A DNA stretch of 54,276 nt, taken from contig JAUYAT010000034.1 of the NCBI GenBank assembly GCA_030693295.1, positions 1 to 54,276 on the forward strand, given 5' to 3'. The position numbers and the translations under genes are program-made. The notes below the pieces were generated by a model, which searched no databases, was not told where the DNA came from, and worked only from the letters and a program-made list of their open reading frames with translations. Shown piece after piece: positions 1-54,276 of the stretch. Positions within the stretch are counted from its first letter, which is position 1; each line of letters opens with the position of its first letter. This DNA is from a bacterium. GTDB lineage: Bacteria > Patescibacteriota > Patescibacteriia > Patescibacteriales > VMTK01.

Positions 1-9
1 ACGTTATAT
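1..9 (+). other. attC-like right half (R' box, ACGTTATATGAAA) at the very start of the window
   Basis: ACGTTATATGAAA resembles the ACGTTRRRYGAAA right ends seen at 5671 and 7179; degenerate (GTTATAT). Confidence 0.3.
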
Positions 10-162
10 GAAATACATGTTTTCCTTTTGGGCTACCGCCCAGCTCTTAAAAAAGAATTCAATTTTATTTTTTAATTTAATAAAAGAGGGGTAATAAGGT
101 GTTTTCTCCGCTCCGCTACGAAAACGATTTATTTATAAGGGGAAAACGAATACAATAACTTT

Positions 163-169
163 GCCTAAC
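163..169 (+). other. attC-like R'' box (GCCTAAC, followed by ACG)
   Basis: Exact match to RYYYAAC; same GCCTAACACG string as at 53613. Confidence 0.35.
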
Positions 170-182
170 ACGAAAATAATAT

Positions 183-620
183 ATGCCAAAAATTAAGGAT
201 ATTCCAAAAATTGATCGCCCAAGAGAAAGATTTTTGCAAAAAGGGGCTGATGCACTTTCAAAGAGTGATCTTTTAGCGATTCTTTTGGGTAGCGGAATAA
301 AGGGAAAAAATGTTAGACAACTTTCAGAAAATATTATCAAAAAATTTGGTAAAAAGTTTTTAGATATAACTGTTGATGATCTGTTAGAAGTTTCAGGGAT
401 TGGACAAGCCAAGGCATTGCAAATTGTTTCTGCAATTTCCTTAGTAAAAAGATTCTACGCGGACGAAAAATCAAACGAGATTATTATTAAAAATTCTCAA
501 GATGTTTTATCGCTTACTTACGATTTAAGGGATAAGAAAAAAGAACATTTGGTTTGTTTATACCTTAATGCTAGAAATTCCCTACTCAAAAAGGAGGTCG
601 TTAGCGTTGGATTATTTTAA
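183..620 (+). pseudogene. radC: RadC-family protein, truncated (lacks C-terminal JAB/MPN metal-binding motif)
   Basis: PRERFLQKGADALSKSDLLAILLGSGIKGKNV and HhH SGIGQAKALQI are RadC-like; ORF stops just after NSLLKKEVVSVG. Confidence 0.75.
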
Positions 621-632
621 TCAATACTCAAT

Positions 633-1484
633 ATGAAAAAAACAAATTCAATAGTCTTATTTAATCAAAAGCAAGTTCGTCGTTTTTATGATGAAAAAAA
701 AGAAACTTGGTATTTCTCTATTATTGATGTTATCGAAATCTTGACTGACGCTAGTATTCCAAGGAGATATTGGAGCGACTTGAAAAGTAAGCTGAAAAAC
801 GAAGGTAGTGAAGTGTACGAAAAAATCGTACAGTTGAAAATGACCGCCCCTGACGGAAAGAAAAGAGAAACAGACTCTTTTTCCACTGAAGACCTGCTTC
901 GTGTAATCCAATCAATTCCTTCTCCGAAAGCAGAACCTTTTAAATTATGGCTTGCCAAGGTTGGATATGAACGAATTGAAGAAACAGAAGATCCCGAACT
1001 TGCTTTTGATAGAGCGATGAAAACATATTTGCAAAAAGGTTATTCAAGAGAATGGATAAATCAACGATTAAAAAGTATTGAAGTGCGCAAAGAATTAACC
1101 GATGAATGGCAAGAGCGGGAAATGAAAGAAGGCCTGGAATATGCGATACTAACAGATGAGATTACGAGAGCGTGGGCAGATAGAAGCGTGAGAGATTATA
1201 AAAAGTTTAAGGGACTGAAAAAAGAAAATTTGAGAGATAATATGACTAATCTCGAATTAGTGTTGAATATGCTGGCGGAAGCCTCAACAACAGAAATATC
1301 TAAAAAGAAAAAACCGCAAGGACTGGAAAACAATAAACAGATTGCCCGAGCGGGAGGATTTGCTGCAAAAAAGGCGAGAATTGAAATAGAAAAACAAACA
1401 GGCGAAAGTGTGATAACTGCTAGAAATGCAAAAATTCTAAAGGGTAAACAAAATCCTTCTTTACCTGATAAAAGTAATAAATAG
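633..1484 (+). CDS. BRO-N / DNA-damage-inducible protein D-like protein
   Basis: WYFSIIDVIEILTDASIPRRYWSDLKSKL...SPKAEPFKLWLAKVGYERIEETEDPE is typical of BRO/DinD-like proteins. Confidence 0.75.
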   Translation: MKKTNSIVLFNQKQVRRFYDEKKETWYFSIIDVIEILTDASIPRRYWSDLKSKLKNEGSEVYEKIVQLKMTAPDGKKRETDSFSTEDLLRVIQSIPSPKAEPFKLWLAKVGYERIEETEDPELAFDRAMKTYLQKGYSREWINQRLKSIEVRKELTDEWQEREMKEGLEYAILTDEITRAWADRSVRDYKKFKGLKKENLRDNMTNLELVLNMLAEASTTEISKKKKPQGLENNKQIARAGGFAAKKARIEIEKQTGESVITARNAKILKGKQNPSLPDKSNK

Positions 1485-1486
1485 TT

Positions 1487-2404
1487 ATGTCTATACAAAT
1501 TTTATCAAATCTAAATTACCCTATCGGTAATATCATCAATCAAGAATTACAGAACGCGCAATCCGCGAGAATTGCTATTGCCTTTCTAAAATACTCGGGC
1601 ATAAAAGTAATAGAGAAGTCGCTAAATCAATGTTTAGACAACAATGGAAGCGTTGAGATTATCGCTGGGCTTGATTTCAAAACAACTGACCCGCAATCAA
1701 TGCATTATTTAATTCAACTCCAAAAATCAAAGCCTAACTTAAAATTTTATTGTTACGGTGATAAAGATGTTAATAAAAACAACATCGTATTTCATCCCAA
1801 AATTTATTTATTTCAAGGCAAAAGAGAAACAACGGGTATCGTCGGCAGCACAAATCTAACAAGTGGAGGATTAATGACAAATTTTGAGGCAAACGTAATT
1901 TTTAAAGAAAGCAAACCTCTTTATTTTTCACAGCTTGAAGCAATTTATAATTCTGTAAAATTTACGGACTCTGTTTTTTCGCCTGACGAAGAATATTTGG
2001 CGGGGTATTCCGATGTTTATAAAGCATTTTTACACAACGAAGAAAAAGCAACGACAGATAAAAGCATTCAGAAAGTGGTTAATCAAATTAGAAAACGAGA
2101 GGAATTTTTGCCCGGTCCCGTTCCGTCAATTAAAGGTCTTATAATCCAGATTATTAAAGAACAACAAATCAAGGGAATAGAATTTGTACCGCTTCAAACA
2201 ATCTATGAGGAAGTTGAGAGATTAGTAGTTGAAAAAAATCTAGTATATAAAATGGACACATTTAGAAATTCTATCCGTGGCGAACTTAATACCCACGAGG
2301 ATAATAGCAATCATCCAAGCAATATACACCTGTTTGTTCGCTCAAACGACGAAAAGGGATATTATTCTTTGACTGATAATGGGAAAAATTATCAGGGCAG
2401 ATAA
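1487..2404 (+). CDS. PLD-like (HKD) nuclease, restriction-endonuclease type
   Basis: FHPKIYLFQGKRETTGIVGSTNLTSGGL matches HxK...GSxN PLD signature. Confidence 0.7.
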   Translation: MSIQILSNLNYPIGNIINQELQNAQSARIAIAFLKYSGIKVIEKSLNQCLDNNGSVEIIAGLDFKTTDPQSMHYLIQLQKSKPNLKFYCYGDKDVNKNNIVFHPKIYLFQGKRETTGIVGSTNLTSGGLMTNFEANVIFKESKPLYFSQLEAIYNSVKFTDSVFSPDEEYLAGYSDVYKAFLHNEEKATTDKSIQKVVNQIRKREEFLPGPVPSIKGLIIQIIKEQQIKGIEFVPLQTIYEEVERLVVEKNLVYKMDTFRNSIRGELNTHEDNSNHPSNIHLFVRSNDEKGYYSLTDNGKNYQGR

Positions 2405-2408
2405 GTTA

Positions 2409-3858
2409 ATGATCTATAAAAATATGACAAAAAAATATTATTACGCACTGTTTGATAATCAGAACAATCGAACTACTTCAATCGGTATCAATAAAACATC
2501 AAAAGATGCCGTGAAAAATCGTCTAATAGGTTTTTTATTACTCAGTAATTTCTCAGAAGAAGGTGAAAATTCAATAAAAACGAATACTTTATCTCAATTA
2601 TTGAATTATTATGAGTTTGCGTTACTAAAATCGAGAGTTCCATTCGAGATTTGATACTTGGTTTAAAATTGCTAAAGAGCTTGGCTTTGTTTGGTATTGG
2701 CCAAATGAAGAAATTAAATTTTCCGAAAGCGGAAAAATGTTATTGGATAAAGAGAAACCAGAAAATGAGTTAATGGTTTTTGCTAATGCTTTTGCAAAAT
2801 ATCAACGCCAAAACCCGTTTCGTCGAGTTTTAAATAAAAATGTTCCGCTTATTTTACTCATACAAACTATAAAACTTTTGAATAATGATTCTGAATACAA
2901 AGGAGCTGGCATTTCCAGATTAGAAATACCTTTATTGCTATGTTGGCAAAACGATAATGCCAAAAGTTTATATCGAGAAATAAAGAAATTGCGCAAAAAA
3001 TACGGCTATTCGCCAAGCAACGAAGTGATTTTAGAGCTTTGCTATGGATTACTAAATGAAACAAAAAGAGACGATAACTCCATTTTAGGAGATTACCCCG
3101 ATGATTTTATTCGTAAAATGCGTTTAACTGGTCTACTTTCTCTACGCGGAGGTGGTCGTTTTATAGATATAAACACAAAAGAAACAGCAACCGTTGATTA
3201 TATTTTGAAAAAATATGTTTCTTACAAAAAATTTAAAACTGAAAAAGAATTTTTTGAATATATCGGCGAAGTTGATCGCGATTTAATCACAACACTTTCT
3301 GTATTTAAAGCCCCAGCAAAAACTACAAAGGCAGAACTGGAAAAATGGGTTAATCACTATGCTTGGGAATCAATTAAAAACGAACTTCTTAATTTAGCAC
3401 AAAAAAAATCTTCCAGTGATGATATTTTGAAAATTATTGAACAGCCATTGCGCTTAGAATTTCTAACTTCATTGGCTATCCTTAAAAAATTACCGAATGT
3501 TATCGTAAAACCGAATTTTGTATCCGACGACGAAGGACTGCCAACGAGTTTTGCTTCTGGCGGAAGCCCTGATATTGAATGCACGGAAAATAAAGACACT
3601 ATTTTAGTTGAAGTAACTTTACTGACAGGAACACAACAACATATCAGAGAATCGTTTTCTATACATCGACATCTTGAGGAGTATGCTAAAAAAGGCACTA
3701 AATCATATTCTGTGTTTATTTCGCCAAAATCTTTTATTGATACCGAACGCTACTTTGATTTTATCAAAAAAGATGGTCTGGAAGTTAGGATCTCCGATAT
3801 TGACAAATTTGTTAATAGCCTTGAGATGAAAACCACATTGAATGAAGTAACCATGTAA
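2409..3858 (+). pseudogene. AlwI-like type II restriction endonuclease, split by a frameshift near 2626-2652
   Basis: ORF 2379-2654 ends in frame 3; frame 1 reads REFHSRFDTWFKIAKELGFVWYWPNEEIKFSESGKMLLDKEKPENELM continuously into ORF 2737-3858; C-terminus has PDIE...ILVEVT nuclease-like motif. Confidence 0.6.
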
Positions 3859-3864
3859 TTTTTT

Positions 3865-5388
3865 ATGAGCATATTTATAAAAAAATTAACGGTCAAAAAT
3901 TATAAATGCTTTGAAAATGAGCCGATAGATTTTAGTATTCCAAACGGAACTAAAGGAAGTGGGCTAAATATCCTGATTGGCGAAAATGGAAATGGAAAAA
4001 CTTCTATACTTGAAGCAATTAATTATCTCACACTAAGTAGTTTTTCTGCTGAAAATAAATTAAGTATAAACGACTTTTTTGATTTCAAAAAAGACATTTT
4101 GATTGAGGGTGAAACTGATGAGTTTGACTGTAGCTCGTCAATCGATTTTTATAAAGATTGGAGTTTTAAATCAAAAGGCATTTATTTTAAAGCAAAAAGT
4201 AGAGATACCAAGGAAAGAGGTAATTTATTATCAAGCCCTTTTCAAATTAACAATTATTTTATTTCACAGGAAAAGTATATAAAAAAAGATGGGACACAAG
4301 GAAAAGAAATTGATGGTAGGGACAAAATATTTTCAAAATCAAGAATTAATGGCGATGAAGAGTTGAATATTTTCTTTTTTGATAAAAACAGAACAAGACA
4401 AATTGCCACTGGAAATTACAAAACTACATTTGAAAAAATATGCGATGATCTTAATTGGAATTTTGTAAAAAATCTCAACGATGAAAATATTGAAAAAATT
4501 GTTCAAAATATAGCTGGAGAATATTTTAAAAACATTGAGGAAATTACAAAAAAGAATGTAGGAAAAAAAACGGCGAAAGACTTGAAAGATTTTTTTGGAA
4601 ACGATGAATTTGAAAAAATTAAAATTGAGCTTTTAAATCTTCTCCATCCTTTTTCTAATGCATTTTTTGCTATACGAAACGAAAATGCACTATCTCAAAT
4701 AAATGTGAGAGATTTAGGATCAGGCGTTGAAATAATATTAACTCTTTTAATGCTAAAAAATATTGCAGGAGCTTCCAAGGGAAGCATTATCTATTTAATT
4801 GACGAGCCAGAATTACATCTTCATCCTAAAGCACAAACCAAGTTACTTAATTTACTTCTTGAAGAAGCAAAAGATAAACAAATTATTATTTCTACCCATT
4901 CACCCTATTTATTCCGAGGTGCAATTTCTGAAAATGCCACACTTCTACTTTTTACCAGAGATGAAACTAAAAAAATCACAATTACAGACGCAAGAGATAA
5001 AGGCTGGGGATTATTTCCTTGGAGTCCATCATGGGGCGAAGTTAATTTTTTCGCTTATGATATGCCTACCATTGAATTTCATGATGAGTTATATGGATTT
5101 CTGCATGAAGCGTATATAGGAAAAGCAAGTGATCAAACAGATGCTGATAACAGAGGAAAACAAACGGTTTTTGAGAAAGATTTTCTTCAAACAAAATTAA
5201 CCACTACAAAAAAGTGGACTCCAGAATTTGGTGGAGTAGCTAAAAATGAAGAAGGTATTACCTTGTCTACATTTATTAGGAGTAAGACTCATCATCCTGA
5301 AAATAAAACTATGCAAAATGCGAATTTCACGGATATTGAGTTAAAAAATTCAATCGATGAATTGATTAAAATAATAAAGAATCCATAA
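3865..5388 (+). CDS. AAA/RecF-OLD-like ATPase
   Basis: Walker A GENGNGKTS, signature LGSGVEIIL, Walker B IIYLIDEPELHLHP, H-loop ISTHSPY. Confidence 0.8.
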   Translation: MSIFIKKLTVKNYKCFENEPIDFSIPNGTKGSGLNILIGENGNGKTSILEAINYLTLSSFSAENKLSINDFFDFKKDILIEGETDEFDCSSSIDFYKDWSFKSKGIYFKAKSRDTKERGNLLSSPFQINNYFISQEKYIKKDGTQGKEIDGRDKIFSKSRINGDEELNIFFFDKNRTRQIATGNYKTTFEKICDDLNWNFVKNLNDENIEKIVQNIAGEYFKNIEEITKKNVGKKTAKDLKDFFGNDEFEKIKIELLNLLHPFSNAFFAIRNENALSQINVRDLGSGVEIILTLLMLKNIAGASKGSIIYLIDEPELHLHPKAQTKLLNLLLEEAKDKQIIISTHSPYLFRGAISENATLLLFTRDETKKITITDARDKGWGLFPWSPSWGEVNFFAYDMPTIEFHDELYGFLHEAYIGKASDQTDADNRGKQTVFEKDFLQTKLTTTKKWTPEFGGVAKNEEGITLSTFIRSKTHHPENKTMQNANFTDIELKNSIDELIKIIKNP

Positions 5389-5576
5389 TGAGAAGTTTTC
5401 GGTCGGGGCAATTCACCCCTTTTATTCCCCTCTTGCCCCTCCCTCAAGCAGAATAAGGAGTTTTGGATTTTGGGCATTCACCCCTGACCCCTCTGCCCAA
5501 AATCCAAAACGGAAAAAGAAATTTTAAAATTTTTTAAAACAATTCCGACTGCTGTCGGAAAAAAAAGAAATACATC

Positions 5577-5677
5577 AGCTAACACGGCATATCTGGTTAC
5601 GGCTTTTTACAAAAGCCTTCACCCATATTTGCCTCCGCTACGCTGCGGCAAACTTCGGATATTCCTAAACGTTAAAT
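5577..5677 (+). other. attC-like site (complete, ~101 nt)
   Basis: AGCTAACACGGCATATCTGGTT ... AAACTTCGGATATTCCTAAACGTTAAAT; arms are imperfectly complementary, R' GTTAAAT matches GTTRRRY. Confidence 0.5.
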
Positions 5678-5714
5678 GAAATTTTGACTCTCTAATAAAT
5701 TAAATGGCATAAAT

Positions 5715-5906
5715 ATGGCAAGAACAGGCGGCCTGGGTTCAAAAGACGCACAGGCATTACACAAAACAGCGGACGCAACGCAACAGTTAGTTAGATTAAA
5801 TAAAGAAACTGGCAGACAGACGAAGTGGATGATTGCGTTAACAATTATTATCACGATTCTAACCTTAATAATGGCAATCCCCGTGGTAACGGATATTTTA
5901 AATTAA
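5715..5906 (+). CDS. small single-TM hypothetical protein (cassette gene)
   Basis: Compact ORF with C-terminal hydrophobic helix, lying just after an attC-like site. Confidence 0.6.
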   Translation: MARTGGLGSKDAQALHKTADATQQLVRLNKETGRQTKWMIALTIIITILTLIMAIPVVTDILN

Positions 5907-5985
5907 ACGAGTCAAAACTTCACTTGACACCGAATATACGGTTGCATAAAAATTTAGATAATTTTATTTTCTAACTTATAACACC

Positions 5986-6471
5986 ATGAACACAAAAACA
6001 ATAAGCTATTTAAGGGAAAAATTATGGTATAGACTTATAAAGGTTATTTATATTTTTTCATTTATATATTGTATCGGCGCAAGCATGGGATTTGCGATTA
6101 ATGAATTTGATAGTAACTACATAGTCATATCGCTGTTTACTCTCATACTATTCCCTATTTTAACTTATATCGGCTTTGAAATAATAAGAAGGTCATTTTA
6201 TTATATTGTTATAGGCACAATACAACCTATTGATGATAATTATTTAATGAAACTGAAAAAATATAAATTTTTAATCTCAGGTATTTTAATTATTTTACTA
6301 CTTATCATTCTGTTTCTTTGGTTTTTGGGATACCAAATAGAAAAAGACCAACAAAAAAATAAAGCAAAAGATGTATCTGAATTTCCAGAATCGCATATAT
6401 TATCAGATTCACCACAACTAAGAATAAAACCTATTAAATTAAACATACCACCTAAAAATAAAATTGTTTAA
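5986..6471 (+). CDS. hypothetical membrane protein (cassette gene)
   Basis: Several hydrophobic segments; same strand as neighbouring cassettes. Confidence 0.55.
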   Translation: MNTKTISYLREKLWYRLIKVIYIFSFIYCIGASMGFAINEFDSNYIVISLFTLILFPILTYIGFEIIRRSFYYIVIGTIQPIDDNYLMKLKKYKFLISGILIILLLIILFLWFLGYQIEKDQQKNKAKDVSEFPESHILSDSPQLRIKPIKLNIPPKNKIV

Positions 6472-6478
6472 ATTTTTT

Positions 6479-6545
6479 TAGTTCGCTCACCCGAATTCGC
6501 CCATGCTCCGCTTTGGCAAATTTCTGATACACGCACACATTAGAC
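6479..6545 (+). other. degenerate attC-like site (right part)
   Basis: AGTTCGCTCACCCGAATTCGCCC...GGCAAATTTCTGATAC...ATTAGAC; shares GTTCGCTCACCC with the site at 7120. Confidence 0.35.
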
Positions 6546-6819
6546 AAAATTGCAAAAACTTTTATTACTAATTAATTATATAAAAGTGCTGAATAATTCT
6601 TTCTCTTTGTCATTCCCAGCTTGACTGGGAATCCATGAGTTAACGGTAAGAATAAGAAAATAGATAAAAGTGTTAAAAAATATTATAGTACTTTTTAAAC
6701 TTTTTATTGATTATTCGCGTTTTTGCGGCTCACTCCTGGATTCCCGCTTTCGCTCGCCTCGCTGAAGCTTTGGCGAAGCGGGCGGGAATGACAGAATTAA
6801 ATTATTCAACAATCTATAT

Positions 6820-7107
6820 ATGACAAACATACAAATGCAAAATTTACACAAAGAGATAGGCGAAGCGAGAGAAGAAAATATGAATGAGCGAAACAATAAC
6901 AAAAATATTAAAAAAACAAAACGTAGAAAAATTTCGAAATTTAATATACTAATAATAAGCATTGTGCTAATGCAAATTTTTGTTTACATTACTAGTCCGG
7001 TAAAACATCCTTTTGAAGATTATTTTGGAGTTATCTTGGTGGGTTTAATAATTTTAGCTATTGGAAATTTTGTAAAGTTTATTATTAGAAAAATAAAAAA
7101 TAAATAA
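6820..7107 (+). CDS. small two-TM hypothetical protein (cassette gene)
   Basis: Two hydrophobic segments, Lys-rich N-terminus. Confidence 0.5.
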   Translation: MTNIQMQNLHKEIGEAREENMNERNNNKNIKKTKRRKISKFNILIISIVLMQIFVYITSPVKHPFEDYFGVILVGLIILAIGNFVKFIIRKIKNK

Positions 7108-7114
7108 TTTAATT

Positions 7115-7185
7115 CTTAACGTTCGCTCACCCAAATTTTCGCTCCCTTTGGTCGCAAAAACTACGGATATCCCGATACGTTAGGC
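7115..7185 (+). other. attC-like site with intact R' GTTAGGC
   Basis: CGTTCGCTCACCCAAATTTTCGC...ACTACGGATATCCCGATACGTTAGGC. Confidence 0.45.
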
Positions 7186-7274
7186 AAAAAGAATTCCCTC
7201 CCGAGGCGGGCAGGCACCCCTTTAATTCCCCTCTTCCCAAAGCGAAAAATAAAGTTATAAATTTTAAAATAATT

Positions 7275-8276
7275 ATGACAAAAAATAATTCTCAATTCAT
7301 CATCTATCAAGCCGAATCCGGCGAAACTAAAATAGATGTTCGTTTGGAAGATGAAACCGTATGGCTTACACAAAAACTGATGGCAAAACTTTTTGATACG
7401 AGTGTGCCAAATATAAATATACATCTCAAGAATTGCTACGAAGAAAGAGAAATAAACGAAAATTCAGTTATTAAGGATTTCTTAATAACTGCCGAGGATG
7501 GCAAAAATTATAAAACAAAATTCTACAATCTTGATGCCATTATTTCGGTTGGTTATCGCATAAAATCAAAAACAGCAACTCATTTTCGCAAATGGGCAAC
7601 AAGGAGACTAAAAGAATATATTGTAAAAGGTTTTGTTTTAGATGATGAGAGACTAAAAAATCCTGATTTACCGTATGATTATTTTGAGGAACTTACTCGT
7701 AGGATTCAAGATATTCGCACTTCGGAAAAAAGATTTTATCGTAAAATTACAGATATTTATGCTTTAAGCATTGATTACGATCCGACTGATCCGATAAGTA
7801 TTGAATTTTTTCAAACTGTGCAAAATAAAGTTCATTTTGCCATTACGAAAAAAACTGCCGCAGAAATAATTTCTAAACGAGTTGATTTCAAGAAACCAAA
7901 TATGGGACTTACAAACTGGCGAGGAGGAAAGGTAAGAAAAGATGACATAATTATTGCCAAAAACTATTTAAACGAAAAAGAACTTCTAGCTCTTAACAAT
8001 CTTGTTGAACAATATTTAATTTTTGCAGAAGGACAAGCTATGCAAAGAATTTCGATGAAGATGAAAGACTGGATAAAAAAACTGGAAGGATTTTTGACCC
8101 TTAACAATCGTAAAATTTTAATGGACAAAGGCAAAGTCTCTCATCAAGAAGCAAGACGGCTTGCTGAAAAAAATTATAAAAAATTTAACAAAAAAAGAGC
8201 AAACGAATATAATCAAATAGACGCTGATTTTGATAATGTGATAAAACTTATTGAAAATAAAAAAAAGAAAAAATAA
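7275..8276 (+). CDS. RhuM-family protein
   Basis: GETKIDVRLEDETVWLTQKLMAKLFDTSVPNINIHLKN...NLDAIISVGYRIKSKTATHFRKWATRRLKEYIVKGF is characteristic of RhuM-like proteins. Confidence 0.85.
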   Translation: MTKNNSQFIIYQAESGETKIDVRLEDETVWLTQKLMAKLFDTSVPNINIHLKNCYEEREINENSVIKDFLITAEDGKNYKTKFYNLDAIISVGYRIKSKTATHFRKWATRRLKEYIVKGFVLDDERLKNPDLPYDYFEELTRRIQDIRTSEKRFYRKITDIYALSIDYDPTDPISIEFFQTVQNKVHFAITKKTAAEIISKRVDFKKPNMGLTNWRGGKVRKDDIIIAKNYLNEKELLALNNLVEQYLIFAEGQAMQRISMKMKDWIKKLEGFLTLNNRKILMDKGKVSHQEARRLAEKNYKKFNKKRANEYNQIDADFDNVIKLIENKKKKK

Positions 8277-8303
8277 GGAGTTTTGGGCTTCGGGCATTCA
8301 TAA

Positions 8304-8907
8304 TTAAAAACTATTCCATAAAATAGCTTCTTTTAAAACCCTCTCTTCGTCAATCGTCTTCACCGCCCTGTTTCTCATCACGATTTTGCCGTTTATAATA
8401 ACATCCTCAACATCCCGCGCGCTTACGCAGTAAACCAAATGGGAATATGGATCGTAAAGAGGAGTTAAATGCGGCTTGTTTAAATTAATCGTGATAATAT
8501 CGGCTTTTTTTCCGGCTTCCAAAGAGCCGATTTTTTTATCCAGATTTAAAACTTTAGCGCCGTTGATTGTTGCCATGCGGACAACTTCGCGGGCGCTTAA
8601 TACTGTCGGATTGAGCTTATTAACTTTATGAAGCAGGGCGCAGGCGCGCATATCGGAAAATAAATCCAGGGTGTTGTTGCTGGCGGCGCTGTCCGTGCCA
8701 AGCCCGGCCATTATTTCCTTTTTCAGCATTTCGGGAATAGGCGCGATGCCGGAAGCAAGCTTCATATTTATTTTTTAATTCTTTTTCCTCGCCAACCGCG
8801 ATAATTTTATTTTTTTCAACTGCAACCATCCCGTCCTCAATAATGAACATTTCATCATCCATCGGCAAAACATATTTTCCTTTAACGATTAAATCGCAAT
8901 TTTGCAT
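8304..8907 (-). pseudogene. amidohydrolase (MtaD/SsnA-type deaminase), internally deleted and frameshifted
   Basis: N-terminal DLIVKGKYVLPMDDE...IAVGEEKELKNKY runs out of frame into C-terminal MKLASGIAPIPEMLKKEIMAGLGTDSAASNN...; the central metal-binding region is absent. Confidence 0.75.
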
Positions 8908-9989
8908 ATATGTTCCACAATTTTAACTATTTCCTCGTTCGCTCCTCTTTTTATAACCTCTTTAATGTTGCCGCTCAACTTGCCGCGCAGTATCCCGTCG
9001 TTTAACAGCTTTTTAATATTATCGGCCAATTTTTCCGGAGTTAATTCCTTCTGGGCTAAAACGATCGCCGCTTGCTTTTCGGCGAAAATCGCCGCGTTTT
9101 CCTCCTGATGCGAATCAGGCATCGGAATTAAAATCGCCGGCTTGCCCAAATAAGAAAGCTCCGTCAATACTCCCATGCCGCAGCGGCTCACTACAATATC
9201 GGCCGCGGCATAGGCATCCGCCATTTGTTCGGCATTGAGAAAATCGTAATTTTTGTAATTTGGTTTTTTGTTTCTTGTTTCTTGTTTCTTGTTTCTTCCT
9301 GCTATATGTATTATTTGGCAAAATTTTGTTAATTCATTTAAGTTCTGCCATACTAATTCGTTTACCGCCATCGCGCCCGTCCCCCCGCCGATCACCAAAA
9401 CAACCGGCAAATCGCTTTTTAAATTAAAACTGTTCCTTGCTCCTTGTTCCTTGTTCCTTGTTGTCATGCTCCGCCTGACTGGGTTTCCTGTCCAAACCGC
9501 TTTTTTACCATAATCGGCTAATGATTTTTCAAAAGCCACTGTAATGGCGCGGGCGAACGGCGCCATTAATTTATTGGCCAAACCCGGCCGCGCGTCCTGC
9601 TGGTGGATTAAAACCGGCGCGCGCAAAAGCCAAGCAGCCCAAACCGCGGGAACGCTTGCAAAACTGCCGGCGCTCATAACCAAATCAGGCCGCCATTTTA
9701 AAATAATAAAAAACGACTGGACAAAGCCAAATATTATTAAAAACGGGTCAATAAAATTGCGCCAACTAAAATAGCGGCGAAATTTACCATTGGCGATTGC
9801 TTTAAATTTAATATCTTCCTTTTCCACCATTTCACGCTCCGGCCCATGCTTCGTGCCAAGCCATAAAAAATTCGTAATTCTTAATTCGTAATTCTTAATT
9901 CGTAATTCTTCAGCCACCGCCAACAACGGCGCCACTGAACCTCCCGTGCCCCCGCCGGTTAATAAAATTTTGGCATTTTTCACTGACAT
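8889..9989 (-). CDS. murG: UDP-N-acetylglucosamine--N-acetylmuramyl-(pentapeptide) pyrophosphoryl-undecaprenol N-acetylglucosamine transferase
   Basis: LTGGGTGGSVAPLLAVAEEL; GGGTGAMAVNELV; DIVVSRCGMGVLTELSYLGKPAILIPMP. Confidence 0.95.
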   Translation of the reverse strand: MSVKNAKILLTGGGTGGSVAPLLAVAEELRIKNYELRITNFLWLGTKHGPEREMVEKEDIKFKAIANGKFRRYFSWRNFIDPFLIIFGFVQSFFIILKWRPDLVMSAGSFASVPAVWAAWLLRAPVLIHQQDARPGLANKLMAPFARAITVAFEKSLADYGKKAVWTGNPVRRSMTTRNKEQGARNSFNLKSDLPVVLVIGGGTGAMAVNELVWQNLNELTKFCQIIHIAGRNKKQETRNKKPNYKNYDFLNAEQMADAYAAADIVVSRCGMGVLTELSYLGKPAILIPMPDSHQEENAAIFAEKQAAIVLAQKELTPEKLADNIKKLLNDGILRGKLSGNIKEVIKRGANEEIVKIVEHICKIAI

Positions 9990-10030
9990 AAATTTAATTT
10001 TGTTCTTTATCTTGCTTGCCCGCCATAGCT

Positions 10031-11173
10031 TTAGCGAAGGCGGGTCTGTTTGCTAATATTAACAAGTATGCCCATAGCCGCTAAACTAGCCATCATCGCC
10101 GAACCGCCCGAACTTACAAAGGGCAAGGGAACACCAGTCATAGGCAACAACTTAATTATTCCGCCAATATTTAATATCGCCTGAAAAACTATCCAAGCAA
10201 CAATGCCAATAGCTAAATTCTTGCCAAAATCATCAGGCGCTTTTTTAGCTATAGAAATTCCTCTGTAAAATAAAAAAATAAATAATAATACCAATAATCC
10301 GCTTACAATTAATCCTGTTTCTTCAGCAATGATAGAAAAAATAAAATCATTTTCCAACTCGGGAATATATAAAAATTTCTGCCTGCTGTTCCCTAATCCC
10401 CTGCCAAAAATACCGCCAGAGCCAACAGCTATTAAAGATTGTTTAATTTGATAGCAATAATTCTGCGGGCTAAAATCAGGATTTCTATAGCACTTAAAAC
10501 GATTTAATTGATGCTCATTTTTTAATACTAAAGCCGTTAAACCAATAATGCTGATTAAGCTAATAATAATAATGTACTTAAGATTGCCGCCGCTTACAAA
10601 ATAAACCACGAATGAAGTTATTATAATAATAAACAAAGTTCCCAAATCCGGCTGTAGCAGCATAAGCCCGGCGATTACTCCTAAAATAATCATTAAGGGG
10701 CCTATGCCTTGATGAAAATCATTTATTTGTTTACCGCGGCTTTCCAGCCAAGCCGCCAAATACAGCAAAAAAGACAATTTAACGAATTCCGATGGCTGTA
10801 AAGATTGTCCAAAAATATCTATCCAGCTGCGCGAACCACGCACTATCTTGCCTAAGCCGGGAATAAAAACCAAAAGCAGCATAACAATGGAAAAAATTAA
10901 AAAACCAAAAGCGTATTTTTTCCATTTATGGTAATCTACGCGCGCGAAAAACAAAAATGCGATTATTCCCGCAAACAATCCTAATAACTGATGCTTGAAA
11001 AAATAATAGCTGTCATTGTACTCTTTGTAGGCCACTACCAACGAGGCGCTGGAAAGCATAACAAGGCCGAAAACAACAATAACGGCTGTCGTTATTATCA
11101 AACTCCAATCCGGCTCATGCTGGCTGGCGCGCGGCTTTATTAAGTTATTAATTGTTTGTTTGACGCGAGACAT
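10031..11173 (-). CDS. ftsW: SEDS lipid II polymerase / cell division protein FtsW; likely start at MSRVKQ
   Basis: GSRSWIDIFGQSLQPSEFVKLSFLLYLA; GSGGIFGRGLGNSRQKFLYIPELENDFIFSIIAEETG; TGVPLPFVSSGGSAM. Confidence 0.93.
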   Translation of the reverse strand: MSRVKQTINNLIKPRASQHEPDWSLIITTAVIVVFGLVMLSSASLVVAYKEYNDSYYFFKHQLLGLFAGIIAFLFFARVDYHKWKKYAFGFLIFSIVMLLLVFIPGLGKIVRGSRSWIDIFGQSLQPSEFVKLSFLLYLAAWLESRGKQINDFHQGIGPLMIILGVIAGLMLLQPDLGTLFIIIITSFVVYFVSGGNLKYIIIISLISIIGLTALVLKNEHQLNRFKCYRNPDFSPQNYCYQIKQSLIAVGSGGIFGRGLGNSRQKFLYIPELENDFIFSIIAEETGLIVSGLLVLLFIFLFYRGISIAKKAPDDFGKNLAIGIVAWIVFQAILNIGGIIKLLPMTGVPLPFVSSGGSAMMASLAAMGILVNISKQTRLR

Positions 11174-11292
11174 AAAAAATACAAAATACCAAAAATCAAA
11201 AATCAAAAACAAATATGCAAAAATGAAAAAACTAAAAAGTTTTTAAGTTTTAAGGTATTTATTTTTGGTTTTTGGTATTTAATTTTTAATAT

Positions 11293-12345
11293 TTACATTG
11301 TTTTGTCCAATAAAAACACAATCAGCCCGATAACGGCTGTTACACCGGAAATCACCCAGAAGCGCATAACGATTTTCGTCTCCGGCCAGCCCTTGGCTTC
11401 AAGGTGGTGGTGAATCGGCGCCGACAAAAAGACTTTTCTGCCTCCGCGCAGTTTTTTTGATAAAATTTGGATAATTACCGAAGCCGATTCCATGACAAAA
11501 ATAAAGCCGATAATGGGCAGAATCAAGGCGCTGTTAGTAAGCATCGCGATGACGCCCAAAGTTACGCCCAAGCTCATTGCTCCAGTATCCCCCATGTAAA
11601 AACGGGCGGGGCTTATATTAAACCATAGGAAAGCCAACAGCGCGCCGACAATCACGCCGCAAAAAGTAGCTAAGTCATACTTTTCCGCGGTAAAAGCGAT
11701 AACTCCGTAAGCGGCAAAGCAAGTCAAAAGAACTCCGCCGGCCAAGCCGTCAAGGCCGTCGGTTTCATTAACGGAAAAAGCGGTCGCGGCTATGACAAAA
11801 ATAAAAATTAAAATATACGGCCAGCCCAGCTGAAAATCGCCAGCGAAAGGAATATGAAACAAATCCCAATCTAATTTAAAATAAAACCACCAAGCGCCGA
11901 CTGAAGCGATAAGTGTGTAAATAATCAAGCGATATTTTACGCCCAATCCGGCGCCGGCAAAAATTCCTTTGCCTCGCACGTCAAGCCAATCGTCAAATAA
12001 GCCGACCAAAGCGGTCGCGACCAACGCGCCTAATGGCAATAAAGTTTGGCTGCGCGACAGGAAATTCAAATTTTTGAATATTTCCCACGGCAAAAATTCA
12101 GCCGAATAATAAAACAGCAAACTGAAAATTAAAACCGTTACCCAAATCAACAGGCCTCCCATTGTCGGCGTCCCCGCCTTATGCGCATGCATTTTTGTAA
12201 AAATAGGCGTTGAACCGTTGTTTCTTATCTGCTTGCCCAATTTATATTTATACAAAAAATGGGTTAAAGCCGGAGTCCAAGCAATGGCAAAAATAAAAGC
12301 CAGCGCGCTCAAAAGCAAAATCTTGATGACATAGAAATCAATCAT
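11293..12345 (-). CDS. mraY: phospho-N-acetylmuramoyl-pentapeptide transferase
   Basis: HKAGTPTMGGLLIW; FDDWLDVRGKG; NETDGLDGLAGG; FMGDTGAMSLG; PIHHHLEAKGWPETKIVMRFW. Confidence 0.95.
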   Translation of the reverse strand: MIDFYVIKILLLSALAFIFAIAWTPALTHFLYKYKLGKQIRNNGSTPIFTKMHAHKAGTPTMGGLLIWVTVLIFSLLFYYSAEFLPWEIFKNLNFLSRSQTLLPLGALVATALVGLFDDWLDVRGKGIFAGAGLGVKYRLIIYTLIASVGAWWFYFKLDWDLFHIPFAGDFQLGWPYILIFIFVIAATAFSVNETDGLDGLAGGVLLTCFAAYGVIAFTAEKYDLATFCGVIVGALLAFLWFNISPARFYMGDTGAMSLGVTLGVIAMLTNSALILPIIGFIFVMESASVIIQILSKKLRGGRKVFLSAPIHHHLEAKGWPETKIVMRFWVISGVTAVIGLIVFLLDKTM

Positions 12346-12349
12346 AATA

Positions 12350-12763
12350 TTACCTGAAATTAATTAAATAAAGCGAAGCCAATCCGGCCAGCAAAAACAA
12401 ATTAGCCAATATCGCCCCTGACAGCAATAAATGAACAATAAACTTGCCTTGCCTGTGGATAACGGCCGATAAAATGAAATTTATTAAAATTATAATTAAA
12501 CCCAATAAAGGTATGAGATAAATTTTTTTCGCGCCACCGATCAAGTTAACCCCGAAATCAATATTATAATGCAAGACAATCAAATTCTGGCTTACATTCT
12601 TATTAATCGTGTAAGCCGCAAACCAATTCAATGAATTTAATCCTAATAATACGGCTAAATAAACACGCGCGCAAAAAAAACTTAGGAAATTCAAAATCAT
12701 TTCCTGGCCGTTTAAGCGGCCAAAATGAATAATATTCAACAGTTTTAACCAATTAATTTCCAT
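12350..12763 (-). CDS. hypothetical membrane protein
   Basis: 137 aa ORF with about four hydrophobic segments, directly upstream of mraY. Confidence 0.55.
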   Translation of the reverse strand: MEINWLKLLNIIHFGRLNGQEMILNFLSFFCARVYLAVLLGLNSLNWFAAYTINKNVSQNLIVLHYNIDFGVNLIGGAKKIYLIPLLGLIIILINFILSAVIHRQGKFIVHLLLSGAILANLFLLAGLASLYLINFR

Positions 12764-12863
12764 AATTATAATTTACCATACTTTCCATTAATTTAAAACT
12801 CTTTCCACTATACGCGGTTTTATGTTATAATTATATTAGTTTTATGGTATAATAACAAAAACT

Positions 12864-14591
12864 ATGTTTACCGACAAACAATTAAAAAATATATTGGACA
12901 AGGCAAAAATATTGCCGGCTAAAGAATTTGACAAATTAATGGAAGAAGCTGCTGTCAGCGGCAAAAAGGTTGAAAGTTATCTATACGAAAAAAAAATAAT
13001 CACTCCCTCGTCGCTATACGAAAATGCCGCTAATTATTTTAAAGTTCCTTTCATCAACCTTAAAGATCAAATAATCCGCAAAGACATCTTAATGAGCATC
13101 CCCGAACCGATTTCAGCCACGCATAAGCTTATCGCTTTTGCCGCTGACAATAAAGAACTGAAAATCGCCGCGCTTGACCCCGAAGATTTGGAAATTTTTG
13201 AATTCATCAAGAAAAAAACAAAGCTCAAGCCGAAAATATATTTAACATCCCCTGAAGGCATAGAAGAAGGATTAAAACAATACCATAAAAGCTTAAAAGC
13301 CGAGTTCAAAGATTTGACTGGCGAGAGTAAAATTGAGCCGACAGACGATAAAAATTTGAAAAAATTGGCTGAAGACATGCCTATTGTCAGGATTGTGGAC
13401 ACGCTCTTGGAATACGCGATTTTTGAGGGGGCCAGCGACATCCATATTGAGCCGGAAGAAAAAGATATTATCGTCCGCTATCGCATTGACGGGGTCTTGC
13501 ACAATGTAATGGTTTTGCCGAAAAATGTCCAGTCCGGCATTATCGCGCGCATTAAAATCTTATCCAATTTAAAAGTTGACGAGCATCGCCTGCCCCAAGA
13601 CGGGCGCTTTAAAATATCCTCAAAAGATTACAAAATCTCGTTCAGAGTTTCCATTATCCCCACTTTTGACGGCGAAAAAATCGTTATGCGCTTATTAAAC
13701 GAAAAAGCGCAGGTCTTATCATTGGAGCAACTGGGCCTGCAGCCAAGCAGTTTGGAAGTTTTAAAGCGCAATATCAGCAAGCCCCACGGGATGATTTTAG
13801 TAACAGGCCCGACCGGATCCGGCAAAACCACCACTCTCTACACGGTGCTTAATATTTTAAACACCCCCGAAGTTAATATTTTAACGGTGGAGGATCCGAT
13901 TGAATATCGCATGCCGCGCGTTAATCAATCTCAAATTAATCCAAAAATCGGCTATACTTTCGCCGCCGGCTTGCGCGCCTTTCTCCGCCAAGACCCCGAT
14001 ATCATCATGGTTGGCGAAATACGCGACCAGGAAACGGCGGAAATCGCCATTCACGCCGCCATGACAGGCCACTTGGTCCTTTCCACTTTGCACACAAATG
14101 ACGCGGTTACCACTCTGCCCCGGCTTTCCGATATGGGCATTCCGTCATTTTTAATCGCTTCAACCACTAATGTTATTGTTGCCCAAAGGTTAGTCAGAAA
14201 AATCTGCCCTAATTGCATTCAAAGCTACAAGCTTGACGCGCAAACCGTCAATGAGCTCAATAAGCAGCTTAACATTGAAAATATTTTGCAGATTTTGCAA
14301 AAAGAAAGAGCTATTGCCGACGCGAAAACCGACTTGCAATCATTGCTTTTCTACAGAGGCAAAGGATGCAAACAATGCAACAACAGCGGCTATAAAGGCA
14401 GAATCGGCATTTACGAAACTCTGGAAATTACCGAGGAAATATATGATTTAATTTTAAAAAAGGCGGGCAATAACGAACTGAAAAAACAAGCCGACGCCCA
14501 GGGCATGCTTGCCATCATTGAAGACGGCTTTATCAAGGCCAAAAACGGCATCACCACCATTGAAGAGGTGATGAGGGTTACAAAAGAATAA
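12864..14591 (+). CDS. pilB: type IV pilus assembly ATPase PilB (GspE family)
   Basis: ILVTGPTGSGKTTTLYT; DPDIIMVGEIRDQETAEIAIHAAMTGHLVLSTLHTND; tetracysteine CPNC..CKQC. Confidence 0.95.
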   Translation: MFTDKQLKNILDKAKILPAKEFDKLMEEAAVSGKKVESYLYEKKIITPSSLYENAANYFKVPFINLKDQIIRKDILMSIPEPISATHKLIAFAADNKELKIAALDPEDLEIFEFIKKKTKLKPKIYLTSPEGIEEGLKQYHKSLKAEFKDLTGESKIEPTDDKNLKKLAEDMPIVRIVDTLLEYAIFEGASDIHIEPEEKDIIVRYRIDGVLHNVMVLPKNVQSGIIARIKILSNLKVDEHRLPQDGRFKISSKDYKISFRVSIIPTFDGEKIVMRLLNEKAQVLSLEQLGLQPSSLEVLKRNISKPHGMILVTGPTGSGKTTTLYTVLNILNTPEVNILTVEDPIEYRMPRVNQSQINPKIGYTFAAGLRAFLRQDPDIIMVGEIRDQETAEIAIHAAMTGHLVLSTLHTNDAVTTLPRLSDMGIPSFLIASTTNVIVAQRLVRKICPNCIQSYKLDAQTVNELNKQLNIENILQILQKERAIADAKTDLQSLLFYRGKGCKQCNNSGYKGRIGIYETLEITEEIYDLILKKAGNNELKKQADAQGMLAIIEDGFIKAKNGITTIEEVMRVTKE

Positions 14592-14621
14592 TTTTTAATT
14601 TTTAATTTTCAATTAAAAAAA

Positions 14622-15749
14622 ATGGCTATCAATCTTCCCAAACGACAAAAAGAAATAATCAAGGAAAAAAAATCCGTTATAAATAAAATCAATGATTTTA
14701 TCGCGCGCCTTTCCCGGGTGCCTTTAAAAGAAAAGCTGTTTTTCGTCCAATATCTTAGCGTTATGCTTAAGGCGGGAATTTCTTTATCAGTCGCTTTAAA
14801 AACATTGACCAAGCAAGCTGAAAATAAATTTTTCGCGAAAGTTTTAAAGGAAATATCCTGCAATGTGGAAAAGGGGGTAAGTTTTGCCGAGAGCTTAAAG
14901 CCGTATAAAAAAATTTTTGGCGAACTTTTTATCAATATGATTGAAGCAGGCGAAGTTTCGGGCAAACTGGAAGATGTTTTAAGCCAGCTTTATACGCAGC
15001 TGAAAAAACAGCATGAATTAATTTCCAAAGTAAAAGGCGCTTTGACTTATCCCGTGATAATACTTGTCGCCATGGCGGGAATCGGCACCTTTATGATGAT
15101 TTTTATTGTGCCGAAAATAACAGGCATGTTTAAAGATTTCAACGCCGAACTGCCTCTGCCCACCAAGATTTTAATAGGCATAAGCGACGCTTTGGTCAAT
15201 AACGGGCTTCTTTCCCTGGTTATTTTCATAGTCGTTGTTTTGGCCTTAATTCAAATTTTGCGGACTTACAAAGGAAAATATTATTTTCAAGCCATTCTTT
15301 TAAAGCTGCCTATTTTCGCTCCGATTATAAAAAAAATCAACTTGGCGAGATTCGCCAGAACCGTAAGCGGCTTGCTGAAAACCGACATCATGATAATAAA
15401 AACTTTTCAAATAACCGCCAGCGTATTGGGAAATTTGCATTACAGAAAAGCGCTGGAAGAGATGGGCGAGAAAATAAAAAAAGGCAGCCAAATCAACGAG
15501 ATTGTCGCGTCCTATCCCCGGCTCTTTCCCCCTGTTGTTTGCCAAATGATATCTGTCGGCGAGGAGACTGGCGAACTGGATAATATTTTATCCGAGCTCG
15601 CCGAATTTTACGAAAATGAAATAGATCAAATTATGAGCAACCTGCCGTCTATCATTGAGCCGGTTTTGATCCTATTCTTAGGTTGCGGCGTCGGCGCGAT
15701 GGCAGTGGCGATTATCATGCCAATGTATTCAATAACACAAGCGATGTAA
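14622..15749 (+). CDS. pilC: type IV pilus inner-membrane protein PilC (GspF family)
   Basis: FVQYLSVMLKAGISLSVALKTL; FINMIEAGEVSGKLEDVLSQL; CQMISVGEETGELDNILSELAEFYENEID. Confidence 0.93.
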   Translation: MAINLPKRQKEIIKEKKSVINKINDFIARLSRVPLKEKLFFVQYLSVMLKAGISLSVALKTLTKQAENKFFAKVLKEISCNVEKGVSFAESLKPYKKIFGELFINMIEAGEVSGKLEDVLSQLYTQLKKQHELISKVKGALTYPVIILVAMAGIGTFMMIFIVPKITGMFKDFNAELPLPTKILIGISDALVNNGLLSLVIFIVVVLALIQILRTYKGKYYFQAILLKLPIFAPIIKKINLARFARTVSGLLKTDIMIIKTFQITASVLGNLHYRKALEEMGEKIKKGSQINEIVASYPRLFPPVVCQMISVGEETGELDNILSELAEFYENEIDQIMSNLPSIIEPVLILFLGCGVGAMAVAIIMPMYSITQAM

Positions 15750-15759
15750 AAAAATATAA

Positions 15760-17844
15760 ATGCAAAATGCAAAAGTAAAAATTAAAAATAAACAATTCGG
15801 CTTTAGCTTAATAGAAGTTCTGGTTTCTGTTTTAATAGTTTCAGCTTTAACCTTGGCGATTTTTGATTTGATTATTTATTCTTTAAAAGTTACCGCTGAC
15901 AATAAATTCCGTCTGGCCGCCGCGATGATTGCCGATCAAAAAATGGAATATATCCGCAATCTTCCCTATGACAGCGTTGGAATTATAGGCAGCATTCCTA
16001 ACGGAGTGATACCGGCAGACGAAACTATTTCTCAAAATAATGGAATTTTTTATATTAATACTTTAATTACATATAAAGACGATCCCTTTGACGGCTTGTA
16101 CGGCGGAGTTCCTAATGATGCCACATCATCTGACTATAAAATAATCAGGGTAAAAGCAAGCTGGAACGGCCCTTTTGGCCAAAAAAATGTTACAACCTCC
16201 ACGATCATCGCGCCGCGCGGCATGGAAACCGACGCGGGCGGAGGCACGCTGTCAATACTTGTCTTTGACGCCAACGGGTTGCCGGTTGATGAGGCCTCTG
16301 TGCGCATAGAAAACAGCGGCCTTGTTCCGGCTGTTGATTTTACCGAAGAGACAAGCAACAGCGGAATATTAAATTTTCCGGGAGCGCCGGCATCAATTGA
16401 AGGCTATGAAATAACCGTTACAAAAACCGGCTACAGCACCAGCTCGACAACTGCCAGAACAGTGGCAAACCCCAATCCGACTTTACCCAATGTTACGGTT
16501 TTAGAAGGACAAAGGACCGAGGTAAGCTTTGCCATTGACTTGCTAAGCAACCTTACAATCAAAGCGGTAACGGCCATCTTGCCACAGAATTGGCAAATTA
16601 ACACCGATACTACCGCGGAAAGCCAGGAAAATCCGCGCTTAATATTTGATAATTCCGGCTTTATCTATATTGTCTGGCAAGATCTCCGCAGCGCCTCTGA
16701 CTTTAGAATTTACGCGCAAAAGTATAATTCCAGCCAACAAGCCCAATGGCCAAGCCCTGCTACGCCCGCTGATATAAGAGTAAGTACTGCTGTTAAACAA
16801 ATTTTTCCCGATATACTTGTGGATAATAACGGCGATTTGTATATCTGCTGGAATGATGACACTTTAGGGAATCAGGATGCTTATTTGGTTAAACTATCCG
16901 CCGCTAACGGAGGCGATATTTGGGGAGGAACTAAAAAAATTAATACTGCCGCCGACTCCAAAGATCAAACTCACGCGCGCATAGCTTTGCTAAAAATTAG
17001 CAATAATATAGCTGTTGTTTGGGAAGACAACAGAAATACTGACATTGATATTTATATGCAACTAATCACTCCTGCTAAAACTCAACTTTGGATACCGGAA
17101 AAAAGAGTAAATCGCAATCCTCTGTCTGACGGGACTAAACAATCTGAGCCGGAATTGGCCGTTGATTCCGTTGGAAATATTTATGTTGTCTGGACTGACA
17201 AGCGCAACGGCAACCAAGATATTTACGCGCAGAAATACAACGCGGCCGGCAGCGCGCTATGGGCGACAGACATTCTTATTAACACCAACGGCGGAACAAC
17301 TAACCAATATTCGCCTGACATCGCCATTGATTCCGTTGGCAATATCTATGTTGTCTGGACTGACGAGCGCAACGGCAACCGGGATATTTACGCGCAGAAA
17401 TACGACACGAGCGGCAGCGCTCTATGGGCTGAAGATTTAAGAGTAAACATTGATACCGGAACATCGGCGCAATACAACCCGGCCATAACCATTAACCCGG
17501 CGGATGACAAACCCTATGTTTCTTGGCAGGATGACAGAAACGGCGATCTGGATATTTACGCCAGCAACTTGGAACAATACGGCGCTGAAACGGCTGTGCC
17601 GAATGTTCCTATTACAGTTACAGGCGCTAAGAAAATAGGCGAAAATCCCATTATTTACAAATACTCCCAAAATTTCACTACCAATATTGCCGGAACGGTT
17701 ACCTTAACCGCTATTGAGTGGGATTCGTACAGCATCAGCCTGCAAGCCGGCTATACAACTTACGCGATTGCGCTGTCAAATCCCGTACAGCCCGTCAATC
17801 TTGAGCCAAACAGCTCCCAAACAATAACGGTTTATTTGGAGTAA
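15760..17844 (+). CDS. large prepilin-like protein with class III signal peptide and beta-propeller-like repeats
   Basis: N-terminal QFGFSLIEVLVSVLIVSALTLAIF; repeated GNIYVVWTDxRNGNxDIYAQKYxxxGSALWAxD blades. Confidence 0.75.
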   Translation: MQNAKVKIKNKQFGFSLIEVLVSVLIVSALTLAIFDLIIYSLKVTADNKFRLAAAMIADQKMEYIRNLPYDSVGIIGSIPNGVIPADETISQNNGIFYINTLITYKDDPFDGLYGGVPNDATSSDYKIIRVKASWNGPFGQKNVTTSTIIAPRGMETDAGGGTLSILVFDANGLPVDEASVRIENSGLVPAVDFTEETSNSGILNFPGAPASIEGYEITVTKTGYSTSSTTARTVANPNPTLPNVTVLEGQRTEVSFAIDLLSNLTIKAVTAILPQNWQINTDTTAESQENPRLIFDNSGFIYIVWQDLRSASDFRIYAQKYNSSQQAQWPSPATPADIRVSTAVKQIFPDILVDNNGDLYICWNDDTLGNQDAYLVKLSAANGGDIWGGTKKINTAADSKDQTHARIALLKISNNIAVVWEDNRNTDIDIYMQLITPAKTQLWIPEKRVNRNPLSDGTKQSEPELAVDSVGNIYVVWTDKRNGNQDIYAQKYNAAGSALWATDILINTNGGTTNQYSPDIAIDSVGNIYVVWTDERNGNRDIYAQKYDTSGSALWAEDLRVNIDTGTSAQYNPAITINPADDKPYVSWQDDRNGDLDIYASNLEQYGAETAVPNVPITVTGAKKIGENPIIYKYSQNFTTNIAGTVTLTAIEWDSYSISLQAGYTTYAIALSNPVQPVNLEPNSSQTITVYLE

Positions 17845-17848
17845 TATA

Positions 17849-18553
17849 ATGCCAAATATAAAAATGAAAAAATCTGCTAAAAAACAAAGCGGCTTCACCC
17901 CATTAGAGAAAGCCGCCAATTTTAATCAACGGTCATTACTATCTAACGGGGTAAAAGAACGCGGTTCTCTAACGGGGTTTACGCTCTTGGAAATAATTGT
18001 TGTCATTTCTATTTTTTTAATGCTGGCGATTATGTCTTCTGATTATATTATCATGGGATTCCGTTCAACAGCTTTTGGCTATGAGCAAGATGAAGCGGTG
18101 CAAAATGCCAGAAAGGTTATTAACTCTCTAATTAAAGAAATCAGGGAGGCGGCGCAAAGCGATCGCGGCGACTACTTATTGGACGCGGTTGAAACGCAAA
18201 ACTTCAGCTTCTACAGCAATGTTGATTCAGACAACAACACTGAAAAAGTAAGATACTTTTTAGACAACGGGGTTTTAAAAAGGGGGGTGATAGAGCCCGC
18301 CGGCGATCCGCTGAATTATTTGCCGGCTAATGAAACTGTTTCTGAAATTGCCCAATATATTAATAACCAAGCCGAACCGATGTTCACTTATTATGACACT
18401 GATTATAATTTAATCGCTAATCCGTCGGCCAATAAGCAAGATATCAGATTAATTAAAGTTTTTCTAAAAATAAATGTTACGCCGGAAAGAGCGCCCAATG
18501 ACTATACTATACAAATGGATATACAGCTAAGAAATTTAAAAGATAATCTATAA
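17849..18553 (+). CDS. prepilin-like protein
   Basis: GFTLLEIIVVISIFLMLAIMSSDYI class III signal/TM helix. Confidence 0.8.
   Translation: MPNIKMKKSAKKQSGFTPLEKAANFNQRSLLSNGVKERGSLTGFTLLEIIVVISIFLMLAIMSSDYIIMGFRSTAFGYEQDEAVQNARKVINSLIKEIREAAQSDRGDYLLDAVETQNFSFYSNVDSDNNTEKVRYFLDNGVLKRGVIEPAGDPLNYLPANETVSEIAQYINNQAEPMFTYYDTDYNLIANPSANKQDIRLIKVFLKINVTPERAPNDYTIQMDIQLRNLKDNL
17895..17981. repeat. TIR element copy inside a prepilin gene (ACCCCATTAGAG...CTCTAACGGGGT)
   Basis: Terminal inverted repeats matching copies at 31413, 32058 and 34468. Confidence 0.6.
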
Positions 18554-18563
18554 ATTTTTAAAT

Positions 18564-20018
18564 ATGCTTAATCTAAAAACCAACCAATCCGGAGCAATGT
18601 TTGTAACCGCCTTAATGGTTACTGCTATTTTCCTGGCCTCGGCAATAGGATTGGTAAGTTTGGGATTATACCGCTATAAGCTTTATCTGCAAGAAACGGC
18701 AAAACAGCAAGTATTGCACATCGCGGAAGCGGGAATCAATTACTACCGCTGGCATTTGGCGCATGCGCCAAATGATTTTTATGACGGCACAGGCGGCGAT
18801 CCCGGAGATCCGGGCGAACCCTACGGGCCGTACGAACATAATTACACCGCGCCTTCAAGCGACTTAACTGGCGCATTTAGTTTGGAAATCACTCCTCCGG
18901 TAGGCAGTTCAACCATTGTAAGAATAAAATCCACCGGCTGGACTGACAACTACCCCAATATCAAAAGAACGGTTGAAGCAAGATATGGCATACCATCTTC
19001 GGCCCATTATTCATTTTTAACCAATGCTAACGCCTGGTTTAAGGAGAACGCGAGCATAAGCGGAGAAGCGCATGCAAATGGGGGCATTAGGATGGACGGC
19101 TTAAATAATTCCTTGGTCACATCATTAAAAGAAACTTATGAATGCGGATACAGCAATGGCTGCTGCACTTGCGTTCCTGTTACTGATTGTTGGAAACCAA
19201 GCCGTTGTCCCGGTGATGCCTGTTGCAGCCAGACAAAGCCCGGAATTTGGGGCGCCGGCGCCGGTTCAGCTTTGTGGAATTACCCCGTGCCGATAGTTGA
19301 CTTTAATACTATTACTATGGATATATCGCAGTTTCAAGCCAGTGCCCTGGCTTTTGGCCCATCTGGCGGAAGCAACAAGGGTTATCATATAATCTTCCAG
19401 CCGAACGGCACTTTTGATGTTTATAAAGTCAACACTTTAAAAGCAACGCTTTCACAGTTTAATGATGACTGGACGGCGTTTGTGAAGATAGCGGAGGAAA
19501 TAAATACGCAAACATTATTAAGCAATTATCCGATACCGGCAAACGGACAGATATTTTTTGAAGATGATATATGGGTGGAAGGCACGGTTAAAGGCAGGGC
19601 GACAATAGTGGCGGCCGTATTGCCTGACAATGTTAATAAAAGAAAAACTATTTATATTAACAATAACATTAATTACTTGGCGCGCGACGGCAACCATATT
19701 TTAGGGCTTATCGCGCAAAAACATATCAAAGTTCCCCGCCATGCTCCAACCGATTTAAATATTGATGCCATTATTTTGGCGCAAAACGGCCATGTTTACA
19801 GAAGCAAATATGATACGCCGAGAGTAACAAACAGTATTACCGTATACGGAGGAATATTAAGTTATCAAGAGTGGAGCTGGAAATGGGTCTCGGGAATAAC
19901 TGTTACGGACGGCTATACAAACACCGCCTCCATTTATGATCCGCAAGCCACCTACGCTCCCCCGCCGTCATTTCCCACAACCGGAGAATATGTTTTTATT
20001 TCATGGGAAGAGAAGTAA
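18564..20018 (+). CDS. PilX-like pilus-associated protein with Cys-rich segment
   Basis: N-terminal QSGAMFVTALMVTAIFLASAIGLVSLGLYRYK; located in the pilus cluster. Confidence 0.6.
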   Translation: MLNLKTNQSGAMFVTALMVTAIFLASAIGLVSLGLYRYKLYLQETAKQQVLHIAEAGINYYRWHLAHAPNDFYDGTGGDPGDPGEPYGPYEHNYTAPSSDLTGAFSLEITPPVGSSTIVRIKSTGWTDNYPNIKRTVEARYGIPSSAHYSFLTNANAWFKENASISGEAHANGGIRMDGLNNSLVTSLKETYECGYSNGCCTCVPVTDCWKPSRCPGDACCSQTKPGIWGAGAGSALWNYPVPIVDFNTITMDISQFQASALAFGPSGGSNKGYHIIFQPNGTFDVYKVNTLKATLSQFNDDWTAFVKIAEEINTQTLLSNYPIPANGQIFFEDDIWVEGTVKGRATIVAAVLPDNVNKRKTIYINNNINYLARDGNHILGLIAQKHIKVPRHAPTDLNIDAIILAQNGHVYRSKYDTPRVTNSITVYGGILSYQEWSWKWVSGITVTDGYTNTASIYDPQATYAPPPSFPTTGEYVFISWEEK

Positions 20019-20061
20019 TTTTGTGATATAATATTAATATCCTAAAAATCTTAACAATCCT

Positions 20062-21219
20062 ATGTTTTTCAATAACAACTCCACCTATCCCGTCGGCCTT
20101 GATATCTCTGATTTGTCATTAAAATTAGTCCAGCTCAACAAGCAAGGCGATAAAATAAAAATTCAAGCCATCGGCAAGACTGATCTTCCGAGCGGCTTGA
20201 TTGAGGATGGCGAAATTAAAAATAAAGACAAGGTTATTAATGAAATAAACAAATTAATAAGCAATCCGGGGTACGGCAAAGTTACTTCAAACGAAATAAT
20301 CGCCTGCCTGCCGGAAACAAAAACTTTTATCAAACTGATTGAAATCGCCAAAACGCCCAATCCGCTGTCTGAAATAATTGAAGGCGAAATAGAAAAACAT
20401 GTGCCGATGGCTATTGAGGAAATTTATTATGACTGGCAAATAATTGAAAATAAATTGGATAAACAACGGGTTTTAATCGGAGCGGCGCCTCTGGATATTG
20501 TCAACCAATATATTAATTTGCTTGACCGGGCTAAATTATCCACCACCGCTTTGGAAATTGAGCCTATTTCGCTCTGCCGCGCTTTGCTGGCTGAAGAAAA
20601 GCCAAAATTCAAGGGGCAGCCTAATAATAATTACGGCATTATTGATATCGGGGCCAAGCGCACCAGTATGACAATTTATTCAAAAAATACTATTTTATTT
20701 ACGCTTAGCATGCCGATATCCGGAGAAAAAATAACAAAAAACATCGCGGAAACTTTAAAAATTGAACTTAAGCAAGCCGAAAAAGCTAAAATAATCTGCG
20801 GCCTGGATAAAGGCAAGGCGCAGGGCATCATTAAAAATATTCTTTCCGGCATGATTGAAGAATTAATCAAAAAAATCAACGAGGCGATTGAATTTTACCA
20901 AAATCATTACCCGGGCAACGGGCCGCTCAATAAAATTTTGCTTTGCGGCGGCGGAGCGAATATTAAAAATTTAAGCGAAATCATCGGCCAAGCCACCGCG
21001 GTTGAAGTTAAAAAAGGCAATGCCTTAATCAATTTAGCCGAGCTGAGCGAAAATTTTTCTAAAATTCTAACGGAAACGCACAAACTTAAAGCTGATTTTA
21101 TTAAAGATAAAAATAACGGCGGAGGGGAAAAAATAATTTCCGTCGCCCAGGACACCAGCTTAACCTACGCCACGGCAATCGGCCTGGCCTTGCGGGGAAT
21201 TTTTATTGATGAAATCTAG
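20062..21219 (+). CDS. pilM: type IV pilus assembly protein PilM (actin-like)
   Basis: VGLDISDLSLKLVQL; IIDIGAKRTSMTIY; ILLCGGGANIKNLSEIIGQATAVEV. Confidence 0.9.
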   Translation: MFFNNNSTYPVGLDISDLSLKLVQLNKQGDKIKIQAIGKTDLPSGLIEDGEIKNKDKVINEINKLISNPGYGKVTSNEIIACLPETKTFIKLIEIAKTPNPLSEIIEGEIEKHVPMAIEEIYYDWQIIENKLDKQRVLIGAAPLDIVNQYINLLDRAKLSTTALEIEPISLCRALLAEEKPKFKGQPNNNYGIIDIGAKRTSMTIYSKNTILFTLSMPISGEKITKNIAETLKIELKQAEKAKIICGLDKGKAQGIIKNILSGMIEELIKKINEAIEFYQNHYPGNGPLNKILLCGGGANIKNLSEIIGQATAVEVKKGNALINLAELSENFSKILTETHKLKADFIKDKNNGGGEKIISVAQDTSLTYATAIGLALRGIFIDEI

Positions 21220-21276
21220 TTAACGCTGATATTACGCGGATTTTAACGCTGATATTACGCTGAAAACCAATATTAT

Positions 21277-21810
21277 ATGCTTGCCTTAAATCTAATTTCA
21301 CAAGAACAAAAAAAAGAAATAAAGCTGAAACGCGCTTATGAAATAACAAAAAAAGTAAGCTGTATTCTGATAATAATCGCTATCTTTATCGCTGTTGTCC
21401 TTTTAATCGGCAAATTAATTTTGCAGATGCAATTTATTAAAGCCGTAGATCAATACACTTTGGTTGCTAAAAGCAGCCAGGGCGATAACGGGAAAATCAG
21501 AGATATTAACAACAGCCTTAATTTCGTTTCTGAAATACAAAGCGATTTTATTTTTTGGTCAAATTTAATTAAGGACGCGGCTTACAGAGTTCCCGATGGC
21601 GTATCTCTTTCTTCCATAAATATTGACCGAGACAAAAAAACAATTCAACTTAAAGGTACGGCAAAACTAAGAGACGATTTATTGCAATTCAAGAAAAATA
21701 TTGAAAAATCGTTGATTTATCAAAACGTGGATCTCCCCCTGCAGAACATATTGCAAAAGGAAAATATCAATTTTGAAATTAAAGCCGGGCTGAATTTAAG
21801 CGAATTATAA
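21277..21810 (+). CDS. pilN: PilN-like protein
   Basis: N-terminal LALNLISQEQKKEIKLKRAYE plus one TM; position after pilM. Confidence 0.7.
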   Translation: MLALNLISQEQKKEIKLKRAYEITKKVSCILIIIAIFIAVVLLIGKLILQMQFIKAVDQYTLVAKSSQGDNGKIRDINNSLNFVSEIQSDFIFWSNLIKDAAYRVPDGVSLSSINIDRDKKTIQLKGTAKLRDDLLQFKKNIEKSLIYQNVDLPLQNILQKENINFEIKAGLNLSEL

Positions 21811-21814
21811 CACT

Positions 21815-22408
21815 ATGAATCTGGATAATTTAACAAAAATAAATATGAAGAAACGGATTTTTATTGTTCCGGCTGTATTTATTTTATTTATCGCCGGCTT
21901 AATTTACTTTATCATTTTACCGACGATGAAAGACATAGAAGAAACCGCCGCGCAAATTGAATCCCAAAGAACCGATTTGGACAAAAAATATTACAAAAGC
22001 AAGAGCGCCAAACAATCAACGAAAAGCTTAAAAGCGATAGAGGGGGATGTGGAGAAACTTGACCGGGTTTTTATCAACCAAAACCAAGAACTGGCATTTA
22101 TTACCGCTTTAGAGGAAACTGCCAATAAAAACAATATTAATCAAAATATAAATTTGGATTTATCTTCTGGCGCCAAAAATAACAAATACGACAAAATACC
22201 GTTAAAACTAACGACGCAAGGAAATTTTATAAACCAATTTAATTATCTGCGGGATCTGGAAGGATTGAATTATTATTTAAATATTAAATCGCTTGATCTA
22301 AGCGCGGGCGGCGGGGCAAGCGCGTATCCGCCATCGGATAAAATAATTGACTACGGCAGCGGAGCGAATATTAAAATGGTTATCCTCGCCGATACTTATT
22401 GGAAATAG
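21815..22408 (+). CDS. pilO: PilO-like protein
   Basis: Single N-terminal TM plus coiled coil; position after pilN. Confidence 0.65.
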   Translation: MNLDNLTKINMKKRIFIVPAVFILFIAGLIYFIILPTMKDIEETAAQIESQRTDLDKKYYKSKSAKQSTKSLKAIEGDVEKLDRVFINQNQELAFITALEETANKNNINQNINLDLSSGAKNNKYDKIPLKLTTQGNFINQFNYLRDLEGLNYYLNIKSLDLSAGGGASAYPPSDKIIDYGSGANIKMVILADTYWK

Positions 22409-22415
22409 AGATCTT

Positions 22416-22700
22416 ATGCCTATGTTTAAGAAAATTAAAATTACGCTTAAAAAAATTGTTTCTTGGTCTTATTTCGCGATAATATTGGCCTGTCTTTTTT
22501 TATTTTATAACATCTGCCAATTTTTTAATAAAAATATTTATCAAACCGTTATCCAGCCGGAGGATGTTTCAGCTTCGGAAATAACAACGGCAAATGAAAC
22601 TATTAAAATCAATATTAACAAATTTAATGATATTGTGGAAGAAATCAATAAAAAAACCGCGCCGCGCGAAGCAAACGGGCCCGATAATCCCTTTGATTAA
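22416..22700 (+). CDS. hypothetical single-TM protein at end of the pilus cluster
   Basis: MPMFKKIKITLKKIVSWSYFAIILACLFLFYNI... Confidence 0.55.
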   Translation: MPMFKKIKITLKKIVSWSYFAIILACLFLFYNICQFFNKNIYQTVIQPEDVSASEITTANETIKININKFNDIVEEINKKTAPREANGPDNPFD

Positions 22701-23920
22701 AGCGGCGACATTCTGCGCAGTCTTTCCACGATCGGCGGTAAAATTTTTATCGCTTTTTTAATTTCCGCTTCCGTTGTATGCTTGCCTAAAGTAAATCTTA
22801 TGGAATTGTGAGCTATTTCCTTGGGTATGCCCATGGCCAGCAAGACATGGGATGCTTTAAGACTCCCCGAGGCGCAAGCCGAGCCAGTTGATACGGCGAT
22901 TCCCGCCAAATCCAGGGAAATTAAAATTGATTCGCCTTCCGCGCCTAAAAAAGAAAAGTGGGCATGCGCCGGCGTAGCGTTCTCCCTGTCGGTATTTAAA
23001 ATAACCTTGGGAATATTCTTCATCACCCCGTCCGCTAACATATCACGCAGTTTCGCGATTTTGGCATTATTTTTCTCCACGGTCTTTTTATCCAATTGTT
23101 TTACGGCCTCTCCCAGCCCGACTATGCCCGGCGCGTTTAAAGTGCCGCTGCGCAAATTTCTCTCGTGATGGCCGCCCAATTGCGTTGCTTTAATCGGCGT
23201 GCCTGATTTGACATACAGCGCTCCGACTCCTTTCGGCCCGTAAATCTTATGCCCTGACAATGACAGCAAATCAACATGCAAATGTTTGGTGTCGCAATTC
23301 AAAAAATTCACCGCCTGCGCGGCATCGGTATGAAAATAAATCGGCCGCGGCTTGCCTGCCCTGTCAGCCGGCTTGTTTTTCCCCCACTCTTTCAGCTTGC
23401 TTTCGTTAATCTTTTTGATTATCTTGCCGATTTCCTTGATCGGCTGGATGCTCCCCGCTTCGCTGTTAACATACATCACTGAAACTAAAACCGTATTATC
23501 TTTTACGGCTTTTTTAAATTGCGCGGCATCAACCACTCCATTCGGCTTAACGGGTAAAAAAGTAACCTCAATCCCCTCTTTTTCCAGCTCCAAGCACGGT
23601 TCCAAAACCGCGTCGTGCTCAACCAGCGATGTTATGATGTGGGGATTTTTAACCCCTTGCGCTCGCAGGGCCTTTATCACGCCTCTAATGGCCAAATTAT
23701 CGGATTCCGTGGCGCCCGATGTGAATATTATTTCATCCGGGCCGCAATTTAAAAATTCAGCCAGCCGCTCTCTGGCTTTGTCAACGCCGGCAAGCGCCTC
23801 CTGGCCAAAGCTATGGATTGAGGACGGGTTGCCGAATTTATTTTTAAAATACGGCAGCATGGCGGCTAAAACCTTTTTGTCCATGGGAGTGGTGGCGCTA
23901 TGATCTAAATATATTTTCAT
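22697..23920 (-). CDS. iscS: cysteine desulfurase
   Basis: YLDHSATTPMDKKV; SGATESDNLAIRG; HTDAAQAVNFL; SLSGHKIYGPKGVGALY; STGSACASGS. Confidence 0.95.
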   Translation of the reverse strand: MKIYLDHSATTPMDKKVLAAMLPYFKNKFGNPSSIHSFGQEALAGVDKARERLAEFLNCGPDEIIFTSGATESDNLAIRGVIKALRAQGVKNPHIITSLVEHDAVLEPCLELEKEGIEVTFLPVKPNGVVDAAQFKKAVKDNTVLVSVMYVNSEAGSIQPIKEIGKIIKKINESKLKEWGKNKPADRAGKPRPIYFHTDAAQAVNFLNCDTKHLHVDLLSLSGHKIYGPKGVGALYVKSGTPIKATQLGGHHERNLRSGTLNAPGIVGLGEAVKQLDKKTVEKNNAKIAKLRDMLADGVMKNIPKVILNTDRENATPAHAHFSFLGAEGESILISLDLAGIAVSTGSACASGSLKASHVLLAMGIPKEIAHNSIRFTLGKHTTEAEIKKAIKILPPIVERLRRMSPL

Positions 23921-23927
23921 ATAATTT

Positions 23928-24320
23928 TTAATTTTTAATAATGTTTAAATTTTTAATCGCTTTACGCAAGGCCTCAACGGCCAGCATTGAACAATGAATT
24001 TTTACCGGAGGCAGGCCGCCCAAATCCTTCACTATTTTATCTTTGGTGATTTTTAAAGCTTCATCCAATGTTTTACCCTTTGCTCTGTCAGTTAGCGCGG
24101 ACGAAACCGCGATTGCCGCGGCGCAACCCAATGTTTCAAATTTAACATCTTTAATTATCCATCCGCCTTTTTTATCCTTGCCGCGCCTTATTTTTAAATA
24201 AATTTTTAAAATATCCCCGCAAACAGGATTGCCGGCCTGTCCTATAGCGTCCGCGTTCTTAATCACGCCCTGATTATGAGGGTTGCGGAAATGTTGGATA
24301 ACTTTCTTGGTATATTGCAT
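23928..24320 (-). CDS. iscU: Fe-S cluster scaffold protein IscU/NifU; likely start MQYTKK
   Basis: VIQHFRNPHNQGVIKNADAIGQAGNPVCGD; GCAAAIAVSSALTD; KIHCSMLAVEALRKAI. Confidence 0.92.
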   Translation of the reverse strand: MQYTKKVIQHFRNPHNQGVIKNADAIGQAGNPVCGDILKIYLKIRRGKDKKGGWIIKDVKFETLGCAAAIAVSSALTDRAKGKTLDEALKITKDKIVKDLGGLPPVKIHCSMLAVEALRKAIKNLNIIKN

Positions 24321-24504
24321 GTTATAATAATACAATATGTAAATAATAAGGTCAAGAAACGCCAACCTTGACATATCACTATCTCTTTGTTATATTGAAA
24401 CAAGATGAATAACTTAAATAATTATTTCAAACCATGTTTCATGTTTCCCCGGCCGCGCGCCGCGCAGCGGGGCAGGCATGTTTCATGTTTTATGAACTAA
24501 ATAT

Positions 24505-24786
24505 ATGGCACATAAGAAAGCTGGCGGATCCACAACACTGGGCCGCGAATCAGAAAGCAAACGGCTGGGAATTAAATTACATGACGGCGAGTTCGCCAAA
24601 GCGGGCTGTATTTTGGTCCGCCAAAGAGGCACTAAATACCATGCCGGACTTAATGTTAAAAAAGGCGGCGATGATACATTATTCTCAACCATTGCCGGTT
24701 TTGTCAAATTCACCACTAAAAAACTGAGAAAATTCAATAATCAACTCAAAGATACGAAGATTGTAAACGTAGTTCCGCAAAAATAA
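24505..24786 (+). CDS. rpmA: 50S ribosomal protein L27
   Basis: [47 protein letters not shown]. Confidence 0.95.
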
Positions 24787-24798
24787 ACTTTGGCGCGC

Positions 24799-24830
24799 AA
24801 AAAACAATCCGCCATGGGCGGATTGTTTTT
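24799..24830. terminator. rho-independent terminator between rpmA and pyrG (convergent)
   Basis: AAAAACAATCCGCC-ATG-GGCGGATTGTTTTT hairpin. Confidence 0.85.
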
Positions 24831-24851
24831 GTATTTTATTTATATTTTATA

Positions 24852-26522
24852 TTATTTTTTTCTCTTCAACTTCAAGCAAACCCTAACGAACTCAACAAAC
24901 AAAGGGTGAGGGTTAAGGGGGCGGGAAATATATTCCGGATGGAACTGGGTGCCGATAAAGAAAGGATGCTTGGTAATCTCAACCGCCTCCACGATTTTCC
25001 CGTCAGGCGAAGTTCCCGCGATTGTTAAGCCGTTTTTTTCAAACCGCTCGCGGTAATCGTTATTGAATTCATATCTATGCCTGTGGCGTTCGGAAATAAT
25101 GTCTTGCGCACCAAATTTCTTTTTATAAGCTTTGGCCAAATGCGTGCCGGATATAATCCTGCACGGCCAGCCGCCCAAGCGGATGGTGCCGCCGTACTGC
25201 TTTTTGGCGATCAGCTCTTTTTGGCCAGGCATAATATGAATAACCGGATTAGGAGTTTTTGGATCTATTTCTTCTGAATTCGCCCGATTTAACTTGCAGA
25301 CATTACGGGCGAATTCAATCACCGCCATCTGCATGCCGTAGCATAAGCCGAAATACGGAATATTGTTTTCGCGGCAATATTTTATAGTTTTAATCTTGCC
25401 TTCCGAGCCGCGCGAGCCCCAGCCTTGCGGCACGATGATGCCGTCCATGCCTTTTAAACTTTTAACGCCATTTTTTTCAATCTCTTCGGCATTAACCCAT
25501 GTGAATCGCGGCTTGCATTTATTGGCCCAGCAACTATGTTTAACCGCTTCAATTACGCTGATATAAGAATCCGCCAAACAAAAATCGCCGGTAGCGAAAT
25601 ATTTGCCCACTATCCCGACATTAATTTCTTGTTTAACGCTATGAATCGTCTTTACCAGTTTACGCCACTCAACCAAATCTTTTTTTCTTGCTTTTAAATT
25701 AAATTTTTCCAGAATTCTATTTCCCAGATTATCCTTTTCAAAATTTACCGGCACGTCATATATTGAATCAATGTCAGGCGCGCTGATAACATCGTCTTCG
25801 TGTATATTGCAAAAAATCGCCAATTTTCTTCTACGAGGCCTGTCAATATTGGTGCGCGAACGGGCGACGATGAAATCGGGCTGTATTCCGGCCGAATTCA
25901 ATGTCCTTACCGCGTACTGGGTCGGCTTGGTTTTCATTTCTCCGACTTTGGCCGGAATGGGCATATATGAAACCATGATAAATAGAACATTTTTAGGGTC
26001 GGACAAATGCATCATTCGGGCCGCTTCCAAAAACAGCAAATTCTGGTACTCGCCGACCGTGCCGCCGATTTCAATTATCATTATTTCGGCTTTTGATTTT
26101 TGCGACGCTTTTTTAATCCGCGCGATAACTTCGTTAGGAATGTCAGGCACAACTTCAACGCATCTGCCGCCGTATTCCAAATTGCGCTCGCGCTGTATTA
26201 CGCTTTGATACACTCTGCCGGTTGTCATATAATTGTCCCGGCCGATATTTTTGTTTAAAAACCTCTCATAATTGCCGACATCCTGGTCGGTTTCGTCCCC
26301 GTCCTCGGTTACGAACACTTCGCCGTGCTCAACCGGATTCATGGTGCCGGCGTCAACATTGATATAGGGGTCAATTTTAATGGCGCTTACATTATACCCC
26401 TTGGACAGCAGTATCCTGCCGATGGAAGCGCAGGTAACACCCTTGCCCACCCCGGACATAACCCCGCCGACGACGAAAATGTATTTCGTTGACTTATTTT
26501 TTTTAACTTTTTTCATATTCAT
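24852..26522 (-). CDS. pyrG: CTP synthase
   Basis: KYIFVVGGVMSGVGKGVTCASIGRILLSKGYNVSAIKIDPYINVDAGTMNPVEHGEVFVTEDGDETDQDVGNYERF. Confidence 0.97.
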   Translation of the reverse strand: MNMKKVKKNKSTKYIFVVGGVMSGVGKGVTCASIGRILLSKGYNVSAIKIDPYINVDAGTMNPVEHGEVFVTEDGDETDQDVGNYERFLNKNIGRDNYMTTGRVYQSVIQRERNLEYGGRCVEVVPDIPNEVIARIKKASQKSKAEIMIIEIGGTVGEYQNLLFLEAARMMHLSDPKNVLFIMVSYMPIPAKVGEMKTKPTQYAVRTLNSAGIQPDFIVARSRTNIDRPRRRKLAIFCNIHEDDVISAPDIDSIYDVPVNFEKDNLGNRILEKFNLKARKKDLVEWRKLVKTIHSVKQEINVGIVGKYFATGDFCLADSYISVIEAVKHSCWANKCKPRFTWVNAEEIEKNGVKSLKGMDGIIVPQGWGSRGSEGKIKTIKYCRENNIPYFGLCYGMQMAVIEFARNVCKLNRANSEEIDPKTPNPVIHIMPGQKELIAKKQYGGTIRLGGWPCRIISGTHLAKAYKKKFGAQDIISERHRHRYEFNNDYRERFEKNGLTIAGTSPDGKIVEAVEITKHPFFIGTQFHPEYISRPLNPHPLFVEFVRVCLKLKRKK

Positions 26523-26533
26523 TTTTAATAATA

Positions 26534-28600
26534 TTATGGCGCAATAATAAATTCATTCCCACGCTCATCGTATTCATAAATTTTCCTCCTCTGTTTTCCG
26601 GCCGCTTCCCTTTCTTCGCCTTCTATTTTTATCTCCATCCTGTTGTTTAAATTAATATCGGAAAATGTATATTCGGCATAATCAAAATCCTGATTGTTAA
26701 ATATTTCCGCAATCTCGCGATTTTTATATTGATAAACAAACAATGAATCACCGCCTTTGCCAAAGCTGACAAAAAAAGCAATCTCGGGTATTAAATCGCC
26801 TGTTAAATCCATAATAGCGATATGGCTTCCATGTCCGTAATTTATTCTTTTTTCTATCGCTTTGAATTTATTATCAACTTTATCAATAACAGACAAGGCG
26901 ACAAAATCTCTATTTAAAGGATTATATAAAGAAAAAATAATTTCATTTTCACCGTCATTGTCAATATCTATAAAGTTAAACGCGTCCGTGATGCCTAAAG
27001 AATTTACCGCAACTAAAAAATGCTTATTATCGCGCATATTCTCGACCAATGATTGATAATTTTCATAAAATATCGATTGCCTGACGCAATTGAGTTTTTC
27101 GCACTCCTTTAATGTATCCGCGAAATAACCATTATTGCTTCCGCCTTGTTTATAATTTTCCAAATCTTTTAAAAAAACTTCCTTCATAGCTCTATCCGCT
27201 GTTTTTAGCGAAAAAAAGTTGTCCGCTTGTTTTTTTTGCGAATAGCAATTAACATGCATTTTAGCGCCAACATACCATCCTATGATTCCTGCGACTAAAA
27301 TGACTGCAATTGCAATTAACGCACAAGTTGTGCTGAAACCGTTTTCATCTTTTTTCCATAAATTATTGCCATTAGCATCAATTCCTGTTTTATAAATTTT
27401 CCAAACATCATCAACATATTCATCAACGCCGGGTCCATACCCAAAAACAGCTTCCTTCCAGCCGCGCCAAGACCGCTGTTTATCATGAGTAATTTCCTGC
27501 GCCTTATGATACAGCCATCTGACGCCCCAATAAATACTGTCTCGCGGAGTTTTGACGCTTGCTTCTCCGCGATAATTCAATTGTTCCAATTTGCCGTTAA
27601 TCAACTCCCATTCCTCTAATTCTCCATTTAAAGTTTTTAAAGCCGGATCGCCTGGGTTGCCGACTTGCATCACATCAATCTCTCCTCCGGCAAAATAACC
27701 CGCCCTGCTTTCCTTATACACGATTGCTTTTACGAGATTGCAATCCAAGAACTCTTGAGGCGGGTATTCTTGCTCGGCAAAAACATTATTCCAATAATCA
27801 ACAACCTCTCTAATTTCTTTATCAAATCGATTATAGTCTTCTTTGCCGTTTATTCCCTTATAGATATATTGCTGAATAATAATCTTGTTGTTTGTATCTT
27901 CCGTTTTTCCTAAATTGATTTTCACCCAATGCAAAGTCGGTTGCCTATCCGCCCAAAACTCAACATAATGCGTACCTCTATCCAATTTAGGATAAAATCT
28001 TGCCTCTTCCGTGTTGCCGCATAATTGCCTGCCTTGCCAATACCAATTTTTGCCCCATTGCCCGGACCGCTTATTTTTTTGCGTTTGGCCATCTATAATT
28101 AACCCCGCATCATCGCTGTCTAAAAATCTTTTTTCGCATTTTACTGACGCATCAATAAGATTTAACGGCAAATCTATTAAAGCAAGAGTAATCCAAGGAC
28201 GGCGGTTGCCATCTTGAGCTTGCTCTGCCATTTTAAATTCAATATTTTTGATGTCTTGAATCAATGTTATCTCTGGTTCTTTTTCTATAATTGCGCCTCG
28301 GTATGGAACAAATTTTATGATATGATCGCCTTGTTCCAAATACGAAATAAAAATCACGGTTTTAGACAAGCCATTTAATTGCGCGCCATTCCAAGTTGAC
28401 GGAATATCTTTGTATTGCGGTTTATCTTTGGCCGGAATTTCCCGCAATTTTATTTCGTCAATTTCCGCGCGCAGATCTTCTCCGCCGAATAATCCTAATA
28501 TTGCGCCTGATCTGCAACTTGCTGAAATGGAAATAGAACAAAAACCGGATTGCTTGATGCTAAATTTGTAATCAAACGGCTTAGTTATTTTTTTATACAT
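26534..28600 (-). CDS. predicted lytic-transglycosylase-like protein with TM helix and FG-GAP-like C-terminus
   Basis: LVKAIVYKESRAGYFAGGEIDVMQVGNPGDPAL resembles the SLT catalytic core; TM CALIAIAVILVAGIIGWYVGAK; FIDIDNDGENEIIF repeat motif. Confidence 0.5.
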   Translation of the reverse strand: MYKKITKPFDYKFSIKQSGFCSISISASCRSGAILGLFGGEDLRAEIDEIKLREIPAKDKPQYKDIPSTWNGAQLNGLSKTVIFISYLEQGDHIIKFVPYRGAIIEKEPEITLIQDIKNIEFKMAEQAQDGNRRPWITLALIDLPLNLIDASVKCEKRFLDSDDAGLIIDGQTQKNKRSGQWGKNWYWQGRQLCGNTEEARFYPKLDRGTHYVEFWADRQPTLHWVKINLGKTEDTNNKIIIQQYIYKGINGKEDYNRFDKEIREVVDYWNNVFAEQEYPPQEFLDCNLVKAIVYKESRAGYFAGGEIDVMQVGNPGDPALKTLNGELEEWELINGKLEQLNYRGEASVKTPRDSIYWGVRWLYHKAQEITHDKQRSWRGWKEAVFGYGPGVDEYVDDVWKIYKTGIDANGNNLWKKDENGFSTTCALIAIAVILVAGIIGWYVGAKMHVNCYSQKKQADNFFSLKTADRAMKEVFLKDLENYKQGGSNNGYFADTLKECEKLNCVRQSIFYENYQSLVENMRDNKHFLVAVNSLGITDAFNFIDIDNDGENEIIFSLYNPLNRDFVALSVIDKVDNKFKAIEKRINYGHGSHIAIMDLTGDLIPEIAFFVSFGKGGDSLFVYQYKNREIAEIFNNQDFDYAEYTFSDINLNNRMEIKIEGEEREAAGKQRRKIYEYDERGNEFIIAP

Positions 28601-28608
28601 AAAAATTT

Positions 28609-29886
28609 TTAATGCGAATAATTCGCATTATAATTTTTCAATATTTCTACCGCTTTCTCCATCTGCGGATCCTTGCCCGCGTCATAATCCTCTTCCGTTA
28701 AATCTATTTCCACGTCAGGTTTTATGCCGGTTTCATTGATGCAGTTGCCGTTCGGCGTAAGCCATTTTGCCACGGTTATTTTTACCGAAGATCCATCTTG
28801 CAATTTTTCCAGAACCTGCACCGAGCCCTTGCCGAAAGTCTGCTTGCCGACCACAACCGCCTTGTTATAATCCTGCAAAGCGCCAGCCACGATTTCCGAA
28901 GCTGACGCGCTGCCCTGGTTGATTAATACAACCGTATTATAATCTTTTAATCTGGCTCTGCCTCTGGCAAGATATTCATCCTTTTTTTCTTCGCTGAATT
29001 TTTCCATAACCACCACGCCGTCCTCCACCCATTCGCTGGCCACTTCAATGGCAGTATCCAAATACCCGCCGGGATTGTTGCGCAAATCCAAAATAACGGC
29101 TTTCGGGTTCTTGGCGATTATCTCCTGAATCGCTTTATTGAATAAATCCAAAGTATCGTCGTTAAAATTAGTGATTTTTACAACAAAAATTTTATCGTCT
29201 CTTAATTCGGCTTTTACGCTTTTTACCACAATAAATGCTCTGGTAATTGATATATCCTCCGCCTTTTCCAAACCGTCGCGGGAAATAGTCAAAATAACTT
29301 CCGTTCCGCGCGGACCGCGAATTTTGTTTACGGCTTCATCAACCGTAATGCCGGCTGTTGATTCTCCGTCAATGGCGTAAACCTTATCCCCCGCCCTAAG
29401 CCCGGCTTTTTCAGCCGGCATATCGGCCAAAGGCGCGATAATGGTTAAAACATCGTTTCTTATGCCGATTTCCGCTCCAATTCCCTCAAAAGTTCCTGCC
29501 AAATCCTGCTCAAATTCTTGCGCCACCACCGGATTCATAAATACCGTATATGGATCTTCCAAAGAAGAAACCATTCCTCCAATCGCTCCATAAAACATTT
29601 CTTTCTCGTTTAATTTCTCGCGGTCAACATATCTTTCCTCCAGCATATCCCATACCTCCCAAAATAAATTAAAATCAACATCTCGGCTTAGCTTGCCTCG
29701 CGGGGCTTCGCCGTATTTGCCCAGCACCTTTCCTAAAAATATCATTTCCTTATCAGCTATTTGTTTTGCCGTCTCGCTTCTTCGGGTTATATGCATTCCC
29801 GCGCCAAAACTAACGGCCATTAGCGCGATAATCAAAGCAACAACGGCAATCTTTTTTAAAATCGCGTATTTTTTTTCTTTCAACAT
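28609..29886 (-). CDS. ctpA: S41 C-terminal processing peptidase (CtpA/Prc-like)
   Basis: PDZ domain; VILDLRNNPGGYLDTAIEVASEW; INQGSASASEIVAGALQDYNKAVVVGKQTFGKGSVQ. Confidence 0.93.
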   Translation of the reverse strand: MLKEKKYAILKKIAVVALIIALMAVSFGAGMHITRRSETAKQIADKEMIFLGKVLGKYGEAPRGKLSRDVDFNLFWEVWDMLEERYVDREKLNEKEMFYGAIGGMVSSLEDPYTVFMNPVVAQEFEQDLAGTFEGIGAEIGIRNDVLTIIAPLADMPAEKAGLRAGDKVYAIDGESTAGITVDEAVNKIRGPRGTEVILTISRDGLEKAEDISITRAFIVVKSVKAELRDDKIFVVKITNFNDDTLDLFNKAIQEIIAKNPKAVILDLRNNPGGYLDTAIEVASEWVEDGVVVMEKFSEEKKDEYLARGRARLKDYNTVVLINQGSASASEIVAGALQDYNKAVVVGKQTFGKGSVQVLEKLQDGSSVKITVAKWLTPNGNCINETGIKPDVEIDLTEEDYDAGKDPQMEKAVEILKNYNANYSH

Positions 29887-30012
29887 GATATTAAATTAAA
29901 AAATATTTACTCTCATATTTTAACATATTGATTTTAACTTGACAAATGCAAATTAAAATTAATATTACATCATAAGAAAATAGATAAAGCAAATATAAAA
30001 TTTATAAAAAAA

Positions 30013-30040
30013 CACTAAGTTTCCGATCGGAAATTTAGTG
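30013..30040. terminator. hairpin terminator downstream of ftsZ / end of gas vesicle cluster
   Basis: CACTAAGTTTCCGATCGGAAATTTAGTG near-perfect palindrome in an AT-rich gap. Confidence 0.7.
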
Positions 30041-30064
30041 CCTAAATTATATTATAACAATTAT

Positions 30065-31063
30065 TTAATCCTTGAAGCCGGCGGCAATCACTGTAATTTT
30101 GATCGCTCCCTCGGGAACACTCTTATCATAAATCGCGCCAAAAATAATTTTTGCGTCTGGATCGGCGGAGGCGGTAATAATCTTTGCCGCTTCATTAATC
30201 TCCGAAAGAGTAAGGTCGACTCCGCCGGCAGCTGCAAAAAGGATGCCCTGCGCGCCATCAATAGAAATATCGAGCAATGGAGAGCTGATCGCTTTCTTGG
30301 CGGCCTCAACCGCGCGTGTGTCTCCTGTGGCCTGTCCGATCCCTATAATCGCCAGGCCTGCTTCGGCCATAATGGTTCGGATGTCGGCAAAATCAACATT
30401 AATGATTCCTGGTTTAAGAATAAGTTCGGAAATTCCTTGAATCGCGTTTTTTAATACATCGTCACACAAAGCAAAAGTATTTTTGAGGGTAGTATTTTTA
30501 TTGCTCAAGGCAAGGAGCCGGTTATTGGGAATCACAATAACGGTATCTACTGCATTAATAAGCCGTTCAAGCCCGTCTTCAGCTATTCTTGCGCGTTGCG
30601 CTCCCTCAAACGAAAAGGGTTTGGTGACCACCGCGATACTTAAAGACCCCTGGTTTTTTGCGGTTTCCGCAATAATTGGCGAGGCGCCGGTGCCGGTTCC
30701 CCCGCCTAATCCGCAGGTTATAAACACTAAATCCGCCCCTTTCAGGGCATCCTGGATTTCGCTTTTAGTTCCTTTGGCGGCTCGACAACCAATTTCGGGG
30801 TTCATCCCCGCGCCCAATCCCTTGGTAAAATTTTTGCCAATATGTATTTTTTTGTCCGCCTGGTTGCGGTGAAGATCCTGCATATCGCAATTTACCGCAA
30901 TAAAATCAACTCCGCTAACGCCGGAGTTAATCATGTGATCAATCGCATTGCCCCCTGAGCCGCCGACGCCCACCACTTTGATATTGGCCCCGAATCGCAT
31001 TTCGGGATTCAACGCCTCGCGAGCGCCGGAATTATTTACTTCAGCTTTTGTCGCAGGAGTCAT
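30065..31063 (-). CDS. ftsZ: FtsZ-family GTPase lacking a C-terminal tail
   Basis: IKVVGVGGSGGNAIDHM; GLGGGTGTGASPIIAE tubulin signature; ends at GAIKITVIAAGFKD. Confidence 0.92.
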   Translation of the reverse strand: MTPATKAEVNNSGAREALNPEMRFGANIKVVGVGGSGGNAIDHMINSGVSGVDFIAVNCDMQDLHRNQADKKIHIGKNFTKGLGAGMNPEIGCRAAKGTKSEIQDALKGADLVFITCGLGGGTGTGASPIIAETAKNQGSLSIAVVTKPFSFEGAQRARIAEDGLERLINAVDTVIVIPNNRLLALSNKNTTLKNTFALCDDVLKNAIQGISELILKPGIINVDFADIRTIMAEAGLAIIGIGQATGDTRAVEAAKKAISSPLLDISIDGAQGILFAAAGGVDLTLSEINEAAKIITASADPDAKIIFGAIYDKSVPEGAIKITVIAAGFKD

Positions 31064-31085
31064 AAAATTCCAAGTGAATTATCAC

Positions 31086-31403
31086 TTATTTTCTTTTGGC
31101 GCGTGATTTTGGCGACTCTAATTTTGCAATCCTTTTTTGCAATTTTACATTTTCCTTCTCAAGCTCGCTTTCTTTATATTTAGTGTTCAGGTAAGAGTCC
31201 GTCTCCCACCAATTGATGCCGATTTGTTGGGCTTTGTCAACGGAAGCAATAAGCAGTCGTATCTTAATCGTCAAAAGCTCAACATCAGCTAATTTAATCT
31301 GAATATCTCCCGCAATGACAATGCCCTTATCCAAAACGCGCTCTAAAATATCGGCTAAGTTTGTCGATTGAATGGAATGGACTATTTGTTGGTTATTGCT
31401 CAT
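31086..31403 (-). CDS. gvpJ: GvpA-family minor gas vesicle protein (GvpJ/M/S-like)
   Basis: LADILERVLDKGIVIAGDIQIKLADVELLTIKIRLLIASVDKA. Confidence 0.8.
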   Translation of the reverse strand: MSNNQQIVHSIQSTNLADILERVLDKGIVIAGDIQIKLADVELLTIKIRLLIASVDKAQQIGINWWETDSYLNTKYKESELEKENVKLQKRIAKLESPKSRAKRK

Positions 31404-31412
31404 AATTTTTAT

Positions 31413-31500
31413 TTACCCCGTTAGAAAATTTATTTTTGATGAATCTTTAGAGAATAATTTTTCAGGAAGTAATGAATGTTGATTTTCTAACGGGGTTTAC
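31413..31500. repeat. TIR element (~88 bp) ACCCCGTTAGAAAAT...ATTTTCTAACGGGGT
   Basis: Terminal inverted repeats; overlaps the stop codon of the GvpK fusion gene. Confidence 0.65.
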
Positions 31501-32078
31501 ATTAAATTCCCTAATGGTCCGAGGTCTAAATTTAATTCTTCGTCCTCTAATCCAAATATGGCTTTCATCTCTTCAATTTTTTTATCTAAGGCCTTGAAAG
31601 TCAGGCCGAGTTTTTGAATTTCAACCTCAGAAAGATTGCCTTTTGTGATTCTACGTTTCGCTTCTCTATACATCAAGTCCTTTATCAGCTTCACGAGGGT
31701 TAAGACTAATTGGGCGATTCCTTTTTCGGCTTTTTCCGGATTAGCGGCTTCAATTATTCCGGGTATGTTCCTTTCCGCTCTCTCTATTTCTTGCTCCAAA
31801 CTTCTGATATACTCCTCGTCTTCTTTACTAACCGCTCCACCGAAAGAATCGTCTCCCCTTCGCAAAACTTCTGCTCGACTAATGGAAGTAATGAGAAGTT
31901 TAAGGCCGATAAATATAAGATCTACATCCGCAACTCTAATAACCACCTCACCGTCCAAAACCGCTCCTTTTTCTAAAACTTTATCTAAAGCATCTATTAA
32001 AGTAACCCTTTCCTCTATGGGCGGTCTTTCTGAAGTCGCAATATTTGCTAATGTTTTTACCCCGTTAGAAATTTTCAT
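31497..32078 (-). CDS. GvpA/J/S-like domain fused to GvpK
   Basis: N-terminal TLIDALDKVLEKGAVLDGEVVIRVADVDLIFIGLKLLITS; C-terminal GIAQLVLTLVKLIKDLMYREAKRRI...GLTFKALDKKIEEMKAIFGLEDEELNLDLGPLG. Confidence 0.85.
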   Translation of the reverse strand: MKISNGVKTLANIATSERPPIEERVTLIDALDKVLEKGAVLDGEVVIRVADVDLIFIGLKLLITSISRAEVLRRGDDSFGGAVSKEDEEYIRSLEQEIERAERNIPGIIEAANPEKAEKGIAQLVLTLVKLIKDLMYREAKRRITKGNLSEVEIQKLGLTFKALDKKIEEMKAIFGLEDEELNLDLGPLGNLM

Positions 32079-32143
32079 AATTTTTCTCTTATTACACTCG
32101 CTATAAATCTTATCTGCCGAGTATTGATTTCTAATGGGGTGAA
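32058..32143. repeat. TIR element (~86 bp) overlapping the start of the GvpK fusion gene
   Basis: ACCCCGTTAGAAATT...TTTCTAATGGGGT; encodes N-terminal ISNGVK. Confidence 0.6.
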
Positions 32144-32163
32144 TTTTGGGGGTGCTTCATAAA

Positions 32164-32997
32164 TTACACAAAGTTATAAGGAGGCCATGGGCCGCTTGAT
32201 TCAAAAATAAAACCTATTTTTTCATATTCGGCCCGCAACTTTTGCATCTCCTTTTGGAACTTATCAACCTTTTCTTTTTTTACAAGGAATGCCCCGTTAA
32301 AAATCATCGGATCGTTTCTTTGAGTTAATTCTTTTCCGAGAATTCTGTTTTCTTTTAATTCTTCAGCTAACCCCTTGAGCTTTTCAAGAAAAAGAGGGAT
32401 GTAATTATTATTTATAGAATTTTTCGCCTCTCTTTTAACCATTTCATTTATTTCCTCTTCTAAAAAATATTGTCTGCCGGCTGGCAAAGATTTAATTTCT
32501 TCAAGTTTGCTTTGGATCATTGGTGATTTCTTTTTAATTTCATTTTCAAGAAGTTGGGATTTCAAATAGATTTTCACCGATCGTTCCTCTTTTCCCTGCA
32601 AGCCGTCAAGAAGGCCTTTAAACTTTAAGTAATCTTTCTTTAAAGAACCTATTAAGCTCCCTTTATCCTTAAATATCGTCCCAAATTTCATGGGAATAAT
32701 CAGCCCATCAGAGTTATTCATCGCTGTCTCAATTGCCTTTTCATGCATCAGGGCTTTATCTTTTATCCATTCCAGATCCTCTCGCGCCCTTCTTTGAATT
32801 TCTTCTGACCCGAATTCCTTTAAAAAAACCTCGCTCACTACCGCCTCAATATCCTTATAAGGAATGGAGAAAACTTTTTCCCCGCCAATACTTTCACCAG
32901 TGTCTTTATTTGATAGTTTTTTTATTTTTACGGATGGGCTCGCCTCGCTGAAGCTTCGGCGAAGCGGGCAGATCCCATAAAGATAAAGTCCTTTCAT
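32164..32997 (-). CDS. gvpL: GvpF/GvpL family protein
   Basis: LYLYGICPL...FSIPYKDIEAVVSEV...HEKAIETAMNNSDGLIIPMKFGTIF...GPWPPYNFV. Confidence 0.88.
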   Translation of the reverse strand: MKGLYLYGICPLRRSFSEASPSVKIKKLSNKDTGESIGGEKVFSIPYKDIEAVVSEVFLKEFGSEEIQRRAREDLEWIKDKALMHEKAIETAMNNSDGLIIPMKFGTIFKDKGSLIGSLKKDYLKFKGLLDGLQGKEERSVKIYLKSQLLENEIKKKSPMIQSKLEEIKSLPAGRQYFLEEEINEMVKREAKNSINNNYIPLFLEKLKGLAEELKENRILGKELTQRNDPMIFNGAFLVKKEKVDKFQKEMQKLRAEYEKIGFIFESSGPWPPYNFV

Positions 32998-33048
32998 AAT
33001 TTCAGAATAAATTCTTTTTATAATTTCAGATTTTAATGAAAAAAGCTC

Positions 33049-33453
33049 TTACACTTCTGGATTCAGAGCCGTATCAACTCTTTTACGAAGATCAGTTCGT
33101 TTATAACTAATAATCTTCCCGCTCTCGTCAACTCGCACCTCATAAGCGCCCAAAACATCCATCCCGTCAGGAATCGATGCCTTCTCAATTACTTCTATAG
33201 TCGCTATCAACTCATTGCCCTCTTTTTTAAAGCCAATCGCCGACGGAGATTTAAACCCGGTTAAGTCGGCGAGTTCTTTTTTTGCTTTTTCCAGTATGTC
33301 TTTTGTAGCCATATTTTTGATCTTTTCACCCCGTTGATCCGCCAGCTGGCGGATTATTTGGGATTGATTTAGCGTTTTTTTCATATTTTTAATTTTAACT
33401 CCCTTATTGGACTTTTTCGACCTTTTGATTCCTTTTGTTTTCAATTGAACCAT
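33049..33453 (-). CDS. gvpO: GvpO family protein with variable N-terminus
   Basis: AKKELADLTGFKSPSAIGFKKEGNELIATIEVIEKASIPDGMDVLGAYEVRVDESGKIISYKRTDLRKR. Confidence 0.85.
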   Translation of the reverse strand: MVQLKTKGIKRSKKSNKGVKIKNMKKTLNQSQIIRQLADQRGEKIKNMATKDILEKAKKELADLTGFKSPSAIGFKKEGNELIATIEVIEKASIPDGMDVLGAYEVRVDESGKIISYKRTDLRKRVDTALNPEV

Positions 33454-33487
33454 AGATTTAGGATTATTTTTTATATTTTAATATCCA

Positions 33488-33706
33488 TCACGCGCGCCTC
33501 TCTTTTGCTTTCCGTATAGCCTCTAATCTCTTTAGTATCTCCTCCTCTCGTTTGATTAATTCTTCTTCGCTGATTTGATCTGTTTCAAAAAGGGTGCGGA
33601 CATTAAGAAGCTCGTCTTTCAGTTTTGATTCATCAGTAACTTCCCGCTCGGCTATTTCCTGCAGTTTCTCAGCTAGCCAGATTAAACCATCATCAATAAG
33701 AAACAT
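33488..33706 (-). CDS. gvpG: GvpG family protein
   Basis: FLIDDGLIWLAEKLQEIAEREVTDESKLKDELLNVRTLFETDQISEEELIKREEEILKRL. Confidence 0.85.
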   Translation of the reverse strand: MFLIDDGLIWLAEKLQEIAEREVTDESKLKDELLNVRTLFETDQISEEELIKREEEILKRLEAIRKAKERRA

Positions 33707-33709
33707 AAG

Positions 33710-34504
33710 TTAATTGAGGCTTATTTTTAAACCAACAAAGTTATACAAAGGAAAGGGGCCGGAACAGTTAAGCTTGGTGTTGGGAAAACTTTGAGCAAGT
33801 ATTCCTGCCCTTCGGCTAAATTCATCTTCTCCTCCTTTTTTTATTAAAAACGCGGCATTCAAAATCATATTTTCTCCAAAGAGTTGTTGCTCCTTAAGTT
33901 CTTCAGCTAAATCGCCGATGGCCTTGATTATATTTTGAGCTTCATCTTGCTTTCTTTTCTCTAATAATTTTCCAATAAATTCTCCCACGGCTATTTTCCG
34001 TTGATAGGTTAAGTGTGTTTTTTTTAACCGCTGAAGTTCTGGATTCTTGGCAATTTCTTGAAAAATAAATTGCATATTCGGCCAAAACGCTTTCAACCCC
34101 ACTTCTGTCTTGCCTTTAAATTTCTGGAGAAGTTCCTCAAATTCAGCCCTTCTTTCTTTAAGAATCTTCTTTATTTGATCTTCAGTATTAGCAATGTTGC
34201 TAAAGCTAAAAGGAAGAACATCATAATGCTTCATCACTTCCTCAATTGGTTTCTGGTGTGCAATAATGTGCTCTCGCCATAAAGGATAGTGATCGCATGA
34301 CGTATCGCTCACTATACAGGAAAGGTTTCCTTGATTAACCGCATAAGCGGCATTTCCTTCTAGGCCAACGAGATTTCCGCCCGAGGCGGATCCGCCTTTG
34401 GCGGAAAATCGATCTTTAGGAACTTTGCCTTTGATAATGCAGTGAAGATATTTTCCTGTTATGTTACTCACCCCGTTAGACATTTTTTGTTGTTTTTCTA
34501 ACAT
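33710..34504 (-). CDS. gvpF: GvpF/GvpL family protein
   Basis: GKYLHCIIKGK...YAVNQGNLSCIVSDT...HQKPIEEVMKHYDVLPFSF...CSGPFPLYNFV. Confidence 0.87.
   Translation of the reverse strand: MLEKQQKMSNGVSNITGKYLHCIIKGKVPKDRFSAKGGSASGGNLVGLEGNAAYAVNQGNLSCIVSDTSCDHYPLWREHIIAHQKPIEEVMKHYDVLPFSFSNIANTEDQIKKILKERRAEFEELLQKFKGKTEVGLKAFWPNMQFIFQEIAKNPELQRLKKTHLTYQRKIAVGEFIGKLLEKRKQDEAQNIIKAIGDLAEELKEQQLFGENMILNAAFLIKKGGEDEFSRRAGILAQSFPNTKLNCSGPFPLYNFVGLKISLN
34374..34409. repeat. in-frame palindromic element (TTTCCGCCCGAGGCGGATCCGCCTTTGGCGGAAAA) inside gvpF
   Basis: Encodes FSAKGGSASGGN; also at 39883, 41671, 42313. Confidence 0.8.
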
Positions 34505-34549
34505 AATAACTTCTCGAACTATATGTAATTAAGATGTCTAACGGGGCTC
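34468..34549. repeat. TIR element (~82 bp) overlapping the gvpF start
   Basis: ACCCCGTTAGACAT...ATGTCTAACGGGGC; encodes KMSNGVSN. Confidence 0.6.
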
Positions 34550-34570
34550 ATAATACTTTTTTTCTTTCTT

Positions 34571-34912
34571 TTATTCATTTGTCTGTTCAGCAGCCCAAAT
34601 TTGCTTTAGGGCAACGACCAATCCGGCGGCTGAAACAAAAGCAATGAAACTGTTCAAGGCCGGAGTAATGACGGGCGTCAATTTACCAAACTCTAAGCCG
34701 GCCACTCCCACCACCAGCAAGGTAATTACCGCAACTAAAAAGGGGGTGCTTTCCTTTTCTTTGATGTTCAGGAATCCCACGATAAGACCAAAAACAAAAA
34801 GGAGAACGGCTAAATTCGGTACAGCCACAAATCCAGCCAATATCGCTAAGACAATCCCGCCAAGAAACGCCCAATGACCAATGCGTGTTAAGCCCATATT
34901 TTTTAATTCCAT
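34571..34912 (-). CDS. small polytopic membrane protein (about 4 TM) adjacent to the ArsA-like ATPase
   Basis: 113 aa, strongly hydrophobic segments. Confidence 0.7.
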   Translation of the reverse strand: MELKNMGLTRIGHWAFLGGIVLAILAGFVAVPNLAVLLFVFGLIVGFLNIKEKESTPFLVAVITLLVVGVAGLEFGKLTPVITPALNSFIAFVSAAGLVVALKQIWAAEQTNE

Positions 34913-34954
34913 ATTTTTTAAATTCCTTTCAAAGTTTTTATTTATAGTCGACCT

Positions 34955-35893
34955 TTAATTGGAGAATAATTCTCCGGCTAAATTTTTTAAGTTTTTGATT
35001 CCTCTAATTTCTTCGGGGTGTAAAATAATTTCTGAAATGTTAAAATTTGCAAATTTTTTCTTGATTTCGTTGATGTATCTTTCCTGATTTTTCCTTCTTG
35101 ATTGGCAAAAATCGCATTTATTTTCGGGGAAGATATTGTTAATAATGATGTGGCTTGCCGGGATGCGCGTTTTTTCTAAATCCTTTACTAAATCTTCTGT
35201 TTCCAGAACTCCCATTGCTTCGGCGATGGTAACGACTATGAATTCTGTTTTGGCCGGATCCTGAAGAAGGCTCCTTACTTTTTTAACTGTTTTTTTCATC
35301 TCCAGAAGGAACTCATCGGCTTTTTCAATTTTTTTCTTCCCAGAGAATCGCTCTGTCATATAGTGATATTTCCAGCGCAAGCTGGCTAAAAATTTAATCC
35401 AGTTATCCAGAAGTTCGGGAAGAGCTAATAGCCGCAAAGTATGCCCCGTAGGCGCGGTATCAACTAAGTATAAGTCGTATTCTTTGCTATCCATAAAATC
35501 GGTTATTTTTTTCAGCCCCATAACCTCGTCTAATCCCGGGATATCAAGCTCAAACATTTCTCCCGCTTCTTGATCGGATAAATATGTGCCCTGATTTAAA
35601 ATATCTAAAATATCCTCGCCGTATTCTTTTTTAAATTCTTCAAGAACTTTCTTGGCATCAATTTCCATCGCCCACAGATTGGCAACGCCAGTAATTTTTA
35701 CGGGCTCATTGGACAATTTTTGTTCCAAACTATCTGCCAATGACGGCGCCGGATCAGTGGTAAAAATTAAGGTTTTGCGAGTCTTGGCAAAATGAACCGC
35801 TAACGCGCTCGCAATTGTTGTCTTGCCCACGCCGCCTTTTCCTCCGATTAAGATAAACTGCAAATTTTTATGCGTCAGATCGCTTAATGACAT
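34955..35893 (-). CDS. ArsA/Get3 (TRC40)-family ATPase
   Basis: FILIGGKGGVGKTTIASALAVHFA; FTTDPAPSLADSL; DTAPTGHTLRLLALPE; NNIFPENKCDFCQSRRKNQERYI. Confidence 0.92.
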   Translation of the reverse strand: MSLSDLTHKNLQFILIGGKGGVGKTTIASALAVHFAKTRKTLIFTTDPAPSLADSLEQKLSNEPVKITGVANLWAMEIDAKKVLEEFKKEYGEDILDILNQGTYLSDQEAGEMFELDIPGLDEVMGLKKITDFMDSKEYDLYLVDTAPTGHTLRLLALPELLDNWIKFLASLRWKYHYMTERFSGKKKIEKADEFLLEMKKTVKKVRSLLQDPAKTEFIVVTIAEAMGVLETEDLVKDLEKTRIPASHIIINNIFPENKCDFCQSRRKNQERYINEIKKKFANFNISEIILHPEEIRGIKNLKNLAGELFSN

Positions 35894-35911
35894 AAACGTT
35901 ATTATTCTTTA

Positions 35912-37021
35912 TTATTCTTTTTGCTGTTTCTTTGATTCATCCACTATGGCCGCGATTAAAGCGCCTTTAGTAACGCTGTGCAACGGTTGCGAGGCGAGCC
36001 GTATTTCTCCTAATTCAACAGGCATGGGGAATCTCTGCAGGGCTTCCTGAAACCGTTTGAGAAACCCTGTTGGCTTGGCAGTGCCTCCGGAAAGTATTAT
36101 TGTCAAAGGCCTTTCCAGATGTATAGCTGATTTCTCAAGCTCGGTTTTGAGATGTCCAACTACATAATCAAGCAAGATATCATAATAGATGGATAGCGCC
36201 TGTTCCATTCTTGAAAGATTTTCTCTTTTATCTAAATCCAAACAGGACTCTTTCCAACCGGTGACAATACTTACTGGCTCGCCCACGGCTCTGGCCGCCT
36301 GTTTATCTATCCAGTCTCCTCCGCGAGCAACACTGAAGGATAGAACAGGAATTGATAGGTTAGCCAAACAGACATTCACCATTCCGCCGCCGAAAGAAAA
36401 AGCCAGCCCGGTAAAGTTTTCTTCAGCCAGTTCAGAAAATACCACTGCCAAACCTTCATTGATCGGCTTCGGGGCGTAGCCAAGACTTGAGAGAAAACCG
36501 TCAATAATGCGCTGATGATAAAGAACGTCAAAATCAGCATCAATCGGCTGGGCCGGAACTGAATAATAAACTGTTTCACCCGCCTGATGATGAGAACCGA
36601 CAGCGCTGGCAATCAGCAGCTTAATAATGGGAAGAGCGTCTTTTTCTTTGGGACTAATTACCCCCTGCTCTAACGGCCGCCTGACATTGCGCTGAAACAA
36701 ATTTGCGAAGCGCAGCGCCTCATTACCAACAACATAAAATTGGTCTCCATTTCGGATATACTTCACCTCGTCTCTGGCAAATACTTCTTTAATGTAATCA
36801 CTGGCTGGCAGGTCAAAAAAGGCATCTCGTTCTATTCTAAACACGACCTCATTGCCGATTTTTTCAGCAGCATAGATAAAGGCGGTGCCAACATCTAATC
36901 CCTTTCCGATCTGCAATGTTTGTGCCGCTTGAATTTTCTTGGCTTGTTTGGGAACAAGTATTTTGGCGCGAGATTTCATTCTGGTTTGGTGTTTTGATTT
37001 TGCTTTTGATTTTTTATTCAT
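35912..37021 (-). CDS. actin/Hsp70-fold ATPase
   Basis: KGLDVGTAFIYAA (phosphate 1), LAFSFGGGMVNVCLA (phosphate 2), TIILSGGTAKPTGFLKRFQEAL (adenosine motif). Confidence 0.8.
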   Translation of the reverse strand: MNKKSKAKSKHQTRMKSRAKILVPKQAKKIQAAQTLQIGKGLDVGTAFIYAAEKIGNEVVFRIERDAFFDLPASDYIKEVFARDEVKYIRNGDQFYVVGNEALRFANLFQRNVRRPLEQGVISPKEKDALPIIKLLIASAVGSHHQAGETVYYSVPAQPIDADFDVLYHQRIIDGFLSSLGYAPKPINEGLAVVFSELAEENFTGLAFSFGGGMVNVCLANLSIPVLSFSVARGGDWIDKQAARAVGEPVSIVTGWKESCLDLDKRENLSRMEQALSIYYDILLDYVVGHLKTELEKSAIHLERPLTIILSGGTAKPTGFLKRFQEALQRFPMPVELGEIRLASQPLHSVTKGALIAAIVDESKKQQKE

Positions 37022-37054
37022 ATTTTGTTATACGAATTATTTAATCTGTAATTT

Positions 37055-37438
37055 TCAACTTTTTGCGGTTGTCAGTCGTTTAAGGCTTTTTTGTATCGAG
37101 CGAGCGTCTGCCACTTCAGTGGTTGGGCCCTTGCCTAAATTATGCTCAGTGAAACGGGGCTCTCCGGCCATAAATTCTCTACCTGCCCCGTGGCATCCCG
37201 AAGGGATTGCTTCGGGGTTGATAAAATGAATTTTATGCTCCAATAACGACCTTCCACTGGCGGTTAAAATGAATACATTATTGGCGATCTTTTTAATTAA
37301 TTTCTGGTTTAGTAATTCCCTGGAAACCAAAGAGGCATAATCAGAACTCAAGCCCGTCTCTTTGCTAATTATCCGCATAGAGCAACGGCCTCCTAATTGA
37401 TAGATAATATTTAATATTTCCAATTCTCTTGAAGTCAT
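37055..37438 (-). CDS. small winged-HTH DNA-binding protein
   Basis: MTSRELEILNIIYQLGGRCSMRIISKETGLSSDYASLVSRELLNQKLI. Confidence 0.65.
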   Translation of the reverse strand: MTSRELEILNIIYQLGGRCSMRIISKETGLSSDYASLVSRELLNQKLIKKIANNVFILTASGRSLLEHKIHFINPEAIPSGCHGAGREFMAGEPRFTEHNLGKGPTTEVADARSIQKSLKRLTTAKS

Positions 37439-37758
37439 ACTGATTGAGATTTGAGCGCATCGCTCATTTCCTTATCTAATTCTTTTAATTTATCTTTCAC
37501 CTTGCTAAGCTCGTTTCTTCTATTTTCTAATTGCTTTTTCTTTTCAATGAGATTCAACCAAATCTTTTCCATCTTGACTATTTCTTCATCAACCGCCGCT
37601 GTTTCCCGCTCTATGGAAGCCAATTTTTGAACAAATTCTTCGGCAAATTTATTACTTGCCCCGTTAGAAAAATTTTCTCTAACTTTATTAACCTGCACCA
37701 CCTGATTTCTGGCGGCCTTGAGCGTTTCAATGGTTTTCGGATCAAATTGTGGATTCAT
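37435..37758 (-). CDS. coiled-coil hypothetical protein of the gas vesicle cluster
   Basis: Heptad-rich; overlaps the HTH gene by 4 nt. Confidence 0.55.
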   Translation of the reverse strand: MNPQFDPKTIETLKAARNQVVQVNKVRENFSNGASNKFAEEFVQKLASIERETAAVDEEIVKMEKIWLNLIEKKKQLENRRNELSKVKDKLKELDKEMSDALKSQSV

Positions 37759-37763
37759 ATTGA

Positions 37764-38966
37764 TTACTTTTCTTTAACAATGATTGAATTTTCTACATCT
37801 TCTTTCTTAAAAGAACAAAATTGTTCTTTCTCTATCGCAAGAGCCGAAAAATAATGCTGGCAATAAACAGTTAAAACCTTGTTGGCAGCCACTATATTTT
37901 TCATTTTTCTGGCCGCTTCCTCTATGACCACCTGGTCATTTTTGTATTCATGTTTATCCGGATGATGCTCTGCGGCCAACTTATGGTAAGCGTCTCTTAT
38001 CTCTGGCAAGGCCGCGGATTCTCCGAGCCTCAAAGTTTTTCTGGCGTTATCAACTAAATCAAAATTTCCTACGCTGAGATTAATAACCGTGAAGCTGTAG
38101 GGCGCCATCGGCCCGATATATTTAAATTTCAGCTCATTTTTGTATTTTTCCGCCAGCTTATTTAATTGGAATTCTAACAGCGATTCTTCTCCTTTGCCTA
38201 TTAAAAATGAATAGTTCATAAGCATTTCTTTGTTTACCGCGCGGCGAGTTTGCTCTGCTTCGGGGTTTGCTCCCCCCTTATTGGCATAGAGAAGCTTGCT
38301 CGCCTCGCTGAAGCTCTGGCGAAGCGGGCTGGCGTTAAAATCTGGGAAAGAGGATGCGAGATACTTTAAAATATCTGCTGTATATTCTTTTCGGTATGCC
38401 TCAATAGCTTCAAATATGCGCTTGCCTAATTTTATTTTAGATGCCAACCCCAAAATTCCGCCTTTTGACTCTGCTTCCTTTTTCAATTTTTGAATCGCGA
38501 CATTTTCCCGGACTATCTTCTCAAGCATATTCTTTTCGTTCCAAAATATTTGAACAACAAACTCTGCTTTTCCGGCAATTCTTTCCAGAGCAATCTTAAA
38601 TTGTAGGTATGCCTTGGTTAAAATATTACTAATTTCCTCAATATCTTCCGCAATCATTCCAAACCTCATGGGAATAACATCGTGCTGTTTCATCAGGTTA
38701 ACATTCACCCGTTCATGTATTGCAACTAAATGGGTAAGCTCCTTTTTATCAAGCTTATCAAAATTAATAAAATAAGTGTTGCTGACCGCAACTGCTATCT
38801 CTCTGTAAGGGATGAAAATTATCTCGCGATTATTAATGCCAAACATCGCTTCTGATAAACGAAAATTATCAGAGGCCTGCCCCGTACCGTGCTTGCTCTG
38901 GTGCGGGGATGGCGTCTCTTTTGGATTCTTGATTATTGAATATATGTATTTTCTTTCTTCACTCAT
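37764..38966 (-). CDS. GvpF/GvpL family protein with C-terminal J-domain
   Basis: GvpL part KYIYSIIKNP...FIPYREIAVAVSNT...HERVNVNLMKQHDVIPMRFGMIA...GPMAPYSFTVINL; J-domain DNARKTLRLGESAALPEIRDAYHKLAAEHHPDKHEYK with HPD. Confidence 0.87.
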   Translation of the reverse strand: MSEERKYIYSIIKNPKETPSPHQSKHGTGQASDNFRLSEAMFGINNREIIFIPYREIAVAVSNTYFINFDKLDKKELTHLVAIHERVNVNLMKQHDVIPMRFGMIAEDIEEISNILTKAYLQFKIALERIAGKAEFVVQIFWNEKNMLEKIVRENVAIQKLKKEAESKGGILGLASKIKLGKRIFEAIEAYRKEYTADILKYLASSFPDFNASPLRQSFSEASKLLYANKGGANPEAEQTRRAVNKEMLMNYSFLIGKGEESLLEFQLNKLAEKYKNELKFKYIGPMAPYSFTVINLSVGNFDLVDNARKTLRLGESAALPEIRDAYHKLAAEHHPDKHEYKNDQVVIEEAARKMKNIVAANKVLTVYCQHYFSALAIEKEQFCSFKKEDVENSIIVKEK

Positions 38967-41230
38967 GCCAGGGGTTTATTTTTATTTATCTTGTTAGAAA
39001 TTTCATTTCCAACGGGATTTATTGCTTCTTCAAAATGCTTCGCGGTTATTTTAAAATTATTATCTGGTTGAACGAAATTCTCTCTCACCGCGGACATGGC
39101 GGCCTTTTTGCAAATCAGCTCTATGTCTGCGCCCGTCAGGCCTTCTGTTAGTTTGGCAAATTTCTTTAAGCTAACAGCGCGATCTAACGGCTTATCTTTC
39201 GTGTGAATACTGAATATGGCGCATCGGCACTCTTCGCTTGGCTTGGGGACTTCAAGCAGGAAATCAAATCTTCCTGCGCGAAGCAAAGCCGGATCAACCA
39301 TGTCTAATTTATTTGTCGCTCCTAAAACTACTACGGCTTTTAATTCCTCAATGCCGTCTAACTCCGCCAGAAACTGGCTGACTACTCTTTCCGTAACATG
39401 CGAGTCCGCGCCGCTTCCGCGTTTCGCCACTAAACTGTCTATCTCATCAAAAAAAACTATGCAAGGGGAAGCCAGCTTGGCCTTTTTAAACACTTCCCGG
39501 ATTCCCTTTTCCGATTCGCCGATATATTTTGAAAAAAGCTCCGGTCCTTTAATAGAAATGAAATTTACCCCCAGTTCAGTGGCGACGGCCTTGGCCAAAA
39601 GCGTTTTCCCGCATCCGGGCGGCCCATAGAGCATTATTCCTTTAGACGGCTTGAGTTTTACATAACCCAGCGCCTCGCTGTATTTTAACGGCCATTCAAT
39701 CACTTCCTTAAGCGTTTGTTTAATACACTCAAGCCCCCCTACATCTTCCCATTTGACGCTGGGAATCTCTGAAAAAACTTCGCGCAGAGCCGAGGGCTCC
39801 ACCTCTTTCAGGGCTTCTCTAAAATGTTCGCCGGTAACCTCTATTTTACGGAGCTTCTCATACGGAATGTACCACTCTTTTTCTCCGCCAGAGGCGGATC
39901 CGCCTTGGGCGGAAAACTCAATCTCTGGCATGATTTCACGCAACGCCGACATTGCCGCTTCTCGGCAGAGTGCCTCAAGATCAGCTCCGACAAATCCGTG
40001 AGTGATTTCAGCCAGCTTGTCCAAGTCAACCCCATCTGCTAAGGGCATGCCCCTTGTATGTATTTCCAGTATTGCTTTTCTGGCGTTTCTGTCTGGAATG
40101 CCAATCACAATTTCCCGATCAAATCGTCCCGGCCTGCGCAGGGCCGGATCAAGCGTATTGGGAATATTAGTTGCTCCAATCACTATTAACTGGCCGCGCG
40201 ATTCCAAACCGTCCATCAAGGCCAAAAGTTGCGCCACCACTCGTCTTTCCACCTGCTTCTCGCCGCCCATTTCTTCGCGCTTGGGCGCAATCGCGTCAAT
40301 TTCATCAATAAAAAGTATGGCCGGGGCGTTGGCTTTTGCTTCTTCAAATATTTCTCGCAGCCGGCCCTCTGACTCGCCATAAAACTTTCCCATTATTTCC
40401 GGTCCCGAAATGTGGGTAAAATAGGCATCGGTCTCATTCGCCACTGCCCGGGCAATTAATGTCTTGCCGCATCCCGGCGATCCGTGTAAAAGCACTCCCT
40501 TGGGCGGATCGATTCCTAATCTCTCAAAAAGCTCGGGGTGTTTTAGCGGAAGTTCAATCATTTCTCTAATTCTCCGTATTTCTTTTCCTAATCCGCCAAT
40601 GTCTTCATAGGTTATACCAATCCCTTGTTTTTCTTTGGCCATGCCCTTTAGCTTTATAAAAGTAAAGGGTTTTATCAAAACTACTTTGGCTGGACTCGCC
40701 TCGCTCGCCTCGCTGAAGCTTTGGCGAAGCGGGCTGAAGCTTTGGCGAAGCGGGTCGGTATCTTCTACTAAAAAATCCTGGGCCCTTGTTCCAAAAAGCG
40801 TGGCTCTTATTTTACTGCCTTTTATTACCGGGGTTCCGTCAAGTATCTCGGCCAAATATTGGGCATCCTCTTTTTTGAATGAAGCGCCGGTATTTAAGGG
40901 GGATAGGACGAGTACTCGCGCTTCTTCGTAAGAAACCTTCTGAATTTCCACCTTTTCATCCAAACCAATTTTCAAATTCTCTCTGGCAATGCCATCTATT
41001 TGAATAATGCCTTTTCCTCGATCCTCTGGATAAGCGGGCATCATCCTTGCTACAGCTTCTCTTCCCTTTTTCCCCTCTGATTTTTGCGGTGTCAATCTGA
41101 TAATATCTCCTGTATCGGCCTGAATTTTTGAAAAATACTCGGGGTCAATTCTGGCAATGGCTCTGCCCACATCTTTGCTTTGGGCTTCGGTTACTTTAAG
41201 GATTAGTGATCCGTTATTCGGTGACTTCAT
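38963..41230 (-). CDS. Cdc48/VAT-type tandem AAA+ ATPase
   Basis: N-domain plus two AAA modules: GVLLHGSPGCGKTLIARAVANET and GIMLYGPPGCGKTLLAKAVATEL, Walker B AILFIDEIDAIAPKR / CIVFFDEIDSLVAKRG. Confidence 0.93.
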   Translation of the reverse strand: MKSPNNGSLILKVTEAQSKDVGRAIARIDPEYFSKIQADTGDIIRLTPQKSEGKKGREAVARMMPAYPEDRGKGIIQIDGIARENLKIGLDEKVEIQKVSYEEARVLVLSPLNTGASFKKEDAQYLAEILDGTPVIKGSKIRATLFGTRAQDFLVEDTDPLRQSFSPLRQSFSEASEASPAKVVLIKPFTFIKLKGMAKEKQGIGITYEDIGGLGKEIRRIREMIELPLKHPELFERLGIDPPKGVLLHGSPGCGKTLIARAVANETDAYFTHISGPEIMGKFYGESEGRLREIFEEAKANAPAILFIDEIDAIAPKREEMGGEKQVERRVVAQLLALMDGLESRGQLIVIGATNIPNTLDPALRRPGRFDREIVIGIPDRNARKAILEIHTRGMPLADGVDLDKLAEITHGFVGADLEALCREAAMSALREIMPEIEFSAQGGSASGGEKEWYIPYEKLRKIEVTGEHFREALKEVEPSALREVFSEIPSVKWEDVGGLECIKQTLKEVIEWPLKYSEALGYVKLKPSKGIMLYGPPGCGKTLLAKAVATELGVNFISIKGPELFSKYIGESEKGIREVFKKAKLASPCIVFFDEIDSLVAKRGSGADSHVTERVVSQFLAELDGIEELKAVVVLGATNKLDMVDPALLRAGRFDFLLEVPKPSEECRCAIFSIHTKDKPLDRAVSLKKFAKLTEGLTGADIELICKKAAMSAVRENFVQPDNNFKITAKHFEEAINPVGNEISNKINKNKPLA
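39883..39916. repeat. in-frame palindromic element in the Cdc48-like gene
   Basis: CTCCGCCAGAGGCGGATCCGCCTTGGGCGGAAAA encodes FSAQGGSASGGE. Confidence 0.8.
40692..40755. repeat. tandem in-frame palindromic element in the Cdc48-like gene
   Basis: ACTCGCCTCGCTCGCCTCGCTGAAGCTTTGGCGAAGCGGGCTGAAGCTTTGGCGAAGCGGGT encodes DPLRQSFSPLRQSFSEASEASP. Confidence 0.8.
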
Positions 41231-41916
41231 TTTGTTTTGGTTAATTTCAATTCCAATATCCCATTTTTGAAATTCATCTCCCGAGATTCAAAATCAACTT
41301 TGGCCGGCAGCAAAATCTCTTTGGCGTATTTTCGGTCATTGCTCCCCGCTTCGCCCGCGAAGCGAGGCGAGTCCGCCTCAAATAAAAGAATATCCCCGCC
41401 TGCCATCGGCTTTGCCTCAGGCGAATGGCGGGCAGACTTTTTCAAATCGACTTTAATGCTTTTTTCGTCAATACCCGGGAGTTCGGCGATTATCAAAATA
41501 TGATCTTTCTCGTCAAACACATCAACGATTGGTTCTCTCGTCTCTGATACCTTCGGACCTTCTTTAGTTTTTTTAATATTCCCGAATGGTTCAACTTTTG
41601 TTCTTTGTCCCAGACCAGTCCGAACAGTAAAACCATATACTCCATGAATATCTTGGCGTCCCCCAAATCCTTTTCCGCCAAAGGCGGATCCGCCTCGGGC
41701 GGAAATCCGGCCGCTTCTTTTCAGTTCACCGCCGACTTCCTCGGCCCGTTCCGCTAAATCAATAAATTTCCCCAATCCTTTAAGCAAACCGCCGACAAAA
41801 GGTATATCGTCAAGCGATATTTCATCCTTGCCCTCCGACTTGTCCTCCGTAGCTTTAGCGTAGGAGGAAGCCTTGGCGAAGGAGGGTTTTCCCTTTTTTT
41901 GTTCTTCTTTTTTCAT
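41227..41916 (-). CDS. gvpH: Hsp20/alpha-crystallin-like protein (GvpH-like)
   Basis: REPIVDVFDEKDHILIIAELPGIDEKSIKVDLKK...EILLPAKVDFESREMNFKNGILELKLTK. Confidence 0.82.
   Translation of the reverse strand: MKKEEQKKGKPSFAKASSYAKATEDKSEGKDEISLDDIPFVGGLLKGLGKFIDLAERAEEVGGELKRSGRISARGGSAFGGKGFGGRQDIHGVYGFTVRTGLGQRTKVEPFGNIKKTKEGPKVSETREPIVDVFDEKDHILIIAELPGIDEKSIKVDLKKSARHSPEAKPMAGGDILLFEADSPRFAGEAGSNDRKYAKEILLPAKVDFESREMNFKNGILELKLTKTK
41671..41706. repeat. in-frame palindromic element in the Hsp20 gene
   Basis: TTTTCCGCCAAAGGCGGATCCGCCTCGGGCGGAAAT. Confidence 0.8.
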
Positions 41917-42368
41917 AAAATTTTGAAAGTTCCCAAAAAATCCTTGAAGAAGAATTTTCTTCCTTTCTTTATCTCTGCTTTTGCTTTTCTTATTTTCGGC
42001 GCGGCTGGCTTTATGCCCCTTGTCTTGCTCCTTGATTTCTTAATGGGCTGGCTCTTTTTTCTTCTTGTCTTTGGAACCGAAGATTCGACTATCAATGGAT
42101 GTCTCTTTTCTTCAACAAACCCCTTGCCCTGGCACAGCAAACAATAGAGATTGGCGCCTGCTTTCTTGCCTCTGCCCCCGCATTCCTTACATATATTATA
42201 CGGCTGGTTTACAGTAACACGGCCACTGCCTTTGCAGACAATGCAAGACAGACGCTCCGCGCCCGGCTGTACTCCCTTGCCTTGGCAAAAAGCGCATGGG
42301 AATTTTTTAGTTTTTTCCGCCAAGGGCGGATCCGCCTCTGGCGGAGAATATTTTTTTTTCATTTTCAT
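41913..42368 (-). CDS. stand-alone DnaJ-type zinc-finger protein (four CxxCxGxG)
   Basis: CAFCQGKG, CIVCKGSG, CKECGGRG, CLLCQGKG; no J-domain. Confidence 0.82.
   Translation of the reverse strand: MKMKKKYSPPEADPPLAEKTKKFPCAFCQGKGVQPGAERLSCIVCKGSGRVTVNQPYNICKECGGRGKKAGANLYCLLCQGKGFVEEKRHPLIVESSVPKTRRKKSQPIKKSRSKTRGIKPAAPKIRKAKAEIKKGRKFFFKDFLGTFKIL
42313..42348. repeat. in-frame palindromic element in the zinc-finger gene
   Basis: TTTTCCGCCAAGGGCGGATCCGCCTCTGGCGGAGAA encodes SPPEADPPLAEK. Confidence 0.78.
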
Positions 42369-42670
42369 TAATACTCTAAAATAAATTTCCCATCTCGGTC
42401 TTTCCCAAGTCCAAACTTTGGCATTTTCTTAGAAACCACAATCTTACTGGGTTTATTGACCTTTCTTTTTGCCGCCTCAAGTTTGCCTTTTCCGCGAAAC
42501 ACGGCCAGTTTTGAATGCAGAAAGTCAATATAATCATGCCGGCCGAGATTATTGCAAATAAGCCTGGCATAATCGGTGCTGATCCTCGCCTCCCTCGCAA
42601 TAGTGTCAATGGATGCCTCTCCGCCCCAATCCCAAAGAATTTCTAATACTTTAAGTTCTGTTCCTGACAT
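42368..42670 (-). CDS. small winged-HTH protein
   Basis: MSGTELKVLEILWDWGGEASIDTIAREARISTDYARLICNNLGRHDYI; same architecture as 37055-37438. Confidence 0.65.
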   Translation of the reverse strand: MSGTELKVLEILWDWGGEASIDTIAREARISTDYARLICNNLGRHDYIDFLHSKLAVFRGKGKLEAAKRKVNKPSKIVVSKKMPKFGLGKDRDGKFILEY

Positions 42671-42671
42671 G

Positions 42672-42983
42672 TTAATAGTCTAAAACGGTATGGCTGCCCG
42701 ATTTTGAATAGGTTTCTCTAATTTTACTCAATCCCTTGCTCCCAGCAGTGGCAATTTTAAGAAGTTTAGCCATGCCCGTATTAATTACGGTTAAATTTTT
42801 ATCGATCTGCTTCCCTTTTTTTTGCAATCTTATTTTTTCTTTCTCAAGCCGGTCTCTCTTATTTTGACGCATATACAGGTCTAAAAAAGCCGACTTTGAT
42901 GAGTGAGGAATAGACCTTAGCCCGGTTGAACCCGCGCTTTTTAAGTCGTGGATCCCCGAGAGATTAGCGTTTATTTTTTCCAT
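42672..42983 (-). CDS. hypothetical coiled-coil protein of the gas vesicle cluster
   Basis: STGLRSIPHSSKSAFLDLYMRQNKRDRLEKEKIRLQKKGKQID; sits directly after gvpN. Confidence 0.6.
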   Translation of the reverse strand: MEKINANLSGIHDLKSAGSTGLRSIPHSSKSAFLDLYMRQNKRDRLEKEKIRLQKKGKQIDKNLTVINTGMAKLLKIATAGSKGLSKIRETYSKSGSHTVLDY

Positions 42984-43001
42984 AGATTTGTGTGTAATTA
43001 A

Positions 43002-43931
43002 TTAACAAAGTTTGGTGATTAATTCTCCTACTATTTTTCTCACCTTATTATGGTGATCTTGCGAGCCCAATCGCGTTGTTTCCGATGCCAATATATCCTG
43101 GGCTAACTGGCGGAACAAGCGGCTGGAAGCCAACACTGCGCCTCCGTTAGTCTTGAGGGACTTTGCCAGCATTATTGAGCCGCGAACAGTTGGCGCGAAT
43201 TCATATTCCCCGGAATCGCGAAGCGCTCGGACGATATTGACAATTTTCTCGGTATCTTTTCGATCTAGACCGGATTTGGCTTGAGTGATGGCAATTTCCG
43301 TATTCTTGTCAAAGTGCCTTAAATCCATAGTTACCATTCTATCGCGCAACGCGTCTTGAGCTTTATTTGTCCCCGCGTATTCTTCAGGATTTGAGGTGAA
43401 AATAGCCACAAACTGCGGATGAGCCTTAAGATAATAAGATTCCCGCCCTTGTCTGGCCATCGGCAAATCCATCACCCCTTCTTGCAAGATGGAAAGCAAG
43501 GTGTTGTTTGCTTCCGGCCGGGATCGAGTGAACTCGTCATAAATAAGGGTAAAGCCGTTTTTTACCGCGATAGTCAGACGATTATCCATCCACTGTTTTG
43601 AGAAGTTCTCTTCTTTCTTAAGGACGCTCTGAATAAAATTGTCTCTTAAATATTTGTAACGGTAGCCATGCTCTCCGCCAATAAGATCAGAGGTAGAATA
43701 TTCCTCATCGCCATGAATCAACACTGCCGGACGGCCAATCTTTTGCGCCAAGTGCAAAGCCAAGGTGGTTTTTCCTGTTCCTGAAGCGCCTCTTAAATGC
43801 ACGGGAAAACCCGCCTTAATATAATTCAACGCCCGCTTGCTAATATCCTTGATATACGAAGTCTCCACAAAGCCAGCCACTGGCCGTGGCTCAATAATTG
43901 CTTGTTCTTCATCTGATGATAAATAAGACAT
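43002..43931 (-). CDS. gvpN: gas vesicle AAA+ ATPase GvpN
   Basis: YIKAGFPVHLRGASGTGKTTLALHLAQKIGRPAVLIHGDEEYSTSDLIGGEHGY; FTLIYDEFTRSRPEANNTLLSILQEGVMDLP; AIFTSNPEEYAGTNKAQDALRDRM. Confidence 0.95.
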   Translation of the reverse strand: MSYLSSDEEQAIIEPRPVAGFVETSYIKDISKRALNYIKAGFPVHLRGASGTGKTTLALHLAQKIGRPAVLIHGDEEYSTSDLIGGEHGYRYKYLRDNFIQSVLKKEENFSKQWMDNRLTIAVKNGFTLIYDEFTRSRPEANNTLLSILQEGVMDLPMARQGRESYYLKAHPQFVAIFTSNPEEYAGTNKAQDALRDRMVTMDLRHFDKNTEIAITQAKSGLDRKDTEKIVNIVRALRDSGEYEFAPTVRGSIMLAKSLKTNGGAVLASSRLFRQLAQDILASETTRLGSQDHHNKVRKIVGELITKLC

Positions 43932-44052
43932 ATTGGTAATTCAATTAAAATTAATGTTCAAGTCGGAATCTTGCCAGAATCTTGCGCGATTCCGAATATT
44001 TCGACCCGCCTGCCATCGCTATGCTCAGGCATTGCGGGCAGGCCTTTAGAAT

Positions 44053-44715
44053 TTATTTAGCTTTATGCTTTTTTGCTTTTTTTGCTGCTTTTTTTGGTTC
44101 CTCGGCTTCTTCTCCCGCCGCAATCGCTCTCTCCTGCTTCCTTAATACCCCCCAGTTTGCGCGCGCTTCTTTTCGCTCTTCTGCGTAATCGCCTAACAAA
44201 TCCGCTACATGCTTTTGGATAACAGGTATTTGCGACTCTATATCTTTCATCATAGTCTTGAAATCAACCATACGGGTTTGTTCGCTTTTAGCCAGCAAAT
44301 CCTTCAAGTCCTTTGCTATTTCTTTCATTTCCTTGTCAAAGCGACTAAGCAACTCTTTCACATCAGCCGCTCTTTCTTTGCTTTCTCCGCTAAATCTTAC
44401 AATAAGTTTCCTGGAATCTTCTAATACATCAGCTACTCTTGCTTGAATGTCCTTTATCATTTTACTGAAATCTGCCATTCTGTCCTTTTCGCTCTTATCC
44501 AAAAAATTCTTCAGTTCCTGCGCCACTTCCTTTAATTCTTTGTCAAATCGCGAAAGAAGCTCGCGCGTGTCCGCTTTATTATCTATTAATTCCTTATCAA
44601 GTCGCGAAAGAAGCTCGCGCGTGTCCGCTTTATTATCTCTAACGAATTGCAAGCGATCTTTTGTGGAAGTTTTAATATCGCTTACTAAACTTTTCATTTC
44701 TTGTGCGTATGACAT
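44053..44715 (-). CDS. GvpC-like helical repeat protein
   Basis: DNKADTRELLSRxDKEL repeats (18 aa period), related ERAADVKELLSRFDKEMK, DRMADFSKMIKDI / TRMVDFKTMMKDI. Confidence 0.55.
   Translation of the reverse strand: MSYAQEMKSLVSDIKTSTKDRLQFVRDNKADTRELLSRLDKELIDNKADTRELLSRFDKELKEVAQELKNFLDKSEKDRMADFSKMIKDIQARVADVLEDSRKLIVRFSGESKERAADVKELLSRFDKEMKEIAKDLKDLLAKSEQTRMVDFKTMMKDIESQIPVIQKHVADLLGDYAEERKEARANWGVLRKQERAIAAGEEAEEPKKAAKKAKKHKAK
44548..44638. repeat. tandem direct repeat, 54 bp period
   Basis: TCGCGAAAGAAGCTCGCGCGTGTCCGCTTTATTATCT at 44548 and 44602. Confidence 0.9.
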
Positions 44716-44818
44716 ATTTTTTTGTTAAATTGATTAATGTTGATTAGTTAATGCTAATTGTTTTGTCGACCTTTAGTTATTTCTTTAGTTATTTATAAAA
44801 ATTTATTTGTTTGAATTG

Positions 44819-45091
44819 TTAAACCTTCAAAAACCCCGCCTCTCCTAAATACTTCTCATACTCCGGAAAGAAATCCAACGCCACTTTCTTTAATTCTAAA
44901 TGTTCAAGATAGTATTTTCTGATCTTCGTAAGTTGTTCCGCTCGCTTTCTCGCCGCAGTCCTCCGCCAGCTGGCGGACTGCGCGACGGAGCGGAAATATT
45001 GTTCTTTTTCGCGTTTCTCTTTTTTTAATTTCCTTTCTTCATCCCATATTTCTCTCATTGTTCTTATTGTTTTTGTTTTGATAATAGGCAT
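44819..45091 (-). CDS. basic coiled-coil hypothetical protein of the gas vesicle cluster
   Basis: Strong Lys/Glu helix; carries an in-frame palindrome (SVAQSASWRRTAA). Confidence 0.55.
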   Translation of the reverse strand: MPIIKTKTIRTMREIWDEERKLKKEKREKEQYFRSVAQSASWRRTAARKRAEQLTKIRKYYLEHLELKKVALDFFPEYEKYLGEAGFLKV

Positions 45092-45216
45092 TTGAATGAT
45101 TTTATTTAGGCTCTGCTGATTTTCACCGATTATTCACCTCTTGAGAGGGGCTAAGGATGGATTATTGAAAAATTAACAGATTGAATGCGTTAATTCGTTA
45201 ATAAATAATTCCTTTT

Positions 45217-45597
45217 CTATATCGCTCCCAATCCATAACAACTCGCGCAAGGAAGATCGCTTCCCGGTTCTCTTCCGTCGCCTTTGCACTTAGCGCATCT
45301 TTTCTCCCCCCTGATCTTCGTTACCATGCCTTTCCCGCCGCATACGGCGCAAGGCATTCGGTGGTTAAAGAAAATGCCGCTTCCTTTGCAATAGGGACAA
45401 ATTTCCACCGGCTCCACCACTTGAACCGCGCCCCTGCCATTGCAAACTTGGCAGTTGGAAAGTTTTGACGGAACCTCAAACGGATCCTTGCCCTTTCCTT
45501 TGCAAAAAGCGCAAGTGATTGTTCGGTAGTTGCAAGCAGATTTTTTGGTTGTCTTTTTTGCCATAAATTTTAATTTATAAATCCTTTTTTTTATCAA
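45217..45597 (-). CDS. stand-alone DnaJ-type zinc-finger protein (six CxxCxGxG)
   Basis: CAFCKGKG, CQVCNGRG, CPYCKGSG, CAVCGGKG, CAKCKGDG, CASCYGLG. Confidence 0.82.
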   Translation of the reverse strand: MIKKRIYKLKFMAKKTTKKSACNYRTITCAFCKGKGKDPFEVPSKLSNCQVCNGRGAVQVVEPVEICPYCKGSGIFFNHRMPCAVCGGKGMVTKIRGEKRCAKCKGDGREPGSDLPCASCYGLGAI

Positions 45598-46147
45598 GCA
45601 GCGGCGATATCTTCTTCCACTCTTCCGCCGCCGCTTCCCTTTCCTTTTTAAATGCTTCCAGCATCTTATAGACTTCGCTCTGCATAGTTGCCAGCTCGGC
45701 CCTAACTTGCTCTCCGGTATTTGCTTCTCTTGATGCCTGATCCTGCCGTATGCGGACTAAAGTTTTTTTGAAATCTGCCAAGCGAAGTTCCTCGCCTCTT
45801 TTAAGCAGCCCTTTTAAATGTTCTACCACTCGGGTCTCTTCCTCTCTGAAATCAGCCAGCATTTTTTTCACATTTTCTTCTCTTTTATGCTGGGTCAATA
45901 AAATATCCCGCATCATCGCGCTAAAATCTTTTTTGCGAAGCGACTCGGATTTTGCTAAAACCTCCCGAAGATTATCACTCATCTCCTCCCTATTTTTCCT
46001 AAATCCGTTCAGCGCCTTATGAGTGTCTTCCACAATCTCTCCGACTACTCTCACCCGCGCGTCATACGAGACAATAATGTCCTTTGCTAAATCTCTTAGG
46101 TCTCGCTTCTCGGTCTCGCCTGATTCTTTTTTCATTAATTCTTTCAT
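45575..46147 (-). CDS. GvpC-like helical protein
   Basis: LAKSESLRKKDFSAMMRDILLTQHKREENVKKMLADFREEE; LLKRGEELRLADFKKTLVRI; shares motifs with 44053-44715. Confidence 0.5.
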   Translation of the reverse strand: MKELMKKESGETEKRDLRDLAKDIIVSYDARVRVVGEIVEDTHKALNGFRKNREEMSDNLREVLAKSESLRKKDFSAMMRDILLTQHKREENVKKMLADFREEETRVVEHLKGLLKRGEELRLADFKKTLVRIRQDQASREANTGEQVRAELATMQSEVYKMLEAFKKEREAAAEEWKKISPLLDKKKDL

Positions 46148-46358
46148 AAATATCTCTCAAAAGTTCAAAATGCAAAAATTAAAATGTAAAATGGCAAATT
46201 AAAATTATAAAATTATTCTGATTAGATTCATTTTTATATTTTAATTTTTGCATTTATATTGTCTAAGGCACGCTCTCGATTTTACCCATATGGGTTGTGG
46301 GAGGACTTTATAGTGCTTCTACCAATCTAAAGGGCGCCCTATCCAATATGCTCTAATA

Positions 46359-46565
46359 TTAAGCGGCGCTGGCAGTCAAACCGACTGCTTCAGCGTACTT
46401 CAACCAGGTCTCAACTGAAGCAATCACTACTCGGGCTTCAATCGCCAGAAGCTCAATTCCCACTAACGAAATTCTTACCCAAGCGTCAATCACCACGCCC
46501 TTGTCAAGAATGCGGTCAATCACTTCCACCAAGCTGGAGCTGGACATTGATTTTTCTACGGCCAT
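46359..46565 (-). CDS. gvpA: major gas vesicle structural protein GvpA
   Basis: [59 protein letters not shown]. Confidence 0.97.
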
Positions 46566-46601
46566 ATGTTTTTTTTTAATTTTAATTAATTTTTTATCTT
46601 T

Positions 46602-46631
46602 GCCCTAATCGACCTTTTTAAATTTTAGGGC
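46602..46631 (-). promoter_or_regulatory. small hairpin with GGTCGA motif just upstream of gvpA
   Basis: GCCCTAA-TCGACCTTTTTAAATT-TTAGGGC. Confidence 0.4.
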
Positions 46632-46710
46632 TTGCTTACTCGCTTATTTAAGTGACATCGGACTGTTGCCATTGACGAAATCTTTAAATGATGCTAAGGT
46701 ATTTAGTTGA

Positions 46711-46819
46711 TTTAGATATTTGAATGGGGTGTAAGGAGTGGTTGGAATTTATAGGAAGTGGTTGGAACTAGTCCTCCTACATCTATCTGGCCCTCCTTCA
46801 CCCCACTCAGATATCTAAA
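46711..46819. repeat. long imperfect inverted repeat in the gvpA upstream region
   Basis: TTTAGATATTTGAATGGGGTGTAAGGAG versus CTCCTTCACCCCACTCAGATATCTAAA. Confidence 0.75.
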
Positions 46820-46841
46820 CTGTATTTTTTACAGCGCAAAT

Positions 46842-46959
46842 AAAAAAGCCCTTAACTGTGTCTGAACACACTAAGACTGTAAAAGAATGACAATAGCGCA
46901 TCTATTTTACATTCTTTTATAGCCTCGCTTTGTGTCCAACCACAATTAAGGGCTTTTTT
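46842..46959. promoter_or_regulatory. nested hairpin with T-runs on both strands (attenuator, terminator or ncRNA candidate)
   Basis: Outer ~28 bp stem AAAAAAGCCCTTAACTGTG.../...CCACAATTAAGGGCTTTTTT; inner perfect 10 bp stem TAAAAGAATG/CATTCTTTTA. Confidence 0.7.
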
Positions 46960-47082
46960 GTTATTTTTCAATTTTTTCTATTTCTAAAATTTTTTTTAAA
47001 AACAAAAAACTCCGCCACCAAGTTTTAGTAACGAAGATTTGTTTTCAATAATAAAAACTTTAGCAAATCGAGCCGGTAAGAA

Positions 47083-47126
<44 letters not shown>

Positions 47127-47547
47127 CAAGCCATTTTTTAAACTTTCAAAATTTTGATTTATTCCCTCCATAAAAATTTGTATTATATTGAATAGCGGAT
47201 TACAATTTCATTATACCAACTATTAAGGTTGCCCGCAATAGCTGTCAAGAATTTATGCCGGGCAAGGCAAAGTGTCTCTAATCTCTTACATATCAAGCTT
47301 AAAAGAGAACATCGCCAATGTTGCCCATAAGATACATTGGCTTATTTTCTTAATTTTTCTTCGTATTTTGTTCTTTATAGAGAACAGTCTATCCACAATT
47401 GTATTTATTTTTATTTTATGATATTCTTTACAAGAGAACAAGAGAGAATATAATATTCTTTGCAAGAAAGAGAGAGACGAAAGTTATCCACAGGGTCATT
47501 CGACCCTGCAGGCAGGCCGGCAAAATTAAAAACTTTTATTTTTTACT

Positions 47548-47931
47548 ATGGGGAAACCAAGAAAATACATCTCACGCGAAATCACAAGGCTGGGAAAGTA
47601 TCTCAAACAACTTCGCCAAGAGCAGGGATTGAGTATTCGCAGCGTGGCCAAAAGTTGCAAAATCGCTCCGAGCTACCTTGCCAAAATTGAAACCGGCGAT
47701 ACCTTCAAAACTATCGGCATTGGAACTTTGGTAAAGTTCTCAAAATTCTACGGCATCCCGGTTTCATCATTGCTGAAAGAAGCCGGCTTTATTGATTCTT
47801 ATGAAAGCGATCTGCCGGAAATTGCTCAATACCTGCGCGCAAAATATCAGCTCTCTCCCCAAGCGATCCGCGATATGGAAATGGCAAAAGAAATCGTGGA
47901 TAAAAAATATTCGCGAAAACAAAATGCTTGA
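47548..47931 (+). CDS. XRE-family HTH regulator
   Basis: LGKYLKQLRQEQGLSIRSVAKSCKIAPSYLAKIETGDTFKTIGIGTLVKFSKFYGIPVSSLL. Confidence 0.88.
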   Translation: MGKPRKYISREITRLGKYLKQLRQEQGLSIRSVAKSCKIAPSYLAKIETGDTFKTIGIGTLVKFSKFYGIPVSSLLKEAGFIDSYESDLPEIAQYLRAKYQLSPQAIRDMEMAKEIVDKKYSRKQNA

Positions 47932-47965
47932 AATTATAGGCAATATGCGATATGATATAAACAAT

Positions 47966-49339
47966 ATGTCTCTCACAACCCGCAGAATTTTATATATTTT
48001 TTTTATAATCGCCTTTCTCATCATCACGCCGATGACGCTTTTTTATGCCGCCGGCTATAAATTCAGCTTAAAAGGCGTTAAGCTGCAGAAAACCGGCGCT
48101 TTTATTTTAGATTCCGAGCCGCGGGGAGCTAAAATATTTATTAACGACAAGCCACAGCAAACATTTTTAAAAAAATATATATCGGATGAAAGCGGTTTTA
48201 GCGGAACTCCGGCTAAAATAAAAGGGCTTCTGCCCGGGGAGTATAATTTAAAACTGGAGCTTGACGGCTATTGGCCCTGGCAAAAAAAATTAACCATTTA
48301 TCCCGGCGCCTCAACTTATGCCGAGGATGTGTATCTGTTTAAAAAAGATTTGCCCATGCTGCTTGCGCAAGGCGGAATAAGCGGCGCAACGGCTTCGCCG
48401 GATAAAAATAAAATAGCCGTTTCAACCAATGGACAAATATTAATTCTAAATTTGGCCGATGAAAAACAAACAAAATTAGCCGCGTCCTCGGGCGGCGGCG
48501 CCGCTTTTTCCTGGGCGCCCAGCGGCAAAAAAATATTATTTGATACAACGGTAGTTAATCTTGAAAATATTAAAGAATCCGAAACGCCCGGGATTGATTT
48601 AGGAGACTTTATTAAAACTAAAAACAAAATAGGCGGCATTAGGTGGGATATAGCCAGCGATGACAAATTGTATTATCAAGATAAAAATAATATCAACAGC
48701 TTTACGCTGTCAACAAAAACAAATCAAATAATTTTAGAAGGCCAGCAATTTGAAGATTACTTAATTAAAAATAATTATCTCTATTTTATAAGCCGGCTGG
48801 GCGGCGCCACGAACTTAAATATTTTTGACATTGGCTCCCGACAGCTGATAAGAACCGTTGATTTGCCAAGTTCAACTGATTTTTATTTTATTAACCCTAA
48901 CCACAAATTGCTTAATCTTTACGACGAAACTCATCAAATTCTTTACTTAATTGACCCCTTTTCTTCTTTTTACTCCCCCTTGCGGGAAACGATTAATAAT
49001 ATTAAATACGCTTACTGGGTTAACGACGACAAGCTTCTTTATGCCAATGATTTTGAAATTTGGCTGTTTGACCTTAACGCCAATAAAAAAACACTGCTCA
49101 CGCGCATCAGCCAAATAATCACGGGGGTTGTTTGGCATCCAAGCAATAACTATATAATTTATTGCGTGGAAAACGCGGTCAATGCCATAGAGCTTGATGA
49201 ACGGGATAAATATAATATCACGGAAATAATCAAGCTGGATAAAATCGCCTTTCCGATTTTAAGCCAAGCGGGAGATATTTTATATTTTTACGCGAAAATA
49301 GGCAACCAGGAAGGGCTGTATAAATTGAGCATCCAATAA
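47966..49339 (+). CDS. PEGA-domain membrane-anchored protein
   Basis: N-terminal TM; GAFILDSEPRGAKIFINDKPQQTF...GLLPGEYNLKLELDGYWPWQKKLTI. Confidence 0.75.
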   Translation: MSLTTRRILYIFFIIAFLIITPMTLFYAAGYKFSLKGVKLQKTGAFILDSEPRGAKIFINDKPQQTFLKKYISDESGFSGTPAKIKGLLPGEYNLKLELDGYWPWQKKLTIYPGASTYAEDVYLFKKDLPMLLAQGGISGATASPDKNKIAVSTNGQILILNLADEKQTKLAASSGGGAAFSWAPSGKKILFDTTVVNLENIKESETPGIDLGDFIKTKNKIGGIRWDIASDDKLYYQDKNNINSFTLSTKTNQIILEGQQFEDYLIKNNYLYFISRLGGATNLNIFDIGSRQLIRTVDLPSSTDFYFINPNHKLLNLYDETHQILYLIDPFSSFYSPLRETINNIKYAYWVNDDKLLYANDFEIWLFDLNANKKTLLTRISQIITGVVWHPSNNYIIYCVENAVNAIELDERDKYNITEIIKLDKIAFPILSQAGDILYFYAKIGNQEGLYKLSIQ

Positions 49340-49360
49340 ATTAATTTCAACTGAGTTGAA

Positions 49361-50239
49361 TTATAATTCCTTGCTTAATTTTCTTAAATATTTTTTCAAA
49401 TCTTTCCCTATTTCCTTGTCTTTCAGGCCCAGTTTGAGCGTCGCCTTGATAAAGTTGAATTTATTGCCGGTATCAAGCCATTCGCCTTCCAGCTTCTTTC
49501 CATAAAGAGGCTTTTTATTTTTAAGCATTATATTGAAAGCATCGGCTAATCTGATTTCTCCGGATTTGCCGGACTTCATTTTTCCTAAAATTTTAAAAAC
49601 CTCCGGGGTGATGACATAAATTCCCACCGCGACCAAATTTGACGGCGATTTATCAACCGGCGGCTTCTCCACAAATCTTTTAATTTCATAATTGCCGCCG
49701 CCCAAATCAATGCCGTCTATGACGCCGAACTTGCTTACTTCTTTTCTTTCAACCTCCGATAAGCCGACAACGGGATCGCCGTATTTGTTAAAAGTATCAA
49801 TCACCTGCTTGGCAATCGGAACTTTCGCGTCATACAAAGTATCGCCGAACATCACCAAAACCGGCTCGTCGCCGCCGATTAAATGCGCGGCGCAATTAAT
49901 CGCGTGCCCGTCTCCCAGCGGCATCGGCTGGCGGACATACGTAAATTTGGCCAGCTCCGATATTTCGCGCACCTTTTTAAGCAGGTCCATTTTATTCTTT
50001 TCCACCAAGGTGTGCTCAAGCTCAAAAGAATAATCAAAATGGTCTTCTATGGCCCGCTTGCCGCGGCCGGTTACGAAAATTATTTCCTCAATGCCGGCTT
50101 CCACCGCCCCCTCCACCAAGTATTGGATCGCCGGCTTGTCAACCACCGGCAGCATTTCTTTGGGCTGGGCCTTGGTGGCGGGCAGAAATCTTGTGCCGAA
50201 ACCGGCAACGGGAAGAATGGCTTTTTTGATTTTTAGCAT
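49361..50239 (-). CDS. galU: UTP--glucose-1-phosphate uridylyltransferase
   Basis: KAILPVAGFGTRFLPATKAQPKEMLPVVDKPAIQYLVEGAVEAGIEEIIFVTGRGKRAIEDHFD. Confidence 0.96.
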   Translation of the reverse strand: MLKIKKAILPVAGFGTRFLPATKAQPKEMLPVVDKPAIQYLVEGAVEAGIEEIIFVTGRGKRAIEDHFDYSFELEHTLVEKNKMDLLKKVREISELAKFTYVRQPMPLGDGHAINCAAHLIGGDEPVLVMFGDTLYDAKVPIAKQVIDTFNKYGDPVVGLSEVERKEVSKFGVIDGIDLGGGNYEIKRFVEKPPVDKSPSNLVAVGIYVITPEVFKILGKMKSGKSGEIRLADAFNIMLKNKKPLYGKKLEGEWLDTGNKFNFIKATLKLGLKDKEIGKDLKKYLRKLSKEL

Positions 50240-50245
50240 AAAATT

Positions 50246-51031
50246 TTATTTCCATTTATTTAAATATTTAAACCATGAAATAATATGGCAGCGGCTGGCT
50301 TTGCTCCAAAAAAATTTATACCACGGTTCTTGAGCGCTTTCCCTCGCGTGATTATGGATAATTTTAGCTTCCGGGCAATAAACAACCTTCCATCCTTTTT
50401 GCCAAAAGCGGCGGCATAAATCAGTATCTTCAAAATACATAAAAAATCTTTCGTCAAACAAGCCCGCTTGCTTTAAGCCCTTGGCGCGGCAGAATAAAAA
50501 CGAGCCCAAAAGCCAATTCACTTCGCGGACGGATTGATGGTCAAAATCTTTCATTAAAAATCTACTCAAATCTTTTTTAGCGCTTTTCAGCTTGCCGAGC
50601 GGGGTGCGCCTGTAAAGCGGGGTTAAGAGGCCGTGCCAGCGGTAGCAGGAATCTTGGATTGTTTTGTCCGGATTAAACTGCAAGGGTCCGGCTATGCCGG
50701 CTTCCGGTTCAGATTCCATATAACTGTATAATTTTTTAAAAGTATCTTTAAAAACCAAAGTGTCGGGATTCATAATCGCGACATATTTTCCGCTTGCTTG
50801 CCTGACGCCGGCATTGTTGCCCGCGCCCATGCCTAAATTGCTTTTATTTTGAATAAACTTTACATCCGGATATTGCCAGGCCAGAATTTTTCCGATATAA
50901 TCGCCGGAATTATTGTCAACCGCGATAATTTCATGTTTTAAATTATCAAAATCCGCCTCTTTTATTGACTTTACGCAATTCAAAGCCAGCCCCTTGCTTT
51001 TGTAGTTTAATATGACGATGCTTATGTCCAT
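50246..51031 (-). CDS. family 2 glycosyltransferase
   Basis: ISIVILNYKSKGLALNCVKSI; NLGMGAGNNAGVRQASGKYVAIMNPD; DERFFMYFEDTDLCRRFWQKGW. Confidence 0.9.
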   Translation of the reverse strand: MDISIVILNYKSKGLALNCVKSIKEADFDNLKHEIIAVDNNSGDYIGKILAWQYPDVKFIQNKSNLGMGAGNNAGVRQASGKYVAIMNPDTLVFKDTFKKLYSYMESEPEAGIAGPLQFNPDKTIQDSCYRWHGLLTPLYRRTPLGKLKSAKKDLSRFLMKDFDHQSVREVNWLLGSFLFCRAKGLKQAGLFDERFFMYFEDTDLCRRFWQKGWKVVYCPEAKIIHNHARESAQEPWYKFFWSKASRCHIISWFKYLNKWK

Positions 51032-51111
51032 AGCAATAATTTCTAATTTTTAATTTTTAAAATTAAATCATTAAAAATTTATTCAAAATTCAAAATTCAA
51101 AATTTTTTGCT

Positions 51112-52164
51112 TTACCACCATATCAATAATTTCACCAAAAACCAATAAAATTCAAATACAGGATTAATCAATCTCAACTTAACATCATCTATCTCCTGAT
51201 ACCAAATTTTTCCGGTTATCATCTTCGCTATATCCCTGTCTTTAACTTTGCGCAGGCTCTGGGCTTGTTTCCTTGCGTTATATAAATATTTCCATTTGGC
51301 CGGAGTTAAAAAATATTTCCAAACTTTGATTTTTTCTTTGAACCAGCCGGTTTTCAAGGAAAACAAAATAAGCCCTAATTCCATTATAACAAACGGCGGC
51401 AGAATTAAAAGCAGTGTTAAAAAATGATAATTCTTTATTATGGCTATAATCCTATTTCTGTCCATCCAATAATACTGCTTGATTGATTTGGCGAATTGGT
51501 ATTTATGATAAACGACCGCATCGGGCGCCAAAACGGATTTCCAGCCGGCAAGCCAAATCCGCCAACCCAAATCCTGGTCCTCGTTATACATCCAAAACTC
51601 CTCGTCAAACAAGCCGACTTTTTCCAAAACTTCTCTTTTAAATAAAACAGCCGCACCGCTTGGATAAAAAATATCCTTAATTCTTAATTCGTAATTCGTA
51701 ATTCTCGTATTATATCCCTCGCAATACCCAAACCCCAAAAAATGCGTCGCGTTGCCTAAGCTGTTTACTTTCTCTTTATCCGGCCACAACATTAATCTCG
51801 CCTGTACCGCCCCGATATTTTCGCCGCTTTCGGCAACTTTCACCAATTCGCTAACACAATCGCTCTCCACAACCGTATCCATGTTAAATAAAATAATATA
51901 ATCAAACTCTTGCGCAATCGCCCGCTTCATCGCGTCGTTGTTGCCTTTAGCAAAGCCGTCGTTATTTTTGTTTATAATAATTTCCGCCTCCGGCAATTTG
52001 CTTTTTAGATAATTAAAACTTTCCTCGCTGCTTTCATTGTCAGTGATGAAAATCTTCATCTCGCCTTGCCAATCCTGCTTCCGCAAGCTCAGAGCGCAGC
52101 CGTCCAAATATTTTTTGGCGTAGTCTTTGTAATTTGGCGCTATAATTATGGCAACTTTTTTCAT
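51112..52164 (-). CDS. family 2 glycosyltransferase; likely start MKKVAIII
   Basis: NKNNDGFAKGNNDAMKRAI; FDYIILFNMDTVVE; DEEFWMYNEDQDLGWRIWLAGW. Confidence 0.88.
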   Translation of the reverse strand: MKKVAIIIAPNYKDYAKKYLDGCALSLRKQDWQGEMKIFITDNESSEESFNYLKSKLPEAEIIINKNNDGFAKGNNDAMKRAIAQEFDYIILFNMDTVVESDCVSELVKVAESGENIGAVQARLMLWPDKEKVNSLGNATHFLGFGYCEGYNTRITNYELRIKDIFYPSGAAVLFKREVLEKVGLFDEEFWMYNEDQDLGWRIWLAGWKSVLAPDAVVYHKYQFAKSIKQYYWMDRNRIIAIIKNYHFLTLLLILPPFVIMELGLILFSLKTGWFKEKIKVWKYFLTPAKWKYLYNARKQAQSLRKVKDRDIAKMITGKIWYQEIDDVKLRLINPVFEFYWFLVKLLIWW

Positions 52165-52210
52165 ATTTTTTCTCCCTCTCCTTCGCAAGGAGAGGGCTGG
52201 GGTGAGGTTT

Positions 52211-53032
52211 TCAAACCAACGGACTTTTAATATTTCTAATGCTCGGATTCGTAACATGCGTATAAATCTGCGTTGTCCTGATATTTTGATGCCCTAAAAG
52301 TTCCTGCACATAGCGAACATCAACGCCATTTTCCAGCAAATGGGTCGCGAAGCTGTGGCGCAAAGAATGAAAAGTCGCTTCTCTCTTAATATCCGCTTTT
52401 TTCAGGGCGATTGCAAATATCTTCTGCGCCGAGCGCTCAGTTAATTTTCCGCCAAGCTGGCTGACAAACAAATACTCATTTCCTATTTTCCCCGCAATCA
52501 TATTCATTATATCATTTTTAAATTTTTCCGGAAAAATCGTAATCCTGTCTTTATTCCCTTTCGCGCCCTTTAAATGCGCCGTAAGTTCATTCAAATTAAT
52601 GTCTTTAATTTTTAAATTGACGGCTTCGCTAACTCTTAATCCGCACCCGTAAGCCAGCGCAATTACTAATTTATGTTTTTGATTCGTGATATTTCCGATA
52701 ATTTTTTCTATTTCCAAACGTGAAAGAACTACCGGAAGTTTTGATGGCGTCTTCGCGAATTTAATATCAATATTCTCATTAATCTTGCACACTTCGCGAT
52801 AAAAATATTTTATGGCTTGAAGATAAAGGTTAATGGTCTGCGACGACAACCCCCTGCCCTGTTTTTCAAGCAAGTATTTTTTTATAATCATAACATCCGG
52901 CTCTCTTTTAACATTTTTAATGTGTTTAAAATAGTCGGATAAACAAAAAAGGTAGCTCTTAACAGTTTTTCGGCTATAGTTCCGAAGTTTTAGCTCATCT
53001 TTAATTTTATCCATTAATTCTTGCAAATTCAT
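52211..53032 (-). CDS. tyrosine recombinase (XerC/D- or integron-integrase-like)
   Basis: ALAYGCGLRVSEAVNLKIKDI; HSLRHSFATHLLENGVDVRYVQELLGHQNIRTTQIYTHV (R-HxxR-H-Y); C-terminal IKSPLV resembling IntI VRSPLD. Confidence 0.9.
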   Translation of the reverse strand: MNLQELMDKIKDELKLRNYSRKTVKSYLFCLSDYFKHIKNVKREPDVMIIKKYLLEKQGRGLSSQTINLYLQAIKYFYREVCKINENIDIKFAKTPSKLPVVLSRLEIEKIIGNITNQKHKLVIALAYGCGLRVSEAVNLKIKDINLNELTAHLKGAKGNKDRITIFPEKFKNDIMNMIAGKIGNEYLFVSQLGGKLTERSAQKIFAIALKKADIKREATFHSLRHSFATHLLENGVDVRYVQELLGHQNIRTTQIYTHVTNPSIRNIKSPLV

Positions 53033-53126
53033 TTAATTTTTGTTAAAATTAACTTATACACAAACAGATCATCACATTTCAATTATATCAAATATTCGTA
53101 TTTCATACAATTATTAACACATTAAA

Positions 53127-53140
53127 CGAATATTTGTTCG
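53127..53140. promoter_or_regulatory. LexA/SOS-box-like palindrome upstream of the recombinase
   Basis: CGAATATTTGTTCG, one mismatch from CGAACnnnnGTTCG. Confidence 0.35.
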
Positions 53141-53151
53141 CATATAAACGA

Positions 53152-53158
53152 GTTAGGC
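53152..53158 (+). other. attI-like recombination point (GTTAGGC)
   Basis: Exact GTTRRRY between the recombinase and the first + strand cassette ORF. Confidence 0.4.
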
Positions 53159-53177
53159 GAAATTACGCCCTTGCATT

Positions 53178-53618
53178 ATGCCATTATCAAATTCCTACAA
53201 TCCAAAAAAAGGCAGAGACTTTGAAGAAAAGGTCAGCCAAGCTTTAGAAAAAAAATATAAAACAAGCTTCAAAAAGCGATCTATAAATATCGGCACGCCA
53301 CCTAAAGCACATAATTTTGATTTAGTTTCTGAAAATGGAACTATTATTGTAGAATGTAAAAATTATTCGTGGACAGAAACCGGAAATATCCCAAGTGCTA
53401 AAACCGCCTTTTTAAATGAAGCTGTTTTATATCTTTCTCACGCGTCAGCCGACTCTAAAAAAATAATTGTCTTGAGAAAAGATAATCATCCTAAGAGAAA
53501 AGAAAGCTTAGCTGAATACTATGTCAGAACATATTTTCATTTACTAAATGCAGTTGTGATAATGGAACTTGATATTAACAACATGATAATCAAGGAAGTC
53601 GGGCGTAACATCGCCTAA
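53178..53618 (+). CDS. PD-(D/E)XK-like nuclease domain protein (cassette gene)
   Basis: GRDFEEKVSQALEKKY...HNFDLVSENGTIIVECKNYSW. Confidence 0.55.
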   Translation: MPLSNSYNPKKGRDFEEKVSQALEKKYKTSFKKRSINIGTPPKAHNFDLVSENGTIIVECKNYSWTETGNIPSAKTAFLNEAVLYLSHASADSKKIIVLRKDNHPKRKESLAEYYVRTYFHLLNAVVIMELDINNMIIKEVGRNIA

Positions 53619-53636
53619 CACGGGATATCTGGTTCG
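53613..53636 (+). other. attC-like left half (GCCTAACACGGGATATCTGGTTCG)
   Basis: R'' GCCTAAC contains the stop codon of the preceding ORF; partly complementary to 54016-54045. Confidence 0.45.
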
Positions 53637-53650
53637 CAAGTAAAAAAATT

Positions 53651-53926
53651 ATGAAAACAATTAAAGTAAAATCTATAATTGATGGTGACACATTCGTAGG
53701 CGAGGATAAAATACATTATCGTCTTGTCAGTGTCGATGCGCCAGAAACTAATCAACCTGGTTTTAATAAATGTAGAACTGCTCTTGAAAAATTAATCTTA
53801 AACAAGGAACTTGAGATATTAAGAGAACAATCCAATACGTCATTTGGCAGACCCGTGGTAGAAGTCAGAGTCATTGGAGAGAGTGATAGTGTTAATAAAA
53901 AAATGAATATTTTTCTGAGCAAATAA
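53651..53926 (+). CDS. SNase-like thermonuclease domain protein, short (cassette gene)
   Basis: VKSIIDGDTFVGEDKIHYRLVSVDAPE. Confidence 0.65.
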   Translation: MKTIKVKSIIDGDTFVGEDKIHYRLVSVDAPETNQPGFNKCRTALEKLILNKELEILREQSNTSFGRPVVEVRVIGESDSVNKKMNIFLSK

Positions 53927-54015
53927 TTATTTTCATAATTTTTTTACTTGCTCACGCAAATTCGGTTTTAAATTTCCGCTGGCGCATCCGCGCAATTATA
54001 GCAAAAATTTCAAAC

Positions 54016-54045
54016 CGAACTTCAGATATCCCGATACGTTGTCTG
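54016..54045 (+). other. attC-like right half
   Basis: CGAACTTCAGATATCCCGATACGTTGTCTG; same core ATATCCCGATACGTT as at 7179. Confidence 0.45.
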
Positions 54046-54113
54046 AAATATTGCTCTTTTAAAACAAATATTTTTAGGAAGCTCTAAACCAATAAGTTCA
54101 AGGAGGTTATCTT

Positions 54114-54276
54114 ATGTGGGATGGAAAAAGTCATAATGAGATAAGATATTTGCGTATTTCAATTAGAAATGATGAGAACCACCTTGCCAATGCGCCTCTT
54201 GGCCCGATTCAAAAATCGCGATTGAAGAAACAAATTGAGATCCAGAAAGAAAGGCTTAAAGCGTTAAATAAGGAAA
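54114..54276 (+). CDS. hypothetical protein, open at window end
   Basis: MWDGKSHNEIRYLRISIRNDENHLANAPLGPIQKSRLKKQIEIQKERLKALNKE; preceded by AAGGAGG. Confidence 0.5.
   Translation, partial: MWDGKSHNEIRYLRISIRNDENHLANAPLGPIQKSRLKKQIEIQKERLKALNKE

What the first reader, a model, noticed from the sequence alone, without database searches (positions are those of the whole stretch)
35912..37021. Actin-fold ATPase embedded in the gas vesicle cluster
Seen: phosphate-1 (LDVGTAF), phosphate-2 (SFGGGMVNV) and adenosine (LSGGTAKPTGFLKRF) motifs of the actin/Hsp70 superfamily, in a ~369 aa protein between the ArsA gene and gvp genes. Inference: it could be a filament that positions or partitions vesicles, or an Hsp70-like nucleotide-binding domain partnering the J-domain on the nearby GvpL. 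Either would be a new accessory role.
Basis: partly seen in the sequence, partly recalled or inferred. Interest (0 to 1): 0.75.

Follow-up and report, generated by a model that had tools for sequence, protein, structure and literature searches.

The report
Actin filament protein for gas vesicles
A tiny-genome bacterium carries, inside the operon that builds its gas-filled flotation vesicles, a filament-forming actin of a type (volactin) described so far from salt-loving archaea; every bacterium found with this actin also has gas vesicle genes, so it probably moves, spaces or shares out the vesicles.

Summary
It is a clear member of the volactin actin family (Pfam PF25216, E = 1.4e-93), not an Hsp70. 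AlphaFold gives an actin fold (pLDDT 86) closest to MreB and MamK. The genome is a patescibacterium with two ordinary MreBs and a DnaK-type protein elsewhere, so this is an extra, dedicated actin. Relatives split cleanly. About 75 haloarchaeal volactin loci have no gvp gene nearby; 58 of 60 well-flanked ones follow a membrane protein (DUF7139). All eight distinct bacterial volactins (Patescibacteria, Acidobacteriota, Nitrospirota) come from genomes with gas vesicle genes; six have gvp genes on the same contig. In the seven bacterial loci whose upstream region was read, a coiled-coil gene and a winged-helix gene precede volactin (fused in Acidobacteriota). The winged-helix protein has a flexible linker and a C-terminal helix, as in ParR-type filament adaptors. 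Best reading: a gas-vesicle-dedicated dynamic actin filament with its own adaptor, working like MamK or ParM. Membership is shown; filament action on vesicles is inferred. The Hsp70/J-domain idea is not supported.

The parts
35912..37021 (-). Volactin-family actin (369 aa); the finding. Basic disordered N-tail (res. 1-36), then a complete actin core
   Evidence: PF25216 E=1.4e-93; AF2 pLDDT 85.7, pTM 0.82; Foldseek top hits MreB and MamK
37055..37438 (-). Winged-helix protein (127 aa): wHTH core, disordered linker, C-terminal helix; proposed filament adaptor
   Evidence: Directly upstream of volactin in 7 of 7 readable bacterial loci; AF2 core pLDDT 93-97, linker under 50, helix 113-124; MarR/AspA-like fold
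37435..37758 (-). Coiled-coil protein (107 aa), 4-bp overlap with the wHTH gene
   Evidence: Coiled-coil partner upstream in all 7 readable bacterial loci; fused to the wHTH in L025
37764..38966 (-). GvpL/GvpF with C-terminal J-domain (HPD present)
   Evidence: PF06386 3.8e-47, PF00226 1.1e-7; J-domain also in L023, L027, L049
34955..35893 (-). ArsA/Get3-type ATPase, 18 bp after volactin
   Evidence: PF02374 3.7e-83
34571..34912 (-). Small membrane protein (113 aa) conserved in patescibacterial gvp clusters
   Evidence: 63% identity in G001, 62% in L182
33710..34504 (-). GvpL/GvpF (2)
   Evidence: PF06386 1.5e-49
33049..33453 (-). GvpO
   Evidence: PF05800 7.4e-18
32164..32997 (-). GvpL/GvpF (1)
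   Evidence: PF06386 1e-52
31497..32078 (-). GvpA-family domain fused to GvpK
   Evidence: PF00741 7.1e-12 and PF05121 9.5e-26
31086..31403 (-). GvpA/GvpJ-type shell protein
   Evidence: PF00741 1.4e-17
38963..41230 (-). Cdc48-type AAA+ ATPase with CDC48_N domain
   Evidence: conserved in bacterial volactin/gvp loci
41227..41916 (-). Hsp20-like, GvpH-type
   Evidence: PF00011 weak, 0.0015; conserved position
43002..43931 (-). GvpN-type MoxR AAA+ ATPase
   Evidence: PF07728 3.1e-18; 37% identity to a gene next to haloarchaeal gvpA (L110)
46419..46535 (-). Third GvpA-family core, at the far end of the cluster
   Evidence: PF00741 6.4e-17

Best explanation
The gene encodes a volactin, a filament-forming actin, recruited to a gas vesicle operon. 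With the coiled-coil and winged-helix proteins encoded just upstream it forms a three-gene cassette. The actin binds and turns over ATP and polymerises into dynamic filaments; the winged-helix/coiled-coil pair couples filament ends or sides to a cargo; the filaments then space, move or share out nascent or finished gas vesicles in the small cell and at division, as MamK does for magnetosomes and ParM for plasmids. Shown here: family membership, actin fold, presence only in gvp-bearing bacteria, the conserved triad, and the adaptor-like build of the wHTH protein. Known from the relative in H. volcanii: dynamic filaments in vivo. Inferred: polymerisation of this protein, adaptor binding, and vesicles as the cargo.
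For: (1) PF25216 at E=1.4e-93 over the full core; 44-46% identity to haloarchaeal volactins; H. volcanii volactin forms dynamic, tip-anchored filaments (PMC10869688). (2) AF2 actin fold; nearest solved folds MreB and the MamK filament; the volactin profile's best PDB hits are 5jyg/5ljv/5ljw at about 8e-9 (5ljv and 5ljw are titled MamK), then MreB. (3) All 7 other bacterial volactin genomes have gvp genes; only 4 of 10 sampled haloarchaeal volactin genomes do. Volactin lies on one contig with gvp genes in the window, L023, L025, L027, L049 and L182. None of 73 haloarchaeal genome loci and 3 plasmid loci shows gvp near it, and the same queries do find haloarchaeal gvp clusters. (4) The triad coiled-coil, wHTH, volactin keeps its order in 7 of 7 readable bacterial loci, while GvpL-J lies on one side in the window and L023 and on the other in L027 and L049; the first two genes are fused in L025. 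(5) The wHTH protein: confident core, disordered linker, C-terminal helix. (6) Two MreBs elsewhere in the genome make a general shape role less likely.
Against: No biochemical data. Two gvp-bearing class-mates (G187, 98% complete; G361, 77%) have no volactin, so it is not needed for making vesicles. The phosphate-2 aspartate of canonical actins is serine in all 42 volactins; this holds in the haloarchaeal members too, but it leaves the ATPase chemistry open. The wHTH fold matches MarR regulators at least as well as the partition protein AspA. The known volactin role is cell shape. Only eight distinct bacterial copies, most from fragmentary assemblies.
Confidence: 0.5

Rival explanations
1. Assembly scaffold or morphogen: volactin filaments act on the vesicle itself (nucleation site, width, length or bundling of growing vesicles) together with Cdc48, GvpN and the GvpL proteins, not on its place in the cell; the wHTH proteins are ordinary transcription regulators.
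For: The cluster is rich in assembly and chaperone factors (GvpN, Cdc48, Hsp20, J-domain GvpL, ArsA); several wHTH genes occur in the same clusters, three or more in Acidobacteriota, and the fold resembles MarR regulators.
Against: Well-studied gvp clusters make vesicles without an actin (cluster list in PMC9501494), and two class-mates have gvp without volactin. The fixed coiled-coil/wHTH/volactin order and the fusion in L025 suggest an adaptor.
Confidence: 0.2
2. Cell-shape actin: as in Haloferax, the filament reshapes the cell body, and sits in the gvp operon only so that shape and flotation are switched together.
For: The only studied member acts in the rod-to-disk change (PMC10869688).
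Against: Genome already has two MreBs; haloarchaeal volactin has a different neighbour, membrane protein DUF7139, not seen here; the bacterial clade is tied to gvp genes.
Confidence: 0.15
3. DNA partition: the cassette is a ParMRC- or TubZRC-like system that partitions the gvp-bearing DNA (a former plasmid or mobile element), not the vesicles.
For: Actin plus a winged-helix DNA-binding protein with linker and C-terminal helix; similarity to the pNOB8 centromere-binding protein AspA.
Against: The window is on a contig with ordinary chromosomal genes; the cassette is embedded mid-operon; no centromere-like iteron array among the repeats listed for the cluster.
Confidence: 0.1
4. Hsp70-like ATPase that serves as partner of the J-domain on GvpL.
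For: Actin/Hsp70 superfamily fold; J-domain GvpL nearby and conserved in four patescibacterial loci.
Against: Family match is volactin, closest folds MreB/MamK; no substrate-binding domain; a DnaK-type protein is elsewhere in the genome; the Acidobacteriota cluster has a separate Hsp70 besides volactin.
Confidence: 0.04

Closest known systems
Volactin (VolA, HVO_2015) of Haloferax volcanii; Pfam PF25216
   Same: Same family by sequence over the full core; 41-46% identity to haloarchaeal members; same invariant motifs, including serine in phosphate-2
   Different: Here in bacteria, inside gvp operons, with coiled-coil and wHTH partners instead of DUF7139; N-terminal extension of 10-40 residues before the GLDxGT motif
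MamK (magnetosome actin)
   Same: Nearest solved relative by profile, among the nearest by fold; would do the analogous job (organelle arrangement, operon-encoded)
   Different: Only 16% identity and far below the NCBIfam MamK cutoff (24 vs 400 bits); the organelle is a protein shell filled with gas, not a membrane
ParMRC / TubZRC / AspA-type partition systems
   Same: Cytomotive filament gene next to a DNA-binding adaptor gene; DNA-binding core, linker, C-terminal helix
   Different: No sequence homology shown to ParR or TubR; no centromere found; vesicle operon context
MreB
   Same: Actin fold with TM-scores about 0.6-0.7
   Different: Two true MreBs are elsewhere in this genome; only 17-20% identity

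Membership tests
Volactin (PF25216) | Full-length profile match above the curated cutoff | tested here: met
   314 vs 35 bits, profile positions 3-321 of 321
Volactin (PF25216) | Shares the family's motifs | tested here: met
   Invariant motif residues across 42 members
Volactin (PF25216) | Dynamic filaments in vivo | not testable with these tools
   Shown only for H. volcanii (PMC10869688)
Actin superfamily | Actin fold | tested here: met
   AF2 pLDDT 85.7, pTM 0.82; MreB, MamK, BeeR, crenactin and actin hits at E 1e-12 to 1e-15
Hsp70/DnaK | Nucleotide-binding domain plus substrate-binding domain, Hsp70 profile match | tested here: not met
   No PF00012 match up to E 0.1, no domain beyond the actin core
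MamK | NCBIfam NF040964 above cutoff | tested here: not met
   24.3 bits vs cutoff 400
MreB | MreB profile above cutoff | tested here: not met
   NF010539 14.5 vs 293 bits; the genome's own MreBs on C31 and C46 score about 450 bits with PF06723, which did not list this gene
ParMRC-like partition cassette | Filament gene with adjacent DNA-binding adaptor that has a C-terminal filament-binding helix | tested here: inconclusive
   Gene order and architecture fit; binding not testable; no homology shown
ParMRC-like partition cassette | Centromere-like repeat array | tested here: not met
   No iteron array among the repeats listed for 30000-47000

The most novel reading that the evidence does not exclude
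A cytoskeletal system dedicated to gas vesicles: a coiled-coil/wHTH/volactin cassette that moves and segregates gas-filled protein organelles, spread among bacterial phyla with gvp clusters and sister to the archaeal shape actin volactin.
Probability: 0.4. Interest if true: 0.85.

Novelty: new variant of a known kind. Interest (0 to 1): 0.7.

Why it matters
How gas vesicles are arranged and inherited by daughter cells is little understood, and I found no paper in the held library tying an actin to a gas vesicle operon. If true, this would be a second case, beside MamK, of an actin dedicated to a bacterial organelle. It would also place the archaeal actin volactin in bacteria and give a portable cassette for controlling gas vesicles, which are used as imaging agents.

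Tried and rejected
Hsp70 reading: rejected (no Hsp70 profile match, no substrate-binding domain, DnaK-type protein elsewhere). 'It is the cell's MreB': rejected (two MreBs elsewhere). Weak PF25216 hits in other genomes of the order and class: the two examined (L018, L019) look like PilM-type pilus proteins, not volactins. 16S search in the own genome: none found, so host identity rests on neighbours and named relatives. Phage families (PHROGs): no match for volactin. Rfam on the window: nothing. Phylum sample for gvp: only the own genome among 384, so gvp is rare in this phylum and wider co-occurrence statistics are not possible from it. A first guess at a repeat motif gave no hits.

Full report
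Observation. The ORF at 35912-37021 is real but lies on the minus strand. Pfam assigns it to Volactin, PF25216, with E = 1.4e-93 over the whole core. NCBIfam gives only sub-threshold MamK and MreB matches, and a single-sequence search finds nothing in the PDB. It is the only volactin in its genome.

Host. The genome has 1.06 Mb in 62 contigs. A genome of the same family, G001, has a 52,620-base contig C26; the named record VMTK01000026.1 of 'Candidatus Falkowbacteria bacterium S3_17' has the same length, and the two genomes give the same volactin coordinates. The nearest relative of the protein, at 79% identity, is in another patescibacterial MAG. Type IV pilus, murein and CTP synthase genes in the window fit a bacterium. 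I found no 16S gene.

Fold. An AlphaFold2 model from 42 volactins has mean pLDDT 85.7 and pTM 0.82; only the basic N-terminal tail (residues 1-36) is disordered. Foldseek's best solved matches are MreB and the MamK filament, then BeeR, crenactin and eukaryotic actin. A profile of the family hits 5jyg/5ljv/5ljw first (about 8e-9; 5ljv and 5ljw are MamK entries by the titles) and MreB next. Hsp70s appear among the fold matches, as expected of the superfamily, but lower. The genome has two strong MreBs and a DnaK-type protein on other contigs. So this is an extra actin, not the housekeeping one. In all 42 aligned volactins the phosphate-2 position that is usually aspartate (general knowledge of actins) is serine.

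Distribution. A scan of GTDB genomes found 253 relatives, of which the best 80 were shown: seven bacterial loci and 73 haloarchaeal ones. A second volactin turned up later in one of the bacterial genomes. With the window, that makes eight distinct bacterial sequences (L024 and L025 are identical). All seven other bacterial genomes carry GvpA-family genes; six of ten sampled haloarchaeal volactin genomes do not. On the same contig, gvp genes flank volactin in the window, L023, L025, L027, L049 and L182. L026 has the Hsp20-Cdc48-wHTH part of the cluster on a 5.8-kb contig; in L024 and L028 volactin lies close to a contig end on the side where the cluster would be. None of the 73 haloarchaeal genome loci and 3 plasmid loci shows a gvp gene near volactin, although some flanks are short. 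The same queries do detect haloarchaeal gvp clusters. In one closed haloarchaeal chromosome that has both (L034/G428), they are over 1 Mb apart. H. volcanii has volactin but makes no gas vesicles of its own (PMC10869688; PMC12186497). In an unrooted tree bacterial and haloarchaeal volactins are the two sides of one branch with SH-aLRT 100, with some long bacterial branches. Bacterial copies are more diverse (49-79% identity) than haloarchaeal ones (at least 74%). The direction of transfer is open.

Neighbours. In the seven bacterial loci with a readable upstream region, volactin is preceded by a coiled-coil gene and a winged-helix gene, in that order. In Acidobacteriota (L025) the two are one ORF, though there about 440 bp separate it from volactin. 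GvpL-J stands before the triad in the window and L023 and after it in L027 and L049, so the triad moves as a unit. In haloarchaea a membrane protein with a long tail (DUF7139, PF23600) precedes volactin in 58 of 60 well-flanked loci. An attractive inference is that DUF7139 is the membrane anchor of the tip-anchored filaments seen in Haloferax, and that the bacterial operon has a different adaptor for a different cargo. The winged-helix protein has a confident core (residues 3-73), a disordered linker and a C-terminal helix at 113-124. In four homologues the tail carries a similar motif, such as LRLGKRIEKAASFLRR. This layout recalls ParR, whose C-terminal helix binds ParM (own knowledge). The core resembles both MarR regulators and the partition protein AspA, so a plain regulator is not excluded.

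Mechanism. I think the most likely mechanism is a dynamic, operon-encoded actin filament coupled by the coiled-coil/wHTH pair to gas vesicles or their assembly complexes, which spaces or segregates them. Membership, fold, gvp linkage and triad are shown; polymerisation of this protein, adaptor binding and cargo are inferred. Against necessity for vesicle formation: two class-mates with gvp lack volactin. Known gvp clusters listed in a review contain no actin (PMC9501494).

Literature. Searches for volactin, archaeal actin, MamK or actin-like proteins with gas vesicles gave no paper that joins them (the one near hit, PMC10185304, only cites MamK in its references). The library lacks most subscription journals, so the novelty claim is limited to it.

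Noticed in passing
30065-31063: A second, short FtsZ (332 aa, no long C-terminal tail) starts 23 bp after the gvpA/J gene on the same strand; the genome's other FtsZ is on contig C26 near an FtsA-like gene. In G422 contig C119 (L179) an FtsZ also lies downstream of gvpA on the same strand.
   Followed up: partly
37764-38966; also L023, L027, L049: GvpL/F proteins with a C-terminal J-domain (HPD present in the window's) recur in four patescibacterial gvp clusters; the cluster also has two DnaJ zinc-finger-like proteins (41913-42368, 45217-45597).
   Followed up: partly
L025:4083-5892: An Hsp70/DnaK gene lies inside the acidobacterial gvp cluster but is split over two overlapping frames (frameshift or assembly error); a real Hsp70 partner for gvp chaperones is conceivable there.
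   Followed up: no
34571-35893: ArsA/Get3-type ATPase and a small conserved membrane protein sit in these gvp clusters (ArsA doubled in G001); possibly handling of hydrophobic GvpA or tail-anchored proteins.
   Followed up: no
L029:9009-9920 and 58 of 60 haloarchaeal loci: DUF7139 membrane protein is the conserved upstream neighbour of haloarchaeal volactin; candidate filament anchor.
   Followed up: partly
L182 (G419:C21): The genome of L023 has a second, divergent volactin in a second gvp cluster (49% identity to the window's).
   Followed up: partly
L136 (G422:C49): A patescibacterial gvp cluster without the Hsp20-Cdc48-coiled-coil-wHTH-volactin block in a MAG that has this block on another contig; two clusters or mixed strains.
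   Followed up: no
34373, 39881, 41671, 42313; 32935, 38295, 40700: Two families of 35-37-nt repeats (one palindromic: TTTCCGCCAAAGGCGGATCCGCCTCGGGCGGAAA) lie inside reading frames of gvpL, Cdc48, Hsp20-like and other genes, adding short peptides.
   Followed up: partly
31415-31508, 32059, 34470-34546, 37658: Motif CCCCGTTAGA, often as hairpin arms with TCTAACGGGG, recurs close to gene starts in the cluster.
   Followed up: no
G593:C38, G613:C1, G633:C1, G638:C1: Some haloarchaea have a second volactin-like match in a much longer open frame (780-1258 aa); a fusion or merely an open frame in GC-rich DNA.
   Followed up: no
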